A stretch of 64,000 nt of DNA. Source: Diabrotica undecimpunctata (lineage: Eukaryota; Arthropoda; Insecta; Coleoptera; Chrysomelidae). The position numbers and the translations under genes are program-made. The first letter of the stretch is position 1; each line of letters starts with the position of its first letter. Positions 1 through 64,000 of this stretch are shown piece by piece. Under the pieces are notes generated by a model. The model was not told where the DNA came from. It made no database searches and saw only the letters and a program-made list of their open reading frames with translations. The stretch spans positions 78,615,141 through 78,679,140 of the forward strand of contig NC_092806.1 in the NCBI RefSeq assembly GCF_040954645.1, written 5' to 3'.

Positions 1-141
1 TGTAAGAAATGGTGGTAATTATAATTATAACAAAACGGAGGGCGTTTTGAACATTTATTATAATTTTTCTATTTTTGTAAAATTAATCCTGGTTGAACGT
101 GACTGTCATGAGCGATTTTTGAAGATGTAAAAAATGCGACC

Positions 142-1712
142 TTAACAGGTTCATTGGGCAAGGCGCGGATCCGCGTCCAGGCCGTTCATTCCTCGGTGCT
201 AATGGCGCGGATTCCGCGCTTTAAGCATGACTTCTTTTTATAGTATGATGTTTTATTAGCACGAGAGTTGTACGTGTATTTGCTATATCAGCATCTAAGA
301 GTAGCATCAGGTAACGGAAGTTACGTCACAGTTGACACTTGCAAGCCATGCAAAACGAGGAGAAACCGACTGAAAATTTTAATCCAAATGCAGAAAATGC
401 AAATACACATGAATGGCAAAATGATCATGATGGAATGAAACAATTTGAGTTTATTAGATGTTGCAACTTGTTGGTAGAGCCACCACAAAGTAAGACACCT
501 TTTGATTACTTTCGTCGTCTGGCGGATGAAACTTTTTTTGAATTGATAGACGAAACGAATCTGTATGATGAACAGAACGCAAGAGTATTGGAAAACTGAT
601 AGTCTATTTAATGTAAAGTGTTACCCAGAAAATATGAGTAGAGACCTTTTTCTGTTAATTCTTCGGTGTCTGCACTTTGCCAAAATAGCAGAGGTAGGAG
701 AAGTTATAGAGGACAAGCTGTACAAAATTCGTCCATTGATAAATTATTTTAATCAACAAATGAATGACATATATCAGCCCGACAAAAATCTGTCCCTTGA
801 TAAATCAGTAGTTTTATGGCTCAGTAGTTTTATGGCGTGGTCGTCTCTGTTTTAGAATGTATATTAAAAATAAGCGCCATAAATTTGGTATAAAAATGTA
901 TGTACTTACTGAACCTAACGGATTAGTTCAAAATATGAAAGTTTATGCTGGTAAATTTGATACTACCTCCGGAACAGACCATTCAAAAAAAGTTGTTATG
1001 GAATTGATGCACAATCATCTAAATGCAAGCTACTCGTTGTTTATGGACAATTTTTACATAAGTATGGACCTTGCCGAAACACTTATGAAGAACAAAACAT
1101 ATTGTACAGGAACTCTTCTGGGAAGAAGACAAGGAAATCCAGTAGAAGTGACTAAATCCAATTAAAAAAAAGGCGAGTCAGTAGCAAAATATAAAAACGG
1201 CATTGTTGGCAAATGATTGGCATTTTATTTAACAAATATTCTGTATGAATATGAACAAAACTGTCTCTTTATGACTTTCGACTAGAAATTATAAGAAATT
1301 TACTACGCTCTCCTCAGAAAAATGTTCCTAAAACATTGAATAACTTGACTGAACGGCATATTTTGAGCAAAATAGCTGAGAAAAATACAAAAGGAGAAAC
1401 GAAACGTAAAAAGTGGAGGGTGTGTACTGTGAATAAAAAAGAAAAGATACGATTTATGAATGTCTTATTTGTACTGACAAACCTGATGTTTGCCTAGGCG
1501 CATGCTTCGTAACATACCATGAAGACCGAAAATTACTCTAGTTGGTGTATTTTTTGTACTATTTGTTACCTATAACGTTCAAGTTGCTCTTATTATATTA
1601 TTTTTAGTGTATGTTTTGTTACTTTTCAAATAAAACATAATTTTTTTGTAGTCTTTTATTTCAAAAATAACACGCGGATCCGCGTCCGTTAGCATTTGGT
1701 GGGAAAATTTAA
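142..1712 (+). mobile_element. Decayed piggyBac-like DNA transposon
   Basis: Seen: a TTAA at 142-145 and another at 1709-1712 bracket a broken piggyBac transposase. A perfect 12-bp palindrome, CGCGGATCCGCG, sits about 20 bp inside each end (164-175 and 1673-1684), followed by the same three bases (TCC). Known: piggyBac elements insert at TTAA and carry short terminal plus subterminal repeats. Inferred: the element is about 1.57 kb and non-autonomous. The outermost terminal repeats match poorly, so the exact ends are less certain than the identity of the family. Confidence 0.6.
339..1540 (+). pseudogene. piggyBac transposase pseudogene (DDE_Tnp_1_7)
   Basis: Three overlapping or abutting open segments (339-599, 565-855, 857-1165) encode consecutive parts of a piggyBac transposase. 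They include the DYFxxxxxxxxFxxIxxETN stretch, MSRDLFLLILRCLHFA, the first catalytic Asp (LSLDKS), YIKNKRHKFGIKMYVL, the second catalytic Asp (SLFMDNFY) and TYCTGTL. A decayed tail near 1400-1540 keeps the cysteine-rich end (CTDKPDVCLGACF). Frame changes occur near 570-600 and 855. The stretch after 1165 has lost the block that holds the third catalytic Asp. The product cannot be active. Family assignment is firm; exact limits are approximate. Confidence 0.85.
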
Positions 1713-1847
1713 AGTCTGCTGTGGTGTTTGCTCGCAAATGTGGCATATAATGTCTAAAACATCTAAAACATCATATTAAATACCAACAACCAACTCTTAT
1801 CACTGTTTGTTGAAACAAAGTTTCTAGCACCTGGCATGTTCCTATTA

Positions 1848-2040
1848 GATTACGTAGGGATGATGCATTTTAAATCGTTCTGTAAGTTTATTCCATGATA
1901 ACAATCCACTAGAAATAAACACAGTCTCTATCAATTCAGGATTAGTACTGTCGTTTATGCCAAAACGTCTGCATAAGAAACAGAAAGCTGCATCTTTTGT
2001 TGGACTATATTCAAAATATTATACCAAGTGGGTAAAAACT
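1848..2040 (-). pseudogene. TTF-type zinc-finger fragment of a hAT/ZMYM-like transposase
   Basis: Read on the minus strand this stretch gives FEYSPTKDAAFCFLCRRFG followed by an LLSWNKLTERFKMHH segment, then a stop. EYS..KDAAFCF.CR.FG is the hallmark of the TTF zinc finger in hAT-derived (ZMYM1-like, DUF4371) transposases. Only this piece is recognisable. An in-frame stop lies just upstream, near 2028, and no catalytic region is seen nearby. It is a relic, possibly inserted next to the piggyBac copy. Confidence 0.5.
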
Positions 2041-2920
2041 AATAGAAAAATTATTTTGGCTATCTAAACTAAAACTAATAATTATTTTGGCTGGAATCTG
2101 TTTTAGTTGTGGTTGGTAACGACCTCTTACCATTTTAGAAGATCTTTCTAATCTTTCTTTGGTAATTCTAAGCAAGTGTCATCAGTATTATGGTTTCCTA
2201 TCATGTTTGAAGTATGTTACTTAACCTTTTTTAATTTATGCCTGTCTAATAGAGATATTTGATTATAATACATTAAATCGTATATAAATTTTTTATTAAA
2301 AATTTTAAACTATAAAAAATATTCAAGATAAACCGTATTAGTTGTAGTAAGATAATTTTAGTAATCAGAGGATAAAATCTATTAAAAAATAATTATAAAA
2401 AAAAAATAAAAAAAAATTAAAAAACTGAAACAAAAACGAATGTAGCCCTATATATTGTACACTTTTGATTAATTTGTTTTTAAATATAAATAAATATTAT
2501 TCACCTTAAAAAATAAAAAGAAAATTATTAAAAGTCCTCTGGTAAATGTATAGAGTTTTTTAACTCTTAGGCGTTTATCAAAACTTCTTAATTAGAGTTC
2601 GGTCCTGACAGGTATACTAGTTAGTGCGAATTTGTAGGCTTCAAACAAAAACAGTTATTTAGATAGAGTAGTTATTGATTAATTTTTTTTTTATTTTCTC
2701 AATATAAGTGCATAACAGTGCGTTCTCTTTCATCCTGTAAGTACTCTTTAAAATTATATAAAACAGTCATTTCACAGGAATTTATTGTATTTATTATATG
2801 TCGTCTTAATATAAAAACTCTAAACAAGTTTATTAGTTCTCTTTAACGACATGATAAAATTGCCTGTTCTAAAACAGGTCCGTATTTCAGATCTAAATTA
2901 ATTTTAAATTATAAAGAAAA
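2041..2920. other. AT-rich stretch without recognisable genes
   Basis: Very A+T-rich sequence with poly-A tracts (around 2390-2430). No coding segment, tRNA, tandem repeat or clear terminal repeat was recognised on either strand. Confidence 0.5.
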
Positions 2921-4225
2921 GATGTTAGATCCAACTGACGGGACTTCTGACTACAGAAGCTCCCAAAAGGAAAACAATACTAAAACTTTTTTTTTGCTGT
3001 GATTAAAAAACAATTCTCTACCAAAGATCAAGTTATTGTATTCCCAGTCATTGAAAACCTAAAACTTTAAGATTACCTGATTCCACTAGGAATGTTGATC
3101 GAACCCAAAAATATTCTATTTTCCTCAAGGCTTTCTAACAACAGTATGTGTATGTACGTTGCAAACAAAAACGTTGTTGAACATTTTATGAATAGTTATA
3201 GAGGGTCTATAGAAATTAATAACCAAGAAGTTCAAGCACGCAAACTAGTCACTCCAGCAGAAAGACTAATTCTCTCAAACGTTTGTCCCACCATTCCGCA
3301 TGCTTTACTAACTCAAGAAATTGAAAAATTTGGTAATTAAACCATGTCTCCCATGTCATTTTTCAAGATAATTGCCGGTTTGCCGGAATTCAGCCACGTT
3401 TATAGTTTTAGACAACAAATTTTTATCACACCACCGTTTGCCTCAATACCTGAATTTATATTAATTAATCATGATAACAGCAATTATAGGATTTTTTTCC
3501 ACAAGATTCCTTGGTATGTTTTTTATGTAAAAGGCACAATTTTCTGCCAAAACAGAGACCAAATCCAATTATAGCAATTTGATAAATTACAAGTTGGATT
3601 TCTTGCACACCCACAAATTATACTTTCTTTCTTGCTCCCCTTCCTTTTAGCCTAATAGGGTGTCGGATTTGGGCTAGCTATTTTAATTTCCATTTACCCA
3701 CCTCTTCCATTCTTTTCTGTTTCTGCAAACTGCAAAACAACCCAAGAATCAGTTTCTGAAAATTATACCAAAACCCCCACTCCCAAACATCTATACACAT
3801 ACACACCTCTCTAAATACTTACAACTAAGCCCTTAAAAACCCCAACCGCACAACCAATAATCAATAAAGATATAACCCAGTCTACACAAAATAGCTCAAA
3901 ACGCAGTTTGGAAGAAAAAGTCACACCTCCTCCAGCGCGAGACGCTGATTCAGAAAACCCAAGTCTAGACCCGTTTGTTAAACTAAATGATGCTCCATCC
4001 AAAAAACCAAAAAAAAGTAAAAAAAAGACGCCAACTCACATACTCATGGAACCGACCAAGGCATTCATCTCAGAGCAAAACCCTCCATAACGATTTAAAA
4101 GCTTTAGTGAAAATGCCAACAGCAATATACCCTTATTTTAAACAAAGATTCATTAAATCTAGATGTACGAAAACAAGAAAGAAACTACTGGTACATTTAC
4201 AGATGACACACCTCGGATACTAAGG
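2921..4225 (+). pseudogene. LINE ORF1 (Gag-like) pseudogene
   Basis: Segments in several frames together resemble the ORF1 protein of insect non-LTR elements. There is an N-terminal piece near 2921-2990. A block at 3092-3340 reads RLVTPAER-like then LSNVCPTIPHALLTQEIEKFG. A block at 3344-3574 reads PEFSHVYSFRQQIFITPP then NYRIFFHKIP, with the following zinc-knuckle cysteines mostly lost. A Lys/Pro-rich tail lies at 3908-4090 and a short C-terminal helix at about 4090-4225. At least three frame changes are present and no reverse transcriptase follows. I judge it a 5' fragment of a Jockey-superfamily LINE; the clade is not certain. Confidence 0.6.
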
Positions 4226-4565
4226 CATCAGAGACTAAAAGTAAGTTGTCTATCTCAGAAATCGAGTCATTAACTCGTCCCAAATTCCTCGGCAGAATGC
4301 AATAGGATCTGATTACCCATATAAAGAGAGGAAGTTAATAAAAGAAAAATACCACTAAATAGTAAGTCAGTAACATGTCAAGATACATGATTTATGATTT
4401 TAAAATTAAACATACATATAAAATCAAAGTTTGGTGTTTATTGAGAGTAAACTAAATGTAAGATCAAATACTTACCGAGTCGGGATAATATTATGAGGGT
4501 TTTTTCCTAGTTTTTTTCCTCATATTTACTATGGATGGAATCACTAACAGGAGAATTTTACTGTC

Positions 4566-4612
4566 ATCATGGCATGTGGTTGTCTTTTTAAAGACGAATC
4601 ACATGCTATGAT
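4566..4612. repeat. Imperfect 46-bp hairpin
   Basis: The left half, ATCATGGCATGTG onward, is nearly the reverse complement of the right half, ending CACATGCTATGAT. There are about three mismatches and almost no loop. It may be a terminal structure of an old repeat; no function is evident. Confidence 0.5.
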
Positions 4613-4822
4613 TTTTCTGACGGATATTCTTAAGTTAAAGTTGATTTCATGTAATCGAATGAACTATCTTACAATAAAGTTGTCCCAGGAGCGCAACTGA
4701 GCAATATTGGCAATACCATTTTAAAGTCGTCTACTTTCTTAATTCTTACAGAACAATTAGAAGACTTTTTCACGACTTTACAAAAAAATAAGATTTGTTT
4801 AATTTATTAATGTTTTGTATTT

Positions 4823-4899
4823 TGAGAACGATTCCCGAAGTGGAAATTCGTTCATAAACAGTGGAACGTCAATAAACTTATTTTAAACGTAAATTGTGA
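4823..4899 (+). repeat. Half copy of a dispersed foldback repeat
   Basis: The TGAGAACGATTCCCGAAGTG segment and the following CGTCAATAAACTTATTTTAA match the right arm of the inverted-repeat element at 52892-53052. Here the mate arm is absent. The element is a dispersed repeat of MITE type. Confidence 0.55.
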
Positions 4900-5090
4900 C
4901 TTATTCTCAATAAAAATAGTAATTGCTATAAAAAATACAAAAAATTAAAAAAAAAATCAACTTGTTTCGGGAATATATAATAATGTCTATTTATATAATT
5001 ATCCATTTATGCATCACATTATGAACGCAGTGGTATATGAAAATATACGTAGATTATAAGACACTGTGTAATAAAAATAAGTATACTTAC

Positions 5091-5265
5091 TGCTGACAAG
5101 TGGTTTAATGGGTGTTCCGACTACTCTAAATGCTACACATGGCGAAAACAACATTTGTATTCTCGGAAAATCCATAGACTCTGAATCTGCGACTTCTCTA
5201 CACATAAGGTGAACCATAACCAATCTACCAGACAACTTTTTACGCATTTCGCTGTATCCAGACCA
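5091..5265 (-). CDS. Candidate host-gene exon (unidentified protein)
   Basis: Minus-strand open segment of 58 codons plus one base, bounded by an acceptor (AATTTCAG, plus 5266-5268 for the CAG) and a strong donor (GTAAGTAT, starting opposite 5090). It begins WSGYSEMRKKLSGRLVMVHL and ends near FRVVGTPIKPLVS. The other two frames are closed. I do not recognise the protein, and it does not look like any transposase or reverse transcriptase here. It starts in phase 0. The other orphan exon, at 60498-60628 on the same strand, ends in phase 0, so they could be consecutive exons. Alternative: a chance open frame. Confidence 0.5.
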
Positions 5266-5513
5266 CTGAAATTCATTAAAATTACATAGAGATGATAACA
5301 TATATTTTTCCTGCAAGTTTTTTTATACATTCTGTTCTTATTTTTTATACATGCTAAGGGTTATTAAATGTAAACCTTGTAAATGTCAGAGAACAATAGT
5401 TTATATAAAAATTGTGGGATTTAAACCCAATATTTAAAAAATTCATAATGATTTATGAACGGTGGCTTAAAAAAGGGACGACTTAAATCGTTTTTGGAAG
5501 CACAGTTAGCATA
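5266..5513. other. Short non-coding stretch
   Basis: Nothing recognised other than the pyrimidine-containing region upstream of the 5091-5265 exon acceptor (on the minus strand). Confidence 0.4.
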
Positions 5514-5984
5514 AAATCGAATCGATTACAGAATCGAATCTATTATCGCATCGATTATCGAATTGATTATCGAATCGATTATCTAATCGATTATCGACTC
5601 GATTATCGAATCTAATCGATTATCGTATCGAATCCATTATCAAATCGATTATTGAATCAAATCAAATCGAATTGATTATCGGATCAAATCAAATCAAATA
5701 AATTATCGAATCGAATCGATTTTCGATCGAATCAATAGTTTATCGAATCTGTTATGTAATCGATTAATAAATCGATAATTGAATCAATTATCGAATCGGT
5801 TATGGAATCGATTAATATATCGAATATTAAATCGAACTGATTATCGAATCGAATCAAATCAAAACGATTTTCGAATCGATTATCGTATAGAACCGATTAT
5901 CTAATCGAATTGATTATCGAATCGATTATCGATTTGATTCTAGAATCGATTCGAGTATCGAATCGTATCTAATCGAAACGATTT
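5514..5984. repeat. ATCGATT/ATCGAAT short-period satellite
   Basis: About 470 bp of imperfect tandem repetition of near-palindromic words such as AATCGATTATCG and CGAATCGA. The pattern resumes at about 8574-8640 after two LINE fragments, so the array seems to have been opened by insertions or rearrangement. Confidence 0.9.
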
Positions 5985-7765
5985 TATACGATAAAACTAA
6001 CACAGCTAAAACATTTTCTCTTCCAAAACCTGAAAATATAAATGAATACTTCGTTAATGTGAGTAAAAATAAAACATCAGCTATTTTGTCACAACTGATC
6101 CAAATAATCAGTAGTATCAAAAGCAAATCTTCCTGTAGTACTAATGGACTATCCATAAAAATGTTCTTAAATCTCCCAAATAATGTGATGAAAGTCCTGG
6201 TCTCACTAATTAACGATTTCTTTGAAAAAGGTATATTTTCAGAGTGCCTAAAGACAGCTATTATTATTCCTCTTGATAAGGGTGGTGAAAAATCTAATGT
6301 CTGCAACTATAGACCTATTACCTTAATACTGATCCTATCCAAAATTATTGAGAGCCTTATAAAAGCCCGACTTCTATCCTTTCTCGTTGAAAACAACATT
6401 TTATCACAAAGTCAGTTCGGCTTTTTATCTAATAAATATACCAGTGGATGCTATGTTTTCTGTACTACATGAGGTCTATTAAGCACTAAACAATAATCTT
6501 TACACTGCCTCTGTTTTTTGTGACTATGCCAAAGTTTTTGATTGTGTAAATCACGACATTTTGATAAAAAACTAAATTTCTACAGAATTCGAGGTATTTC
6601 TTTAAATTGGTTCCAATCTTACTTGAGGAATAGGAAACAACTAATTAGAGCAAATGATACTGACTCTAGTCACAAAAGCATTGTATGTGGAGTACCACAA
6701 GATTCAGTATTGGGTCCTCTACTTTTCCTTATCTTTATAAATGAAATTACTAACTTAAAAATCGATGGAAAATTTTTCTTTTTGCTGATGATCCAGTATT
6801 ACCTGGAGGAAGTCTAATATTGCAACTCTTCATGCAATTATAACTTCTATTCTACTTAAAATAAAGACCTGGTCAGACTCTAATTTACTGTTATTTTAAT
6901 GTGAATAAAACAGTAGCATTATCCTATAGAGGAGCTCTTTAACCCTTGCTTCTTAATAACAGCCAGATCAGTATCGTTGATTCTGTAAAATTTCTTGGTA
7001 TTTTTATAGACAGCAACCTTAAATGGTCCCTTCATATCGATTTGTTTAGTAAGAAACTAGCCTCCGCCTGCTATGCAATAAGATCTATTTCGAAGCAAAT
7101 CAATTTAGCATCTTCCAAAATAACAATACTTTTCTTTGTTTGAGTCTCATCTTCGATATGGCCTTCATTTTTGGGCTTCTAGTACATCTGCCCATTCTGA
7201 TGTTATTTTTAAATTACAAAAAAGAGCAATACGGTATCTTTTTAGCCTTAGTAGAATAACACATTGCAGAAGCTACTTCTTGCAGAAGTATGCTTAATTC
7301 GTAAACACCTACATGTTTTTCCAGCAAGAAATTCAGGCTTTGATGTGTATTTGCCGATCCCGTCCACTTAGTAAAGAAATCTATATTATATTCGACAAAA
7401 AAAAACAACCATCTCCCTTTGCAACTTAAATATATAACTTCTTTCCTTAAGTTCCGTAAATTGACAAAAGCCTATCTATCTGAAAGACCATATTATTTAG
7501 TGGCAGAGTTTCTTAACGAATAACTAAGAAATTACAGTACGTTTAGGAACCACATGCAGCAGCTTAAACTTATTCGTAAGGTTTTATTATGCAATTTGCA
7601 ATTTAGTGAAACTTTGCAATGGATTGTATATTTTATTATGTTTTATTTTGTGATATTGACGATTTATGTAATTTTAGTAAATTTTAATTGTTATTGTAAT
7701 TTTTTTTGGCTTTTTGTGTTTTGTCCATAAAATCGTAGAATTTATTTTCAGTGACAATAAACCAT
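5985..7765 (+). pseudogene. LINE ORF2 reverse transcriptase pseudogene (Jockey superfamily)
   Basis: Consecutive blocks of a non-LTR reverse transcriptase are visible in shifting frames. At 6059-6472 are the LDKGGEKSNVCNYRPITL and LSQSQFGF motifs. At 6542-6817 are ISLNWFQSYLRNRKQ and GVPQDSVLGPLLFLIFINEI. At 6946-7143 is SVKFLGIFIDSNLKWSLHI. The YADD-box region near 6780 is frameshifted. Decayed C-terminal sequence continues to about 7620. The element is 5' truncated, with no endonuclease. By motif style I would place it near CR1/L2-like elements, without certainty. It abuts the ATCGATT satellite at its 5' side. Confidence 0.8.
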
Positions 7766-8545
7766 ATTTTAGATCTTGGCCTGCTCACAAAGAAGTCGTC
7801 ACTCCTGTCGATTGGCAACTTCCCTCCATCTTCTAACTCTTAGAATCTGCAGGTCTACTTCCACATCATCAATCCATCTCATTCATGGTCGTCCTCTGCT
7901 TCTTGTGCCTTCTGGTTTTAAAAATGTTAATCTCTTCGTGTATTCGTGATCTGACATCCTAGCAATGTGTCCAGCCTAAGTCTCTACACTTTAACGAATT
8001 TCACAATATCTGGATCGGTGTATAACTGATATAGTTCGACGCCATAGCCCATTTTCATTTACGGCCCCAAAAATCTTTCTAAGAATTTTTCTCTCAAAAA
8101 TACCAAAAAGTCTTTCATCATTTTGAGATAAGGTCCACGTTTCAGCCCCATATATCAACACCGGTCTTATTAAGGTCTTGTATGTATTAAGCTTTACTGC
8201 ACGTTTTATATTTTTATTTTTTAAATGTTTCTGGAAACCGTGAACAGTTCTGTTTGCTATTGCTATGAGTCTTTTTATTTCGTTGCTTATCGTGTTTGTT
8301 GCGTTTACTAGCGATCCAAGATATGTTAATTCTTTGACCCTCTCAAAGGTATGGTTGTTAATTTGAATTCTCTGTTGGATATTTCGAGGGTTTTTAGAAA
8401 ATAACATATTTGGTTTTATCCTCGCTTATCATAAGTCCTAATTCACTTGTTGCGTCCGCAAGCCTTGTAAAACACTGCACCATGTCTCTCATACTTCTGC
8501 CTACTATAACTATATCGTCAGCGAATGCGAGAATTTGCGTCGGTC
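7766..8545 (-). pseudogene. RTE-type LINE 3' fragment
   Basis: Minus-strand reading gives ILAFADDIVIVGRSMRDMVQ (8480-8540), then a long open stretch at 7991-8407. That stretch contains ERVKELTYLGSLVNATN, LIRPVLIYGAETWTL and FERKILRKIFG. A frameshifted tail reads AGHIARMSD and GRPRMRWIDDVE to about 7770. These are the reverse transcriptase (from the FADD box on) and C-terminal region of RTE-clade elements, 5' truncated. The 5' edge abuts a (TTCTA)n run. Confidence 0.85.
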
Positions 8546-8640
8546 TTCTATTCTATTCTATTCTATTCTATTCTAATCGATTATAGAATCTATTTTTAAA
8601 TCGATTATCTAATTGATTATTATCGAATCGAGTTAAAATA
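8546..8640. repeat. (TTCTA)n run followed by ATCGATT satellite
   Basis: About six TTCTA units (8546-8575), then the same ATCGATT-type satellite as at 5514-5984. Confidence 0.85.
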
Positions 8641-9144
8641 AGAATTAAAGTGTAAGTAATGGCACCAAAAGACCAAATAAAATTTTAAAATCCAATCATG
8701 TCATTATTATTATTATTAATGTTTTCATGTACAATTTTTACAATCGTATACATTTCATAATTTGAAAGTTTTTTCGCAAATTGCACATGTACCATTTTAG
8801 TTGTTTTGAGCAAAGGTGGTACAAGTAAATAGTGCTGCCATTAAATAAATAAATAATATCCTTTATAAAACAAATACACGTAATTTTTTAAACATTTATT
8901 TAAGAAGCTACACTAGATACGAAAAGAATTGTATATTGCATAAAAATTAAACAAAAATTGCATAGTTAAATATTATGTTTTTTACGGGTTTAAGCCAGAA
9001 CTATTGGTTGTGATTGTGATGAAAATCACATTTTTAATTAAATAATATTTGACATTTCGATTTTTAGTCCGGAAATCGATCTCAAAAAAAGGATTTTTTG
9101 TACAAATTATTTAGAGATGTGTATAACCAAAGATTTTGTTATTG
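8641..9144. other. Non-coding stretch
   Basis: AT-rich, with a short ATT run near 8704. No coding segment or repeat family recognised. Confidence 0.5.
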
Positions 9145-9152
9145 GTTATGTC

Positions 9153-9172
9153 TAGACTTCGGCAAATATGCA
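9153..9172 (+). repeat. hAT left terminal inverted repeat
   Basis: The 20 bp match the complement of 11964-11983 at 18 of 20 positions. The 8-bp direct repeat GTTATGTC lies immediately outside. Confidence 0.9.
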
Positions 9173-9387
9173 AATAAAAATGTAGAAAATATGCGCATAA
9201 ATATGCACGTGTTTACCCGAAAATATGCAAATATTTTACAAAATATGCATACAAATAAATAAAAAAATCGTAAAATAGTAACAATTTTATTTAAAAAAAA
9301 AAAGTGTACATAACTAAATATTTCCTACTATTCATTAAGATTTACATTTATTTTAAGTAACTACATCATTTTTAAGTATGAATAAAC

Positions 9388-11470
9388 TTATTTAGAATTA
9401 TGGTAACAATAAATGACCAAGTGGTGTTCAAAATTTTCTAACAAAAACTTGTGGCTTCTGTCTGAGTACATATATTTATATATGGAAAAACTTCGTTCAA
9501 CATCAACTGATGTAACGGGAGCATTTTTCAAACAAACCAAAACATTTGGTTCTAAATTAATTGTTTCCGAAATATTTCCAGCTAGAACACTGACTACTTC
9601 AGAAAGAATATGGTAACCTTTATTTTTTTCCATAGTAGCTTCAAATTTTTTTAAAATATCTTTTCCAATATTACCTCTAACGTTCCGACAACATGACGCA
9701 AATTCTTTTATTAATGCTGTACTTTCGAACAATGACAGTTTTGGTAATTCTAACTGAGTAATTGTTTTTTGAACAAAACTAAAATTTGATTTTATAAATG
9801 AAAGTTCTTGTTGAAGCAAGTTACTCTGAAAAGTTTGTTTAGAATCCAAAAGAGATTGGGAACTTTCATCTGTTAACGTATCAATTATGTTCTTTATTTT
9901 AACAAAATGATCTGCATAAAAATTAGCTGCTTCTAACCATGTTCCCCATCGCGTTAAAATAGGTTGTGGTGGAAGAGGAATGTTAGGTAGCATTTCTTTA
10001 TAAAGTTGAATTCTTATAGGAGATTTAAGAAATACTTTTTTGACACTGGATATCATGGTATTTACAAGAGGAAACTTTTTTCGTATTTCCTCTGCAACTC
10101 TGTTTAATCCATGCGCTACACAAGTAACATGTCTTAAATTTGGGAAAAATATTTTTAAATTTTGTCCTGCTTTCACCATATAAGGAGCAGCATCCGATAA
10201 AATAAGCAGTAATTTATTAGAAGGAATAGTTGTCGGAAGAAAAAAGTTAATGTTTCTTGTATAAAACGCGAAATTGTTAAAGCATTTGTTTTCTCAAGTT
10301 GCTGGCATGAAATAAGATGAGATTTTGGTAAGGTATCTTCTTTAAGAACACCAATCAATAAATGAGCAATATACTTTCCTGAGGAATCAGTGGTTTCGTC
10401 TACAGATATGTACAAATAATTATCTGCAATTTCTTCCTTAATATTAATTAACACCGACGAGTATAGTCCGTTCACATTATTTCTTCTTAGAGACCGATCA
10501 CTTGGAACATTAAGTTTGCAATATTTTTTTAGAAACGAACTAAAATTTACATTTGCTAATTTTGAAAGCGGTATGTTTGCAGACACTAATGCGCGACACA
10601 AGTCTTCATTAAAAGTTTCTTGCTCATCTAATTTTTTTGAAGTAGATTGGAAACATTTAGCCATTGAAGTTTGATGTTTTCCTTCTATTTTTCCTTTTTT
10701 TGCAATGTGTGAAGCAGTTCTCACATGTTGGTCTATCTGAAATTTCTTCTCACATGCTATCTATAAATAAAAATAAAAACCTTTATTTTAACCCAACCTT
10801 TAAAATATAAAAATATACAAGGTGTTTTTGGTTAAACAAATAACTGGTTTGAAAAAAAAAACACTCGCTAAGTGTTTTAAATGCAGTATTAATCCACAAA
10901 TTAGTTTTTGTTACTAACCATTAGTACATCATATAACTTATTTTAGAATTCAACAAAAGTTTTTTTTTGTTAATTCAATTACAATAAAAATAATTGTGTT
11001 TTAGAATAGCTGACTTCATAAAAAAAAGTAAAGGTGAAAAATTTTTCTAAATACACACCATTGTATTGTACCATGGACAATTTTTTCTCACTAAAGGAAG
11101 CTATTTTTCATTTAAAAACAACCTACGAGTACTAAATTTCAAGTAAATACGTTTATTGGTTTTAACGTTATTGTTGTTATTAACTAAAAGAATTTAATTT
11201 TTTTTATTTTAACACCCTGTATCTCGAAAAGTAAATAAGTTTGACCCCTCATTGACTATATCGTTTTGTTCAATTTTTCGAGAAGTATCTACAGTCAAAC
11301 GTTGTAAGTGTCATTTGGAAACACCCTGTATGTATGAAATATTAGATATTTAATAGAAAATATTAGATACTTACAATTTTGTCACAGACTGAACAGTAGA
11401 TTTTTCCCATATCCATAGACAGCTCTTTATAAGGTTTAATCCAAGTTGAAGCACTGGTTGTTTTAGGCAT
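9388..11470 (-). pseudogene. hAT transposase, two exons, one frameshift
   Basis: Exon 1 (11470-11375) starts at ATG and encodes MPKTTSASTWIKPYKELSMD and the first zinc-finger half YCSVCDKI, ending at a GTAAGT donor. Exon 2 starts at 10760 after TTTATTTATAG and continues IACEKKFQIDQHVRTASH, so the intron splits the BED finger in phase 0. Downstream are the DETTD catalytic Asp, [10 protein letters not shown] (second Asp), CVAHGLNRV, a RWGTWL motif and [14 protein letters not shown] of the C-terminal dimerisation/catalytic Glu region. Near 10240, at a six-A run on the plus strand, one base is gained or lost and splits exon 2 into two frames. Predicted length is about 490 residues, short for hAT. 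Confidence 0.88.
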
Positions 11471-11963
11471 TATAAAATCACAATCTTCCTTTTTGTTACG
11501 CACAACGAGTGTTTACGCTTTGAATATCAAAACAAAAATGATTTACAAATCTGAGCATCAAATTAGAAATGTTTAGGTACCTAATTCAATAAACTGGGAG
11601 ATTTTGGAAAATCCCTAAATTAGGAACAAAACTATTAGCCGTTTACCTGCTGTTAAGATACAATAAATTGTAGATAGATTTGGGGATTAGATCATAAAAT
11701 GCAAATGAGCGAACCCTTAGCGATTATCCAATAACTGAATGCCTCAGTGACCGAGACTTTCTAAGAATGTTGAGGGCTATCATTTCTTGATTAAAATGAC
11801 TACAAAATTTTATACAAGAATTGAAATAAATTGGTATGTTTAAAAACTTTCAAATACAGTATAAACATCTGAACTTTTATGCACTTTATGCAAACTTTTA
11901 TACAAATATGCCAAAATATGAAATATTTGCATAAAATATGCACAATATGCAAAATATGCAATA

Positions 11964-11983
11964 TGCATATTTGCCGAAATCTA
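11964..11983 (-). repeat. hAT right terminal inverted repeat
   Basis: Mate of the repeat at 9153-9172, followed by GTTATGTC at 11984-11991. Confidence 0.9.
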
Positions 11984-11991
11984 GTTATGTC

Positions 11992-12208
11992 ATTTTAAAG
12001 TTGACGTGTAAGTAAGGATTGAAAAATTTCTTTGAAAAATACAGTCTATATTGTTACCTCCGAGAGAATATTGTGAAATTACCAACCAAATAATAGTTTT
12101 CCGAAGCTTGAAGTTTCTTACTTAAAGTATAGAGAGTATAAACAAAAAAAGGAAGTTAAATAAGAGCCAGGAGGCTCTTATTTAACAATAAGGTTAGGAG
12201 TAGATCTA
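11992..12208. other. Spacer between hAT element and palindrome
   Basis: About 220 bp of unique-looking sequence; no feature recognised. Confidence 0.4.
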
Positions 12209-12249
12209 TCGCAACCCCTAAAATCGCAACCCCCGGTCGTAAGTTCCAA

Positions 12250-12597
12250 ACGGCTTAACGTAGGATGACGTACGAGGGCTCGTTGCAAAGGGGATGAAAA
12301 ATGGGGTTGAACGCAGTATGTGATGTGCGCATCGGAGCATGCCGAAAGGGCATTATTAGGTATCTTCGTTTCTATTGGTCCGATCGTGACGTACGAGGGC
12401 TCGTTGGAAAGGGGATAAAAAATTGGGTTAAATAAAATATGTGCCGTGCGCATCAGAGTATGCCAAAAGGTCATTACGTCATATCTTTGTTTCTATTGGT
12501 CCGATCGTGACGTACGAGGGCTCGTTGGAAAGGGGATGGAAAATTTGGTTGAATAAAATATGTGCCGTGCGCATAGGATGATGCCAAAAGGTCATTG
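12250..12597 (+). repeat. 121-bp satellite, left outer block
   Basis: About three units with a 121-bp period; CGATCGTGACGTACGAGGGC recurs at 12381 and 12502. The block is preceded by a terminal sequence, CGCAACCCCTAAAATCGC and onward. It continues without loss at 18028 once the inserted segment 12598-18027 is removed. Confidence 0.9.
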
Positions 12598-13495
12598 TTG
12601 CGTAACAACAATACTTAATATTTTTAGTCTATTTTTGTATCATATTATTTAGTTTATTTTTGTATCATACTGTATATTAGTTTAGATATATAAAATTTCT
12701 TTGTACTAACTAATAATCTGTAAAGCGCCGTTATCTTGCATTTAAATAACTTGCTACACAAGTTTCTAAAACCTTCATAGAATCGTAACAATGAAAGGAT
12801 TAGCATTTTCCAAATTACCCTCTGACGCATTCCAAAATTCCGCAAGTTGAGACAAATACCATTATCAGGTAGTTTTTATCAATGATTTGAAAGTTAAAGG
12901 TATTTGAAAAATAAACATATCTTTTAATACGTCGAGGGGTCAGGGGGGAGATTTCGGAATGTTTGTGATTGAGGGGGAAGAGTGGACATCAGGATCAGTT
13001 CAAATTCCAGCACTGAAGGAGCGTCAGGCTCTACTCGCCCCAGCGGCATATTAGTGTTTTAAACCAGTCGGTATATTAATCAGTTCGTGTCAATATTGTA
13101 TCACCGACAAGTGTGTATCATATGCAAGTTATCGGCGTTTAAAATACGTTGTATTTGTTTAAATGTATTTGTTTAAACGTTCTTTTCGAATCTTCATTTT
13201 TCCCACCAGTCTCGTTCGAACGTTCGTGTTGGAAACAAGCATCGAAGAAGTACTTGTGTATAATTATCTTATCTTTTTGTAATTAGTACCTATAATTAGT
13301 ATAAGCCATTTGTTATCAAGAAAGTTAAAAACAACCGAAAAAGTGATTGTGTTCAATGATATTATAATTATCCAACAAAGAACTAATACAAGTTTAATTA
13401 CATTTATTAACATAAATACAAATAAAATAGTCCGGTATATTAACAAAATATGCCGGAATGTCTTAACAATTCCTAGTTGTAATTAGTGGAAAACT
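12598..13495 (+). other. Leader region of the Jockey-bearing segment
   Basis: No gene recognised. The part from about 12930 is less AT-rich and may be the LINE 5' UTR with its internal promoter. The exact LINE start is not resolvable by eye. Confidence 0.35.
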
Positions 13496-14873
13496 ATGGA
13501 TCACCAACTAGATAACCAAGAACCAACTAGCTACCAATGCATTGAGGACATAAATCCAGCCATTAGAAAATCCTGCCTAGCCCGCACTTCTCCACCTGGA
13601 AGAAATCGAAAAGACAGTTACAACTCTCTAGATGAACAGCAGAAAAAATCTAAAATACGCAACATCGATCTACAAACAATATTATCAAACTTTCAAATAG
13701 AGAAACCACAAAAAAATCTCACAGATGCAGAAGAGGTAAAAAGTGGTAGTGAATGGGTATCAGTCCACCACAAGAAACGTCAACGCAACGATGATAGTCC
13801 TGAATTGAAAAACACCAAACAAGCTACACTCAAAGATTATTGGCTAAGTAAAACTGTTCTTACATCTAACAGATACGAGGCACTTGAAAATGATAAATCT
13901 AATGAAGAGGATGAAATGCTGGAAGAAAAAAAAGATGAACAGCCACCACCTATATTTATCCAAAATGTTGAGTGTATCAAACCACTACAGGAATTACTAC
14001 AGCAGATAACTCCAGGTAAATATACTTTAAAATGTCTTGCTAACAACCAAATTAAAGTTCAAGCTGACTCATCCAAAAACTATTCATTAATTGTAAAATC
14101 TTTAGCAGAAAAAAATACTCAGTACCATACATACCAACTGAAACAAAACCGTGGATTCCGAGTTGTTATACGTAATTTACATCCTTCAATGGATCCAGAT
14201 GACATTAAAAAAGCGTTGCTAGCGCACGGACATACAGCACTGAACATCTCCAACATTAAGCAAAGAGGCACAAAGAAAGATCTGCCACTATTTAATATAG
14301 AACTGGCTATTCAAAGTAACAATAAAGATATATATAATATTACAAAATTACTAAACTCTATTGTCACAGTTGAGCCACCGCATCCGAAAAGGGAACTACC
14401 CCAATGTCAAAGATGTCAAAATTTTGGCCACACCCACAATTATTAGGAGTCCGCGCTGTGTAAAATGTGTGGGCGATCACCTATCATCTCAATGCCCAAA
14501 ACCAAAAAATATAAAAGATGTTCAATGTGTAAATTGTCTAGAAAATCATCCTGCCAGCTATAAGGGATGCTCAATATACAAAGAGCTACAGAAAAAAAAA
14601 TTTCCAACACTTAGAGATAAAAACGCAAGTCAACCACCTCGTGCAGAATTTCCTTCAAACACTCAACCAACTACAAGCTATGCGAAAATTGTTGCAGGAA
14701 GAGATAATAGAAATACATCTACCATAGATGAGACTTCTCATATAATAGAAACAACAACTCCTCAACATATACAAAATAATCTAGAACTACTTGTACATAA
14801 GTTAATGGAAAGAATGGATAAGATGTTTGATCTCATAATTTCTCTGATATCTAAGCTTAACCTTCAACACTAA
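13496..14873 (+). pseudogene. Jockey LINE ORF1 (Gag-like, zinc knuckles), frameshifted
   Basis: Starts at ATG 13496, with an acidic/polar N-terminus and then a region resembling the PRE_C2HC domain of Jockey ORF1 (VVIRNLHPSMDPDDIKKALL). Three CCHC knuckles follow: CQRCQNFGHTHNY, CVKCVGDHLSSQC and CVNCLENHPASYKGC. A one-base frame change near 14440 falls inside the first knuckle and separates it from the rest (second frame to the stop at 14873). ORF1 binds the element RNA during retrotransposition. ORF2 starts only 7 bp after the stop, typical of Jockey. Confidence 0.88.
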
Positions 14874-14880
14874 ACTAAAG

Positions 14881-17535
14881 ATGTGCTGTTGGAATGCCAA
14901 TGGTTTAACCTCTCATTTCCACGAAGTTAAAGCATTTATTTACTATCATAATCTAGATGTTATGTTTATTTCCGAAGCACACATGACTGATAAGAGCCAT
15001 TTCCATATTCCCAAATATTCAACCTATGTAACTCAACATCCATTAGGTAAAGCCCACGGAGGTACGGCAATTATTATAAGAAATAACATTAAGCATCATG
15101 AAACAAATAAAATTAGTAAAGTTAACATCCAAACCACATCAGTGTCGGTCGAAGATTCACAAGGCTCGATTATTCTATCTGCTGTTTACTGTCCACCGAA
15201 TAAAATAATTAAAGCTGATCATTTTACTGAATACTTTAAGATGCTAGGACACCGTTTCATTTCTGCTGGAGATTATAATGCCAAACATCATAAATGGAGT
15301 TCCAGAATCGTAACCTCACGTGGACGAGAATTATTAAAAAGTATTAATGAGAATCATTTAATTCCTTTCTCTACTGGAGAGCCTACGTATTGGCCTACTG
15401 ATAGACAAAAAATTCCTGATCTTATTGATTTTGCTATAGTAAAAGGAATATCATATACTTACCTCCAAATTTCTCCTTCATTTGACCTCTCATCAGATCA
15501 TTCCCCTTTCTTCATAGATCTACAAAGCCAAATTCATAACTGTTCTAAACATTTAACACTCTCTAATAAAAGAACAAACTGGAACAGATATAGAGAAGAA
15601 ATAAAAACATCCATCAATCTAAACTTGCCTCTTAAAAGTGATAGTGACATAGAAAACGCAGTTGCTCACTTAACTACAGTTATTCAGCAAGCTGCTTGGA
15701 CGTCCACCCCAGAAATTTATTACAAACACAATTCCGAGTCCTATCCTGCACACATAAATACACTCATATTGGAAAAAAGAAAACTGCGAAAGATATGGCA
15801 GCTCACTAGGCATCCAGAAGATAAAACAAATCTGAATAGAGCTTGCAGACTACTCAAAAGAAAACTGATCCAACATAAAGACAGTGGAATCAACAAATAT
15901 TTAAAGAACCTCTCACCTGCAGATGATACAAACTATTCGCTGTGGAAACTAACAAAAAAACTTAAACACAACGAACAAATGAATATGCCAATCAGGAAAC
16001 AAAATGGCACTTGGGCTAAAACTGACATAGATAAAGCATATACTTTTGCAAATCATCTATGCGAGGTATTTCAACCGCATCAGAGGGAAGTCTCAGTTGA
16101 AGGAGAACAAGCTATCCATGAAGTCGTAAATGCACCATATCAAATGGCTCCACCTATTAAACCTGTTAAGAAATCTGAAATCAAAGAAATAATTGATAAT
16201 CTGGAAATTAAAAAGTCACCTGGATATGACTTAATATCTAGTTTAGTACTAAAAAATCTACCCAACGAAGGCGTAAGTTTAATTACTTATATATTTAATT
16301 CAATATTAAAAACAGGTTATTTTCCACTCCAATGGAAAGTTGCTCAAATTGTTCTGATTCCAAAACCTAATAAGGATCACATGGAAGTATCTTCATACCG
16401 TCCTATTAGCTTGTTGCCTATTATGTCTAAAGTATTTGAACGGCTTTTTCTGAGAAGACTGGAGCTTATTTTATATGACAGTAATGTTTTACCGAATTAT
16501 CAGTTTGGGTTTAGGAAACAACATGGTACTATCGAACAAATTCATAGGGTGGTAAAGACTATCAGAAATTCGCTTGAACAAAAAAATTACTGTACTGCTG
16601 CATTTCTAGATGTCTCTCAAGCATTCGACAAAGTTTGGCATGTAGGTCTTATCTCCAAAATTAAATCTATATTTCCTCATCCCATAAGTTCACTTTTAAG
16701 ATCCTACCTGACAGATCGATTCTTTCAAGTCAAAAGAGGTGGGGAAATCACTAACCTGTTTCCAATTTGTTCCTGAGTTCCACAAGGAAGCATACTAGGA
16801 CCCACCCTCTACTTAATATTCACATCAGATCTCCCAACGACGACCAATACAACAATCGCTACATATGCCGATGACACAGTTATCATGGCTTCAAATTCTA
16901 CAGCAACTGAAGCAGCCCAGGTATTACAAAATCACCTACTTAAACTAGAGAGCTGGCTTAAGCTGTGGCGAGTCCAAGTTAACAGTTTAAAATCAACACA
17001 AATAACGTTTACTTTAAAAAAAGGTGTCGCGCCACCAGTTTCTATAAACAACACTCCACTACCAGTTAATAACGTCGTTAAATACTTAGGAATCCATTTG
17101 GATAGCAAATTTAATTGGGGCATCCACATCTGGAAGAAACGCCTTCAACTCAGCTTAATCTACAGGAAAATGTATTGGTACATGAGTCGAAAATCAAATC
17201 TTAGCCTGGAGAACAAACTTCTGATATATAAATGTATTTTAAAACCGGTATGGCAATATGCAGCACAAATCTGGGGTACAGCAAGTAATACCAACATACA
17301 AAAACTTCAACGTTTCCAATCGAAAGTACTGCGCCAGATCTGTAATGCCCCTTGGTATATCACGAACCACAGATTACATCACGATTTACAGCTACAAACA
17401 GTTTGCGAAGCAATATCTGCTGTAAACTCTGTATACAAGAACAGACTATCCTGCCATCCAAATCCGCTGGCCACGGATCTGCTCAACATTTCACACGTAA
17501 GAAGATTAAAACGACCAGACCCTTTGGACCTCTAG
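14881..17535 (+). pseudogene. Jockey LINE ORF2 (endonuclease + reverse transcriptase), one nonsense codon
   Basis: One reading frame from ATG 14881 to 17535, interrupted only by TGA at 16774-16776, where a Gly is expected in the SGVPQGSILGP motif. N-terminal APE endonuclease: CCWNANGLTSH, ISEAHM, AGDYNAKH, SSDHSP. Reverse transcriptase: KSPGYDLISS, SSYRPISLLP, YQFGFR, FLDVSQAFDKVWH, then ATYADDTVIM (catalytic Asp pair) near 16863. No RNase H, as expected for Jockey. Together with a poly-A tail this is an almost full-length, recently active copy. Confidence 0.93.
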
Positions 17536-17860
17536 TAAATCAGGAAAAATAGAACATAGTGTCATGGTGCGGTGAAATAACAAGTTTCTATTCAGGTGTT
17601 TTCTAAATCTTTCCTTAATTTGTGTTTTTGCCTTGTAATTCTCATATGTGTGTCAGTGATGTTTACCTGTATTAAACTCTGTTTGTTAAGTTCAAATTAG
17701 CTGATATATCATAGATTATTTTTATGTTATCTTTTACCTGGGTGCTCGCCACTGGGCAGCTTCCCACTATGTTATTGTACATATATTATACATATTGCTT
17801 ATTGTTTATAATGAGACAGATTGCAATAAACATTGGATGTTAAATAAAAAAAAAAAAAAA
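17536..17860 (+). other. Jockey LINE 3' UTR and poly-A tail
   Basis: About 300 bp of non-coding sequence, ending in an AATAAA-like signal and an uninterrupted A-run at about 17845-17860. This is a normal LINE 3' end. Confidence 0.75.
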
Positions 17861-18033
17861 TTTCCCAGCTTTCTGGGTGGTCCTTCAAAGAAATATATAT
17901 ATAAAGTGAACCTATTTCCCTAAGGAAAAACCTTGTTCCCCAAGGGAAAAAACCAGCGACCTATTACTGGTGCGTGAAACAAAGCCATCAGGACAAAGGT
18001 GTAAGGACAAACACCTACATCTTCGCTGTCATT

Positions 18034-18291
18034 ACGTCATATCTTTGTTTCTATTGGTCCGATCGTGACGTACGAGGTCTCGTTGGAACGGGAAGGAGAC
18101 GGGGAATACTTTGACATAAAAAACAAAGATGGCAGCATTGCCAAATGGGCGCTAAAACGTATCTTCGTTGCTATTGGTCCGATCATGACGTACAAGGAGT
18201 CGTTGGAAAGGGGATGAAAAATGGGGTTGAACGCAGTATGTGCTGTGCGCATCGGAGCATGCCGAAAGGGCATTATTACTGAAATCGGGAT
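18034..18291 (+). repeat. 121-bp satellite, left inner block
   Basis: Two units. One is of the variant type containing AATACTTTGACATAAAAAAC. The other carries the rare variant CAAGGAGTCGTTGG, also found in the right arm near 28760. It ends next to the truncated MMP at 18305 through a short filler in which GAAATCGGGAT is repeated. Confidence 0.88.
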
Positions 18292-18304
18292 TATATCGAT
18301 TATA

Positions 18305-19199
18305 ACATGAAATCGGGATACTGAATTAGACATATGTTTTTTATTGCAGGTGTTTTCGGTACATTGCTCCTGGTTTGTGAAATTGTTTGCGTAACTGGTG
18401 TTGTTGTTATTGGTATGGGAACTGTTTTTGGTCCATATAGCATGCTCATTGCCTTTTTATCATCATCACCAAAACTTGGCACATCTTGGTGATACCAAGC
18501 ATACATAATAGACGAATCACTAGTACTATGTTCCAGTCCGAGGGAATGACCAATTTCATGCATTAGGACAGCCAAAAAATTGACTTCACCATCAGGAGCT
18601 CTGCCATTTCCTACATACCACCGTTCATTAGCATCAAGATGAATTTCGGTATATTCACCGTTTGCGCTGGGATAGTATGCGTGGGCCAATACTTGCCCGG
18701 GGCCATCGAAATTAAATGAACATTTAGAGGTTCCTTGACAACTTGCTAGAAAATTATGATTATTTGGCACCACAGTTATAGTAATATCAGGCTTTGAAGA
18801 AGGTATTATTACTCGTTTAAACTTTAAATTAGATATTTTCTCCCATCTAGCGAAAGCTTCTGCAGCAAGATTTATATAATCAGGACTACTAATAGCTTGA
18901 GGGAAATACCAGCGTAAAATCGTTTTATTCCACTTCGAATGAATTGCATAGTTATTGTCTCCAACAGAACATCTAGGCTTATTAATCATATTTATAGTAT
19001 CATTATTTAATGTTCCGGTCACCGGAAGATTGTATCTTTCTTGAAATTCAACGAAGGCCATATCTATACTAGAAATAGCATTACTTGAGGTAGTTAGATA
19101 TCCGAAACGTTTAAGAAAAGAACTAGCATATTCCAGAGTGCTATTCTCTGCATACACAGATACAGAGAGCAACAATAAGACATGTAAACAGACAAGCAT
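18305..19199 (-). CDS. Matrix metalloproteinase, left copy, hemopexin domain missing
   Basis: Single-exon frame from ATG at 19199, 299 residues including a few from filler. Signal peptide about 1-17 (LVCLHVLLLLSVSVYA). Peptidoglycan-binding-like prodomain about 20-73, with an altered cysteine switch PRCSVGDN at 75-82 (usual PRCGxPD). Catalytic domain about 84-257, with zinc site HEIGHSLGLEH at 214-224 and Met-turn SIMY (Met 232). A Thr/Pro-rich linker follows, and the frame stops at once where the hemopexin domain should begin, because the arm is deleted there. Small MMPs lacking hemopexin exist (matrilysins), so a secreted protease is possible. Expression is unknown. No introns, unlike most animal MMP genes. 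Confidence 0.85.
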
Positions 19200-19407
19200 C
19201 TCGATTTATACTAATTTCCAAAAATTGTTAATACAGTTATTTATACAAAAATCCAAACACACACATTTTCTGACTGAAGAAGTTTTTGTGTAACATTAAC
19301 CATATTTTTATAAAGCATATATTATATGGATAAAATTAGTATTAATCAAAGAATTGAAATTATAGACAGAAATATATTAAATAATATGTTAAAAAATAGT
19401 GCATTTG
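19200..19407 (-). promoter_or_regulatory. Upstream region of left MMP copy
   Basis: Matches 26337-26544 in reverse complement. It includes a TATA-like GTATAAATAAC about 40 bp before the ATG (right-arm counterpart near 26495). Promoter activity is only inferred. Confidence 0.35.
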
Positions 19408-19950
19408 TTAGCAAAACCCTGCAGTGATTGTTACTCCGAGATATTTAAAACTCTCCACTCTTTCAAAGTTATATGGGTCTATTGTCACATTTTGCCCTAT
19501 TCTATCTCGTCCCTTTTGTCTGTTGATGCACATGTATTTGGTTTTCTCTTCGTTTACCCTAAAACCAGTTTTCTTTGCCTCTACCTCCAATTTATTAAAA
19601 GTCTCCTTCACATTGGTGACAGTGTTTTCCACAATGTTAATGTCATCTGCGTAAGCTAGTAGTAATTTTGGTCCATTTACTGCCAGTAATTCTATTTTAA
19701 GGTGTGTTGCTCTTACTACTTTCTCCAGGATGATATTAAAGAGGAGAGGTGACAGCGCATCTCCTTGTTTCAGGTCATTGCTTATTTCAAAAGATTTTGA
19801 GAGTTTGTTACCTATCCGTACTGGAAATCTATGAAGAGATTATGGATAGTTCTATTGAATTCCCATCCTTTTTCAAGCAGCTGTCTTAGAGTAAAGATAT
19901 GATCTATGGTCGATCTATGTTTTCTGAAACCGGCTTGGTATTCTCCCATG
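19408..19950 (-). pseudogene. LINE reverse transcriptase fragment, left arm
   Basis: Mirror copy of 25795-26336. Minus-strand frames give QAGFRKYRSTIDHIFTLRQL, then LKQGDALSPLLFNIILEKVV, LAYADDINIVG and ERVESFKYLGVTI. An internal deletion has removed the catalytic YDS-type segment after LFIDF. RTE-like by motif style. Confidence 0.8.
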
Positions 19951-21090
19951 AATAATATACACTAAGCTCGTAACGTCTAAATGGTTCAACGTACAACAAC
20001 GCGCAAGGTATCGAGGGAAAGGGGAGGTGGTACCGAATATGCTAAGACAAAAAAATAAATGCAAAGACTGCCAAAACGGCACTATATCGTATCTCTGTTG
20101 TTATTAATCACAACATTTGTTATCACAAAAAACAAAAACAAAGACATTATTAAAACGGAACTATATCGGATCTTCGTTGCTACTTATCGGACTGTAGCAT
20201 AATAGACGTTGAACGAAAGGAGAGTAGTCACTGAGGCTAACAGAGAAACAAACATCTTTAGTCTATCGCTTCTCTCTCGAAATAATGTATGAAAGGCAAG
20301 GTGAGGCTGTCACATGATTAATCGAAGAACGTATACCATTCTTACAGTATGAACGAACCAAAAACATCATCTGTAAAAAATGTCTTCTCTGATTGAGTAC
20401 TACCATACACGGATCTCCACTTAACGTACAGAACTCATTGAAAAAATGCCTCTCTCTCTCTAGATATCTCGAAACAATTCATATGTAATTGAAATGGATA
20501 AAACGGATAAACCAACATATTATATTACTTGCTGTAGATATCAGCCATATGATTACTGCACTACAAGGGTTTCATCTGAATGTTCAAAACTATACATGAG
20601 TCTCCTCTGAACGCTCATTTATTTACGGTCTCCCACAGAGCGGTACATTATTAATTCTCAACGTTAATGTGACTAAACATCCACTGCTGGATATAGGTCT
20701 TCCACAGAGCGGTGTTTAACTTAATTCATCGTTTGTTAACACTTAAACATCAGCTAGCTAATATCTAACGCATAGCATACGTGTTTATTTATAGTATGGC
20801 ATACAATAAGAATACATAATTAAAAATCAATATAAAACGTTACATAAAGGATTACAAACGAACGTCTAATGTATTAATAATAAAATATACAACATTTTCG
20901 ATAAAATTTAATTTAACGTAAAACGACAGACCGTCAGTCACATTGTTGAAGAATGCCCCCGAAGGCGATTCCCTGGAGTTTTCGATGACTTTCTGAATGC
21001 GACCGAAAATAGCAGACGTATGTAAGACGCAATATAACGCATATTAGACGTACAACAGACGTATACCAGACGCATATCAGACGTATATCA
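19951..21090. repeat. Left-arm degenerate repeats
   Basis: No gene. About 20000-20180 is a diverged satellite unit related to the 121-bp family (AAAACAAAAACAAAGACATT words). About 20380-20760 contains loosely repeated phrases such as TCTCCACTTAACGT, CTCTGAACGCTCA and CCACAGAGCGGT. Mirror of 24654-25793, except that the right arm has about 164 bp more satellite. Confidence 0.6.
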
Positions 21091-21260
21091 GATGCAAGCT
21101 CTGACAGAACAATAACTAAAGAAAATCTTTTGAAAAAAAAAACAAAATTTGGCACTACGCTGGTATGGACACGTTCAAAGGATGGACGACAACAGAATAA
21201 CAAAAAATATTATAATGTGCACCACAGGAAAGACGAAGGAGATGCAGGTCGAGAACTACT
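21091..21260 (+). pseudogene. LINE C-terminal fragment, left arm
   Basis: Encodes LALRWYGHVQRMDDNRITK, the conserved RWxGHVxRM segment near the end of RTE-type ORF2 proteins. Mirror of about 24320-24490. Confidence 0.65.
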
Positions 21261-22182
21261 CTACACAACTCACCAATATGATTATTGATATACGATATCG
21301 TTTTGTTGCATACTATATTTTATCTACAACAATTACCATTGCACAATGATAATCAGATATAATCCAATAATGAGGAGGCCTAACCAAAGTCTGTATACCA
21401 TTCTTCCAGTATGGCCAAACAAGTAACGTATATTACTCGACATAGATATAAGTTGAATGATCACAAACCGACAAGGACCCAAACGTTCTCTACAAGCCAC
21501 ATCTGAGCGGCCCCTACTATACATAAATCTCCACTAAACGTTCTCTACAAGACACATCTGAACGACCACTACTATATACCAATCTCCACTGAACGTAAAA
21601 TTCGACAAGAGTCTCCGCTGAACGCTCACTAATACACACAGATCACATCTGAACTTACAATTAGCCAAGAGTCTTATCTAAACATCCACTACTATACAAA
21701 AATCTCCAATATGACCATTTTTCGATTTGTTCCATACTATATTACTCTACAACAATTCTCACTTTACAATGATATTCAGATATAATCCAATTATGGCGAA
21801 GACTAACCAACAAATGGTTACCGTCCATAAATTATGTTCAAATCAGCTAACGTGCCAAACGGCCATTATATTATATCTTCGTTGTTATTTATCTGATTTT
21901 GACGCACGAGACGTTAAATGAAAGGCGAAAGGAAAGCGTAAATATTTGCATACTATAGTTTATCTACGACGAGCAAGTAATGTATTGTTTTATAGTGAAT
22001 AATGAACATTGGTCTCTGTAAGAATATATGGTATATGTAGGTAATTTAGGTATATTAACAAAGAAAAATCAAATTAAATACATTTGTAGAGTATATATAG
22101 TTATAAAGTATATTATGTTATATGAAAGAAAAACTCAGTCATCAAGTAAGGACATGACTACCACAATACGCTACACTAACTC
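21261..22182. other. Left-arm non-coding stretch
   Basis: No recognised gene. Repeated phrases (ATCTCCACTGAACGT and CACATCTGAAC types) continue. Mirrored at 23398-24319. Confidence 0.5.
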
Positions 22183-22700
22183 TAAGACAGAAATGCTGTA
22201 CATGAAATGATAGAAAAAATCTATAAAATATCTGATATAGAAACACGTAAGACAGAAATGGACAATATTAATGGACAATAATAATAGAAAATGTTTAAAA
22301 TATCTGACATAGAAACACGTTAGAGAGAAAATCTGTTGATAAATAAAAATCTGTACAGAAATGCTGTACATAAAATAATAGAAAATATCTGACATAGAAA
22401 CACGTAAGGCAGAAAGCATGGACAATAATGATGGAAAATGTATAAAATATCTAATATAGATACATGCAAGGCAAAAATGCTGTACATAAAATAATAGAAA
22501 ATGTGTAAAATATCTGACACAGAAACACGTAAGGCAGAAAGCACGGACAATAATGTATAAAAAATCAAACATATAAACACGTAAGACAGAAATGTTGTAA
22601 ATAAAATGATAGAAAATGTGTAAAATATCTGACATAGATACACGTAAGGCAGAAATGCAGTACATAAAATGATAGAAAATGTGTAAAATATCTGACAACA
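22183..22700. repeat. 62-bp tandem array at the palindrome centre
   Basis: About eight units. AAATATCTGACATAGAAACA recurs near 22229, 22301, 22386, 22448, 22511, 22626 and 22688, mostly 62-63 bp apart. The first unit and a half lie in the left arm; the rest are in the unmatched spacer. Long minus-strand open frames here are by-products of the repeat. Confidence 0.85.
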
Positions 22701-23045
22701 AAATTAAATAAAAATCTAAAATACCGAAAGAGAACAGATATTCGGATCAGATCTAGAACCTTTATATAGAATACATTCGTATATGAATAAAAATAATTCG
22801 GTACGTATGTACAAGAGTCAAATTTCACGTATTGGAAATGCCAAACAAGAGACGCATGGAAAAACCAAACAAGAGACGCAACGCAAAAACAGTTGTATGA
22901 AGTATGTACTTAAAACACAATAATTAGTAATTACCCCACTTGTAAATTATATGTATTTTCGAATTGTGGCTTAAGTGTAATCATAATGTTTATATTTGTT
23001 AAAAAATAATACATATAAAACAAACATCTTTATTTATTTAATTTA
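22701..23045. other. Palindrome spacer, non-coding part
   Basis: AT-rich; a short direct repeat, AAACCAAACAAGAGACGCA-like, occurs twice near 22845-22880. Nothing else recognised. Confidence 0.45.
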
Positions 23046-23295
23046 TTCTTGATGGATGAAACTCACCTCGGCTATTGAGATTAATTTAGATTCTGAAGTA
23101 TTTCGTTTTTTCTTAGTATCGCAACCGCCAGGCTGCGATAAATAGTAAATAATCTCTAGATAGTGCAATTCGTCTGCTAATAATTCTGCTTCTGTTCCAT
23201 TTAACGCATCGATTTTGAAAGAATTTTAAAGCCATTTACAAGCGTGTTTGGATCATTATGTTCGTTATAGAGAGTCCACAGTTCTTCCAGTCGGT
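23046..23295 (-). pseudogene. Short unidentified coding relic in the palindrome spacer
   Basis: Minus strand reads LDRLEELWTLYNEHNDPNTL and on to a stop. After a one-base frame change it reads ALNGTEAELLADELHYLEII and on to a perfect donor-like GTGAGT after ISIAE. Composition looks protein-like but I do not recognise it. It could be a scrap of a captured exon or of a retroelement Gag. Confidence 0.3.
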
Positions 23296-23397
23296 CAAGT
23301 ATTGTCCATTATTATTGTCCATTTCTGTCTTACATGTTTCTATATCAGATATTTTATAGATTTTTTCTATCATTTCATGTACAGCATTTCTGTCTTA

Positions 23398-24319
23398 GAG
23401 TTAGCGTAGCGTATTGTGGTAGTCATGTCCTTACTTGATGACTGAGTTTTTCTTTCATATAACATAATATACTCTATAACTATATATACTCTACAAATGT
23501 ATTTAATTTGATTTTTCTTTGTTAATATACCTAAATTACCTACATATACCATATATTCTTACAGAGACCAATGTTCATTATTCACTATAAAACAATACAT
23601 TACTTGCTCGTCGTAGATAAACTATAGTATGCAAATATTTACGCTTTCCTTTCGCCTTTCATTTAACGTCTCGTGCGTCAAAATCAGATACATAACAACG
23701 AAGATATAATGTAATGGCCGTTTGGCACGTTAGTTGATTTGAACATAATTTATGGATGGTAACCATTTGTTGGTTAGTCTTCGCCATAATTGGATTATAT
23801 CTGAATATTATTGTAAAGTGGGAATTGTTGTAAAGTAATATAGTATGGAACAAATCGAAAAATGGTCATATTGAAGATTTATGTATAGCAGTGAAAGTTT
23901 AGATACGACTCTTGGCTAATTGTAAGTTCAGATGTGATCTGTGTGTATTAGTGAGCGTTCAGCGGAGACTCTTGTCGAATTGTACGTTCAGTGGAGATTG
24001 GTATATAGTAGTGGTCGTTCAGATGTGTCTTGTAGAGAACGTTTAGTGGAGATTTATGTATAGTGGGGGCCGTTCAGATGTGGCTTGTAGAGAACGTTTA
24101 GGTCCTTGTCGGTTTGTGATCATTCAACTTATATCTATGTCGAGTAATATACGTTACTTGTTTGGCCATACTGAAAGAATGGTATACGTACTTTGGTTAG
24201 GCCTCCTCATTATTGGATTATATCTGATTATCATTGTGCAATGGTAATTGTTGTAGATAAAATATAGTATGCAACAAAACGATATCGTATATCAATAATC
24301 ATATTGGTGAGTTGTGTAG
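23398..24319. other. Right-arm non-coding stretch
   Basis: Mirror of 21261-22182; no recognised gene. Confidence 0.5.
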
Positions 24320-24490
24320 AGTAGTTGTTGACCTGCATCTCCTTCGTCTTTCCTGTGGTGCCCATTATAATATTTTTTTGTTATTCTGTTGTCGTCCATC
24401 CTTTGAACGTGTCCATACCAGCGTAGTGCCAAATTTTGTTTTATTTTTCGACAGATTTTCTTTAGTGATTGTTCTGTCAGAGCTTGCATC
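24320..24490 (-). pseudogene. LINE C-terminal fragment, right arm
   Basis: Mirror of 21091-21260. Encodes LALRWYGHVQRMDDNRITKK on the minus strand, preceded by SLKKICRKIKQN. Confidence 0.65.
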
Positions 24491-25793
24491 TGATATACGT
24501 CTGATATGCGTCTGGTATACGTCTGTTGTACGTCTAATATGCGTTATATTGCGTCTTACATACGTCTGCTATTTTCGGTCGCATTCAGAAAGTCATCGAA
24601 AACTCCAGGGAATCGCCTTCGGGGGCATTCTTCAACCATGTGACTGACGGTCTGTCGTTTTACATTAAATTACATTTTATCGAAAATGTTGTACATTTTA
24701 TTATTAATACATTAGACGTTCGTTTGTAATCCTTTATGTAACGTTTTATATTGATTTTTAATTATGTATTCTTATTGTATGCCATACTATAAATAAATAC
24801 GTATGCTATGCGTTAGATATTAGCTAGCTGATGTTTAAGTGTTAACAAACGATAAATTAAGTTATACACCGCTCTGTGGAAGACCTATGTCCAGCAGTGG
24901 ATGTTTAGTCACATTAACGTTGAGAATTAATAATGTACCGCTCTGTGGGAGACCGTAAATAAATGAGCGTTCAGAGGAGACTCATGTATAGTTTTGAACA
25001 TTCAGATGAAACCCTTGTAGAGCAGTAATCATATGGCTGATATCTACAGCAAGTAATATAATATGTTGGTTTATCCGTTTTATCCATTTCGATTACATAT
25101 GAATTGTTTCGAGATATCTAGAGAGAGAGAGGCATTTTTTCAATGAGTTCTGTACGTTAAGTGGAGATCCGTGTATAGTAGTACTTAATCAGAGAAGATA
25201 TTGTTTACAGATGATGTTTTTGGTTTGTTCATACTGTAAGAATGGTATACGTTCTTCGATTAATCATGTGACAGCGTCACCTTGCCTTTCATACATTATT
25301 TCGAGAAAGAAGCGATAGACTAAAGATGTTTGTTTCTCTGTTAGCCTCAGTGACTACTCTCCTTTCGTTCAACGTCTATTATGCTACAGTCCGATAAGTA
25401 GCAACGAAGATCCGATATAGTTCCGTTTTAATAATGTCTTTGTTTTTGTTTTTTGTGATAACATATAGGATATATCCTCCTCTTTCCAACGAGCCTTTGT
25501 ACGTCATGATCGGACCAATAGAAACGGAGATATAACGTAATACCGTTTTGGCAATGTCTTTGCGTTTGTTTTTTGTGTTAACGTATTCGCTACTCCCTCC
25601 TCTTTCATTTAACGTGTTACACATAGTAATCTGATTAATAACAACAGAGATACGATATAGTGCCGTTTTGGCACAGTCTTTGCATTTATTTTTTTGTCTT
25701 AGCATATTCGTTACCACCTCCCCTTTCCCTCGATACCTTGCGCGTTGTTGTACGTTGAACCATTTAGACGTTACGAGCTTAGTGTATATTATT
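24491..25793. repeat. Right-arm degenerate repeats with diverged satellite units
   Basis: Mirror of 19951-21090. About 25460-25740 holds two diverged units of the 121-bp satellite family (CGTCATGATCGGACCAATAG near 25500). About 164 bp of this is missing from the left arm. No gene. Confidence 0.6.
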
Positions 25794-25794
25794 C

Positions 25795-26336
25795 ATGGGA
25801 GAATACCAAGCCGGTTTCAGAAAATATAGATCGACCATAGATCATATCTTTACTCTAAGACAGCTGCTTGAAAAAGGATGGGAATTCAATAGAACTATCC
25901 ATAATCTCTTCATAGATTTCCAGTACGGATAGGTAACAAACTCTCAAAATCTTTCGAAATAAGCAATGACCTGAAACAAGGAGATGCGCTGTCACCTCTC
26001 CTCTTTAATATCATCCTGGAGAAAGTAGTAAGAGCAACACACCTTAAAATAGAATTACTGGCAGTAAATGGACCAAAATTACTACTAGCTTACGCAGATG
26101 ACATTAACATTGTGGGAAACACTGTCACCAATGTGAAGGAGACTTTTAATAAATTGGAGGTAGAGGCAAAGAAAACTGGTTTTAGGGTAAACGAAGAGAA
26201 AACCAAATACATGTGCATCAACAGACAAAAGGGACGAGATAGAATAGGGCAAAATGTGACAATAGACCCATTTAACTTTGAAAGAGTGGAGAGTTTTAAA
26301 TATCTCGGAGTAACAATCACTGCAGGGTTTTGCTAA
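25795..26336 (+). pseudogene. LINE reverse transcriptase fragment, right arm
   Basis: Plus-strand frames read GEYQAGFRKYRSTIDHIF, QLLEKGWEFNRTIHNLFIDF, then after an internal deletion IGNKLSKSFEISNDLKQGDA, LAYADDINIVGN and FKYLGVTI. At least two frame changes. Truncated at both ends; no 3' tail. Confidence 0.8.
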
Positions 26337-26544
26337 CAAATGCACTATTTTTTAACATATTATTTAATATATTTCTGTCTATAATTTCAATTCTTTGATT
26401 AATACTAATTTTATCCATATAATATATGCTTTATAAAAATACGGTTAATATTACACAAAAACTTCTTCAGTCAGAAGATGTGTGTGTTTGGATTTTTGTA
26501 TAAATAACTGTATTAACAATTTTTGGAAATTAGTATAAATCGAG
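26337..26544 (+). promoter_or_regulatory. Upstream region of right MMP copy
   Basis: Contains GTATAAATAAC near 26495, about 40 bp before the ATG, identical in position to the left copy. It is a putative TATA element only. Confidence 0.35.
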
Positions 26545-28058
26545 ATGCTTGTCTGTTTACATGTCTTATTGTTGCTCTCTGTATCTGTGTATGCAGAGAA
26601 TAGCACTCTGGAATATGCTAGTTCTTTTCTTAAACGTTTCGGATATCTAACTACCTCAAGTAATGCTATTTCTAGTATAAATATGGCCTTCGTTGAATTT
26701 CAAGAAAGATACAATCTTCCGGTGACCGGAACATTAAATAATGATACTATGAATATGATTAATAAGCCTAGATGTTCTGTTGGAGACAATAACTATGCAA
26801 TTCATTCGAAGTGGAATAAAACGATTTTACGCTGGTATTTTCCTCAAGCTATTAGTAGTCCTGATTATATAAATCTTGCTGCAGAAGCTTTCGCTAGATG
26901 GGAGAAAATATCTAATTTAAAGTTTAAACGAGTAATAATACCTTCTTCAAAGCCTGATATTACTATAACTGTAGTGCCAAATAATCATAATTTTCTAGCA
27001 AGTTGTCAAGGACCTCTAAATGTTCATTTAATTTCGATGGCCCCGGACAAGTATCGGCCCACGCATACTATCCCAGCGCAAACGGTAAATGTACTGAAAT
27101 TCATCTTGATGCTAATGAACGGTGGTATGTAGGAAATGGCAGAGCTTCTGATGGTGAAGTCAATTTTTTGGCTGTCCTAATGCATGAAATTGGTCATTCC
27201 CTCGGACTGGAACATAGTACTAGTGATTCGTCTATTATGTATGCTTGGTATCACCAAGATGTGCCAAGTTTTGGTGATGATGATAAAAAGGCAATGAGCA
27301 TGCTATATGGACCAAAAACAGTTCCCATACCAACAACAACAACACCAGTTACGCAAACAATTTCACAAACCAGGAGCAATGTACCGAAAACACCTGCAAT
27401 AACAAACATATGTCTAATTCAGTATCCCGATTTCATGTTTCTAGCTACATCTCCACAATTTCCAAATTATCGAATGTACGTTGGATCTGGCCCGTATATA
27501 TGGAAGTTTGATTTAAATGAGATGCACCTTCCAAAATATCCTGAATTAATTACCGATTATCTTCCCAAAGAGTTGAGGTCTACGCACGTTTCACATGTTT
27601 TTCAGAATTCCGAGGGACACTTAGTAACTATAAGCAATAATCAGTATTACGCTGCATCTTTCCCCAATTTAAAAATTCAAAAACGTTTTATGTTTCCTTC
27701 TATACCCGCGAGAACCAAAATAAATGCCTTGTTTCAAACAAACAGCGGCCAGACGTATTTATTATACAATGATAATTCTTATACTGAATTTAACGAAGTT
27801 GGAGATGTCTTAAACCGTGGACCAATAAATTATCTCTTCCCAGGACTACCAGATAAAATAACATCAGCATTCCGCTACACGGATGGGTTTATTTACCTTT
27901 TCCAGAACAATACCTATTATAAGTATAGCGAGTACACACGTAGAGTTGTATTAGCAGGAACGTTTAGCTGGGAACTTTTTGGAATACCCTGCCCTGAAGA
28001 AGGTCTATTAAAACAATTAAAAACTTTGTTAAACAAAATTGTAACTATATACGAATAA
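26545..28058 (+). pseudogene. Matrix metalloproteinase, right copy, full span but frameshifted
   Basis: Same signal peptide, prodomain and cysteine switch (PRCSVGDN) as the left copy from ATG 26545. At about 27012 one base is absent relative to the left copy, so the first frame ends wrongly at 27132 while the catalytic part continues in another frame (27003-28058). That frame has HEIGHSLGLEH, Met-turn SIMY, a TTTP-rich linker and a four-bladed hemopexin domain. The domain is bracketed by the usual two cysteines (NICLIQYPDF and IPCPEE). The C-terminus has no membrane or GPI signal, suggesting a secreted MMP ancestor. Intronless. AATAAA overlaps the stop codon. Confidence 0.88.
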
Positions 28059-28143
28059 AGATTAATGTGTTCCTTCTTAATGATTGTTTTATTTAAATTC
28101 CATTACTCTATGTATGTCAAGCGACGTCTTGCGTTGACACATA

Positions 28144-28440
28144 AATGTCACGTCCTGCATCGAATGTCACGTCATTTTACGTTCTGCGTCGAATGTCACG
28201 TCCTGCGTCGAATGTCAGGTCCTGCATAGAATGTCACGTCCTGCGTCGAATGTCACGTCATTTCGCGTGACATTTCACGTTCTACGTCGGATGTCACGTC
28301 ATTTTGCGTGACATTTCACGTTCTGCGTCGACTGTCACGTCCTGCGTCGAATGTCACGTCCTGCGTCGAATGTCACGTCATTTCACGCGACATTTCACGT
28401 TCTGCGTCGAATGTCACGTTCTACGTCGGATGTCACGTTT
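28144..28440 (+). repeat. 19-bp GC-rich minisatellite
   Basis: Tandem variants of ATGTCACGTCCTGCGTCGA, alternating with CATTTCACGTTCTGCGTCG forms, just downstream of the right MMP copy. Each unit contains CACGT or ACGTC words. The left arm lacks the whole array. Confidence 0.85.
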
Positions 28441-28519
28441 TCTTAAGCACTGTACGGAAAAGAAGAAGAAGAATGTTCATACTGAACGTTGACATGGCTT
28501 TTGTGTCACCAACGCTTTC

Positions 28520-29262
28520 ATTTGACACCTCATACGTCAAAATCAGGCCAATAGCAACGAAGATACGTTTTAGCGCCCATTTGGCAATACTGCCATCTTT
28601 GTTTTTTGTGTCAAAGTATTCTCCGTCTCCTCCCCGTTCCAACGAGCCCTCGTACGTCACGATCGGACCAATAGAAACAAAGATACCTAATAATGCCCTT
28701 TCGGCATGCTCCGATGCGCACAGCACATACTGCGTTCAACCCCATTTTTCATCCCCTTTCCAACGACTCCTTGTACGTCATAATCGGACCAATAGCAACG
28801 AAGATACGTTTTAGCGCCCATTTGGCAATGCTGCCATCTTTGTTTTTTGTGTCAAAGTATTCCCCGTCTCCTTCCCGTTCCAACGAGCCCTCGTACGTCA
28901 CGATCGGACCAATAGAAACAAAGATATGACGTAATGACCTTTTGGCATCATCCTATGCGTACGGCACATATTTTATTCAACCCCATTTTCTATCCCCTTT
29001 CCAACGAGCCCTCGTACGTCACGATCGGACCAATAGAAACAAAGATATGACGTAATGCCCTTTCGGCATGCTCCGATGCACACATCACATACTGCGTTCA
29101 ACCCCATTTTTCATCCCCTTTCCAACGAGCCCTCGTACGTCACGATCGGACCAATAGAAACGAAGATACCTAATAATGCCCTTTCGGCATGCTCCGATGC
29201 GCACATCACATACTGCGTTCAACCTTATTTTTCATCCCCTTTCCAACGAGCCTTCGTACGTC
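28520..29262 (-). repeat. 121-bp satellite, right block
   Basis: About six units with anchors near 28540, 28660, 28781, 28901, 29022 and 29142, spacing 120-121 bp. Two unit types are mixed: one with GCATGCTCCGATGCGCAC, one with GGCAATACTGCCATCTTTG. Oriented opposite to the left blocks. Confidence 0.92.
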
Positions 29263-29321
29263 ATCCTACGTTAAGCCGTTTGGAACTTACGACCGGGGGT
29301 TGCGATTTTAGGGGTTGCGAT
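29263..29321 (-). repeat. Outer terminus of the satellite/palindrome
   Basis: TAAGCCGTTTGGAACTTACG followed by two to three copies of GGGGTTGCGATTTTA. The same terminus in reverse complement lies at 12209-12267. Confidence 0.8.
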
Positions 29322-29499
29322 TTAGGGGATGAGCCCAGATCTGTATAGCCTATCTACTGTTAGGTGACTGCATGCTTTTGTTTTAAACTTTCAAGTATCC
29401 TTTAATTCAAATTAAATTCATAAAGCTTGAATTCTACAGTTGACATTTGGAAAGTTTTGGTAAGTTACCTTCTTTAATAAGAGTTAAACTAAAAGAAAA

Positions 29500-29626
29500 A
29501 TGGGGGATTCGTCTGGGGGCGAGAAGCCCCCAGATATATTAAACGAAAATGAAATGAAAGATGTGGTGAAAGAAATTAAAGAGTTAAAAAAAATAAATAT
29601 GATAAAGGTTCCAAATAGATACGACA
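29500..29626 (+). pseudogene. I-like LINE ORF1, 5' part
   Basis: ATG at 29500. The frame reads GDSSGGEKPPDILNENEMKD and ends in VPNRYD, where the transposon terminus starts. The protein resumes DKRPFEVYIEDRNDQLN at 38905, so the break is caused by the insertion. Confidence 0.8.
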
Positions 29627-29893
29627 TATCGTCGGTATACTGCGAAAACCAGGTAAATGACAAATGTTAAAATATTGAGGTAAGTATACCAAAATTCTCA
29701 GCTTTTTCCGCTCTACATACAGGTAAAACCAAATAAATGATACGACTTACCATTCAGCAGATAATTTGTGTAATAAACAAATAAGTTACACCTAATCAAC
29801 TTTTCGTTTTCAAATAAAACAATATATCGCTACTTACTTCCATAAAATTAAAGTTCTGTTGCATGTAAAACAAAGTAAGCCCACATATATTAT

Positions 29894-30234
29894 TGTTACG
29901 ATAAATATACTGGCCTAAATATATGATGACTAATAATTCTGTTTTGTTGTAGAAATTTGGCATAGGATCTAGATTCAAATTATGGTGAATCCTCCAACTA
30001 GATGTTCTCGACTATTCTAGTATATCAGTATTTCGTATATAAATACAACATTTTTATATGGAGGGACAGTTAATTCTGACGACCCGCGGCCGCGATATTT
30101 ATTGTTACGCTCGCCTAAATAAATTATGTGTATTATTCGTTTAAATAAATTGATATAAATTATTGTGCCTTTTAATGAATTAAGACAAGAACAAGACATT
30201 ATAAATTAAATAGACATAAATAAATATCATTTCA
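29894..30234 (+). repeat. Gypsy copy 1, 5' LTR
   Basis: 341 bp, TG...CA ends. Contains ACCCGCGGCCGCG near 30080 and a TATATAAATACAACA promoter-like word near 30037. Unrelated, apart from the first and a few inner bases, to the LTR of copy 2. Confidence 0.95.
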
Positions 30235-30235
30235 T

Positions 30236-30252
30236 TGGTGTCGGAATAGTGG
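30236..30252 (+). other. Primer-binding site of Gypsy copy 1
   Basis: TGGTGTCGGAATAGTGG directly after the 5' LTR, the position and TGG start expected for a tRNA primer site. Copy 2 has TGGTGTCAGAGTGAGAT instead. The tRNA species was not determined. Confidence 0.7.
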
Positions 30253-30275
30253 AATACGTAAAATAAATTGTGAAA

Positions 30276-30467
30276 ATGGCTACGATTTATGAGCTCACAG
30301 TGACGAATTTAAGAAGACATCTCGAAGACAGAGAATTAGCTTCTACCGGAAAAAAGGCTGAGTTAGTCCAACGACTAAAGAACGCTTTGCTAGAAGAAGG
30401 TCTAGATCCAGAGACTTATATATTTGAAGATGCTGTCGATTTCGAAATTGGAGAACAAAGTTTCTGA
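30276..30467 (+). CDS. SAP-domain N-terminal Gag fragment (copy 1, frameshifted)
   Basis: ATG at 30276 in context GTGAAAATGG. Residues 4-40 fit a SAP motif: ELTVTNLRRHLEDRELASTG, then KKAELVQRLKNAL. SAP domains are helix-extension-helix folds that bind AT-rich scaffold DNA. In copy 1 a small deletion after DAV (near 30438) shifts the frame, leaving a 63-residue SAP-only peptide overlapping the start of the gag-pol frame. In copy 2 the SAP domain is continuous with the rest of Gag, so the fused form is ancestral. Confidence 0.8.
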   Translation: MATIYELTVTNLRRHLEDRELASTGKKAELVQRLKNALLEEGLDPETYIFEDAVDFEIGEQSF

Positions 30468-33400
30468 CGATATTTCGAAAGTTTCTTCTAATGTAGCCAA
30501 AGTTTCTGGTGATGTAGCCAAAGTTTCTGGTGATGTAGCCAAAGTTTCCGGCGACATCGCATCATTGGAGAACAAAGTATCCGGCGACATCGCTTCTTTA
30601 GAAAGCAAAGTTTCTAACGAGATTTCTTCTCTGGAAAGCAAAGTTTCTGCTAACATCTCTAAAGTCACTTCAGAGATATCTGCTCTTGACGATAGAGTGT
30701 CTTCGTTAAAAAACCAAGTTGCTGCCGATATGTTGGCCTTCGAAGAAAAGATATGGAAAGAGATGGAAAGGAAGATGGAGGAAACAGGGACAGCAGAGAG
30801 AGGTAACAATCCGATTACAGTGGAGATAAAAGAAGACGAGACGAAATGTAAGTTGGAGACACGGCCGAAATTTGAAGGAAGTGGAGGTTCTATTCATGTT
30901 AAAGTCCCAACTTTCGACGGAAAATCATCATGGAACAACTACATGAAACAGTTCGAATCAGCCGCAAGAGCAAATGGATGGTCTGAAAAAGAAAAGGCTG
31001 TAAACCTGACTATCGCTCTTCGAGGAGATGCCTTAGATGTGCTTCAGACCATCGCCGTAGAGGAGACCGATGATTTCGAACAACTGAAGAAGAGGTTAAA
31101 TATGCGATATGGCCACGAACATTTGGAGCATGTATATCAGTCACAGCTTAAAAATCGTAGACAGAAGAAAGATGAGGCTCTTCAAGAATATGAGGTAGAT
31201 ATTGCCAGATTAGTACGATATGCTTATCCAACAGCTCCCGAAGACATGATGGAAAAATTGGCCGTTCAAACATTTATTGATGGTCTTCGTGATCATGAAA
31301 TGCAGAGAACACTGCGATTAGCTCGTCACAAGACGCTGGTTGATGTCCTATCCGCCGCCCTCGAATACGAGTCAGCTACGCAGGCCTCTGGCGGGTACAG
31401 TAAAGTTAGGACTGTAAAAGAGGAAGGAGATGAAGATAAACTTGACCAGCTCGTTAATATGATGAAAATTATTACATGCAAGAAAACGAAGACCATAAAA
31501 TCAAGAAACTCACCATCAGGAAAACCAGAACGAGTCGGCTTTAGGGGAGCAGCTTCGACCCGGAACTTTTCCAAAGACCCTCTTATACTAATAGCTTCTT
31601 TGAAATGTCGTGAAGATAGTGTATATGTAGATGGAGAAATAAATGGTAAAAGACATACGTTGTTGGTGGATACGGGAGCGACCAGAACCATTATACGCCC
31701 AACAGTTATAAACAGCCGTAAGAAACTATTACCAACGAGGTTGCGACTTCGGACCGCTACAGGTGAAAATGCCAACATTCATGGAGAAATCCAGGTACAA
31801 TTGGGAATTGGAGCAGAAAAGTTTGTCCATACTGTTATAGTTGCTGACATCGAAGAGGATGTTATATTAGGAATGGACGTAATGAATATGCATGGATTCC
31901 AATTGGATTTTAAGAATAAGGTAATCAAAGTTGGCAACGAGGAGGTATTTCTCCATCCACATAACGACAACACTGTGCAAGCAGCCATTACAGAAGATAC
32001 AGTCGTGCCTGCGAGAAGCGAAACGATCATAGTAGCGCGACTACAGGGAATTGTAGACGAAGGGAGACCTGTAATGATGGAGCCTTGGAACCACGACGAT
32101 GAGGTTGGCCGTGGAATCATAATTGGAAAGGAATTGGTGACTTCGGCTAAGGAAATTCCTGTGAGACTTATCAATGTCAACGACTACCCAGTGACCATAA
32201 AGAAAGAGACAAAAGTAGGAACTTGTGTACCTGTGACATCCATAATCCGTCAGGCGACAACATCTGATAATTCCAACGATAAATTCGACCAAATGGTTGC
32301 AGTTGCAGGACAGTCTCTAAATCAGATGGAGAAAAGGAAATTAAGGGAATTTCTTCGGCAGTATCGTGATATTTTCGTACCGAAAGGAGGAAAGACGGGA
32401 AGAACTACGGTTGTTAAGCATAAAATTGATACTGGTAATGCTAAGCCAATTCGTCAAACAGCTCGACGATTACCACAGGCGAAAAGAGAGGAAGCTGAAA
32501 CGATTGTTCAGGAAATGAAGAAAGACGGGGTGATAGAACCTTCTACGAGCCCATGGGTCTCTCCGGTGGTCCTAGTTAAGAAGAAAGACGGAACGACGAG
32601 GTTCTGTGTGGATTACCGTTTGCTGAACAACGTTACCAAGAAAGATAGTTATCCTCTGCCTCGGATCGATGACACATTGGACACATTGGCTGGAAGTAAA
32701 TTGTTTTCTACTTTGGATTTGAAGTCTGGATACTGGCAGGTAGAAATGGACCCAGTAGATAAAGAAAAGACAGCCTTCACCACAGGATCTGGATTGTGGC
32801 AATTCAACGTTATGCCATTTGGACTCTGTAATGCTCCTGCGACATTTGAGAGGCTTATGGAAAATGTGTTGAGAGGGTTATCTTGGAAAACATGCCTGGT
32901 TTATTTGGATGACATAATCGTCTTGGGAGAGACATTCGCAGATCATTTGAGGAATTTAGAAAACGTTTTTAATCGACTTAAAGCTGCCCAATTGATGCTA
33001 AACCCCAAGAAGTGCCAGCTATTTCAAGGTAGAGTCAATTATCTGGGTCATATAGTCAGTAAAGAAGGAGTGGCCGTGGATAAGGGAAAAATCGATTCCA
33101 TTAAGGAATGGCCAAAACCAACTGACAAACATCAAGTGAGAAGTTTTCTTGGACTATGTACTTACTACCGGAGGTTTATTAAGAAGTTTGCAGATATCGC
33201 TAAGCCATTAACGCGACTTACAAAGGAAGCAAGAGAATACCGCTGGGATATAGACTGCCAAAATGCCTTTGAAACGTTGAAAAAGCATTTAATAACAGCA
33301 CCAATTTTAGGGTATCCACTGCCAGAAGGAGAGTTCATCTTAGATACGGATGCAAGTAATGTGGGAATTGGAGGAGTGCTGTCTCAGATACAAGGAGGAC

Positions 33401-35757
33401 AGGAACGAGTTCTCGGATATTTTAGTAAAGTTCTTTCAAAACCTGAACGGAATTATTGCGTCACGAGAAGAGAACTTCTGGCAGTAGTGAAATCAGTAGA
33501 GCACTTCTATCAATACCTCTATGGCAGAAAGTTTCTAATCCGAACCGACCATGCCGCCCTTAAGTGGTTGATGCAGTTTAAGAATCCAGAGGGTCAGATA
33601 GCCAGGTGGATCGAACGACTCCAAGAATACGATTTTAAGATTGAGCACCGGGCCGGAGTTAGCCATAGAAACGCTGATTCTCTTTCCAGAAGGCCATGCC
33701 CAGCAGAGTGTTCCCACTGCAACAAAACGGAATCCAAGGAAGCAGCAGTGCTAAGAACGACGATTGTCAACGACGACTGGACGCCTACTAAGATCAGGGA
33801 AGAACAAGAGAGAGATCCGGTTATACAGAAAATCCGAAAATGGAAAGAGGAAAACCGTCGACCACCTTGGCAGGAAATATCAAACCTATGCTCAGTAGTT
33901 AAGACGTATTGGGCCCAGTGGGACTCATTTATCATCGAAGATGGCTTGCTCAAACGAGTCCTGGAAAATGATGACGGTTCGGAGAAGAGAAGACAGTTGG
34001 TGATCCCAAAGAGCAGAATAGCCGAAGTACTTCGTCAGTTACACGACAGTCCATCGGGAGGGCATTTTGGTGTAAGGAAAACCCTTCAGCGAATTCGGGA
34101 ACGGTTTTATTGGATGAACAGTTCCGACGATGTAAAAGACTGGTGTAAGAAATGTACTATTTGTGCCACGAGTAACGGGCCTTACCGAAAAAGGAGAGCT
34201 CCTATGAGACATTATAATGTTGGAAGCCCGTTTGAAAGAATAGCTTTGGATATCGCTGGGCCATTTCCAGAAAGTGAAAATGGAGGCAAGTACATGTTGG
34301 TAGTAATGGATTACTTTACTAAGTGGGTCGAGATTTATGCACTTCCAGACCAGAAGGCCGCCACCGTTGCAGATAAGTTGATCCAAGAATATATCAGCCG
34401 ATTTGGAGTGCCTTTGGAGATACATAGTGACCAAGGCAGGAACTTCGAAAGCGATATATTCCAAGGAATATGTGATAGACTAGGCATGAAGAAAACAAGA
34501 ACTACAGCATATCATCCGCAATCTGATGGTATGGTAGAACGGATGAATAGGACAGTCGGCAAGTATTTGACAAAGATGGTGTCCGATCATCAGCGAGACT
34601 GGGACCAATACCTTCCGTTCTTCACAATGGCCTACAGATCTGCTGTTAACGAATCAACAGGCCAGACACCAGCCAGAGTCCTATTCGGACGCGAAATGCG
34701 ACTACCTTGTGATCTAGAATTTGGGTGTCGACCTGGAGAAGATGTAGCAGGTGAAGATTATGTGACCGAATTACGAAGGAGAATGGACGATGTACATGAG
34801 TTGGTCCGTTCCCACCTTCAGATCGCTAGCGACCGAATGAAGAAACTGTACGATACACAAGCCGAAAAGGGTTGCTTTAAGAAGAACGACAAGGTCTGGC
34901 TCTATAACCCCAAGAAGCGAAAAGGTTGTTCTCCCAAATTGCAGCAGTTTTGGGAAGGCCCATACCTAATTATGGAGAAGATCAACGATGTCATCTACCG
35001 AATAAGCAAGATTCCGAGGGGAAAGCCGATGATAGTACACCATAACCGGCTGGCGTCTTTCGAAGGTGACCACGACGTAGATAAAGAAGTGGAGGTAAAC
35101 CAAGTCCAAGACGTGTCTGACCTCACGTTTGAGGAATTCATGGGTGCCTATGGAGGTACCGGTAAAGCAAGACATGGTGTTACCACTGAAGAAAAGCAAG
35201 ATCTACTCGCGCTCCCCGATGACTACTCGCTGGCCCTTACCATCCCGGCCAGTATCAAAGACGCACCAGGGTTGGCATCCGTCTTTCGAAGGAAGTTTGG
35301 TCGAGTTGCAGAACTTCAATGCCAAGTGCCAGCTCCCGGTAAAACCTTGAAACTCCAAGATGCATCACGTTACCTTTTCTACCTGGTAACAAAAGACACT
35401 GCCCGTGACCAACCTACCTACCGATATGTATGGGAAGCCTTACTTCAATTGAGAGAGCACGTACTAGAGTCCGACGTGCAAAAGTTAGCCATGCCAAACT
35501 TGGAGTGCCGCCAATTAGATTGGAGGGTTATCCGAAATATGGTGGAGGAGATCTTCAAAGACACCGAAGTCCAGGTGTTAGTCTGTTGCAATCCGCTAAG
35601 TACCTTGTGCGGAGAGAAAACCGTCCCTTGTCATTTTTATACAACTGGAAGTTGTAAAAGAGGGTCCAGTTGCCGATACCAGCATACAGTTCCGGTTCCA
35701 GTCCCGACAAGGTTCCAGGAGGAACCATCTTTTAAGAGGGGGGCAATGTTACGATAA
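30424..35757 (+). CDS. Gypsy gag-pol polyprotein with macrodomain-like and CCCH C-terminus
   Basis: In-frame ATG at 30430, about 1775 residues, no internal stop. Order: coiled-coil-like KVSGD/SLENK repeats (about 10-90); retrotransposon Gag core (FDGKSSWNNYMKQFESAARA); aspartic protease DTG (about 414); reverse transcriptase YLDD (about 825); RNase H (DTDASNVGIG, about 973); integrase HHCC finger and D-D-E (LDIAG, HSDQG, MVERMN, about 1200-1370). About 1596-1720 resembles the OARD1/TARG1 macrodomain: SLAL...LASVFRRKFGRVAELQ, RYLFYLVTK, QPTY, LAMPNLEC. A finger CHFYTTGSCKRGSSCRYQH follows (1734-1752). A 65-bp deletion near 31500 removed the CCHC knuckle and put gag and pol into one frame. No env, no chromodomain. 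Confidence 0.93.
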   Translation: MKMLSISKLENKVSDDISKVSSNVAKVSGDVAKVSGDVAKVSGDIASLENKVSGDIASLESKVSNEISSLESKVSANISKVTSEISALDDRVSSLKNQVAADMLAFEEKIWKEMERKMEETGTAERGNNPITVEIKEDETKCKLETRPKFEGSGGSIHVKVPTFDGKSSWNNYMKQFESAARANGWSEKEKAVNLTIALRGDALDVLQTIAVEETDDFEQLKKRLNMRYGHEHLEHVYQSQLKNRRQKKDEALQEYEVDIARLVRYAYPTAPEDMMEKLAVQTFIDGLRDHEMQRTLRLARHKTLVDVLSAALEYESATQASGGYSKVRTVKEEGDEDKLDQLVNMMKIITCKKTKTIKSRNSPSGKPERVGFRGAASTRNFSKDPLILIASLKCREDSVYVDGEINGKRHTLLVDTGATRTIIRPTVINSRKKLLPTRLRLRTATGENANIHGEIQVQLGIGAEKFVHTVIVADIEEDVILGMDVMNMHGFQLDFKNKVIKVGNEEVFLHPHNDNTVQAAITEDTVVPARSETIIVARLQGIVDEGRPVMMEPWNHDDEVGRGIIIGKELVTSAKEIPVRLINVNDYPVTIKKETKVGTCVPVTSIIRQATTSDNSNDKFDQMVAVAGQSLNQMEKRKLREFLRQYRDIFVPKGGKTGRTTVVKHKIDTGNAKPIRQTARRLPQAKREEAETIVQEMKKDGVIEPSTSPWVSPVVLVKKKDGTTRFCVDYRLLNNVTKKDSYPLPRIDDTLDTLAGSKLFSTLDLKSGYWQVEMDPVDKEKTAFTTGSGLWQFNVMPFGLCNAPATFERLMENVLRGLSWKTCLVYLDDIIVLGETFADHLRNLENVFNRLKAAQLMLNPKKCQLFQGRVNYLGHIVSKEGVAVDKGKIDSIKEWPKPTDKHQVRSFLGLCTYYRRFIKKFADIAKPLTRLTKEAREYRWDIDCQNAFETLKKHLITAPILGYPLPEGEFILDTDASNVGIGGVLSQIQGGQERVLGYFSKVLSKPERNYCVTRRELLAVVKSVEHFYQYLYGRKFLIRTDHAALKWLMQFKNPEGQIARWIERLQEYDFKIEHRAGVSHRNADSLSRRPCPAECSHCNKTESKEAAVLRTTIVNDDWTPTKIREEQERDPVIQKIRKWKEENRRPPWQEISNLCSVVKTYWAQWDSFIIEDGLLKRVLENDDGSEKRRQLVIPKSRIAEVLRQLHDSPSGGHFGVRKTLQRIRERFYWMNSSDDVKDWCKKCTICATSNGPYRKRRAPMRHYNVGSPFERIALDIAGPFPESENGGKYMLVVMDYFTKWVEIYALPDQKAATVADKLIQEYISRFGVPLEIHSDQGRNFESDIFQGICDRLGMKKTRTTAYHPQSDGMVERMNRTVGKYLTKMVSDHQRDWDQYLPFFTMAYRSAVNESTGQTPARVLFGREMRLPCDLEFGCRPGEDVAGEDYVTELRRRMDDVHELVRSHLQIASDRMKKLYDTQAEKGCFKKNDKVWLYNPKKRKGCSPKLQQFWEGPYLIMEKINDVIYRISKIPRGKPMIVHHNRLASFEGDHDVDKEVEVNQVQDVSDLTFEEFMGAYGGTGKARHGVTTEEKQDLLALPDDYSLALTIPASIKDAPGLASVFRRKFGRVAELQCQVPAPGKTLKLQDASRYLFYLVTKDTARDQPTYRYVWEALLQLREHVLESDVQKLAMPNLECRQLDWRVIRNMVEEIFKDTEVQVLVCCNPLSTLCGEKTVPCHFYTTGSCKRGSSCRYQHTVPVPVPTRFQEEPSFKRGAMLR
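35209..35592 (+). other. Macrodomain-like region (OARD1/TARG1 type) in Gypsy pol, copy 1
   Basis: From ALPDDYSLALTIPASI to EVQVLVCC. The order of blocks matches the OARD1 macrodomain from its second strand to its end: SLA-start, LAxxFRRKFG, RYLFYLVTK, QPTY..V..AL..LREH, LAMP, LDW..I..M.EEIF, V.VLV. Known: OARD1 removes ADP-ribose from Glu/Asp using a Lys (in YLITK) and an Asp in a GCGLD loop. Seen: the Lys of YLVTK is kept, but GCGLD is replaced by ECRQLD-type sequence and the GAGIA loop by APGLA. Inferred: the fold is retained, and binding or hydrolysis is uncertain. Confidence 0.75.
35735..35745 (+). other. Polypurine tract of Gypsy copy 1
   Basis: AAGAGGGGGGC immediately before the 3' LTR, the expected plus-strand primer site; identical in copy 2. 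Confidence 0.75.
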
Positions 35758-36087
35758 ATATACTGGCCTAAATATATGATGACTAATAATTCTGTTTTGT
35801 TGTAGAAATTTGGCGAAGGATCTAGATTCAAATTATGGTGAATCCTCCAACTAGATGTTCTCGACTATTCTAGTATATCAGGATTTCGTATATAAATACA
35901 ACATTTTTATATGGAGGGACAGTTAATTCTGACGACCCGCGGCCGCGATATTTATTGTTACGCTCGCCTAAATAAATTATGTGTATTATTCGTTTAAATA
36001 AATTGATATAAATTATTGTGCCTTTTAATGAATTAAGACAAGAACAAGACATTATAAATTAAATAGACATAAATAAATATCATTTCA
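35747..36087 (+). repeat. Gypsy copy 1, 3' LTR
   Basis: 341 bp. Matches the 5' LTR except near GGCGAAGG versus GGCATAGG and CAGGATT versus CAGTATT. Confidence 0.95.
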
Positions 36088-36091
36088 TTAT

Positions 36092-38413
36092 TATGCCGGA
36101 CAACAATATATTTCTACTACTGCAAACCATATTCAGTAAAAAGGTGATAAGTGTCTTTAATACATTTTACGTGTATGATTTATTAAAATTTCTCTTCCAT
36201 ATCGACTAGTAAAAACCTTTAAGTACACTTACTGCATTCTACCTGAAAACGGGTTGAGTTAAAATTTAGAAATGGTTACTAAGCTAAACCCATAAATGAT
36301 CTTTATAACACATACACAGATAGAATAACTGAAGACAACAGTTCAATTGTTGATGATTCTGAGAACAATATAGCCTCAATGATGGAATCCATTTTTGATA
36401 TTGACTTTTCAGATGTAGACCCCACATATCAGCCAAGTGAAGAGGGATCGCTCTCTCTAGGAAGTGTATATGATTTACACACTTTGATAGCCTAAATAAT
36501 GAGAAAAAAAATACTGAAATAGGTGCACCCACGAACAATTTAGTGTCAACTGAAATAGCTAGTTGGATATTAAATCTACTTCTTGACAAAGCATGGAAAG
36601 ACGTACGTCCACTAAAACGTTGGAGAAAAGCTAACCCCAAAGATTGGGTAATAAATGTCGCAAAAAGAAGGCGTGCTGAGGGTTTGCCTTATAAGATAAA
36701 AAAGACCATAGACCAGCAATGCCAAAACCAGTTAATTGTTCCGAGTGCTTTTACAAATGTGCCAGTTATGTCAGCGAAGATAACAGACAAAGACTATGTC
36801 GTGATTATTGAAAGTTAGAATATATAGGCCAGAAACATTTTCTTATTGCACGTATTAAAACGGAGCCACCAAAGAGAGTCGTTGCAGTCCGTTGAAGTTT
36901 AAAAAACCACGTGCATTTTCCAAAAAGTGTTACTTTTCTTTGAATGGTCAAGACATACAGGTATGTGAGAAATTTCTTTGTAAGACACTTTGTAATCAGA
37001 GTCGTTAATACAAGATGTTGTAAGAAAAACTGATTCTAGGCTGTTATGCAGATACGGATAAAAGAGGCAAGCATACACCGCCAAATAAAACAAGCAGTAA
37101 AACCCGAAAAATCGTGAAGGCTCATATTGAGTCTTTTCCAACCATGGGCCCACATTATATTCGCCAAAGTTCAAAGCGTAGATATTTGGACAAAAATTTA
37201 AGTATAAGAAAAATGTACCAACTTTTTATAAATCACTATGTGCAGAAGAAACTGGAAGGTGTTAGCGAAATTACATATCAAAGAATATTTTCTAACGACT
37301 ATAATTTAAGCTTTTTTGTTGCTAAAAAAGATCAATGTTTAGTTTGTAATAAATATGATAGGGCTAATCCAACTGACAAATCGGATTTAGAAGACAGTTA
37401 CAGAGAACATCAGAAAAGAAAAGAAGTATGTAATCTTAAAAAACAAAATGATAAGAAAAGATCTAATGAACAACGGAATTTTGTTTCAGTTACTTTCGAT
37501 CTACAGGCCGTACTACAGATTCCAAGTGGATTGACTGGAAAACTATATTATTCTCGAAAATTATGTGTCTACAATTTGTGTGTATATGAAGCCGCATTAC
37601 CAAATGCAGCTTACTGTCTTGACTGGTCAGAAATTAACGGTAGACAAGGAAGTTCTGAAATAGAAAGCATTATACTCCACTACTTATCAAAATGTGTTCC
37701 AGAATATGTAAGTGAAATAAGTTTATTTTCTGATACCTGCAGAGGACAGAATCCGTTTAAATATTATTGAACACAAATTTTTAGATTCTGGACATTCCTA
37801 TATGGAAGTTGACTCTATGCAGAGTAGTAACGAAACCGCTAAAAAACACAGATCTATCTATGGGATGCCAGATTGCTTGTCTGTTTTTCAAAATGCAAGA
37901 GGAAATAGAAATATTAAGGTTGATGATAAAAAAGTATGTATAGAACCATACAAAGGTAAAGAATTTAAATAGTACGACTTTTATGATTTAAAAAATGTGT
38001 CACACACTTTAATTAAAAACCGGACAAAAGACCAAAACGGCGAAAAAATAATGTGGTTGAAGATAAAAAGAATGAGATTCGTGAAAGGAGAGACAAACAG
38101 AATCTATTTTAATTATGACATGTTAACAAGCTTCAATTATTTCCTTACTGATACTGCACGGCAGTCAACAAGAAAAAAGCACGCCAAGTTATCAACTAAT
38201 TCAAGCAATCTTGAAGAACTTAAGCGACTTTATGATGGACATTTGAAAATTAGCATAGCAAAAAAGAGAGATTTGGTACAGCTATAAGCTAGTAAGGGAG
38301 TGATACCGGAGGAATATCGCGGGTGGTATCGTAATTTGAAAACGGGAAATGATGTAACAAACATCTTGCCAGAGCCTGCTTTCAGTGACGAATCGGACGA
38401 GGAATCCTCATAA
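36092..38413 (+). pseudogene. Transposase of the split DNA transposon (DDE-like), decayed
   Basis: Blocks in changing frames: an acidic N-terminal piece with DVDPTYQPSEE (near 36415); DVRPLKRWRKANPKDW (36600); a long open block at 37114-37770. That block has AKKDQCLVCNKYDRA, FVSVTFDLQAVLQIPSGLTG, YYSRKLCVYNLCVYE and SLFSDTCRGQNPF. Then come FLDSGHSYMEVDSMQ (37785), WLKIKRMRF (38050) and GVIPEEYRGWYRNL near 38300. I recognise the family as widespread in insects. The D in FDLQ, D in FSDTC and E in MEVDS are likely the DDE triad (inference). Several frameshifts and stops make it inactive. Confidence 0.75.
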
Positions 38414-38901
38414 TAATAATATTGTTATTATTATATTCGAAATAAATTTGATTTTTTCTATAAAACTGCCTGTCATTCATATAAACAATAACTATAACTA
38501 CACACAGCTGTCAATAAAATTTTCAGGGAAAACCAGTTAAATGTCATAAATATCGACTAATACTCATATCTCGATCACAAAACTGGACAGTATTATACTT
38601 GGTTTATTATATTTGTGTTAAATATGTTATTTGAAGAGTAATTGATTTATCTAGATTTACAGGTAAAACCAGTTAAGTGATAGCATTTCCAACTTAAATT
38701 TAGGATTAGTCAGATAGGTGTCTCAACTTTTTCAAACTAATGATAGAATATCATTTCAGATATATGCATCTTTCACTAGAATACCTAATATCAAAAACAA
38801 GCTGACTGCTTAATTCACAATATAAAACTAAACTTTAAAAACGTTTTTTCTCGATTTCGGTATTCCGACATTTACCTGGTTTTCGCAGTATACCGACGAT
38901 A
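38414..38901. other. 3' subterminal region of the DNA transposon
   Basis: Non-coding. Contains repeated AAAACCAGTTAAxTG words and ends in the right terminal inverted repeat (about 38868-38901). Confidence 0.7.
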
Positions 38902-39861
38902 TATGATAAGAGGCCATTTGAAGTATATATAGAAGACAGGAACGATCAGTTAAATGTTGGAAATTATAAATATTTAGCAATTGCAAGAGAAATCTTTGAT
39001 TTACAACAAAACGATATGTTTAAGACTCACAAAAAAGGGATAAATAGAATTAGTGTGGAATTTAAAAATAGAAATGCAACAAATAACTTTCTTTAAAATA
39101 ATTTGCTAAAAGAAAAATGTTATGATGTATTTATACCCAACAAAAATGTTACATGCAAGGGAATAATCCAATTTATTGACAAAAAATTTAGAGATGATGT
39201 CTTGCTAAAATACTCAGAACCAAATCCTAAAAACTGTAAAATTATAAATGTAAAGAGATTTAAAATAAAAGCAAAGCCAGATCAGATTATTAATTATACA
39301 TGTAGTAATAGTCAAGGAAGCGAGGAAACACCTGCAAGGGGAGATCGTGGTGAGATGGTAAATTTAGTTCCAACTGGAACTGTTTGCTATACCTTCACTG
39401 GGACATCTTTGCCAAGAGGTGTTCTAATTTGTGAAATAGAGCATAGGGTTCTGCCTTATATTATGCCAGTGATTCAGGGCTACAAATGCTTGAATTATGG
39501 GCATACAAAAAATTTATGTAAAACAAAAAATAACAAATGTATTAATTGTGCGGAAATTTACGATTTTAATCAAAGATGCATTATGAAATGTGTACATTGT
39601 AATAGTGATAATCACAATAGCACAAGTAGACAATGTCCAGAATATATCAGACAAAAAAAAATAAGAGAGATGATGTCTCTAGAAAATATATCTTTCTTTG
39701 AGGAAATAGAGAAGATACCTAAGGTTAAAAATAATAAAAAATTCAATGTGCACTCTTTGGATTTTCCCAGCTTGCCAGCTAAGGAAAATTCAGACATAGA
39801 CATACCCCTAAAGTCACGCAGAACAGCGTATGTAGCCAATCAAGTAAAGACAAATACATAA
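38902..39861 (+). pseudogene. I-like LINE ORF1, 3' part
   Basis: Resumes DKRPFEVYIEDRNDQLN after the transposon. One stop near 39094 (NNFL then stop) precedes the open block 39103-39861. That block holds FIPNKNVTCKGIIQFID, LVPTGTVCYTFTGTSLP, a degenerate finger YKCLNYGHTKNLC and two more knuckles (CINCAEIYDFNQRC, CVHCNSDNHNSTSRQC). This is the nucleic-acid-binding ORF1 of I-like elements; one knuckle cysteine has become Asn. Confidence 0.82.
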
Positions 39862-40176
39862 TAGTGTTGCAGTCAAAGCAAAGAAAAGACCAGCCCCATA
39901 CCAGAGCGCAACAAAAAGAAATTCAGAACATAATGATTTTTTATTAAATCCTTATGGAAGGATACATACAGAAAAAACATATTTTTATTAACACAAGTTA
40001 TAACAATAATGAATGGAATGTAACTACCCCTTGAAGGGATGACTCTCAGTCTCTCCAGGTTATAATGAATATAGCTACTAAATTAAACAAAACAGATAGA
40101 GAACATGTTTCTAATTTTATCACAAAATTAAAAACAGAAAATGTTGATTCATCCATAGGAAAGGATGACAAATATA
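39862..40176. other. ORF1-ORF2 intergenic part of the LINE
   Basis: About 310 bp with remnants of coding sequence but no clear domain. Confidence 0.4.
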
Positions 40177-43100
40177 ATGACATATAATCAATATAACAAA
40201 GCACAAGGATGTTTCACACTTATGCGGTGGAACATCAGAAGTCTTAAAGCAAATTATGATAATTTAAATATATTTATTAATTATATCAAACCAGATATAG
40301 TTCTAATAAATTAAACCTGGACAGATAATAGTTTTATCTTTAGAATAAAAAATTATTATGTATATAGAGATGATAGATATGATGGATATGCTGGCATCAT
40401 GATTTTAGTTAAGAATTGCTTTGATCATAAGCTAGTATAGGAATATCCGACTGTGGTAGTGGAGAAAATCTTCAAATAATAGGTACAAGACTGAAAAAAT
40501 TTAAACTAAATCATTAATAGTCATTAGTCATTAATATTTATAATCCTTCTGGTAAAAAGATCACAAAACCATTATGGAATAATATAGTTCAAAATATTGG
40601 TACACCCGATATAATTGTGGGGGATCTAAATGCTCATGATCCATTATGGGGCTGTTCTATTAGTGATTATAATGGAAACATAATAAAGGAATCCTTAGAG
40701 GAAGATCAATTAGTAATAATAAATTATGGAACCCCTCCTAGAATGGTATTGCCTGGTCAGAACCCATCAGCAGTAGATCTAACCATTGTCATTTAAAATA
40801 TTGCAACCAAGTGTCATTGGTGGGTATATTCTGACACTGGACGTAGTGATCATTTCCCAATAGTATGCGAATACAATCAAATCCAGACATCTACAAGTCC
40901 ACCGCCATGTAGAAAACGTAATTTTAAAAAAGCAAAATGGTCTAGATATGCAGATACTATTGAAAAGAAAATTCATGTTCTACATGATGTAAGATATGAT
41001 GAATGCTATGAAATAATCAACTCAAGCACACAAGAAAATATTTCATATCATATGTACAAGCCGAACGGTAAGAGTGTACCCTGGTGGGACGATGAATGTG
41101 AGCAATTGATATTAAAAAGAAAAAAATCAATTAAGAATTACATTGAAAATCAGACGTTGGAAAACTACATAAATTGTAATAAAGTAAAGGCTTTTGTGAA
41201 AAGGTAACTTTACATTAAGAAAAGGATGAGTTTTAGAGTATTTTGTGGGACCCTTAATCGAGATACACCAATTAGGAAAATCTGGAATACAGTTAAGAAA
41301 TTTAAAACATTTTTTGGCAATAGAAATACAATTTCTCCCAATAAAGAAATTTGTATAAATATTCTAAACAGCTTAACCTCTTGTAATGTAAATCCCTACT
41401 TTACCTTGTTAAACGATAATAATGAAAGTGTTCAATCCATTACATTTAATGAGTATAAAAATATTATATACTCCAAACAAGATAAAGCAACAGGGTTAGA
41501 TAATGTATCATATTCTATGATTAAAAATCTACCCCTAATAGCACATTTTCATCTTATTAAAATTTTTAATGATATCATAAAAATGAGTAAAATTCCTTTT
41601 GAATGGAAACAAACATTAATATTACCTTTTTTGAAACCTACTACATGCCCAGATAATCCAGAGAGCTATAGACCAATTGCCCTAACTTCATGTGTAGGTA
41701 AGGTACTGGAAAATATAATTAAGAATATAATAGAATGGTTTGTAGAACACAACAGCATTTTATCGCAGAATCAAATAGGGTTCCGCAAAGAACTTGGTTG
41801 CAATCATGCACATATACTATTAATATATAATACTATATATAACTACTACTACTAAGGATTTCCACAGTTTTCACAGTTTTCCTTCACTCAACCGTTTTCT
41901 CCAATTTTCCCTGTCATTTCAGTCTCCATCTCGCAGGGTTCTTTTCTCCATAGCCTCGTCGATTTCATCTCTGAATGACCTTCGGGGTCTTCTTCCAATC
42001 GGGCTCCATTCTGTGATTTTGTTTATCCAGCGTCCTCTGTCCGCTCTTCTGACGTGGCCGTACCAGGATAGTCTCTCTACTATATATTATACTATCATAT
42101 ATAGTACTTAATGCATTTACTGATAAGAAGGTGGTATTAACTGTTTTTCTTGATCTAAAAGCTGCATATATGATAATGTAGATATATATCTGCTATATAA
42201 AAAAATGACCGAATTAAATATTCCTAGCGCATATAATAATTTAATATTTGAATTTTTGAATAATAGAATGATCTATGTGAGAGATAAGCAGAATGAAATA
42301 TTTGGACCCAACATTACAGATAGAGGTCTGGCTCAAGGGTCACCTCTGAGCCCACTTTTATTTAATGTGTACACTAAATCATTACATGATATTAAACCAG
42401 CCGAATTTAAGTTAATACAATACGCTGATGACCTAGCTCTTGTAGTAACTGGCAAAAATATAAATAATCTTATTAGAATTGCTAATAATTGTATTAGAGA
42501 CATTTTTTTTTATCTAACTAAAAATAAGCTTCCTGTATCAATAGATAAAACCTCAGCAATGATATTTAGTAATATGAGGAGCACAATAAATGACATACCT
42601 ACCTTTAACAATAGATGGACAGATCATTCCTATCAAAAACTCTATTAAATATTTAGGGTTAGATTTTAATAATTCTTTAAACTGGACAGAAAACATTAAA
42701 AATATTGAAACGAAAGCTCAAAAAGGAATGAATATAATGAGAGCATTTTGTGGCACATGGTGGGGAGCAGACCCTATTTCACTTCTGTTAATTTATAAAG
42801 GTATTATAAGATCACACCTTGATTACTATTTAAAGCTTTGAGGATTATCACAGGTTGTATGAGATCTACTCCTACTAATGCCTTATTAGCTGAGAGTGGA
42901 GAAACATCATTAGAAATCAGACGAAAAATCCTGTCTGCTAAATTTTATCTTAAAATCTCAGCTGATATAGAAAACCCATTGAATGTAATATTGTCTGAGC
43001 TAGAGTTCAAAATCAATAATCAGATAGGAATGTGGAAATTAAAAGAGACACCATATCTTATTTACATTAAAAGTAAATTTGATCAAGATCTTAAACAATT

Positions 43101-44003
43101 ATTTAAAGATAGTATTAAGTCCTGTTACCAGATTGAGCTAAAATACCAAATAGAAAGAATAAAAACAATATTCTCCAAAAACAAAAAAGGAGAAACATAT
43201 AGTAATCAACAATTTCTTAATGAATTCTCAACCATCTATGAAGAATTCACTTGGATATTTACAGATGGGTCATTAGAACCCAATTCAAGGGCAGTAGGGT
43301 TTCGAGTTCACATGAGCACATACAAATATGCACTGCTGAAATTATTGCCATTAATAAGGCAGTAGGAGTTTGCTTAGAAAAAAATATTAAAAAAGCAATA
43401 ATATTCTCTGATGCAAAAAGTGTAATCCAAAAATTACAAAGTACCTGTTGGGGAACAAATAACCACATTGTAAATTCAACTAAAAGATTAATACTTGAGG
43501 CCAATGAAGCAGGACTTGATATTATTATAGCCTGGATTCCAGGCCACTCAGGAGTAAAAGGGAATATTGTGGCAGATCAACTGGCGATTATAGGTAGAAC
43601 CCTAAATATCCTAGCTAACATAAAAATTGATAAAATGGACTATCCTTTCATTTATTACTCAAACACTAATAAATGAATTTAAACTTGATTGGCTTAAACA
43701 GTTTAAACAAAAGGGAAAGTGGTACCAACAATGTCAAAGCGAATTCTCTATAAAACCATGGTTTCATAAGTTTGCCTTTGTAGACCGTAGACACCTGACA
43801 ACAATTATTAGGTTACGAACAGGACATTGTTTGGCGCCAGATCATCTATTTAAAATTAACTGTATTGATTCCCCTTTTGGTGAGTGTGGGCAAATAGGAA
43901 GTATAATACACATCTTGCTAGAGTGTCCTATCAATAAGACACCACTATTTGATTTATATCAAAAATTTATTAAAGATGGATGCCCAACGTCCATTTCAGT
44001 ATA
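40177..44003 (+). pseudogene. I-like LINE ORF2 (APE, RT, RNase H), decayed
   Basis: Starts near ATG 40177, giving LMRWNIRSLKANYDNL. Endonuclease blocks: INxTWTDNSF (with a stop), DIIVGDLNAHDPLWG and YSDTGRSDHFPIV. RT blocks: DKATGLDNVSYSMIK, PESYRPIALTSCVGKVLE, LSQNQIGFRKELG, LAQGSPLSPLLFNVY and QYADDLALVV (near 42420). RNase H blocks: WIFTDGSLEPN, AEIIAINKAVG after a frame change, FSDAKSV and IAWIPGHSGVKGNIVADQLA. At least six stops or frame changes, plus one insertion, inactivate it. Confidence 0.85.
41841..42077 (-). mobile_element. 5'-truncated RTE LINE copy with 10-bp TSD
   Basis: Reverse complement of the last about 235 bp of the RTE element at 47186-50485 (from DYIEEKRLSWYGHVRRADRG to the TAGTAG tail). 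It is flanked by the perfect duplication TACTATATAT (41831-41840 and 42078-42087). It interrupts ORF2 of the I-like LINE in antisense. Confidence 0.93.
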
Positions 44004-44399
44004 AAATATTTTCCACAATATCAATGCTAAAACCTTGAAAACGATTGGTAAATTTATCAATATTTTCCAAATTAAAATGTAAGTAAAATATAAATAAATA
44101 CCCAACCTAACCTATCCTTTAACCACTGATGTCCTGTCCAAGATGCCAAATTCCAGATATACCTTACATAGCTTAATAGATGGAACAAGAAAAATCTATA
44201 TCATTAATGGCATATAGAATTATTTAAGAATATCCACTATAAATTGTCCAAAATAGTTGAAGGGAATATGGTTATTTCCAGAATCTCTGTGAGGAGAATT
44301 CCCTTCTATAATTGAAATGAAAATATATACTGTAGGTATATGAGCTGGCCACGTACCTAAGAGGTGGAGGCCATAAAACAAAAGAAGAAGAAGAAGAAA
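44004..44399 (+). other. I-like LINE 3' UTR
   Basis: Non-coding, ending in AAAAGAAGAAGAAGAAGAAA, a simple-repeat tail of the kind seen in I-type elements. Confidence 0.5.
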
Positions 44400-44639
44400 T
44401 TGACTTGTCTGACCAAGATCTTGTATGCTAATAGCCATTAGTGGTTAGAACATATTTTTACGGTGATGTTATTACCCTAGGAATATCAAATTCTGACTCC
44501 TTTTATGTGTTTCTTGTTATATGTTTGTGTAAAAATTATCATGGTTGTGGTTGTGTAACATAAATTGAGTAATTTATTTATTTATGCGTGTATTGTATAT
44601 GTGCATATGTGCTGTGTGTTAGATCGTAGATGGTGTGTT
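44400..44639. other. Spacer between two LINEs
   Basis: AT-rich; nothing recognised. Confidence 0.4.
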
Positions 44640-44899
44640 GACTTCCTATTACTCAGCTGTTGTTGGTACATTCTTGTTGTTGACTTCTTCTTTTAGTATT
44701 GGCAACCAAAGATGGCTACATTCAGTAGGATGTATTTTTCATTCATTCAGTAGGATTCATTCAGTAGGATGAGGGCTGCTTCTTTGATTTTTCTCTTTTT
44801 TTTGTCTGTTTCTTTCATGATTATTGATGCATCTTTTCATGGTGGTCTATGCTCGTTGTCTTAGGCATGTTTGCATATCTGGGATTTCTCGAAATCTCT

Positions 44900-47172
44900 G
44901 TTCTTGAGCTATGTTTCAGGCTCGTTTATTCTGACATTAAGTGGTCTTGCTGTTTCTTCCACGCAAAAATTCTTGCATTCACAGGGTATTTATAGAAGCA
45001 GTTTTTTATCTTTCTTGTGTATTGTTGGGTTCCTTCTTGGACAGGATAGACCTCAGTGTGTGATAACTCCGGTCATTCACATTGGACATGCTCTACAGTT
45101 TCGCCTTATCGTTTACACTTCCTGCATAGAGGTGTGTCTACTAGCCCTAGTGTGTGGAGGTGTTTGCTTAGTTGACATTGACCAGTTAAAAAAATAACTG
45201 TCAAGTGTAGGTTTTTCCTGGTCATTCTTAAGTACTTCTTTGATACTGACTTTTCAAGGTTACATAGTGTTACCCTGACAAGTTTACATCCTTGCCCTTC
45301 TTCCCATCTTTTGGGAAGGTTTGTGTATGAGAGTGACATTTGACAATTTCCGCGATTGTTGTTGTTAACCAACCAAAAAGATCCCCAGGTCCTAAGAGGC
45401 TTAGGACTGCCGCCTTCCTAGCCAATTGGTCAGCAATTCGGGTGCCTTTATTCCTATCGTGTCCTTTAACACACCTCAGGATGATGGTATTACCATCCAA
45501 AGCTTGAGTTAGTGACTCGTGACACTCCATTACTAACCCGGATGTGACATGTGGTCTATTCAATATTAGTAGCTCTCGTCTGCTATCTGTGAAGATTATT
45601 ACAGTTTTCCCGGCTATACCTTTTATGTTATCTCTTTTGCGGCTATGGAGATACCAGTCAGCTCTGTCTGAACTAGGCTGACATTTTTATCCATACCCCA
45701 CTTTATTCTTAGGTTCAGTAATCTGGAGTATTCTTGCATCCTAAGCCTTCTTCCATTTTGCAGCCATCGGTGTATATGCAATAGGAATGTGCCAGGTTTG
45801 TCTCCCTATACATTCTTGTTTCGATTTTGTAGGTTTTTTAAAGACAAACTTTAGTTTAATAGAGTCGCAGCCAGCCCGTAGCAGGGATCCAGGTCTCCCT
45901 GCCAGAAACGAGTTCTCAATTGTCGCATTCCTACATCAAGGTTTGCACCAGCTAAGCGCAGTCGCATTAATGTCACCGGCGCCCCCTCTTTGACATGAAT
46001 GTCTAGAGGCGTGATGCCAGCGACCAACTCCATTGCTGCAGTTGGGGTTATTTTCATGGCATTTGTTATATTTATGCAAGCCATCCGCATCCGCTAAATA
46101 TGATTTAGTTTGTTAATCGCTGTTGCCTGTAGCACTAGTACCTGAAAGGCCCCAGGTGCGTCAGACTATTCGTCGACATTGCTCATAGCTAATATATTCT
46201 CTTTTAGCTCTACCATCTAAGTTTGAGTTCCATGTTGACTTCCTGTCAAGGGTAATATCAAGGTACTTCATCTCGCGAGAAAAGTTTAGACTGTACTTTA
46301 GAATCCTTGGAGGTATTAAGCCCGTGATTATTCTTTTTTTGGTGAAGAGGACCATCTCTGTTTTCTTAGGATTTATAGATAGTGAATGTTCCTTGCACCA
46401 TGTTTCTATTAGTCGGAGAGCAACTTGTAATCTCTCACATAGGGTGTTCTCAAACTTACCGCTTTGCAGGACAGCAATATCGTCCGCATAGGCTATTGTC
46501 TAAAACCCGTTGCTGCTGAGTTGGTCAACCAGGGTGTCTCGAATTATGTTCCAGAGGGGTGGTAATACCATCCCTCCCTGTGGACACCCCCTTGTAACCA
46601 TGCCTCTAACAGAAACGTCTTCTACATTTATGCTTATTGCTCTATTAGAGAGCATAATGAATATCCATTCGCTTTCGGCCAGGGAAACATTCCTGAAATT
46701 AAGCTGTTAAGTGATGGTTGGAAATGTGGTTATATCAAATGCTCCCTCAATGTCTACGACTGTACTTAGGGTGGTTTTTTTATTATCCAGTGATCTTTCA
46801 ATTTTTCCCACTACTGGATGCAGTGCAGAATCGGTAGATCTTCCCGAAATATATGCATGCTGATTTGGGTGAAGTGAGTTATGGACCAGAACTTCATCCC
46901 TTATGTACCTCTCGCATAGCCTTTTCAACGTTGTCAAGAATGATGTTTCAAATGACGTTAGGCTAATTGGTCGAAAAGCCTTTGATAGGGTGTAGTCCAT
47001 CCTACCTGGTTTTGGTATGAAGACCACACGTACCTCTTTCGTCTTCCTAGCAATATATCCTAGAGCCAAAGAGGCACTGAATATTTCCATAAGGTGCAGC
47101 AGAAGGATATCCAGTCCGCACCATAGTAGGGCTGGATATATGCCTTCAGGCCCTGGTAATTTGAAAGGGGTG
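44900..47172 (-). pseudogene. LINE ORF2, reverse transcriptase and RNase H part
   Basis: Minus-strand blocks: FTPFKLPGPEGIYPALLWCG, RVVFIPKPGRMDYTLSKAFR, PNQHAYISGRSTDSALH, VVDIEGAFD (catalytic Asp), IAYADDIAVLQSGK near 46480, KTEMVLFTKKR, a WNSNLDGRAKR thumb segment, and RNase H-like CVKGHDRNKGTRIADQLAR near 45440-45500. A C-terminal domain has LTGQCQLSKHLHTLGL, then CRKC. Stops and frame changes near 45270, 45600, 46150 and 46500 make it inactive. Confidence 0.82.
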
Positions 47173-47185
47173 AAGAACAATATGG

Positions 47186-50100
47186 TGAAGGGGTGAAGAA
47201 CAACTCCTCCGAGGAGGAGGTTGTCAATCCTCTACCGGACGCATCCCCAGGTGGCGGATAGGGGAATGCCTCCCAGATATGGGTGGTATCGGGGAAATGA
47301 AATACCCGACGCGGACCAAAACTGACAACAGTAGCGTCTGACCCAGAGTGGGCGGCTGAACAATAGGTCCTCCAAAAGGGGGTTGTGGCGTTAGGCGTTA
47401 GCAATCTAGCACACTTAAAAAAATCCAAGGGCTAACGAACAATTGGCGGAAATGAAAAATTTTAAAATTAATCCCCGGGTGGCAATTCACACCTCCGAAG
47501 GAGGGAGCCCCATCGGATACGGGGGGGGGGCACTTCTGCTTTGAGTTCAACAAACCCGGCTTCGAAACTCAACCGAAGACAAAGACAGAGAAAACTAAGA
47601 ATCGGCACATGGAATGTGCAGGGCTGGAGAACAAAAGCCAGTGAAGTAACATCAGAATTCGAAAAGATGAATCTCGATATCCTCGTCACAACGAAAACAA
47701 AAAAGAAAGGAAACGGCACGGAAAGAATAGGGGAACTAATCCATTGTTGGAGCGGAGTAGAAAAGAAAGACCACGCAAAAGCTGGAGTTGGAATTCTACT
47801 AAAGAAGAAATGGGAAAAATCTATAGACGATTGGGAACCCATAAACGAGAGAATTGCCAAACTGAAAATCAAGATGTATGGCAGAGAAATTATAATACTA
47901 GCAACATACGGTCCAACGGAAGACCGTCCAGCCAATGAGAAAGAACGATTTATCGAACAACTTCAGGAACAAATGGATAAGAGAAAACCTAAACAAGAAA
48001 TAATAATAATGGGAGATCTAAATGGAAGAATCGGAAGAAAAGACAATGACAGAACAGTTGGTCCATTTGGAGAAGACACAATTAACGACAACGGAGAAAG
48101 ATTGGTAGAACTATGTGAAGTAAATGATTTGAAAATTATGAACGGATTCTACAAACACAAAAATATACATAAGTACACATGGACTCAAGAGACAAGAAAA
48201 CTAAGATCCATTATTGACTACATTATCATGAACCACAAAAGCTTCATCAAAGTGAAAGACACCAGAGTGAAAAGAGGGGCAGAGTGTGGAACAGATCACA
48301 AACTTGTGGTGGCATGGATGGAATTCCCCTATATCTGGACAAAACAAAAACATACATCGATTGTTACAACGGGAACGACAATAAACGAAAAGAGGCTCAA
48401 ATTACATCTATTGCAGGAAGAATCAATAAAAGATTTATACAAAAGAAGACTAGACCAAAAACTAGAAGAATTCAGATATGACACGTTAGATGAAATGCAT
48501 GAACACATAAAAACCTGCCTGATTTCAGCGGCCTTAGAAGCTCTTGGAGAAGACGACCAAAGGAACACCCATCAGAATATCAAATTAAGGGAAGACACAT
48601 TGAAATGCATAAAAGAAAAGAAAAAACTACACATAAAATACCTAAACACCAAAAAACAGGAAGACTTAGACCTATATAGAGCGAAAAACAGAGAGGTAAA
48701 GAAAAGAGTAACAAATGAAAAGAACGAACGATGGGAACAAGCATGCACAGAGATAGAACGACATATCGGAGGAACGAGAAATTCAGAATCATGGCGAATA
48801 TTAAAAGCACTTCAACGAAATAAGACAGAGAAAACCCAGATCGGCAAAATTAGTGAAAACGAGTGGCAAGAATACTACGTAGAACTACTTACAGAAAACC
48901 GTCCCCAATTTTAGGAAGAGAATATAGAACATGCAGGAAATGGGGCATACGACCAGGTAGAAATAAGCCTGGCAGAAGTTAAGAGAGCAATTAAGACATT
49001 GAAGAACAAAAAAGCCAAAGGACCCGGAGGAATACCAAACGAACTAATTAAAAACGGAACGGAAAAGTTATTCCGCATGCTACATAGAATGTTCGAAAGA
49101 GGACTAAATGGAGAAGAAATACCTGCGGAATGGACACAAGCATACATCACATCCATACATAAGAAAGGAAACAGGAAAAAATGTGAAAACTATAGAGGAA
49201 TTAGTATAATATCGTCGGTAGGTAGACTTTACGGGAAAATTATTAAGGAAAAACTAGAAACTGAAATAATAGGAAAAATTGGAGAAGACCAAGCAGGGTT
49301 CACAGTAGGAAAATCATGCCTAGATCATACGTACACATTAGAACAACTGATAAAGAAGAAAATGGCAAAAGGTAGACCGGTCCATCTGGCCTTTGTTGAT
49401 CTAAAGGAAGCATATGACTCAATACCTAGAGTCAAATTATGGGAAGCAATGAATGATCTCGGAATCCGACAAACACTAATAAAAGCAGTTAAAGCACTAT
49501 ACAAAGAAAACAAAGTAGCTATTAAATGTGGAAATAAAGCCTACAATCCATTTAAGACGACAAAAGGACTTCTACAAGGCTGTGCTACATCCCCTACTCT
49601 GTTTAATATATTCTTGGAAAAGACACTCAAACCATGGAGGAGAAAGTGCGAAGGAATGGGCATACCAGTAAGAGACGAATACCTATACACCTTAAGTTTT
49701 GCCGACGATCAAGTAGTCATCGCACAAGATGAAGAAGATCTCAGCTTTATGCTCAGAAAACTAGAAGAAGAATATAAAAACAACGAAATGGAAATAAACT
49801 TAGAGAAAACCGAATACCTAACAACAGAAAACAAGAATATGAGAAACCTAGAGATAGACGAGGGAAGACAAATAAATGGAACAGATAAATTCAAGTATTT
49901 AGGAACCATAATATCGAACCAGGGAACAACAGAAGAAGATATAAACAACAGACTGAGACAAACAAGAAACTGTATAAGACAACTAAACTCAGTGTTGTGG
50001 GATAAGAACATTACGATAAAGACAAAAAAGAGAATATATAATACCCTGACAAGAAGTATCCTGACATATGGGTCCGAAAACTGGACAATAAACAAGAGAA

Positions 50101-50485
50101 ATAGAGGTAGAATAAGAGCAGTAGAAATGGAGTTCCTGAGGAGAAGCTGTAGACTTACAAAAAGAGACAGAATTGAAAACGCAGAGATTAAGCGGAGAAT
50201 GGGAGTGCAATCAAACATAATCGACTATATAGAGGAGAAGAGACTATCCTGGTACGGCCACGTCAGAAGAGCGGACAGAGGACGCTGGATAAACAAAATC
50301 ACAGAATGGAGCCCGATTGGAAAAAGAAAGAGAGGAAGACCCCGAAGGTCATTCAGAGATGAAATCGACGAGGCTATGGAGAAAAGAACCCTGCGAGATG
50401 GAGACTGGAATGACAGGGAAAATTGGAGAAAACGGTTGATTGAAGGAAGACAGTGAAAACTGTGGAAATCCTTAGTAGTAGTAGT
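47186..50485 (+). mobile_element. RTE LINE, apparently full length (3.3 kb)
   Basis: Flanked by a perfect 13-bp duplication, AAGAACAATATGG (47173-47185 and 50486-50498). It has a GC-richer 5' leader (47186-47540), one long reading frame and a 3' tail of TAGTAGTAGTA. Inserted within the minus-strand RNase H LINE in the opposite orientation. The second, truncated copy at 41841-42077 belongs to the same family, so the family has been mobile here recently. Confidence 0.95.
47541..50456 (+). pseudogene. RTE LINE ORF (APE endonuclease + RT), one in-frame stop
   Basis: Single frame; the first part (47541-48914) ends at TAG 48912-48914 (NRPQF-stop-EENIEHAG) and the same frame continues to 50456. Endonuclease: LRIGTWNVQGWRTK, IIIMGDLNGRIGRKDNDR, SIIDYIIMN, GTDHKLVVAW. 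RT: KKAKGPGGIPNELIK, CENYRGISIISSVGRLY, DQAGFTVGKSCLDH, FVDLKEAYDSIPR, GLLQGCATSPTLFNIFLEK, LSFADDQVVIAQ. C-terminus: LTYGSENWTINKR, WYGHVRRADRGRW, GKRKRGRPRRSF. About 970 codons. A single nonsense mutation is the only obvious defect. Confidence 0.93.
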
Positions 50486-50498
50486 AAGAACAATATGG

Positions 50499-51770
50499 CC
50501 CATCTTACCTTTTCCTCATTAATCATTGTTCTGGTGAGATGCCAGTCGTTTAGTGAGGGTATGATTGCTTCTTCAATTCAGTTTGGTGCTATTGAGGCGC
50601 TAGAACCGGGGAAGTGTGTTTTTATCAGGATCTCAGCACTTTGGCAAAGGTTGGAAGTTTCGCTTCCATCTTCGTTCGTTAATATGTCGATATTCCGATC
50701 TTGGTCCTTTGAGAGCACTTTTTGTAGCCTGAAAGCCTGCGGGAAATAATCGATTTCCTCAAAGAAGGTTTTTTAAGCAGCTCTTTGTCTTTATCTGCAG
50801 ACTTTCTTGAACTCTCTGAGATTTGATGGATAATAATCCCAATCCTCTTTGAGTTTGGTGCGTTTTGCTCTATTAAAAGCTGTTCTTGACCATCCTGGAT
50901 TTTTTATAAGCATAGCTCGTTTTGTTTTAGATAGATACCACATACCTTTCCAATTCTATATTAGTTCCTGAAGTTAAAGCATTTTCATTCTGCAGAGCAT
51001 CTTCTAAGAGTCGGTTGTAGAGTTCTACATCCGTCCTTCTAGGGTCGCAAGATTTGATAGGGCATTTTTCCAGACTAATATTATAGGTTAGCCAGCGGTG
51101 GTCATATGTAGAGCTGTCCTCCGATACCTGCCAGTTCTGAATTTTATTCGATATTTCAGCTATTGCTAGCGCGATATCTATGGCTACGAACATTAATAAA
51201 GGTAGGTTCTGTACCTCTATTTAAGATATACAAAGCTTTTCTAATAATATAGTCATAAATACTTCAAGCGTTACCTCTGCTGCCCCAGCCTAGATGGTGA
51301 GAGTTCGAATCGCAGCCGATAATAAGTTGTACCTTCTGACTGAGACAATGTTCTACCAGATCTTCCATCTCCTTTGTTGGTGGTAGGGTGGCTGCATCTG
51401 AGGGTAGGTAGACAGATGCTAGTATGGTATGGTACCAGGATATTCTTTTTCGTCCTGGGGCCCTTTTTCTTTCAATTTTACCTTGCAAAATGTATTGGAG
51501 TAAAATGAATTTTCTTGTTTACTTATCCTTAATTCAATGAGTTGTTTATATTCATTTCCAGGTAACTGTCTTTTAGAGGAATGCAAATTGGCCGAATCAT
51601 TCTTAAGTTTAATTGGTCATCCTCAAGCATAGCCTGCTAGCCAAGCGGCATTAATTCTCACAATATTGTGTTGTGAGCACATCTCTTTCATCTTTGTTAT
51701 ATTGGCCACTATATCCGCCATCTCCTCATTCTTGTTAAATTGGTACTTACCACAAACGTCCACCTATACA
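50499..51770 (-). pseudogene. LINE endonuclease part, upstream half of the split RNase H LINE
   Basis: Minus-strand blocks: ILASVYLPSDAATLPPTKEM, VQLIIGCDSNSHHLGWGSRG (catalytic Asn/His region), WQVSEDSSTYDHRWLTYNIS, then a linker with IKTHFPGSSAS and WHLTRTMINEEKVRWAI next to the insertion. A short upstream frame (NKNEEMADIVANITKMKEMC) may be the end of ORF1. Several frame changes. Confidence 0.75.
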
Positions 51771-51784
51771 ATTTATGTTAAAAA

Positions 51785-52312
51785 ATCTAATTTTGAACAA
51801 AAATATTATTCTCTTCGTTTTCTTAAATAAAATACGCTGCTCATGACGTATATGCATGTTTTTTATATTAAGTTAAAGCTATTTTTTTTAATATAATGAT
51901 ATAAGGTTGTCTGAGAAAAAATGGTAACCAATTAGGGTTGCCCAGCTGTTGAAGACGCGAGGTATTAAAAATAAAGTAAAATAGAGTTATCGCGCAACGA
52001 CACTAGTTTGACATGCGATAATATGTATATTATTACACTACCTATCGACGTATTCTGTAAAAACTAACACAACGGACACTAACCATGTCAAATTAGTGGC
52101 GTTGCGCTCTAGCTCTCTTTTACTTTATCTTTGATAACCTCGCACTTTTAACAGCTGGCAACCTTAATTAGCGACCATTTTTCTTGGTGAACTTATGTCA
52201 TCATATTAAAAAAATGGCTTTAATTTAATACAAAAAACATAGTAGCATGTACGTCATGAACAGCGTATTTTATTTATAAAATAAATGAAAGAAATTTTTC
52301 TTCAAAAATTAA
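51785..52312. mobile_element. Foldback (MITE-like) element, about 530 bp
   Basis: Long imperfect inverted repeat. The left arm contains AATAAAATACGCTGCTCATG, GGTAACCAATTAGGGTTGCC and CGCGCAACGACACTAGTTTG. The right arm carries the same words in reverse complement, CATGAACAGCGTATTTTATT at its end. Arms of about 230 bp, roughly 80 percent alike, surround a short centre near 52030-52080. No coding capacity. Confidence 0.8.
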
Positions 52313-52891
52313 TTAAAATAAAACCATTTGCGACCAGTTTTTGCCTGGCAATCGCCTAATATATGAAGGTACGTACAGGAAAAGTTGGTGAGGCATTACC
52401 AACCATTACATGGAGGCTAAAACCAACCATTAAAACAGGCGTATGCTTATTAAAACAGATTTGCCTAAGTAGATGAAGAAGAAAACTGGTAGAACAATCC
52501 ATTTAAACTAAGATCTATAGCGAACTTTAATAATTTATTTAATCCTGGTTTTATAAAGAAGAAAAAACACTTAATTAAATATTATTTATAATGAAAGATA
52601 TTTAAAATCACAGAAAATGTATTAATGAAATGAAATTATTTCATTAACATTAAGTTATACCAATAATAAATTCCTAAATCGCATCCATCTTGTTTTTTAT
52701 TTCTTATTTGAAATTCTAAACTATAGTTATCAATATGAATGGTGCTTTATAAATTATAATCATAAATAAACTTGGATTCATTTGTTTACTTAAAATAATA
52801 TTATATAAGTGATTTTAAAACGATTTGCAGTCTACGGTAGAGAAGTATTTCGATTACGTTTAAATTACTATTTTAATTAATGGGAATAAAC
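52313..52891. other. Non-coding stretch
   Basis: AT-rich intergenic or intronic sequence; nothing recognised. Confidence 0.45.
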
Positions 52892-53052
52892 CACAATCGA
52901 AATTTAAAATAAGTTTATTGTCGTTTCAATTTCCACTTCGGAAATCATTCTCAGAATACAAACATGGTTTCTTGATTAATTAACATTATTTGAGAACGAT
53001 TTCCGAAGTGAAAATTGAAACGTCAATAAACTTATTTTAAACTTCAATTGTG
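52892..53052. mobile_element. Small foldback element (62-bp arms)
   Basis: Arms 52892-52953 and 52991-53052 are near-perfect inverted copies (CACAATCGAAATTTAAAATA ... its complement) around a 37-bp loop. A single arm of the same family lies at 4823-4899. Confidence 0.85.
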
Positions 53053-53149
53053 TTAAATTGTATTTCCGTTAAAATAGAAATTACTTTAAGATGCCAAAAG
53101 AGTATAGCTTCAGAACACTACGTAATATTTTAATGTAAATATTTTCTTT

Positions 53150-53335
53150 TAGATAAACAAAGAAGAACAATAACGAATAACTGGTTTGACGAAGAATGTT
53201 TGATTATTACAGTAAGAAAAACAGCATATTTACCGATGCAACAGGGGCACAGAAATCGACAAGCAGATGAGGAATATAAACAACCACGTAAAAAAGAACA
53301 GAATATCCAAAAAAGAAAGAAGACATAGTAGCGAG
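53150..53335 (+). pseudogene. LINE ORF2 scrap
   Basis: Reads NNWFDEECLIITVRKTAYLP, then [20 protein letters not shown]. This resembles the linker after the endonuclease of RTE-like LINEs (WFDEEC...K..AY....TR...EEY...RR.E...). Frame ends after about 55 codons; very short and therefore tentative. Confidence 0.5.
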
Positions 53336-53347
53336 AATTCTTAAACG

Positions 53348-53755
<408 letters not shown>

Positions 53756-54003
53756 AAAAGAAACACTAAAAGTACAACGTAAAATCCGGATACAAAACGA
53801 ATTAACGGAAACAATAGATGTGAAAAAGATTGTGTTCAACATAAAGCTCTCAAAAAAATAATGAGTCTCAACAGTCAAAACTTGAGAAACAAATATTAAT
53901 AAAAGTCAGCAAATACTACCACGATCCGTAGTACCGTAGTACCGTAGATCCGGAGAACTGGCCACGATCCAAAAAGGGTTGTCAAGCTAGTCATGATAAT
54001 GAA
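53756..54003. other. Short stretch before Gypsy copy 2
   Basis: No recognised feature; GTAGTACCGTA is repeated near 53928-53948. Confidence 0.4.
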
Positions 54004-54007
54004 ATAT

Positions 54008-54398
54008 TGTTACGATAATTATCCTGGCCTAAAATAACCGTACATATTATGACTAATGCTGTTCTGTTTTAGATTTTACGAGAGTATTCTATTAGCCGGC
54101 AGAAATTTACCTGAAGGGACCTTCCAGAAACGGTCGAGCCGATGTAAAAATACCCGTTTGCCTTACCGTTATAATTTCGCCGCTAATCGAGAAGGCTGTT
54201 CGATGATTCTAGCGTAAAGGCAATGGCATATATAAAGGACATTTTATTTGGAAGGAACAGTTAATTCTCAACACCCGCGCTCGCGAATTTGTTACGTACG
54301 GATATAATAAATTATTGTCAGATAAGTTAATATAAATAAAGAAATAAATTAAATCCGTAAGTGTTATAAATATTGAACCTTTTAATAAATTCACAACA
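54008..54398 (+). repeat. Gypsy copy 2, 5' LTR
   Basis: 391 bp starting TGTTACGATAATTATCCTGG and ending CACAACA. Contains ATATATAAAGGACATTTTAT, a TATA-like word, near 54228. Little similarity to the copy 1 LTR. Confidence 0.93.
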
Positions 54399-54400
54399 AA

Positions 54401-54417
54401 TGGTGTCAGAGTGAGAT
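54401..54417 (+). other. Primer-binding site of Gypsy copy 2
   Basis: TGGTGTCAGAGTGAGAT two bases after the LTR. Differs from copy 1 after the first seven bases. Confidence 0.65.
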
Positions 54418-54475
54418 CGAACATAAATTAGACTTATAATAATAATACAAGTGTGATATAAAATAAATTGTGAAA

Positions 54476-55726
54476 ATGGCTACGATTTATGAGCTGACAG
54501 TGACTAATTTAAGAAGACATCTTGAAGACAGAGAATTAGCTTCTACCGGAAAAAAGGCTGAGTTAGTCCAACGACTAAAGAACGCTTTGCTAGAAGAAGG
54601 ACTAGATCCAGAGACTTATATATTTGAAGATGCTGTCCTCTCGTCGATTTCCAAAGTTTCTGGTGATATCGCATCATTAGAGAACAAAGTTTCTGGCGAT
54701 ATTTCGAAAGTTTCCGGCGACATCGCTTCTTTAGAAAGCAAAGTTTCTAACGAGATTTCTTCTCTGGAAAGCAAAGTTTCTGCTAACATCTCTAAAGTCA
54801 CTTCTGAGATGTCTGCTCTTGACGATAGAGTGTCTTCGTTAAAAAACCAAGTTGCTGCCGATATGTTGGCCTTCGAAGAAAAGATATGGAAAGAGATGGA
54901 AAGGAAGATGGAGGAAACAGGGACAGCAGAGAGAGGAAACAATCCAATTAGAGTAGAGATAAAAGAAGACGAGACGAAATGTAAGTTGGAAACACGGCCG
55001 AAATTTGAAGGAAGTGGAAGTTCTGTGCATGTCAAAGTCCCAACTTTCGACGGAAAATCGTCATGGAACAACTACATGAAACAGTTCGAATCAGCTGCAA
55101 GAGCGAATGGATGGTCTGAAAAAGAAAAGGCTATAAACCTGACTATCGCTCTTCGAGGAGATGCCTTAGATGTGCTTCAGACCATAGCAGTAGAGGAGAC
55201 CGATGATTTCGAACAACTGAAGAAGAGGTTAAATATGCGATATGGCCACGAACATTTGGAGCATGTATATCAGTCGCAGCTTAAAAATCGTAGACAGAAG
55301 AAAGATGAGGCTCTTCAAGAATATGAGGTAGATATTGCCAGATTAGTACGATATGCTTATCCAACAGCTCCCGAAGACATGATGGAAAAATTGGCCGTTC
55401 AAACGTTTATTGATGGTCTTCGTGATCATGAAATGCAGAGAACACTACGATTAGCTCGTCACAAGACGCTGGTTGATGTCTTATCCGCCGCCCTCGAATA
55501 CGAGTCAGCTACGCAGGCCTCTGGCGGGTACAGTAAAGTTAGGACTGTAAAAGAGGAAGGAGATGAAGATAAACTTGACCAGCTCGTTAATATGATGAAA
55601 AGCATGACATATAAGAAAACGAAGACCATCAGATGCTGGAATTGTGGCGAAATAGGACACGTACGAAGCTCCTGTAAACACCCTAGGTACGACGCAAATC
55701 AAGAAACTCACCATCAGGAAAACTAG
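54476..55726 (+). CDS. Gypsy Gag with SAP domain and CCHC knuckle (copy 2)
   Basis: ATG 54476, 416 residues. SAP motif at about 4-40 (ELTVTNLRRHLEDRELASTG). Repeated KVSGDI/SLENK units about 58-125, probably a coiled coil. Gag core with SSWNNYMKQFESAARANGWS and LRGDALDVLQTIA about 180-290. C-terminal zinc knuckle CWNCGEIGHVRSSC near 388-401. The pol frame is open from about 55687, one base back (-1) relative to gag, giving a 40-bp overlap consistent with -1 frameshifting. The overlap contains GGAAAAC but no canonical slippery heptamer. Confidence 0.9.
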   Translation: MATIYELTVTNLRRHLEDRELASTGKKAELVQRLKNALLEEGLDPETYIFEDAVLSSISKVSGDIASLENKVSGDISKVSGDIASLESKVSNEISSLESKVSANISKVTSEMSALDDRVSSLKNQVAADMLAFEEKIWKEMERKMEETGTAERGNNPIRVEIKEDETKCKLETRPKFEGSGSSVHVKVPTFDGKSSWNNYMKQFESAARANGWSEKEKAINLTIALRGDALDVLQTIAVEETDDFEQLKKRLNMRYGHEHLEHVYQSQLKNRRQKKDEALQEYEVDIARLVRYAYPTAPEDMMEKLAVQTFIDGLRDHEMQRTLRLARHKTLVDVLSAALEYESATQASGGYSKVRTVKEEGDEDKLDQLVNMMKSMTYKKTKTIRCWNCGEIGHVRSSCKHPRYDANQETHHQEN

Positions 55727-58700
55727 AACGGGTCAGCCTTAGGGGGGCAGCTTCGACCCAAAACTTTTCCAAAGACCCTCTCATACTAATAGCTTCTTTG
55801 AAATGTCGTGAAGATAGTGTATATGTAGAAGGAGAAATAAATGGTAAAAGACATACGTTGTTGGTGGATACCGGAGCGACCAGAACCATTATACGTCCAA
55901 CAGTTATAAACAGCCGTAAGAAACTGTTACCAACGAGGTTGCGACTTCGGACCGCTACAGGTGAAAATGCCAATATTCATGGAGAAATCCAGATACAATT
56001 GGGAATTGGAGCAGAAAAGTTCGTCCATACTGTTATAGTTGCTGACATCGAAGAGGATGTTATATTAGGAATGGACGTAATGAATATGCATGGATTCCAA
56101 TTGGATTTTAAGAATAAGGTAATCAAAGTTGGCAACGAGGAGGTATTTCTCCATCCACATAATGACAACACTGTGCAAGCAGCCATTACAGAAGATACAG
56201 TCATGCCTGCGAGAAGCGAAACGATCATAGTAGCGCGGCTACAGGGAATTGTGGACGAAGGGAGACCTGTTATGATGGAGCCTTGGAACCACGACGATGA
56301 GGTTGGCCGTGGAATCATAATTGGAAAGGAATTGGTGACTTCGGCTAAAGAAATTCCTGTGAGACTTATCAATGTCAACGACTACCCAGTGACCATAAAG
56401 AAAGAGACAAAAGTAGGAACTTGTGTACCTGTGACATCCATAATCCGTCAGGCGACAACATCTGATAATTCCAACGACAAATTCGACCAAATGGTTGCAG
56501 TTGCAGGACAGTCTCTAAATCAGATGGAGAAAAGGAAATTAAGGGAATTTCTGCGGCAGTATCGTGATATTTTCGTACCGAAAGGAGGAAAGACGGGAAG
56601 AACTACCGTTGTTAAGCATAAAATTGATACTGGTAATGCTAAGCCAATTCGTCAAACAGCTCGACGATTACCACAGGCGAAGAGAGAGGAAGCTGAAACG
56701 ATTGTTCAGGAAATGAAGAAAGACGGGGTGATAGAACCTTCTACGAGCCCATGGGTCTCTCCGGTGGTCCTGGTTAAGAAGAAAGACGGAACGACGAGGT
56801 TCTGTGTGGATTACCGTTTGCTGAACAACGTTACCAAGAAAGATAGTTATCCTCTGCCTCGGATCGATGACACATTGGACACATTGGCTGGAAGTAAATT
56901 GTTTTCTACTTTAGATTTGAAGTCTGGATACTGGCAGGTAGAAATGGACCCAGTCGATAAAGAAAAGACAGCCTTCACCACAGGATCTGGATTGTGGCAA
57001 TTCAACGTTATGCCATTTGGACTTTGTAATGCTCCTGCGACATTTGAGAGGCTTATGGAAAATGTGTTGAGAGGGTTATCTTGGAAAACATGCCTGGTTT
57101 ATTTAGATGACATAATCGTCTTGGGGGAGACATTCGAAGATCATTTGAGGAATTTAGAAAACGTTTTTAATCGACTTAAAGCTGCCCAATTGATGCTAAA
57201 CCCCAAGAAGTGCCAGCTATTTCAAGGTAAAGTCAATTATCTGGGTCATATAGTCAGTAAAGAAGGAGTGGCCGTGGATAAGGGAAAAATCGATTCCATT
57301 AAGGAATGGCCAAAACCAACTGACAAACATCAAGTGAGAAGTTTTCTTGGACTATGTACTTACTACCGGAGGTTTATTAAGAAGTTTGCAGATATCGCTA
57401 AGCCATTAAGGCGACTTACAGAGGAAGCAAGAGAATACCGCTGGGATACAGACTGCCAAAATGCCTTTGAGACCTTAAAAAAACATCTAATAACAGCACC
57501 AATTTTAGGGTATCCACTGCCAGAAGGAGAGTTCATCTTAGATACGGATGCAAGTAATGTGGGAATTGGAGGAGTGCTGTCTCAGATTCAAGGAGGACAG
57601 GAACGAGTCCTCGGATATTTTAGTAAAGTTCTTTCAAAACCTGAGCGGAATTATTGCGTCACGAGAAGAGAACTTCTAGCAGTAGTTAAATCAGTAGAGC
57701 ACTTCTATCAATACCTCTATGGCAGAAAGTTTCTAATCCGAACCGACCATGCCGCCCTTAAGTGGTTGATGCAGTTTAAGAATCCAGAGGGTCAGATAGC
57801 CAGGTGGATCGAACGACTCCAAGAATACGATTTTAAGATTGAGCACCGGGCCGGAGTTAGCCACAGAAACGCTGATTCTCTTTCCAGAAGGCCATGCCCA
57901 GCAGAGTGTTCCCACTGCAACAAAACGGAATCCTAGGAAGCAGCAGTGCTAAGAACGACGATTGTCAACGACGACTGGACGCCTACTAAGATAAGGGCAG
58001 AACAAGAGAGAGATCCAGTTATACAGAAAATCCGAAAATGGAAAGAGGAAAACCGTCGACCACCTTGGCAGGAAATATCAAACCTATGCTCAGTAGTTAA
58101 GACGTATTGGGCCCAGTGGGACTCATTTATCATCGAAGATGGCTTGCTCAAACGAGTCCTGGAAAATGATGACGGTTCAGAGAAAAGAAGACAGTTGGTG
58201 ATCCCAAAGAGCAGAATAGCCGAAGTACTTCGTCAGTTACACGACAGTCCATCGGGAGGGCATTTTGGTGTAAGGAAAACCCTTCAGCGAATTCGGGAAC
58301 GGTTTTATTGGATGAACAGTTCCGACGACGTAAAAGACTGGTGTAAGAAATGTACTATTTGTGCTACGAGTAACGGGCCTCACCGGAAAAGGAGAGCTCC
58401 TATGAGACAATATAATGTTGGAAGCCCGTTTGAAAGAATAGCTTTGGACATTGCAGGGCCATTTCCATAAACTGAAAATGGGGGCAAGTACATGTTGGTA
58501 GTAATGGATTACTTCACTAAGTGGGTCGAGATTTACGCACTTCCAGACCAGAAGGCCGCCACCGTTGCAGATAAGTTGATCCAAGAATATATCAGCCGAT
58601 TTGGAGTGCCTTTGGAGATCCATAGTGACCAAGGCAGGAACTTTGAAAGTGATCTATTCCAAGGAATATGTGATAGACTAGGCATGAAGAAAACAAGAAC

Positions 58701-59955
58701 TACCGCGTATCATCCGCAATCGGATGGTATGGTAGAACGAATGAATAGGACAGTTGGCAAGTATTTGACAAAGATGGTGTCCGATCATCAGCGAGACTGG
58801 GACCAATACCTTCCGTTCTTCACAATGGCCTACAGATCTGCTGTTAACGAATCAACGGGCCAGACACCAGCCAGAGTCCTATTCGGACGCGAAATGCGAC
58901 TACCTTGTGATCTAGAATTTGGGTGTCGACCTGGAGAAGATGTAGCAGGTGAAGATTATGTGATCGAATTACGAAGAAGAATGGACGATGTACATGAGTT
59001 GGTCCGTTCCCACCTTCAGATCGCTAGCGACCGAATGAAGAAACGGTACGATACACAAGCCGAAAAGGGTTGCTTTAAGAAGAACGACAAAGTATGGCTG
59101 TATAATCCCAAGAAGCGAAAAGGTTGTTCTCCCAAATTGCAGCAGCTTTGGGAAGGTCCATACCTCATCATGGAGAAGATCAACGATGTCATCTACCGAA
59201 TAAGCAAGATTCCGAGGGGAAAGCCGATGATAGTACACCATAACCGGCTGGCGTCTTTCGAAGGTGACCACGACGTAGATGAAGAAGTGGAAGTAAACCA
59301 AGTCCAAGACGTGTCTGACCTCACGTTTGAGGAATTCATGGGTGCCTATGGAGGTACCGGTAAAGCAAGACATGGTGTTACCACTGAAGAAAAGCAAGAT
59401 CTACTCGCGCTCCCCGATGACTACTCGCTGGCCCTTACCATCCCGGCCAGTATCAAAGACGCACCAGGGTTGGCATCCGTCTTTCGAAGGAAGTTTGGTC
59501 GAGTTGCAGAACTTCAATGCCAGGTGCCAGCTCCCGGTAAAACCTTGAAACTCCAAGATGCATCACGTTACCTTTTCTACCTGGTAACAAAAGACACTGC
59601 CTGTGACCAACCTACCTACCGAGATGTGTGGGAAGCCTTACTTCAATTGAGAGAGCACGTACTAGAGTCCGACGTGCAAAAGTTAGCCATGCCAAAGTTG
59701 GAGTGCCGCCAATTAGATTGGAGGGTTATCCGAAATATGGTGGAGGAGATCTTTAAAGACACCGAAGTCCAGGTGTTAGTCTGTTGCAATCCGCATAGTT
59801 ACTGGTGCGGAGAGAAAACCGTCCCTTGTCATTTTTATACAACTGGAAGTTGTAAAAGAGGGTCCAGTTGCCGATACCAGCATACAGTTCCGGTTCCAGT
59901 CCCGACAAGGTTCCAGGAGGAACCATCTTTTAAGAGGGGGGCAATGTTACGATAA
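55687..59955 (+). pseudogene. Gypsy Pol with macrodomain-like and CCCH C-terminus (copy 2), two stops
   Basis: Frame opens after a TAG near 55684 and is read to 59955, with TAG at 57934-57936 (between RNase H and integrase) and TAA at 58468-58470 (inside the integrase core). Copy 1 has Lys and Glu codons at these places. Content matches copy 1: DTG protease, RT with YLDD, RNase H, HHCC/DDE integrase, macrodomain-like region at about 59407-59790 and CCCH finger at about 59827-59883. Differences in the last part are few (for example MPKLEC for MPNLEC). Confidence 0.92.
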
Positions 59956-60335
59956 TTATCCTGGCCTAAAATAACCGTACATATTATGACTAATGCTGTT
60001 CTGTTTTAGATTTTACGAGAGTATTCTATTAGCCGGCAGAAATTTACCTGAAGGGACCTTCCAGAAACGGTCGAGCCGATGTAAAAATACCCGTTTGCCT
60101 TACCGTTATAATTTCGCCGCTAATCGAGAAGGCTGTTCGATGATTCTAGCGTAAAGGCAATGGCATATATAAAGGACATTTTATTTGGAAGGAACAGTTA
60201 ATTCTCAACACCCGCGCTCGCGAATTTGTTACGTACGGATATAATAAATTATTGTCAGATAAGTTAATATAAATAAAGAAATAAATTAAATCCGTAAGTG
60301 TTATAAATATTGAACCTTTTAATAAATTCACAACG
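59945..60335 (+). repeat. Gypsy copy 2, 3' LTR
   Basis: 391 bp, matching 54008-54398. Last base G instead of A, directly before the ATAT duplication. Confidence 0.93.
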
Positions 60336-60339
60336 ATAT

Positions 60340-60497
60340 TTTCTTTTGAAAAATGTTGGTTTTAACGTCTGACACTATGTAAGTGTACGTATTTATTCAA
60401 CATACAGGTTGAATACACTCCTTTAGTAGTAAATAGTATACCTCCCCATTTGAGCCCAACCTAAAATACAATAGACCAACTGCCATTTTAAACTCAC
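60340..60497. other. Intron-like sequence next to host exon
   Basis: No feature recognised; it would be the start of the downstream intron of the minus-strand exon at 60498-60628. Confidence 0.4.
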
Positions 60498-60628
60498 CTG
60501 CAGAAAAGAATGGCCCTCATCTTTAAATAATCTAAATGGTACATCTGAATCAATTTGATTACGTATGTCAACCCAACCATCATCAGTCATGTATTTAGCT
60601 TCTGATACAGCACACAGTGTTTGAATAC
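60498..60628 (-). CDS. Candidate host-gene exon (unidentified protein)
   Basis: 131-nt minus-strand segment with textbook borders: acceptor TTTATTTTCAG (CAG opposite 60629-60631) and donor CTGCAG|GTGAGT (donor opposite 60492-60497). One frame is open and reads IQTLCAVSEAKYMTDDGWVD, then FRLFKDEGHSFLQ, ending in phase 0; the other two frames are closed. The sequence does not resemble any mobile-element protein, and I cannot name the gene. The next exon downstream on this strand may be 5091-5265. Confidence 0.6.
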
Positions 60629-60935
60629 CTGAAAATAAAGGTTATTTAAAAAAAAAATAGATAATATATTCACGTTGAAATTTTACTTATATTTTTATTT
60701 TTTTTGCAAGATTTAAACTAAGTACTTTAAAGTTGGCATAAAATCTGAGACAACCCGAGCTTATATATTAATAACAATAATTCCTGTGGGAGTTTTTATC
60801 AGTTCTTCTTAGGGGCGGCTGCCTGCGAATGAGAGATGCTCTCTGGGTATTCTTAGCACCGATACCCATATGTTGCAGAGATTGTTGCTGTGGAACATAA
60901 ACTGACACCTGGCAGTAGGTATAAAATGTATACCC
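60629..60935. other. Non-coding stretch
   Basis: AT-rich, then from about 60800 a more GC-rich region that may be the 5' leader of the R2-type LINE that follows. Confidence 0.4.
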
Positions 60936-63450
60936 ATGAAAATGGTGAATAATGAATTATATTTAGGGTCGCTGTCTGAGGATCGCCAGGGCACGTCTAG
61001 AGCTGGCGCTGAACGTGACAGCATGCGGGAAGTCGGTGGCAGGGTGTTGAGGAGGCGGGCCTCTGTCATGCAATCAGCTGCATGCCAACAACAAGAAGAA
61101 CTACAATTAAGCCAAACAACAGCAGGAGCTCCACTCGCTGAAGGTGCTGCGCTGGAACATCCACCGGCGCTACTCAAGCGGGACCACCGAGGTAGCGCAT
61201 GAAATGGACTGTGTCTATAAACGAAAACATAACGAGTTGCACGATAGCCTGGTAATTGAAATGGCACGTGACGTACAACAGGTTATTGGGACAAACCCAC
61301 TTAGCAGACCACCGATACCAAAAATAAACTTTTGTAAGAAATTAGGTGCGCTGTTACAAATTGTGAATACTGAAGTCCTACCCAATTATATCGTGGAAAC
61401 CCACACATTAGAATATTTTCATATGCTGATTTACTATGCAGAAACAGCAATTGGTTAATGTTATGCGCATTAAGATCAGAACACGACGGGGTACTAATAT
61501 CAAAAGGAATGGACATTGGACAAAATAACGTAATACATTCGAGGAATGAGAAGTTAAAATATCATCTAGTAAGCAACAACCGAAAATGCGGTTTTATAGG
61601 AAACTTAATTCCACTATAGTAAATGAAAATAAATCATACCCAAGCCAAGAAGAAATTCATGAGGTTTTGGGAAATCAACTTTCAACGCCAGCTACTCATA
61701 ACACCAATGCTGGATTGATCGAAGACACAACGAACAACCGTCAACATGAAGAATCAAAATCACACCCAATATCCAGCCAAGTACCGCCCAATTACTTGTC
61801 TTTCAACTGTGTACAAATTAGTTACATCCTGTGTAGCCCAGCGTATCTACCAACACTGCGCTCTAAACAATATCATAGAACCTCAACAGAAAGGATGCGC
61901 TAAGGGTTCCATGGGTTGCAAAGAACAACTTATTATCGACTCAGTCATTTCTAACCAGACATACACCAAAAAATAAACCTTTTTACTGCCTTCATTGACT
62001 ACAAGAAGGCCTTTGATTCAGTGCCGTATAAATGGCTGATAGATATATTGAAAATATATAAAGTCGATGATAATCTAGTGACCGATTTGAAGCATTGAAT
62101 GGTAGAGTGAAAACTAAAATTCACCTTCAAATACCTGCTGAAACCAATATCGAAACTGAAGATATCATTGCCATCATTCATCATTCATGAAATGTATGTA
62201 CTTCCGTGTTCGTACGAAGAGTAAGACAACTAAATCGGTCATATCTTAATAGTAAAAAATTGTTTAAGGGATTAAATACGTACGCTTGTTCCGCGCTGAG
62301 CCATTTATTTGTTATTATAAAGTGGTCAAAAACGGATATCTTCAGGAGTCTTCAGAGGAAAATAAGAACACTTCTCACAAGGGCGTACAAACACCATTCA
62401 CGCAGTTCAGTAGAAAGAATAACATTAATGCGATATCAAGGCGGAAGAGAACTTCTGAACATAGATGTGCAACTAGATAAACAGGTTGCTAATTTAAGAA
62501 TTTATTTTCAGGTGCAGGTTGAGACTCCCACTTTACATCGAGCAATTTGCGCAGTAGATAATACAACGCCACTTAAACCGAGGAAACAAGAAATGCGCAT
62601 AAACTACCTGTATAAGCAGGAAAAAATGCGCACCTGGATGAGTCAACCTCTGCATGAGCGACATCTCAATGATATCAGCCAAGAATATGTCGACAATACA
62701 GCGTCGAACTATTAGTTGACATCAGGAAATATGTTTCCTGAGACTAAGGGTTTCCTACTTACTATTCAGGATCAGGTTATTTCAACTAAAAATTACCTGA
62801 AATATATTGTTTAAGATCCTTAAGTCCAAAATGACAAATGCCTATACGGATGCCAACCCCAAGAAACAATCCAACATCTTACCGGGGGCTGCCAGGCGTT
62901 TGTCGGTACTGATTATAAACAACTCTATGACTTAGTAGGAAATATTATCCACTAAGAACTAGCTGGCAAACTGTGACTTCTCCAAATCGACCATCTTCCT
63001 TATTATCAATACGTCCCTGACAGAATGCTTGAAAATGACAACAGCAAGCTATACTGGGGCCTCACTGTGCTAACAGACTAATCAGTGGCACATAATAGGC
63101 CGGATCTCGTATTAGTTAATAAAATAACAAGACAAATAACACTAATTGATATGGCGATACCTAACCCCAATAAATTTGCATGTTAAATAAAATGAAAATA
63201 TCGCCAAGTACAGAGAACTAGAAATACAAATCAGGAGACAATGGAGAATGGAAAGTACTCAGACGATACCTATTATTCTTTCTATTATTCTCAGTTCCTG
63301 TTATTCATAAAAACCCCTTAGAGAACAAAAAATAGCTAGGTATAAATGAACATCTCTATAAGGCCATGCAGAAAGCTGTACTCCTCGCGACGTCCAGATG
63401 TGTACGAAAATTTTTGGGAGATACTCCAGCCTACCAAGTCACCTAGAGTT
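60936..63450 (+). pseudogene. R2-type LINE (restriction-like endonuclease), internally deleted
   Basis: Blocks in order: a variable N-terminal region (60936-61460); RT start YPAKYRPITCLSTVYKLVTS, then EPQQKGCAKGSMGCKEQLII (61760-61950); FIDYKKAFDSVPYKWLIDIL (62000); then a deletion joins directly to the thumb (VRRVRQLNRSYLNSKKLF, NTYAC, IIKWSKTDI, HHSRSSVERITLMRYQGGRE, 62206-62480). A cysteine-rich finger CLYGCQPQETIQHLTGGC lies near 62840. The endonuclease core has HNRPDLVLVNK and LIDMAIPN (63090-63170), and a C-terminal QKAVLLATSRCVRKFLG ends near 63410. The GDSLSP-YxDD part is absent. Several stops. Confidence 0.82.
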
Positions 63451-63539
63451 CGATAAAACGGAAAGACTCCCCCCAGAGCTCAATTCTTTTGATAGCGGAT
63501 GTATCTGGGATGAATGAATTTTTCCCTTGGAGGAAGTGT

Positions 63540-64000
63540 GAGCCTTACGCCTAAATCTGTATAATACTAATAATAATAACCGGATTTTATTCCAAGGAAA
63601 ATCGTTGAGTCCACTGTGGTTCTGTCTAGCGATGAACCCCCTATGCCAGCTACTGAACTCAAATGACACAGGTTTTAGCATAAAAAATAACACTACTGTA
63701 GTGGCGAAGCTTAATCATCTATTGTATGTGGATGATTTAAAACTATTGTCGGTCTTGACAAGTGCCGTATCTTAAATATAGTTAGAGGAAAGCCTGGCGG
63801 ATTTGATATGCACAACGGCCAGAAAATCGAGGTAGTAAAAGTAAATGATATGTATAGATACTTCTGAATAAAGCATTCGCGGAAAATTGACCATAAGCAA
63901 ATGAAAACTGAGATAACTATGGAGTTTATACGAATGGTAAAACAGCTGCTTCGTTTACATCTTAACATTAAGAACTTGTTTAAGGTACTAAACACCTATG
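63540..64000 (+). pseudogene. Second R2-type LINE fragment, cut by window end
   Basis: Begins NLYNTNNNNRILFQGKSLSP and continues LWFCLAMNPLCQLLNSNDTG, HLLYVDDLKLL (catalytic YVDD near 63725), KCRILNIVRGKPGGF, then VKQLLRLHLNIKNLFKVLNT at the window edge. It carries the part of RT missing from the preceding copy and overlaps it in the thumb segment, so it is a separate copy or a duplicated piece. Stops near 63775 and 63868. Confidence 0.78.

Follow-up and report, generated by a model that had tools for sequence, protein, structure and literature searches.

A TARG1-type macrodomain behind the integrase of a probable beetle Gypsy retrotransposon

Macrodomains and accessory domains in mobile elements

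TARG1 (also known as OARD1 or C6orf130) is an ALC1-like macrodomain hydrolase with a catalytic dyad given as Lys84 and residue 125 (PMC7050489); the latter is taken here as Asp, as in the OARD1 chain matched, where that review writes Glu, and the K84/D125 numbering follows the cited papers and counting along the OARD1 row. The enzyme acts on DNA-linked ADP-ribose, reversing thymidine-linked ADP-ribosylation of DNA in a K84-dependent manner (PMC8501950), and ALC1-like hydrolases are described as mechanistically diverse, with SCO6735 having neither catalytic residue (PMC7050489). Macro folds also occur within the polyproteins of replicating elements, including alphavirus nsP3, coronavirus Mac1, and rubella, and for these viral domains binding could be important even where hydrolysis is absent (PMC12632316). 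In the chikungunya macrodomain, catalytic mutants suggested binding, not hydrolysis, as the selected trait, with replication in mosquito cells unaffected and mixed effects in mosquitoes (preprint PMC12632316). The macrodomain described here shares with TARG1 its fold, length, 34% identity, and catalytic lysine, and in its relatives also the Asp of the GLD motif; unlike TARG1, it is part of a fusion, with an integrase ahead of it and a CCCH finger after it, and its lineage in the window lacks the GLD loop. The macrodomain of DarG belongs to the same ALC1-like class and has the catalytic lysine, but it is only 20-25% identical and is part of a bacterial antitoxin.

Chromoviruses likewise bear an accessory domain on a Gypsy polyprotein, but this is a chromodomain, which concerns another mark, sits behind the integrase, and has a role in targeting. 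Accessory domains reported for retroelement polyproteins include the chromodomain, an exonuclease, and a DNA methylase, and the only "macro" in the text of that source is part of "macrophage" (PMC6338049). Fish epsilon-like endogenous retroviruses occasionally carry macro-domain ORFs (PMC4977317, citing Basta et al. 2009), and a macrodomain in a retroelement is therefore not wholly new. Compared by description, those viruses are vertebrate and carry additional open reading frames (PMC4977317), whereas the present element is Ty3/Gypsy, with the domain inside one gag-pol frame after the integrase. A first reading, made from the DNA sequence alone (the sequence-only reading), knew of no Gypsy element with such a domain. 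For Gypsy elements proper that statement was not contradicted, none being found in the open-access literature by titles and abstract openings among the matches listed; it needs qualifying for retroelements at large in view of the fish retroviruses.

Two copies of the element in the window

The window, which is the whole stretch of 64,000 nucleotides analysed, holds two copies of the element (Table 1). Copy 1 is a complete-looking Ty3/Gypsy LTR retrotransposon, as assigned by its LTRs, target-site duplication, and gag-PR-RT-RH-INT order: its two LTRs are 99.1% identical, the 5-nt duplication lies on both flanks, and the protease has a weak Pfam match (1e-4) below the Pfam cut-off. The gag-pol ORF runs 11 nt into the 3′ LTR before it stops, therefore leaving no room for env, and an env ORF, an errantivirus-type feature, was not found in copy 1. 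The place of the macrodomain after the integrase, as first read, was borne out, with Integrase_p58_C upstream and the CCCH finger downstream in one LTR-bounded frame; a host gene instead of an element is ruled out by this LTR-bounded gag-pol frame and by the many copies. An Rfam search of the window returned nothing at gathering score.

Table 1. Features of the two element copies, in window coordinates
Feature	Position	Strand	Basis or remark
5′ LTR, copy 1	29894..30236	+	343 nt, TGTTACG...CATT; target-site duplication ATTAT before it at 29889-29893
gag-pol ORF, single, copy 1	30424..35757	+	1777 aa; TTG start mechanical, ATG at 30430
gag, PF03732 Retrotrans_gag	31009..31293	+	Pfam E=3e-8
Reverse transcriptase PF00078	32575..32997	+	Pfam E=4.3e-30; part found in piece searched
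RNase H PF17919/PF17917	33244..33630	+	Pfam
Integrase zinc-binding domain PF17921 and core PF00665	34003..34491	+	Pfam; part found in piece searched
Integrase_p58_C PF22938, C-terminal integrase domain	34957..35055	+	Pfam E=2.4e-13
TARG1/OARD1-type macrodomain, copy 1	35173..35592	+	Sequence match, predicted structure
Codon of kept lysine (TARG1 K84)	35392..35394	+	Alignment with OARD1
Shortened loop LECRQ replacing TARG1 IGCGLDR	35500..35514	+	D125 position lost
CCCH zinc finger PF00642, copy 1	35617..35685	+	Pfam E=1.9e-6
3′ LTR, copy 1	35747..36089	+	343 nt; target-site duplication ATTAT after it at 36090-36094
5′ LTR, copy 2	54008..54397	+	390 nt; LTR pair 100% identical
Coding part, copy 2	54398..59955	+	97.65% identity with copy 1 across 4260 ungapped nt
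Macrodomain, copy 2	59371..59790	+	Sequence
CCCH zinc finger, copy 2	59815..59883	+	Pfam
3′ LTR, copy 2	59945..60334	+	LTR pair 100% identical

In copy 2, two in-frame stops break up the RNase H-integrase part, where ORFs end at 57936 and 58470, and the gag part contains indels. Between this copy, which was not selected by score, and copy 1, there are three synonymous and three non-synonymous changes in the macrodomain, and 23 synonymous and seven non-synonymous changes in the integrase zinc-core part.

Identity, relatives, and copies of the macrodomain

Used alone as query, the domain matched human OARD1 with E=1.7e-19 (73 bits, query residues 3-125), and the first non-OARD1 chain after it, 5m31 (DarG), had E=0.7; the resemblance is therefore not due to chance. 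The OARD1-like blocks on which the first identification had rested (SLA, FRRKFG, RYLFYLVTK, QPTY, LAMP, LDW, and EEIF) are all present in frame in copy 1 and recur in frame in copy 2. The span first proposed, 35209..35592, had the location right, but the structural match begins slightly earlier: residues 1-140 of the predicted model (35173-35592) align with TARG1 residues 11-152 at 34% identity. A macro fold is predicted for the domain, and the AlphaFold input alignments contained OARD1 rows, so this fold match is not independent of the sequence match. The Pfam Macro model does not match the window domain or the piece of its relative P0003, and matches all three short relatives tried, two of them above the cut-off. 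A better match to a known Gypsy C-terminal domain, named at the outset as a refuting outcome, is ruled out, as Integrase_p58_C and SH3_Tf2-1 match upstream, separate from the macrodomain. Sequence, predicted structure, and relatives all support assignment of the window tail to the TARG1/OARD1-type macrodomains.

Other Pol proteins with the same tail, for which a search had been suggested, do exist. A search with the tail region returned ten proteins, namely P0003 (67% identity) and nine from Aromia moschata (42-46%), and a search with an Aromia domain gave 194 matches, of which the best 120 were all named Aromia. By loose regular expressions, the lysine and GLD motifs occur together in 115 of 121 Aromia proteins with this tail, a CCCH pattern in 105, an integrase-C motif in 118, and both of these in 102. 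A profile search gave 3966 matches; the 120 listed were for the most part OARD1 of vertebrates and also included P0128 (Aromia), P0155 (Brassicogethes aeneus), and P0205. Those tail relatives that bear a name among the matches listed are beetles (Aromia and Brassicogethes), which makes a beetle the likely host. P0155 (224 residues) and P0205 (223 residues) come from short gene models without integrase, and their shared KARYGVTREE...DLF lead-in and CCCH end suggest that they are retroelement tails. Pfam finds reverse transcriptase, RNase H, integrase, p58_C, and CCCH in the single protein P0003, and integrase zinc, p58_C, and a sub-threshold Macro match (18.8 bits) in P0117 from Aromia. Searches of viral contigs with the domain alignment and of prokaryote contigs with the window domain found no relative.

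Identity between the window element and P0003 is 67% in the macrodomain, 82% in the integrase end, and 61% in the CCCH stretch; against Aromia the corresponding values are 43%, 59%, and 50%. By these comparisons the macrodomain is conserved between lineages, yet evolves faster than the integrase. A tree was built from ten retroelement rows (both copies in the window, P0003, five from Aromia, P0155, and P0205) and 23 rows of OARD1, including a fragment cut from a Mytilus protein; P0110, whose start the sequence pattern missed, was left out. One branch separates the two sets (support 100/100), and the window copies group with P0003 (100/99). Single capture is the simplest reading of this topology, though the tree has no insect OARD1 among its rows.

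Six retroelement rows were scored against 12 OARD1 rows at the 59 columns invariant in OARD1, of which the six rows retain 31, 31, 32, 36, 36, and 39. The window domain keeps 31 and has lost 28, including C33, S35, D37, M40, and G121. The catalytic lysine had been read as kept and the GCGLD loop as altered, and both observations stand. K84 is present in all six rows. The domains of Aromia, Brassicogethes, and P0205 retain D125, whereas both window copies and P0003 have lost it, along with two residues of loop length.

The element is abundant in its own genome, a 1.74-Gb assembly in which the window lies on contig C4: 10,892 first-look candidates were obtained and 107 scored, all matching the 385-residue tail at 97-100% identity. 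The tail is free of stops in 104 of these, with one or two stops in the other three. Variants were counted in 104 rows, comprising 103 of the 107 scored places and window copy 2. The lysine is present in all 104, the LECRQLDW loop in 103, and GLD in none; the frame is open through the macrodomain in 103, among copies selected by protein score, a choice that enriches conserved ones.

Macrodomain variants shared by at least five copies comprise five synonymous changes and one non-synonymous (ratio 0.06 against site counts, p=0.003), those in two to four copies four of each kind, and single-copy variants 21 synonymous and 29 non-synonymous plus one stop (ratio 0.41). The integrase part shows 18 synonymous and four non-synonymous common variants (ratio 0.06), and 22 and 28 single-copy variants plus three stops. 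The low ratio among single-copy variants reflects bias from selection by score or mutation bias. Common and single-copy variants differ in the integrase with p=0.003 and in the macrodomain with p=0.068 (p=0.12 when variants in two or more copies are set against single-copy ones), so that purifying constraint on the macrodomain within this genome is suggestive only; the selection check proposed earlier is favourable in the five-to-one count of common variants and falls short in the comparison with single-copy ones. The CCCH stretch, with synonymous to non-synonymous counts of 0:3 (common), 3:0 (two to four copies), and 4:9 (single), gives no clear selection signal.

Eraser, reader, or passenger

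The best explanation as a whole, held at roughly even confidence, is a captured TARG1-type module, ancestrally an eraser and now a reader in the window lineage. An insect (at least beetle) Gypsy ancestor would have captured a TARG1 (OARD1)-type domain from an animal gene, most simply once, and the domain would since have been retained between the integrase and the CCCH finger, a putative RNA binder. Because both TARG1 catalytic positions persist in the domains of Aromia, Brassicogethes, and P0205, the ancestral module was probably an eraser, removing ADP-ribose from proteins or from nucleic-acid ends in the vicinity of the integration complex, or alternatively may have targeted ADP-ribose-dependent silencing. 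With the lysine kept and the Asp-bearing loop shortened, the window-lineage domain fits best as an ADP-ribose reader, which would keep the integrase complex at chromatin or proteins that bear ADP-ribose, much as the chromodomain may do in chromoviruses; it would then bind ADP-ribose, have lost hydrolysis, and be linked to integrase action. The sequence-only suggestion that the domain may bind rather than hydrolyse fits this lineage, but not the Aromia, Brassicogethes, and P0205 domains. Its functional proposals, a help to integration or a counter to host ADP-ribosylation, are conjectural. That such a reader, evolved from an eraser, steers insertion to host DNA damage or PARP-active sites is a tentative extension, possible but on the unlikely side.

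Host biology offers two reasons for such a module, namely ADP-ribosylation in retroelement silencing and the action of TARG1 on DNA-linked ADP-ribose. L1 silencing in mammals involves modification of KAP1 by SIRT6 (PMC4695847). In PARP-1-null flies, five of eight significantly changed mobile elements were up, and of ten more that rose without reaching significance nine belonged to the gypsy superfamily, effects that are possibly indirect (PMC7712786).

A rather unlikely account makes the window-lineage domain a structural passenger without ADP-ribose ligand, either a folded C-terminal extension serving stability, spacing, or packaging, or a slowly decaying one. The 28 lost OARD1-invariant positions, the Pfam Macro miss, the no more than suggestive selection within the genome, and the faster evolution relative to the integrase end (67% vs 82% identity to P0003) agree with it, but the lysine in all six rows and all 104 copies examined, the frame open through the domain in nearly all score-selected copies, and the retention of both catalytic positions in other beetle lineages argue against it. 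It is unlikely, too, that the window-lineage domain is still an ADP-ribosylhydrolase, in which the kept lysine would act with a different acidic residue, such as one in LEC or QLDW, to erase host-placed ADP-ribose on the element's proteins or DNA. The invariant lysine, the K84 dependence of TARG1 on DNA, and the precedent of SCO6735 would suit such an enzyme, but the D125 loop is shortened and its Asp gone in the window and P0003, and C33, S35, D37, M40, and G121 are changed in the window domain. An origin in a virus of insects or a DarG-type gene of bacteria, and not in animal OARD1, is highly improbable; viral proteins with similar predicted folds exist, and Kadipiro virus VP8, at the top of the viral library (E=1.3e-14), has 34% identity, equal to that of OARD1. 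An accidental likeness, or confusion of a known Gypsy C-terminal domain with a macrodomain, would be in line with the Pfam Macro miss, but it is refuted by the OARD1 match from the domain alone, by the two relatives above the Macro cut-off, and by the predicted TARG1 fold, leaving it a negligible chance.

On the preferred reading of a captured eraser turned reader, a virus-like element with an ADP-ribose-mark domain behind its integrase suggests reading or erasing of host damage and silencing signals. The family is abundant, with 107 near-identical tails scored in the window's genome and at least 121 Aromia proteins, and it has both catalytic-looking and loop-lacking forms, which makes the eraser-or-reader question directly testable. 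If the reading is true, the integration machinery of a mobile element would be tied to ADP-ribosylation, which marks DNA breaks, silencing, and antiviral defence.

Variation among element copies

Across 24 copies of the element (34600-35757 in the window and the further copies L006-L028), synonymous differences fall from 0.075 in the part encoding the integrase to 0.016 in the macrodomain, as if recombination among lineages had been spreading the 3′ part. The second copy in the window, at 54008-60334, has LTRs of 390 nt that are 100% identical to each other, yet its reading frame is interrupted. It is unlike the first copy both in LTR length and in the sequence 3′ of the 5′ LTR. It may belong to a second LTR subfamily and have inserted recently.

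Neighboring duplication and mobile-element traces

The window also contains an inverted duplication with arms at 18304-22280 and 23300-27439 (identity 97.7-98.7%), each carrying a matrix-metalloproteinase-like gene (PF00413). Copies of a repeat with a unit of ∼120 nt flank this duplication on either side (12208-12596, 18028-18278, and 28515-29321). The window further holds two non-LTR retrotransposons and a sub-threshold match to DUF659, a kind of domain found in hAT-type transposases.

Metalloproteinase-like genes, non-LTR retrotransposons and the DUF659 match in the window
Feature	Coordinates	Strand	Details
DUF659 match	9388-10179	-	below cut-off
Non-LTR retrotransposon, first	13496-17535		endonuclease and reverse transcriptase; preceded by PRE_C2HC ORF
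Matrix-metalloproteinase-like ORF, first copy	18300-19199	-	299 aa
Matrix-metalloproteinase-like gene, other copy	26545-28058	+	broken up over two frames; hemopexin match
Non-LTR retrotransposon, second	47541-50456		endonuclease and reverse transcriptase

Relatives and similar folds

Many relatives of the element tail in Aromia moschata, such as proteins P0004 and P0109, have an N-terminal SAP domain (PF02037), and no SAP domain was seen in the window element. Kadipiro virus is insect-borne and has a dsRNA genome. Its VP8 protein (BFVD A0A8E0KJF2) has a predicted TARG1-like fold with 34% identity to the macrodomain in the window and perhaps represents another capture of such a domain, in this case by an insect virus.
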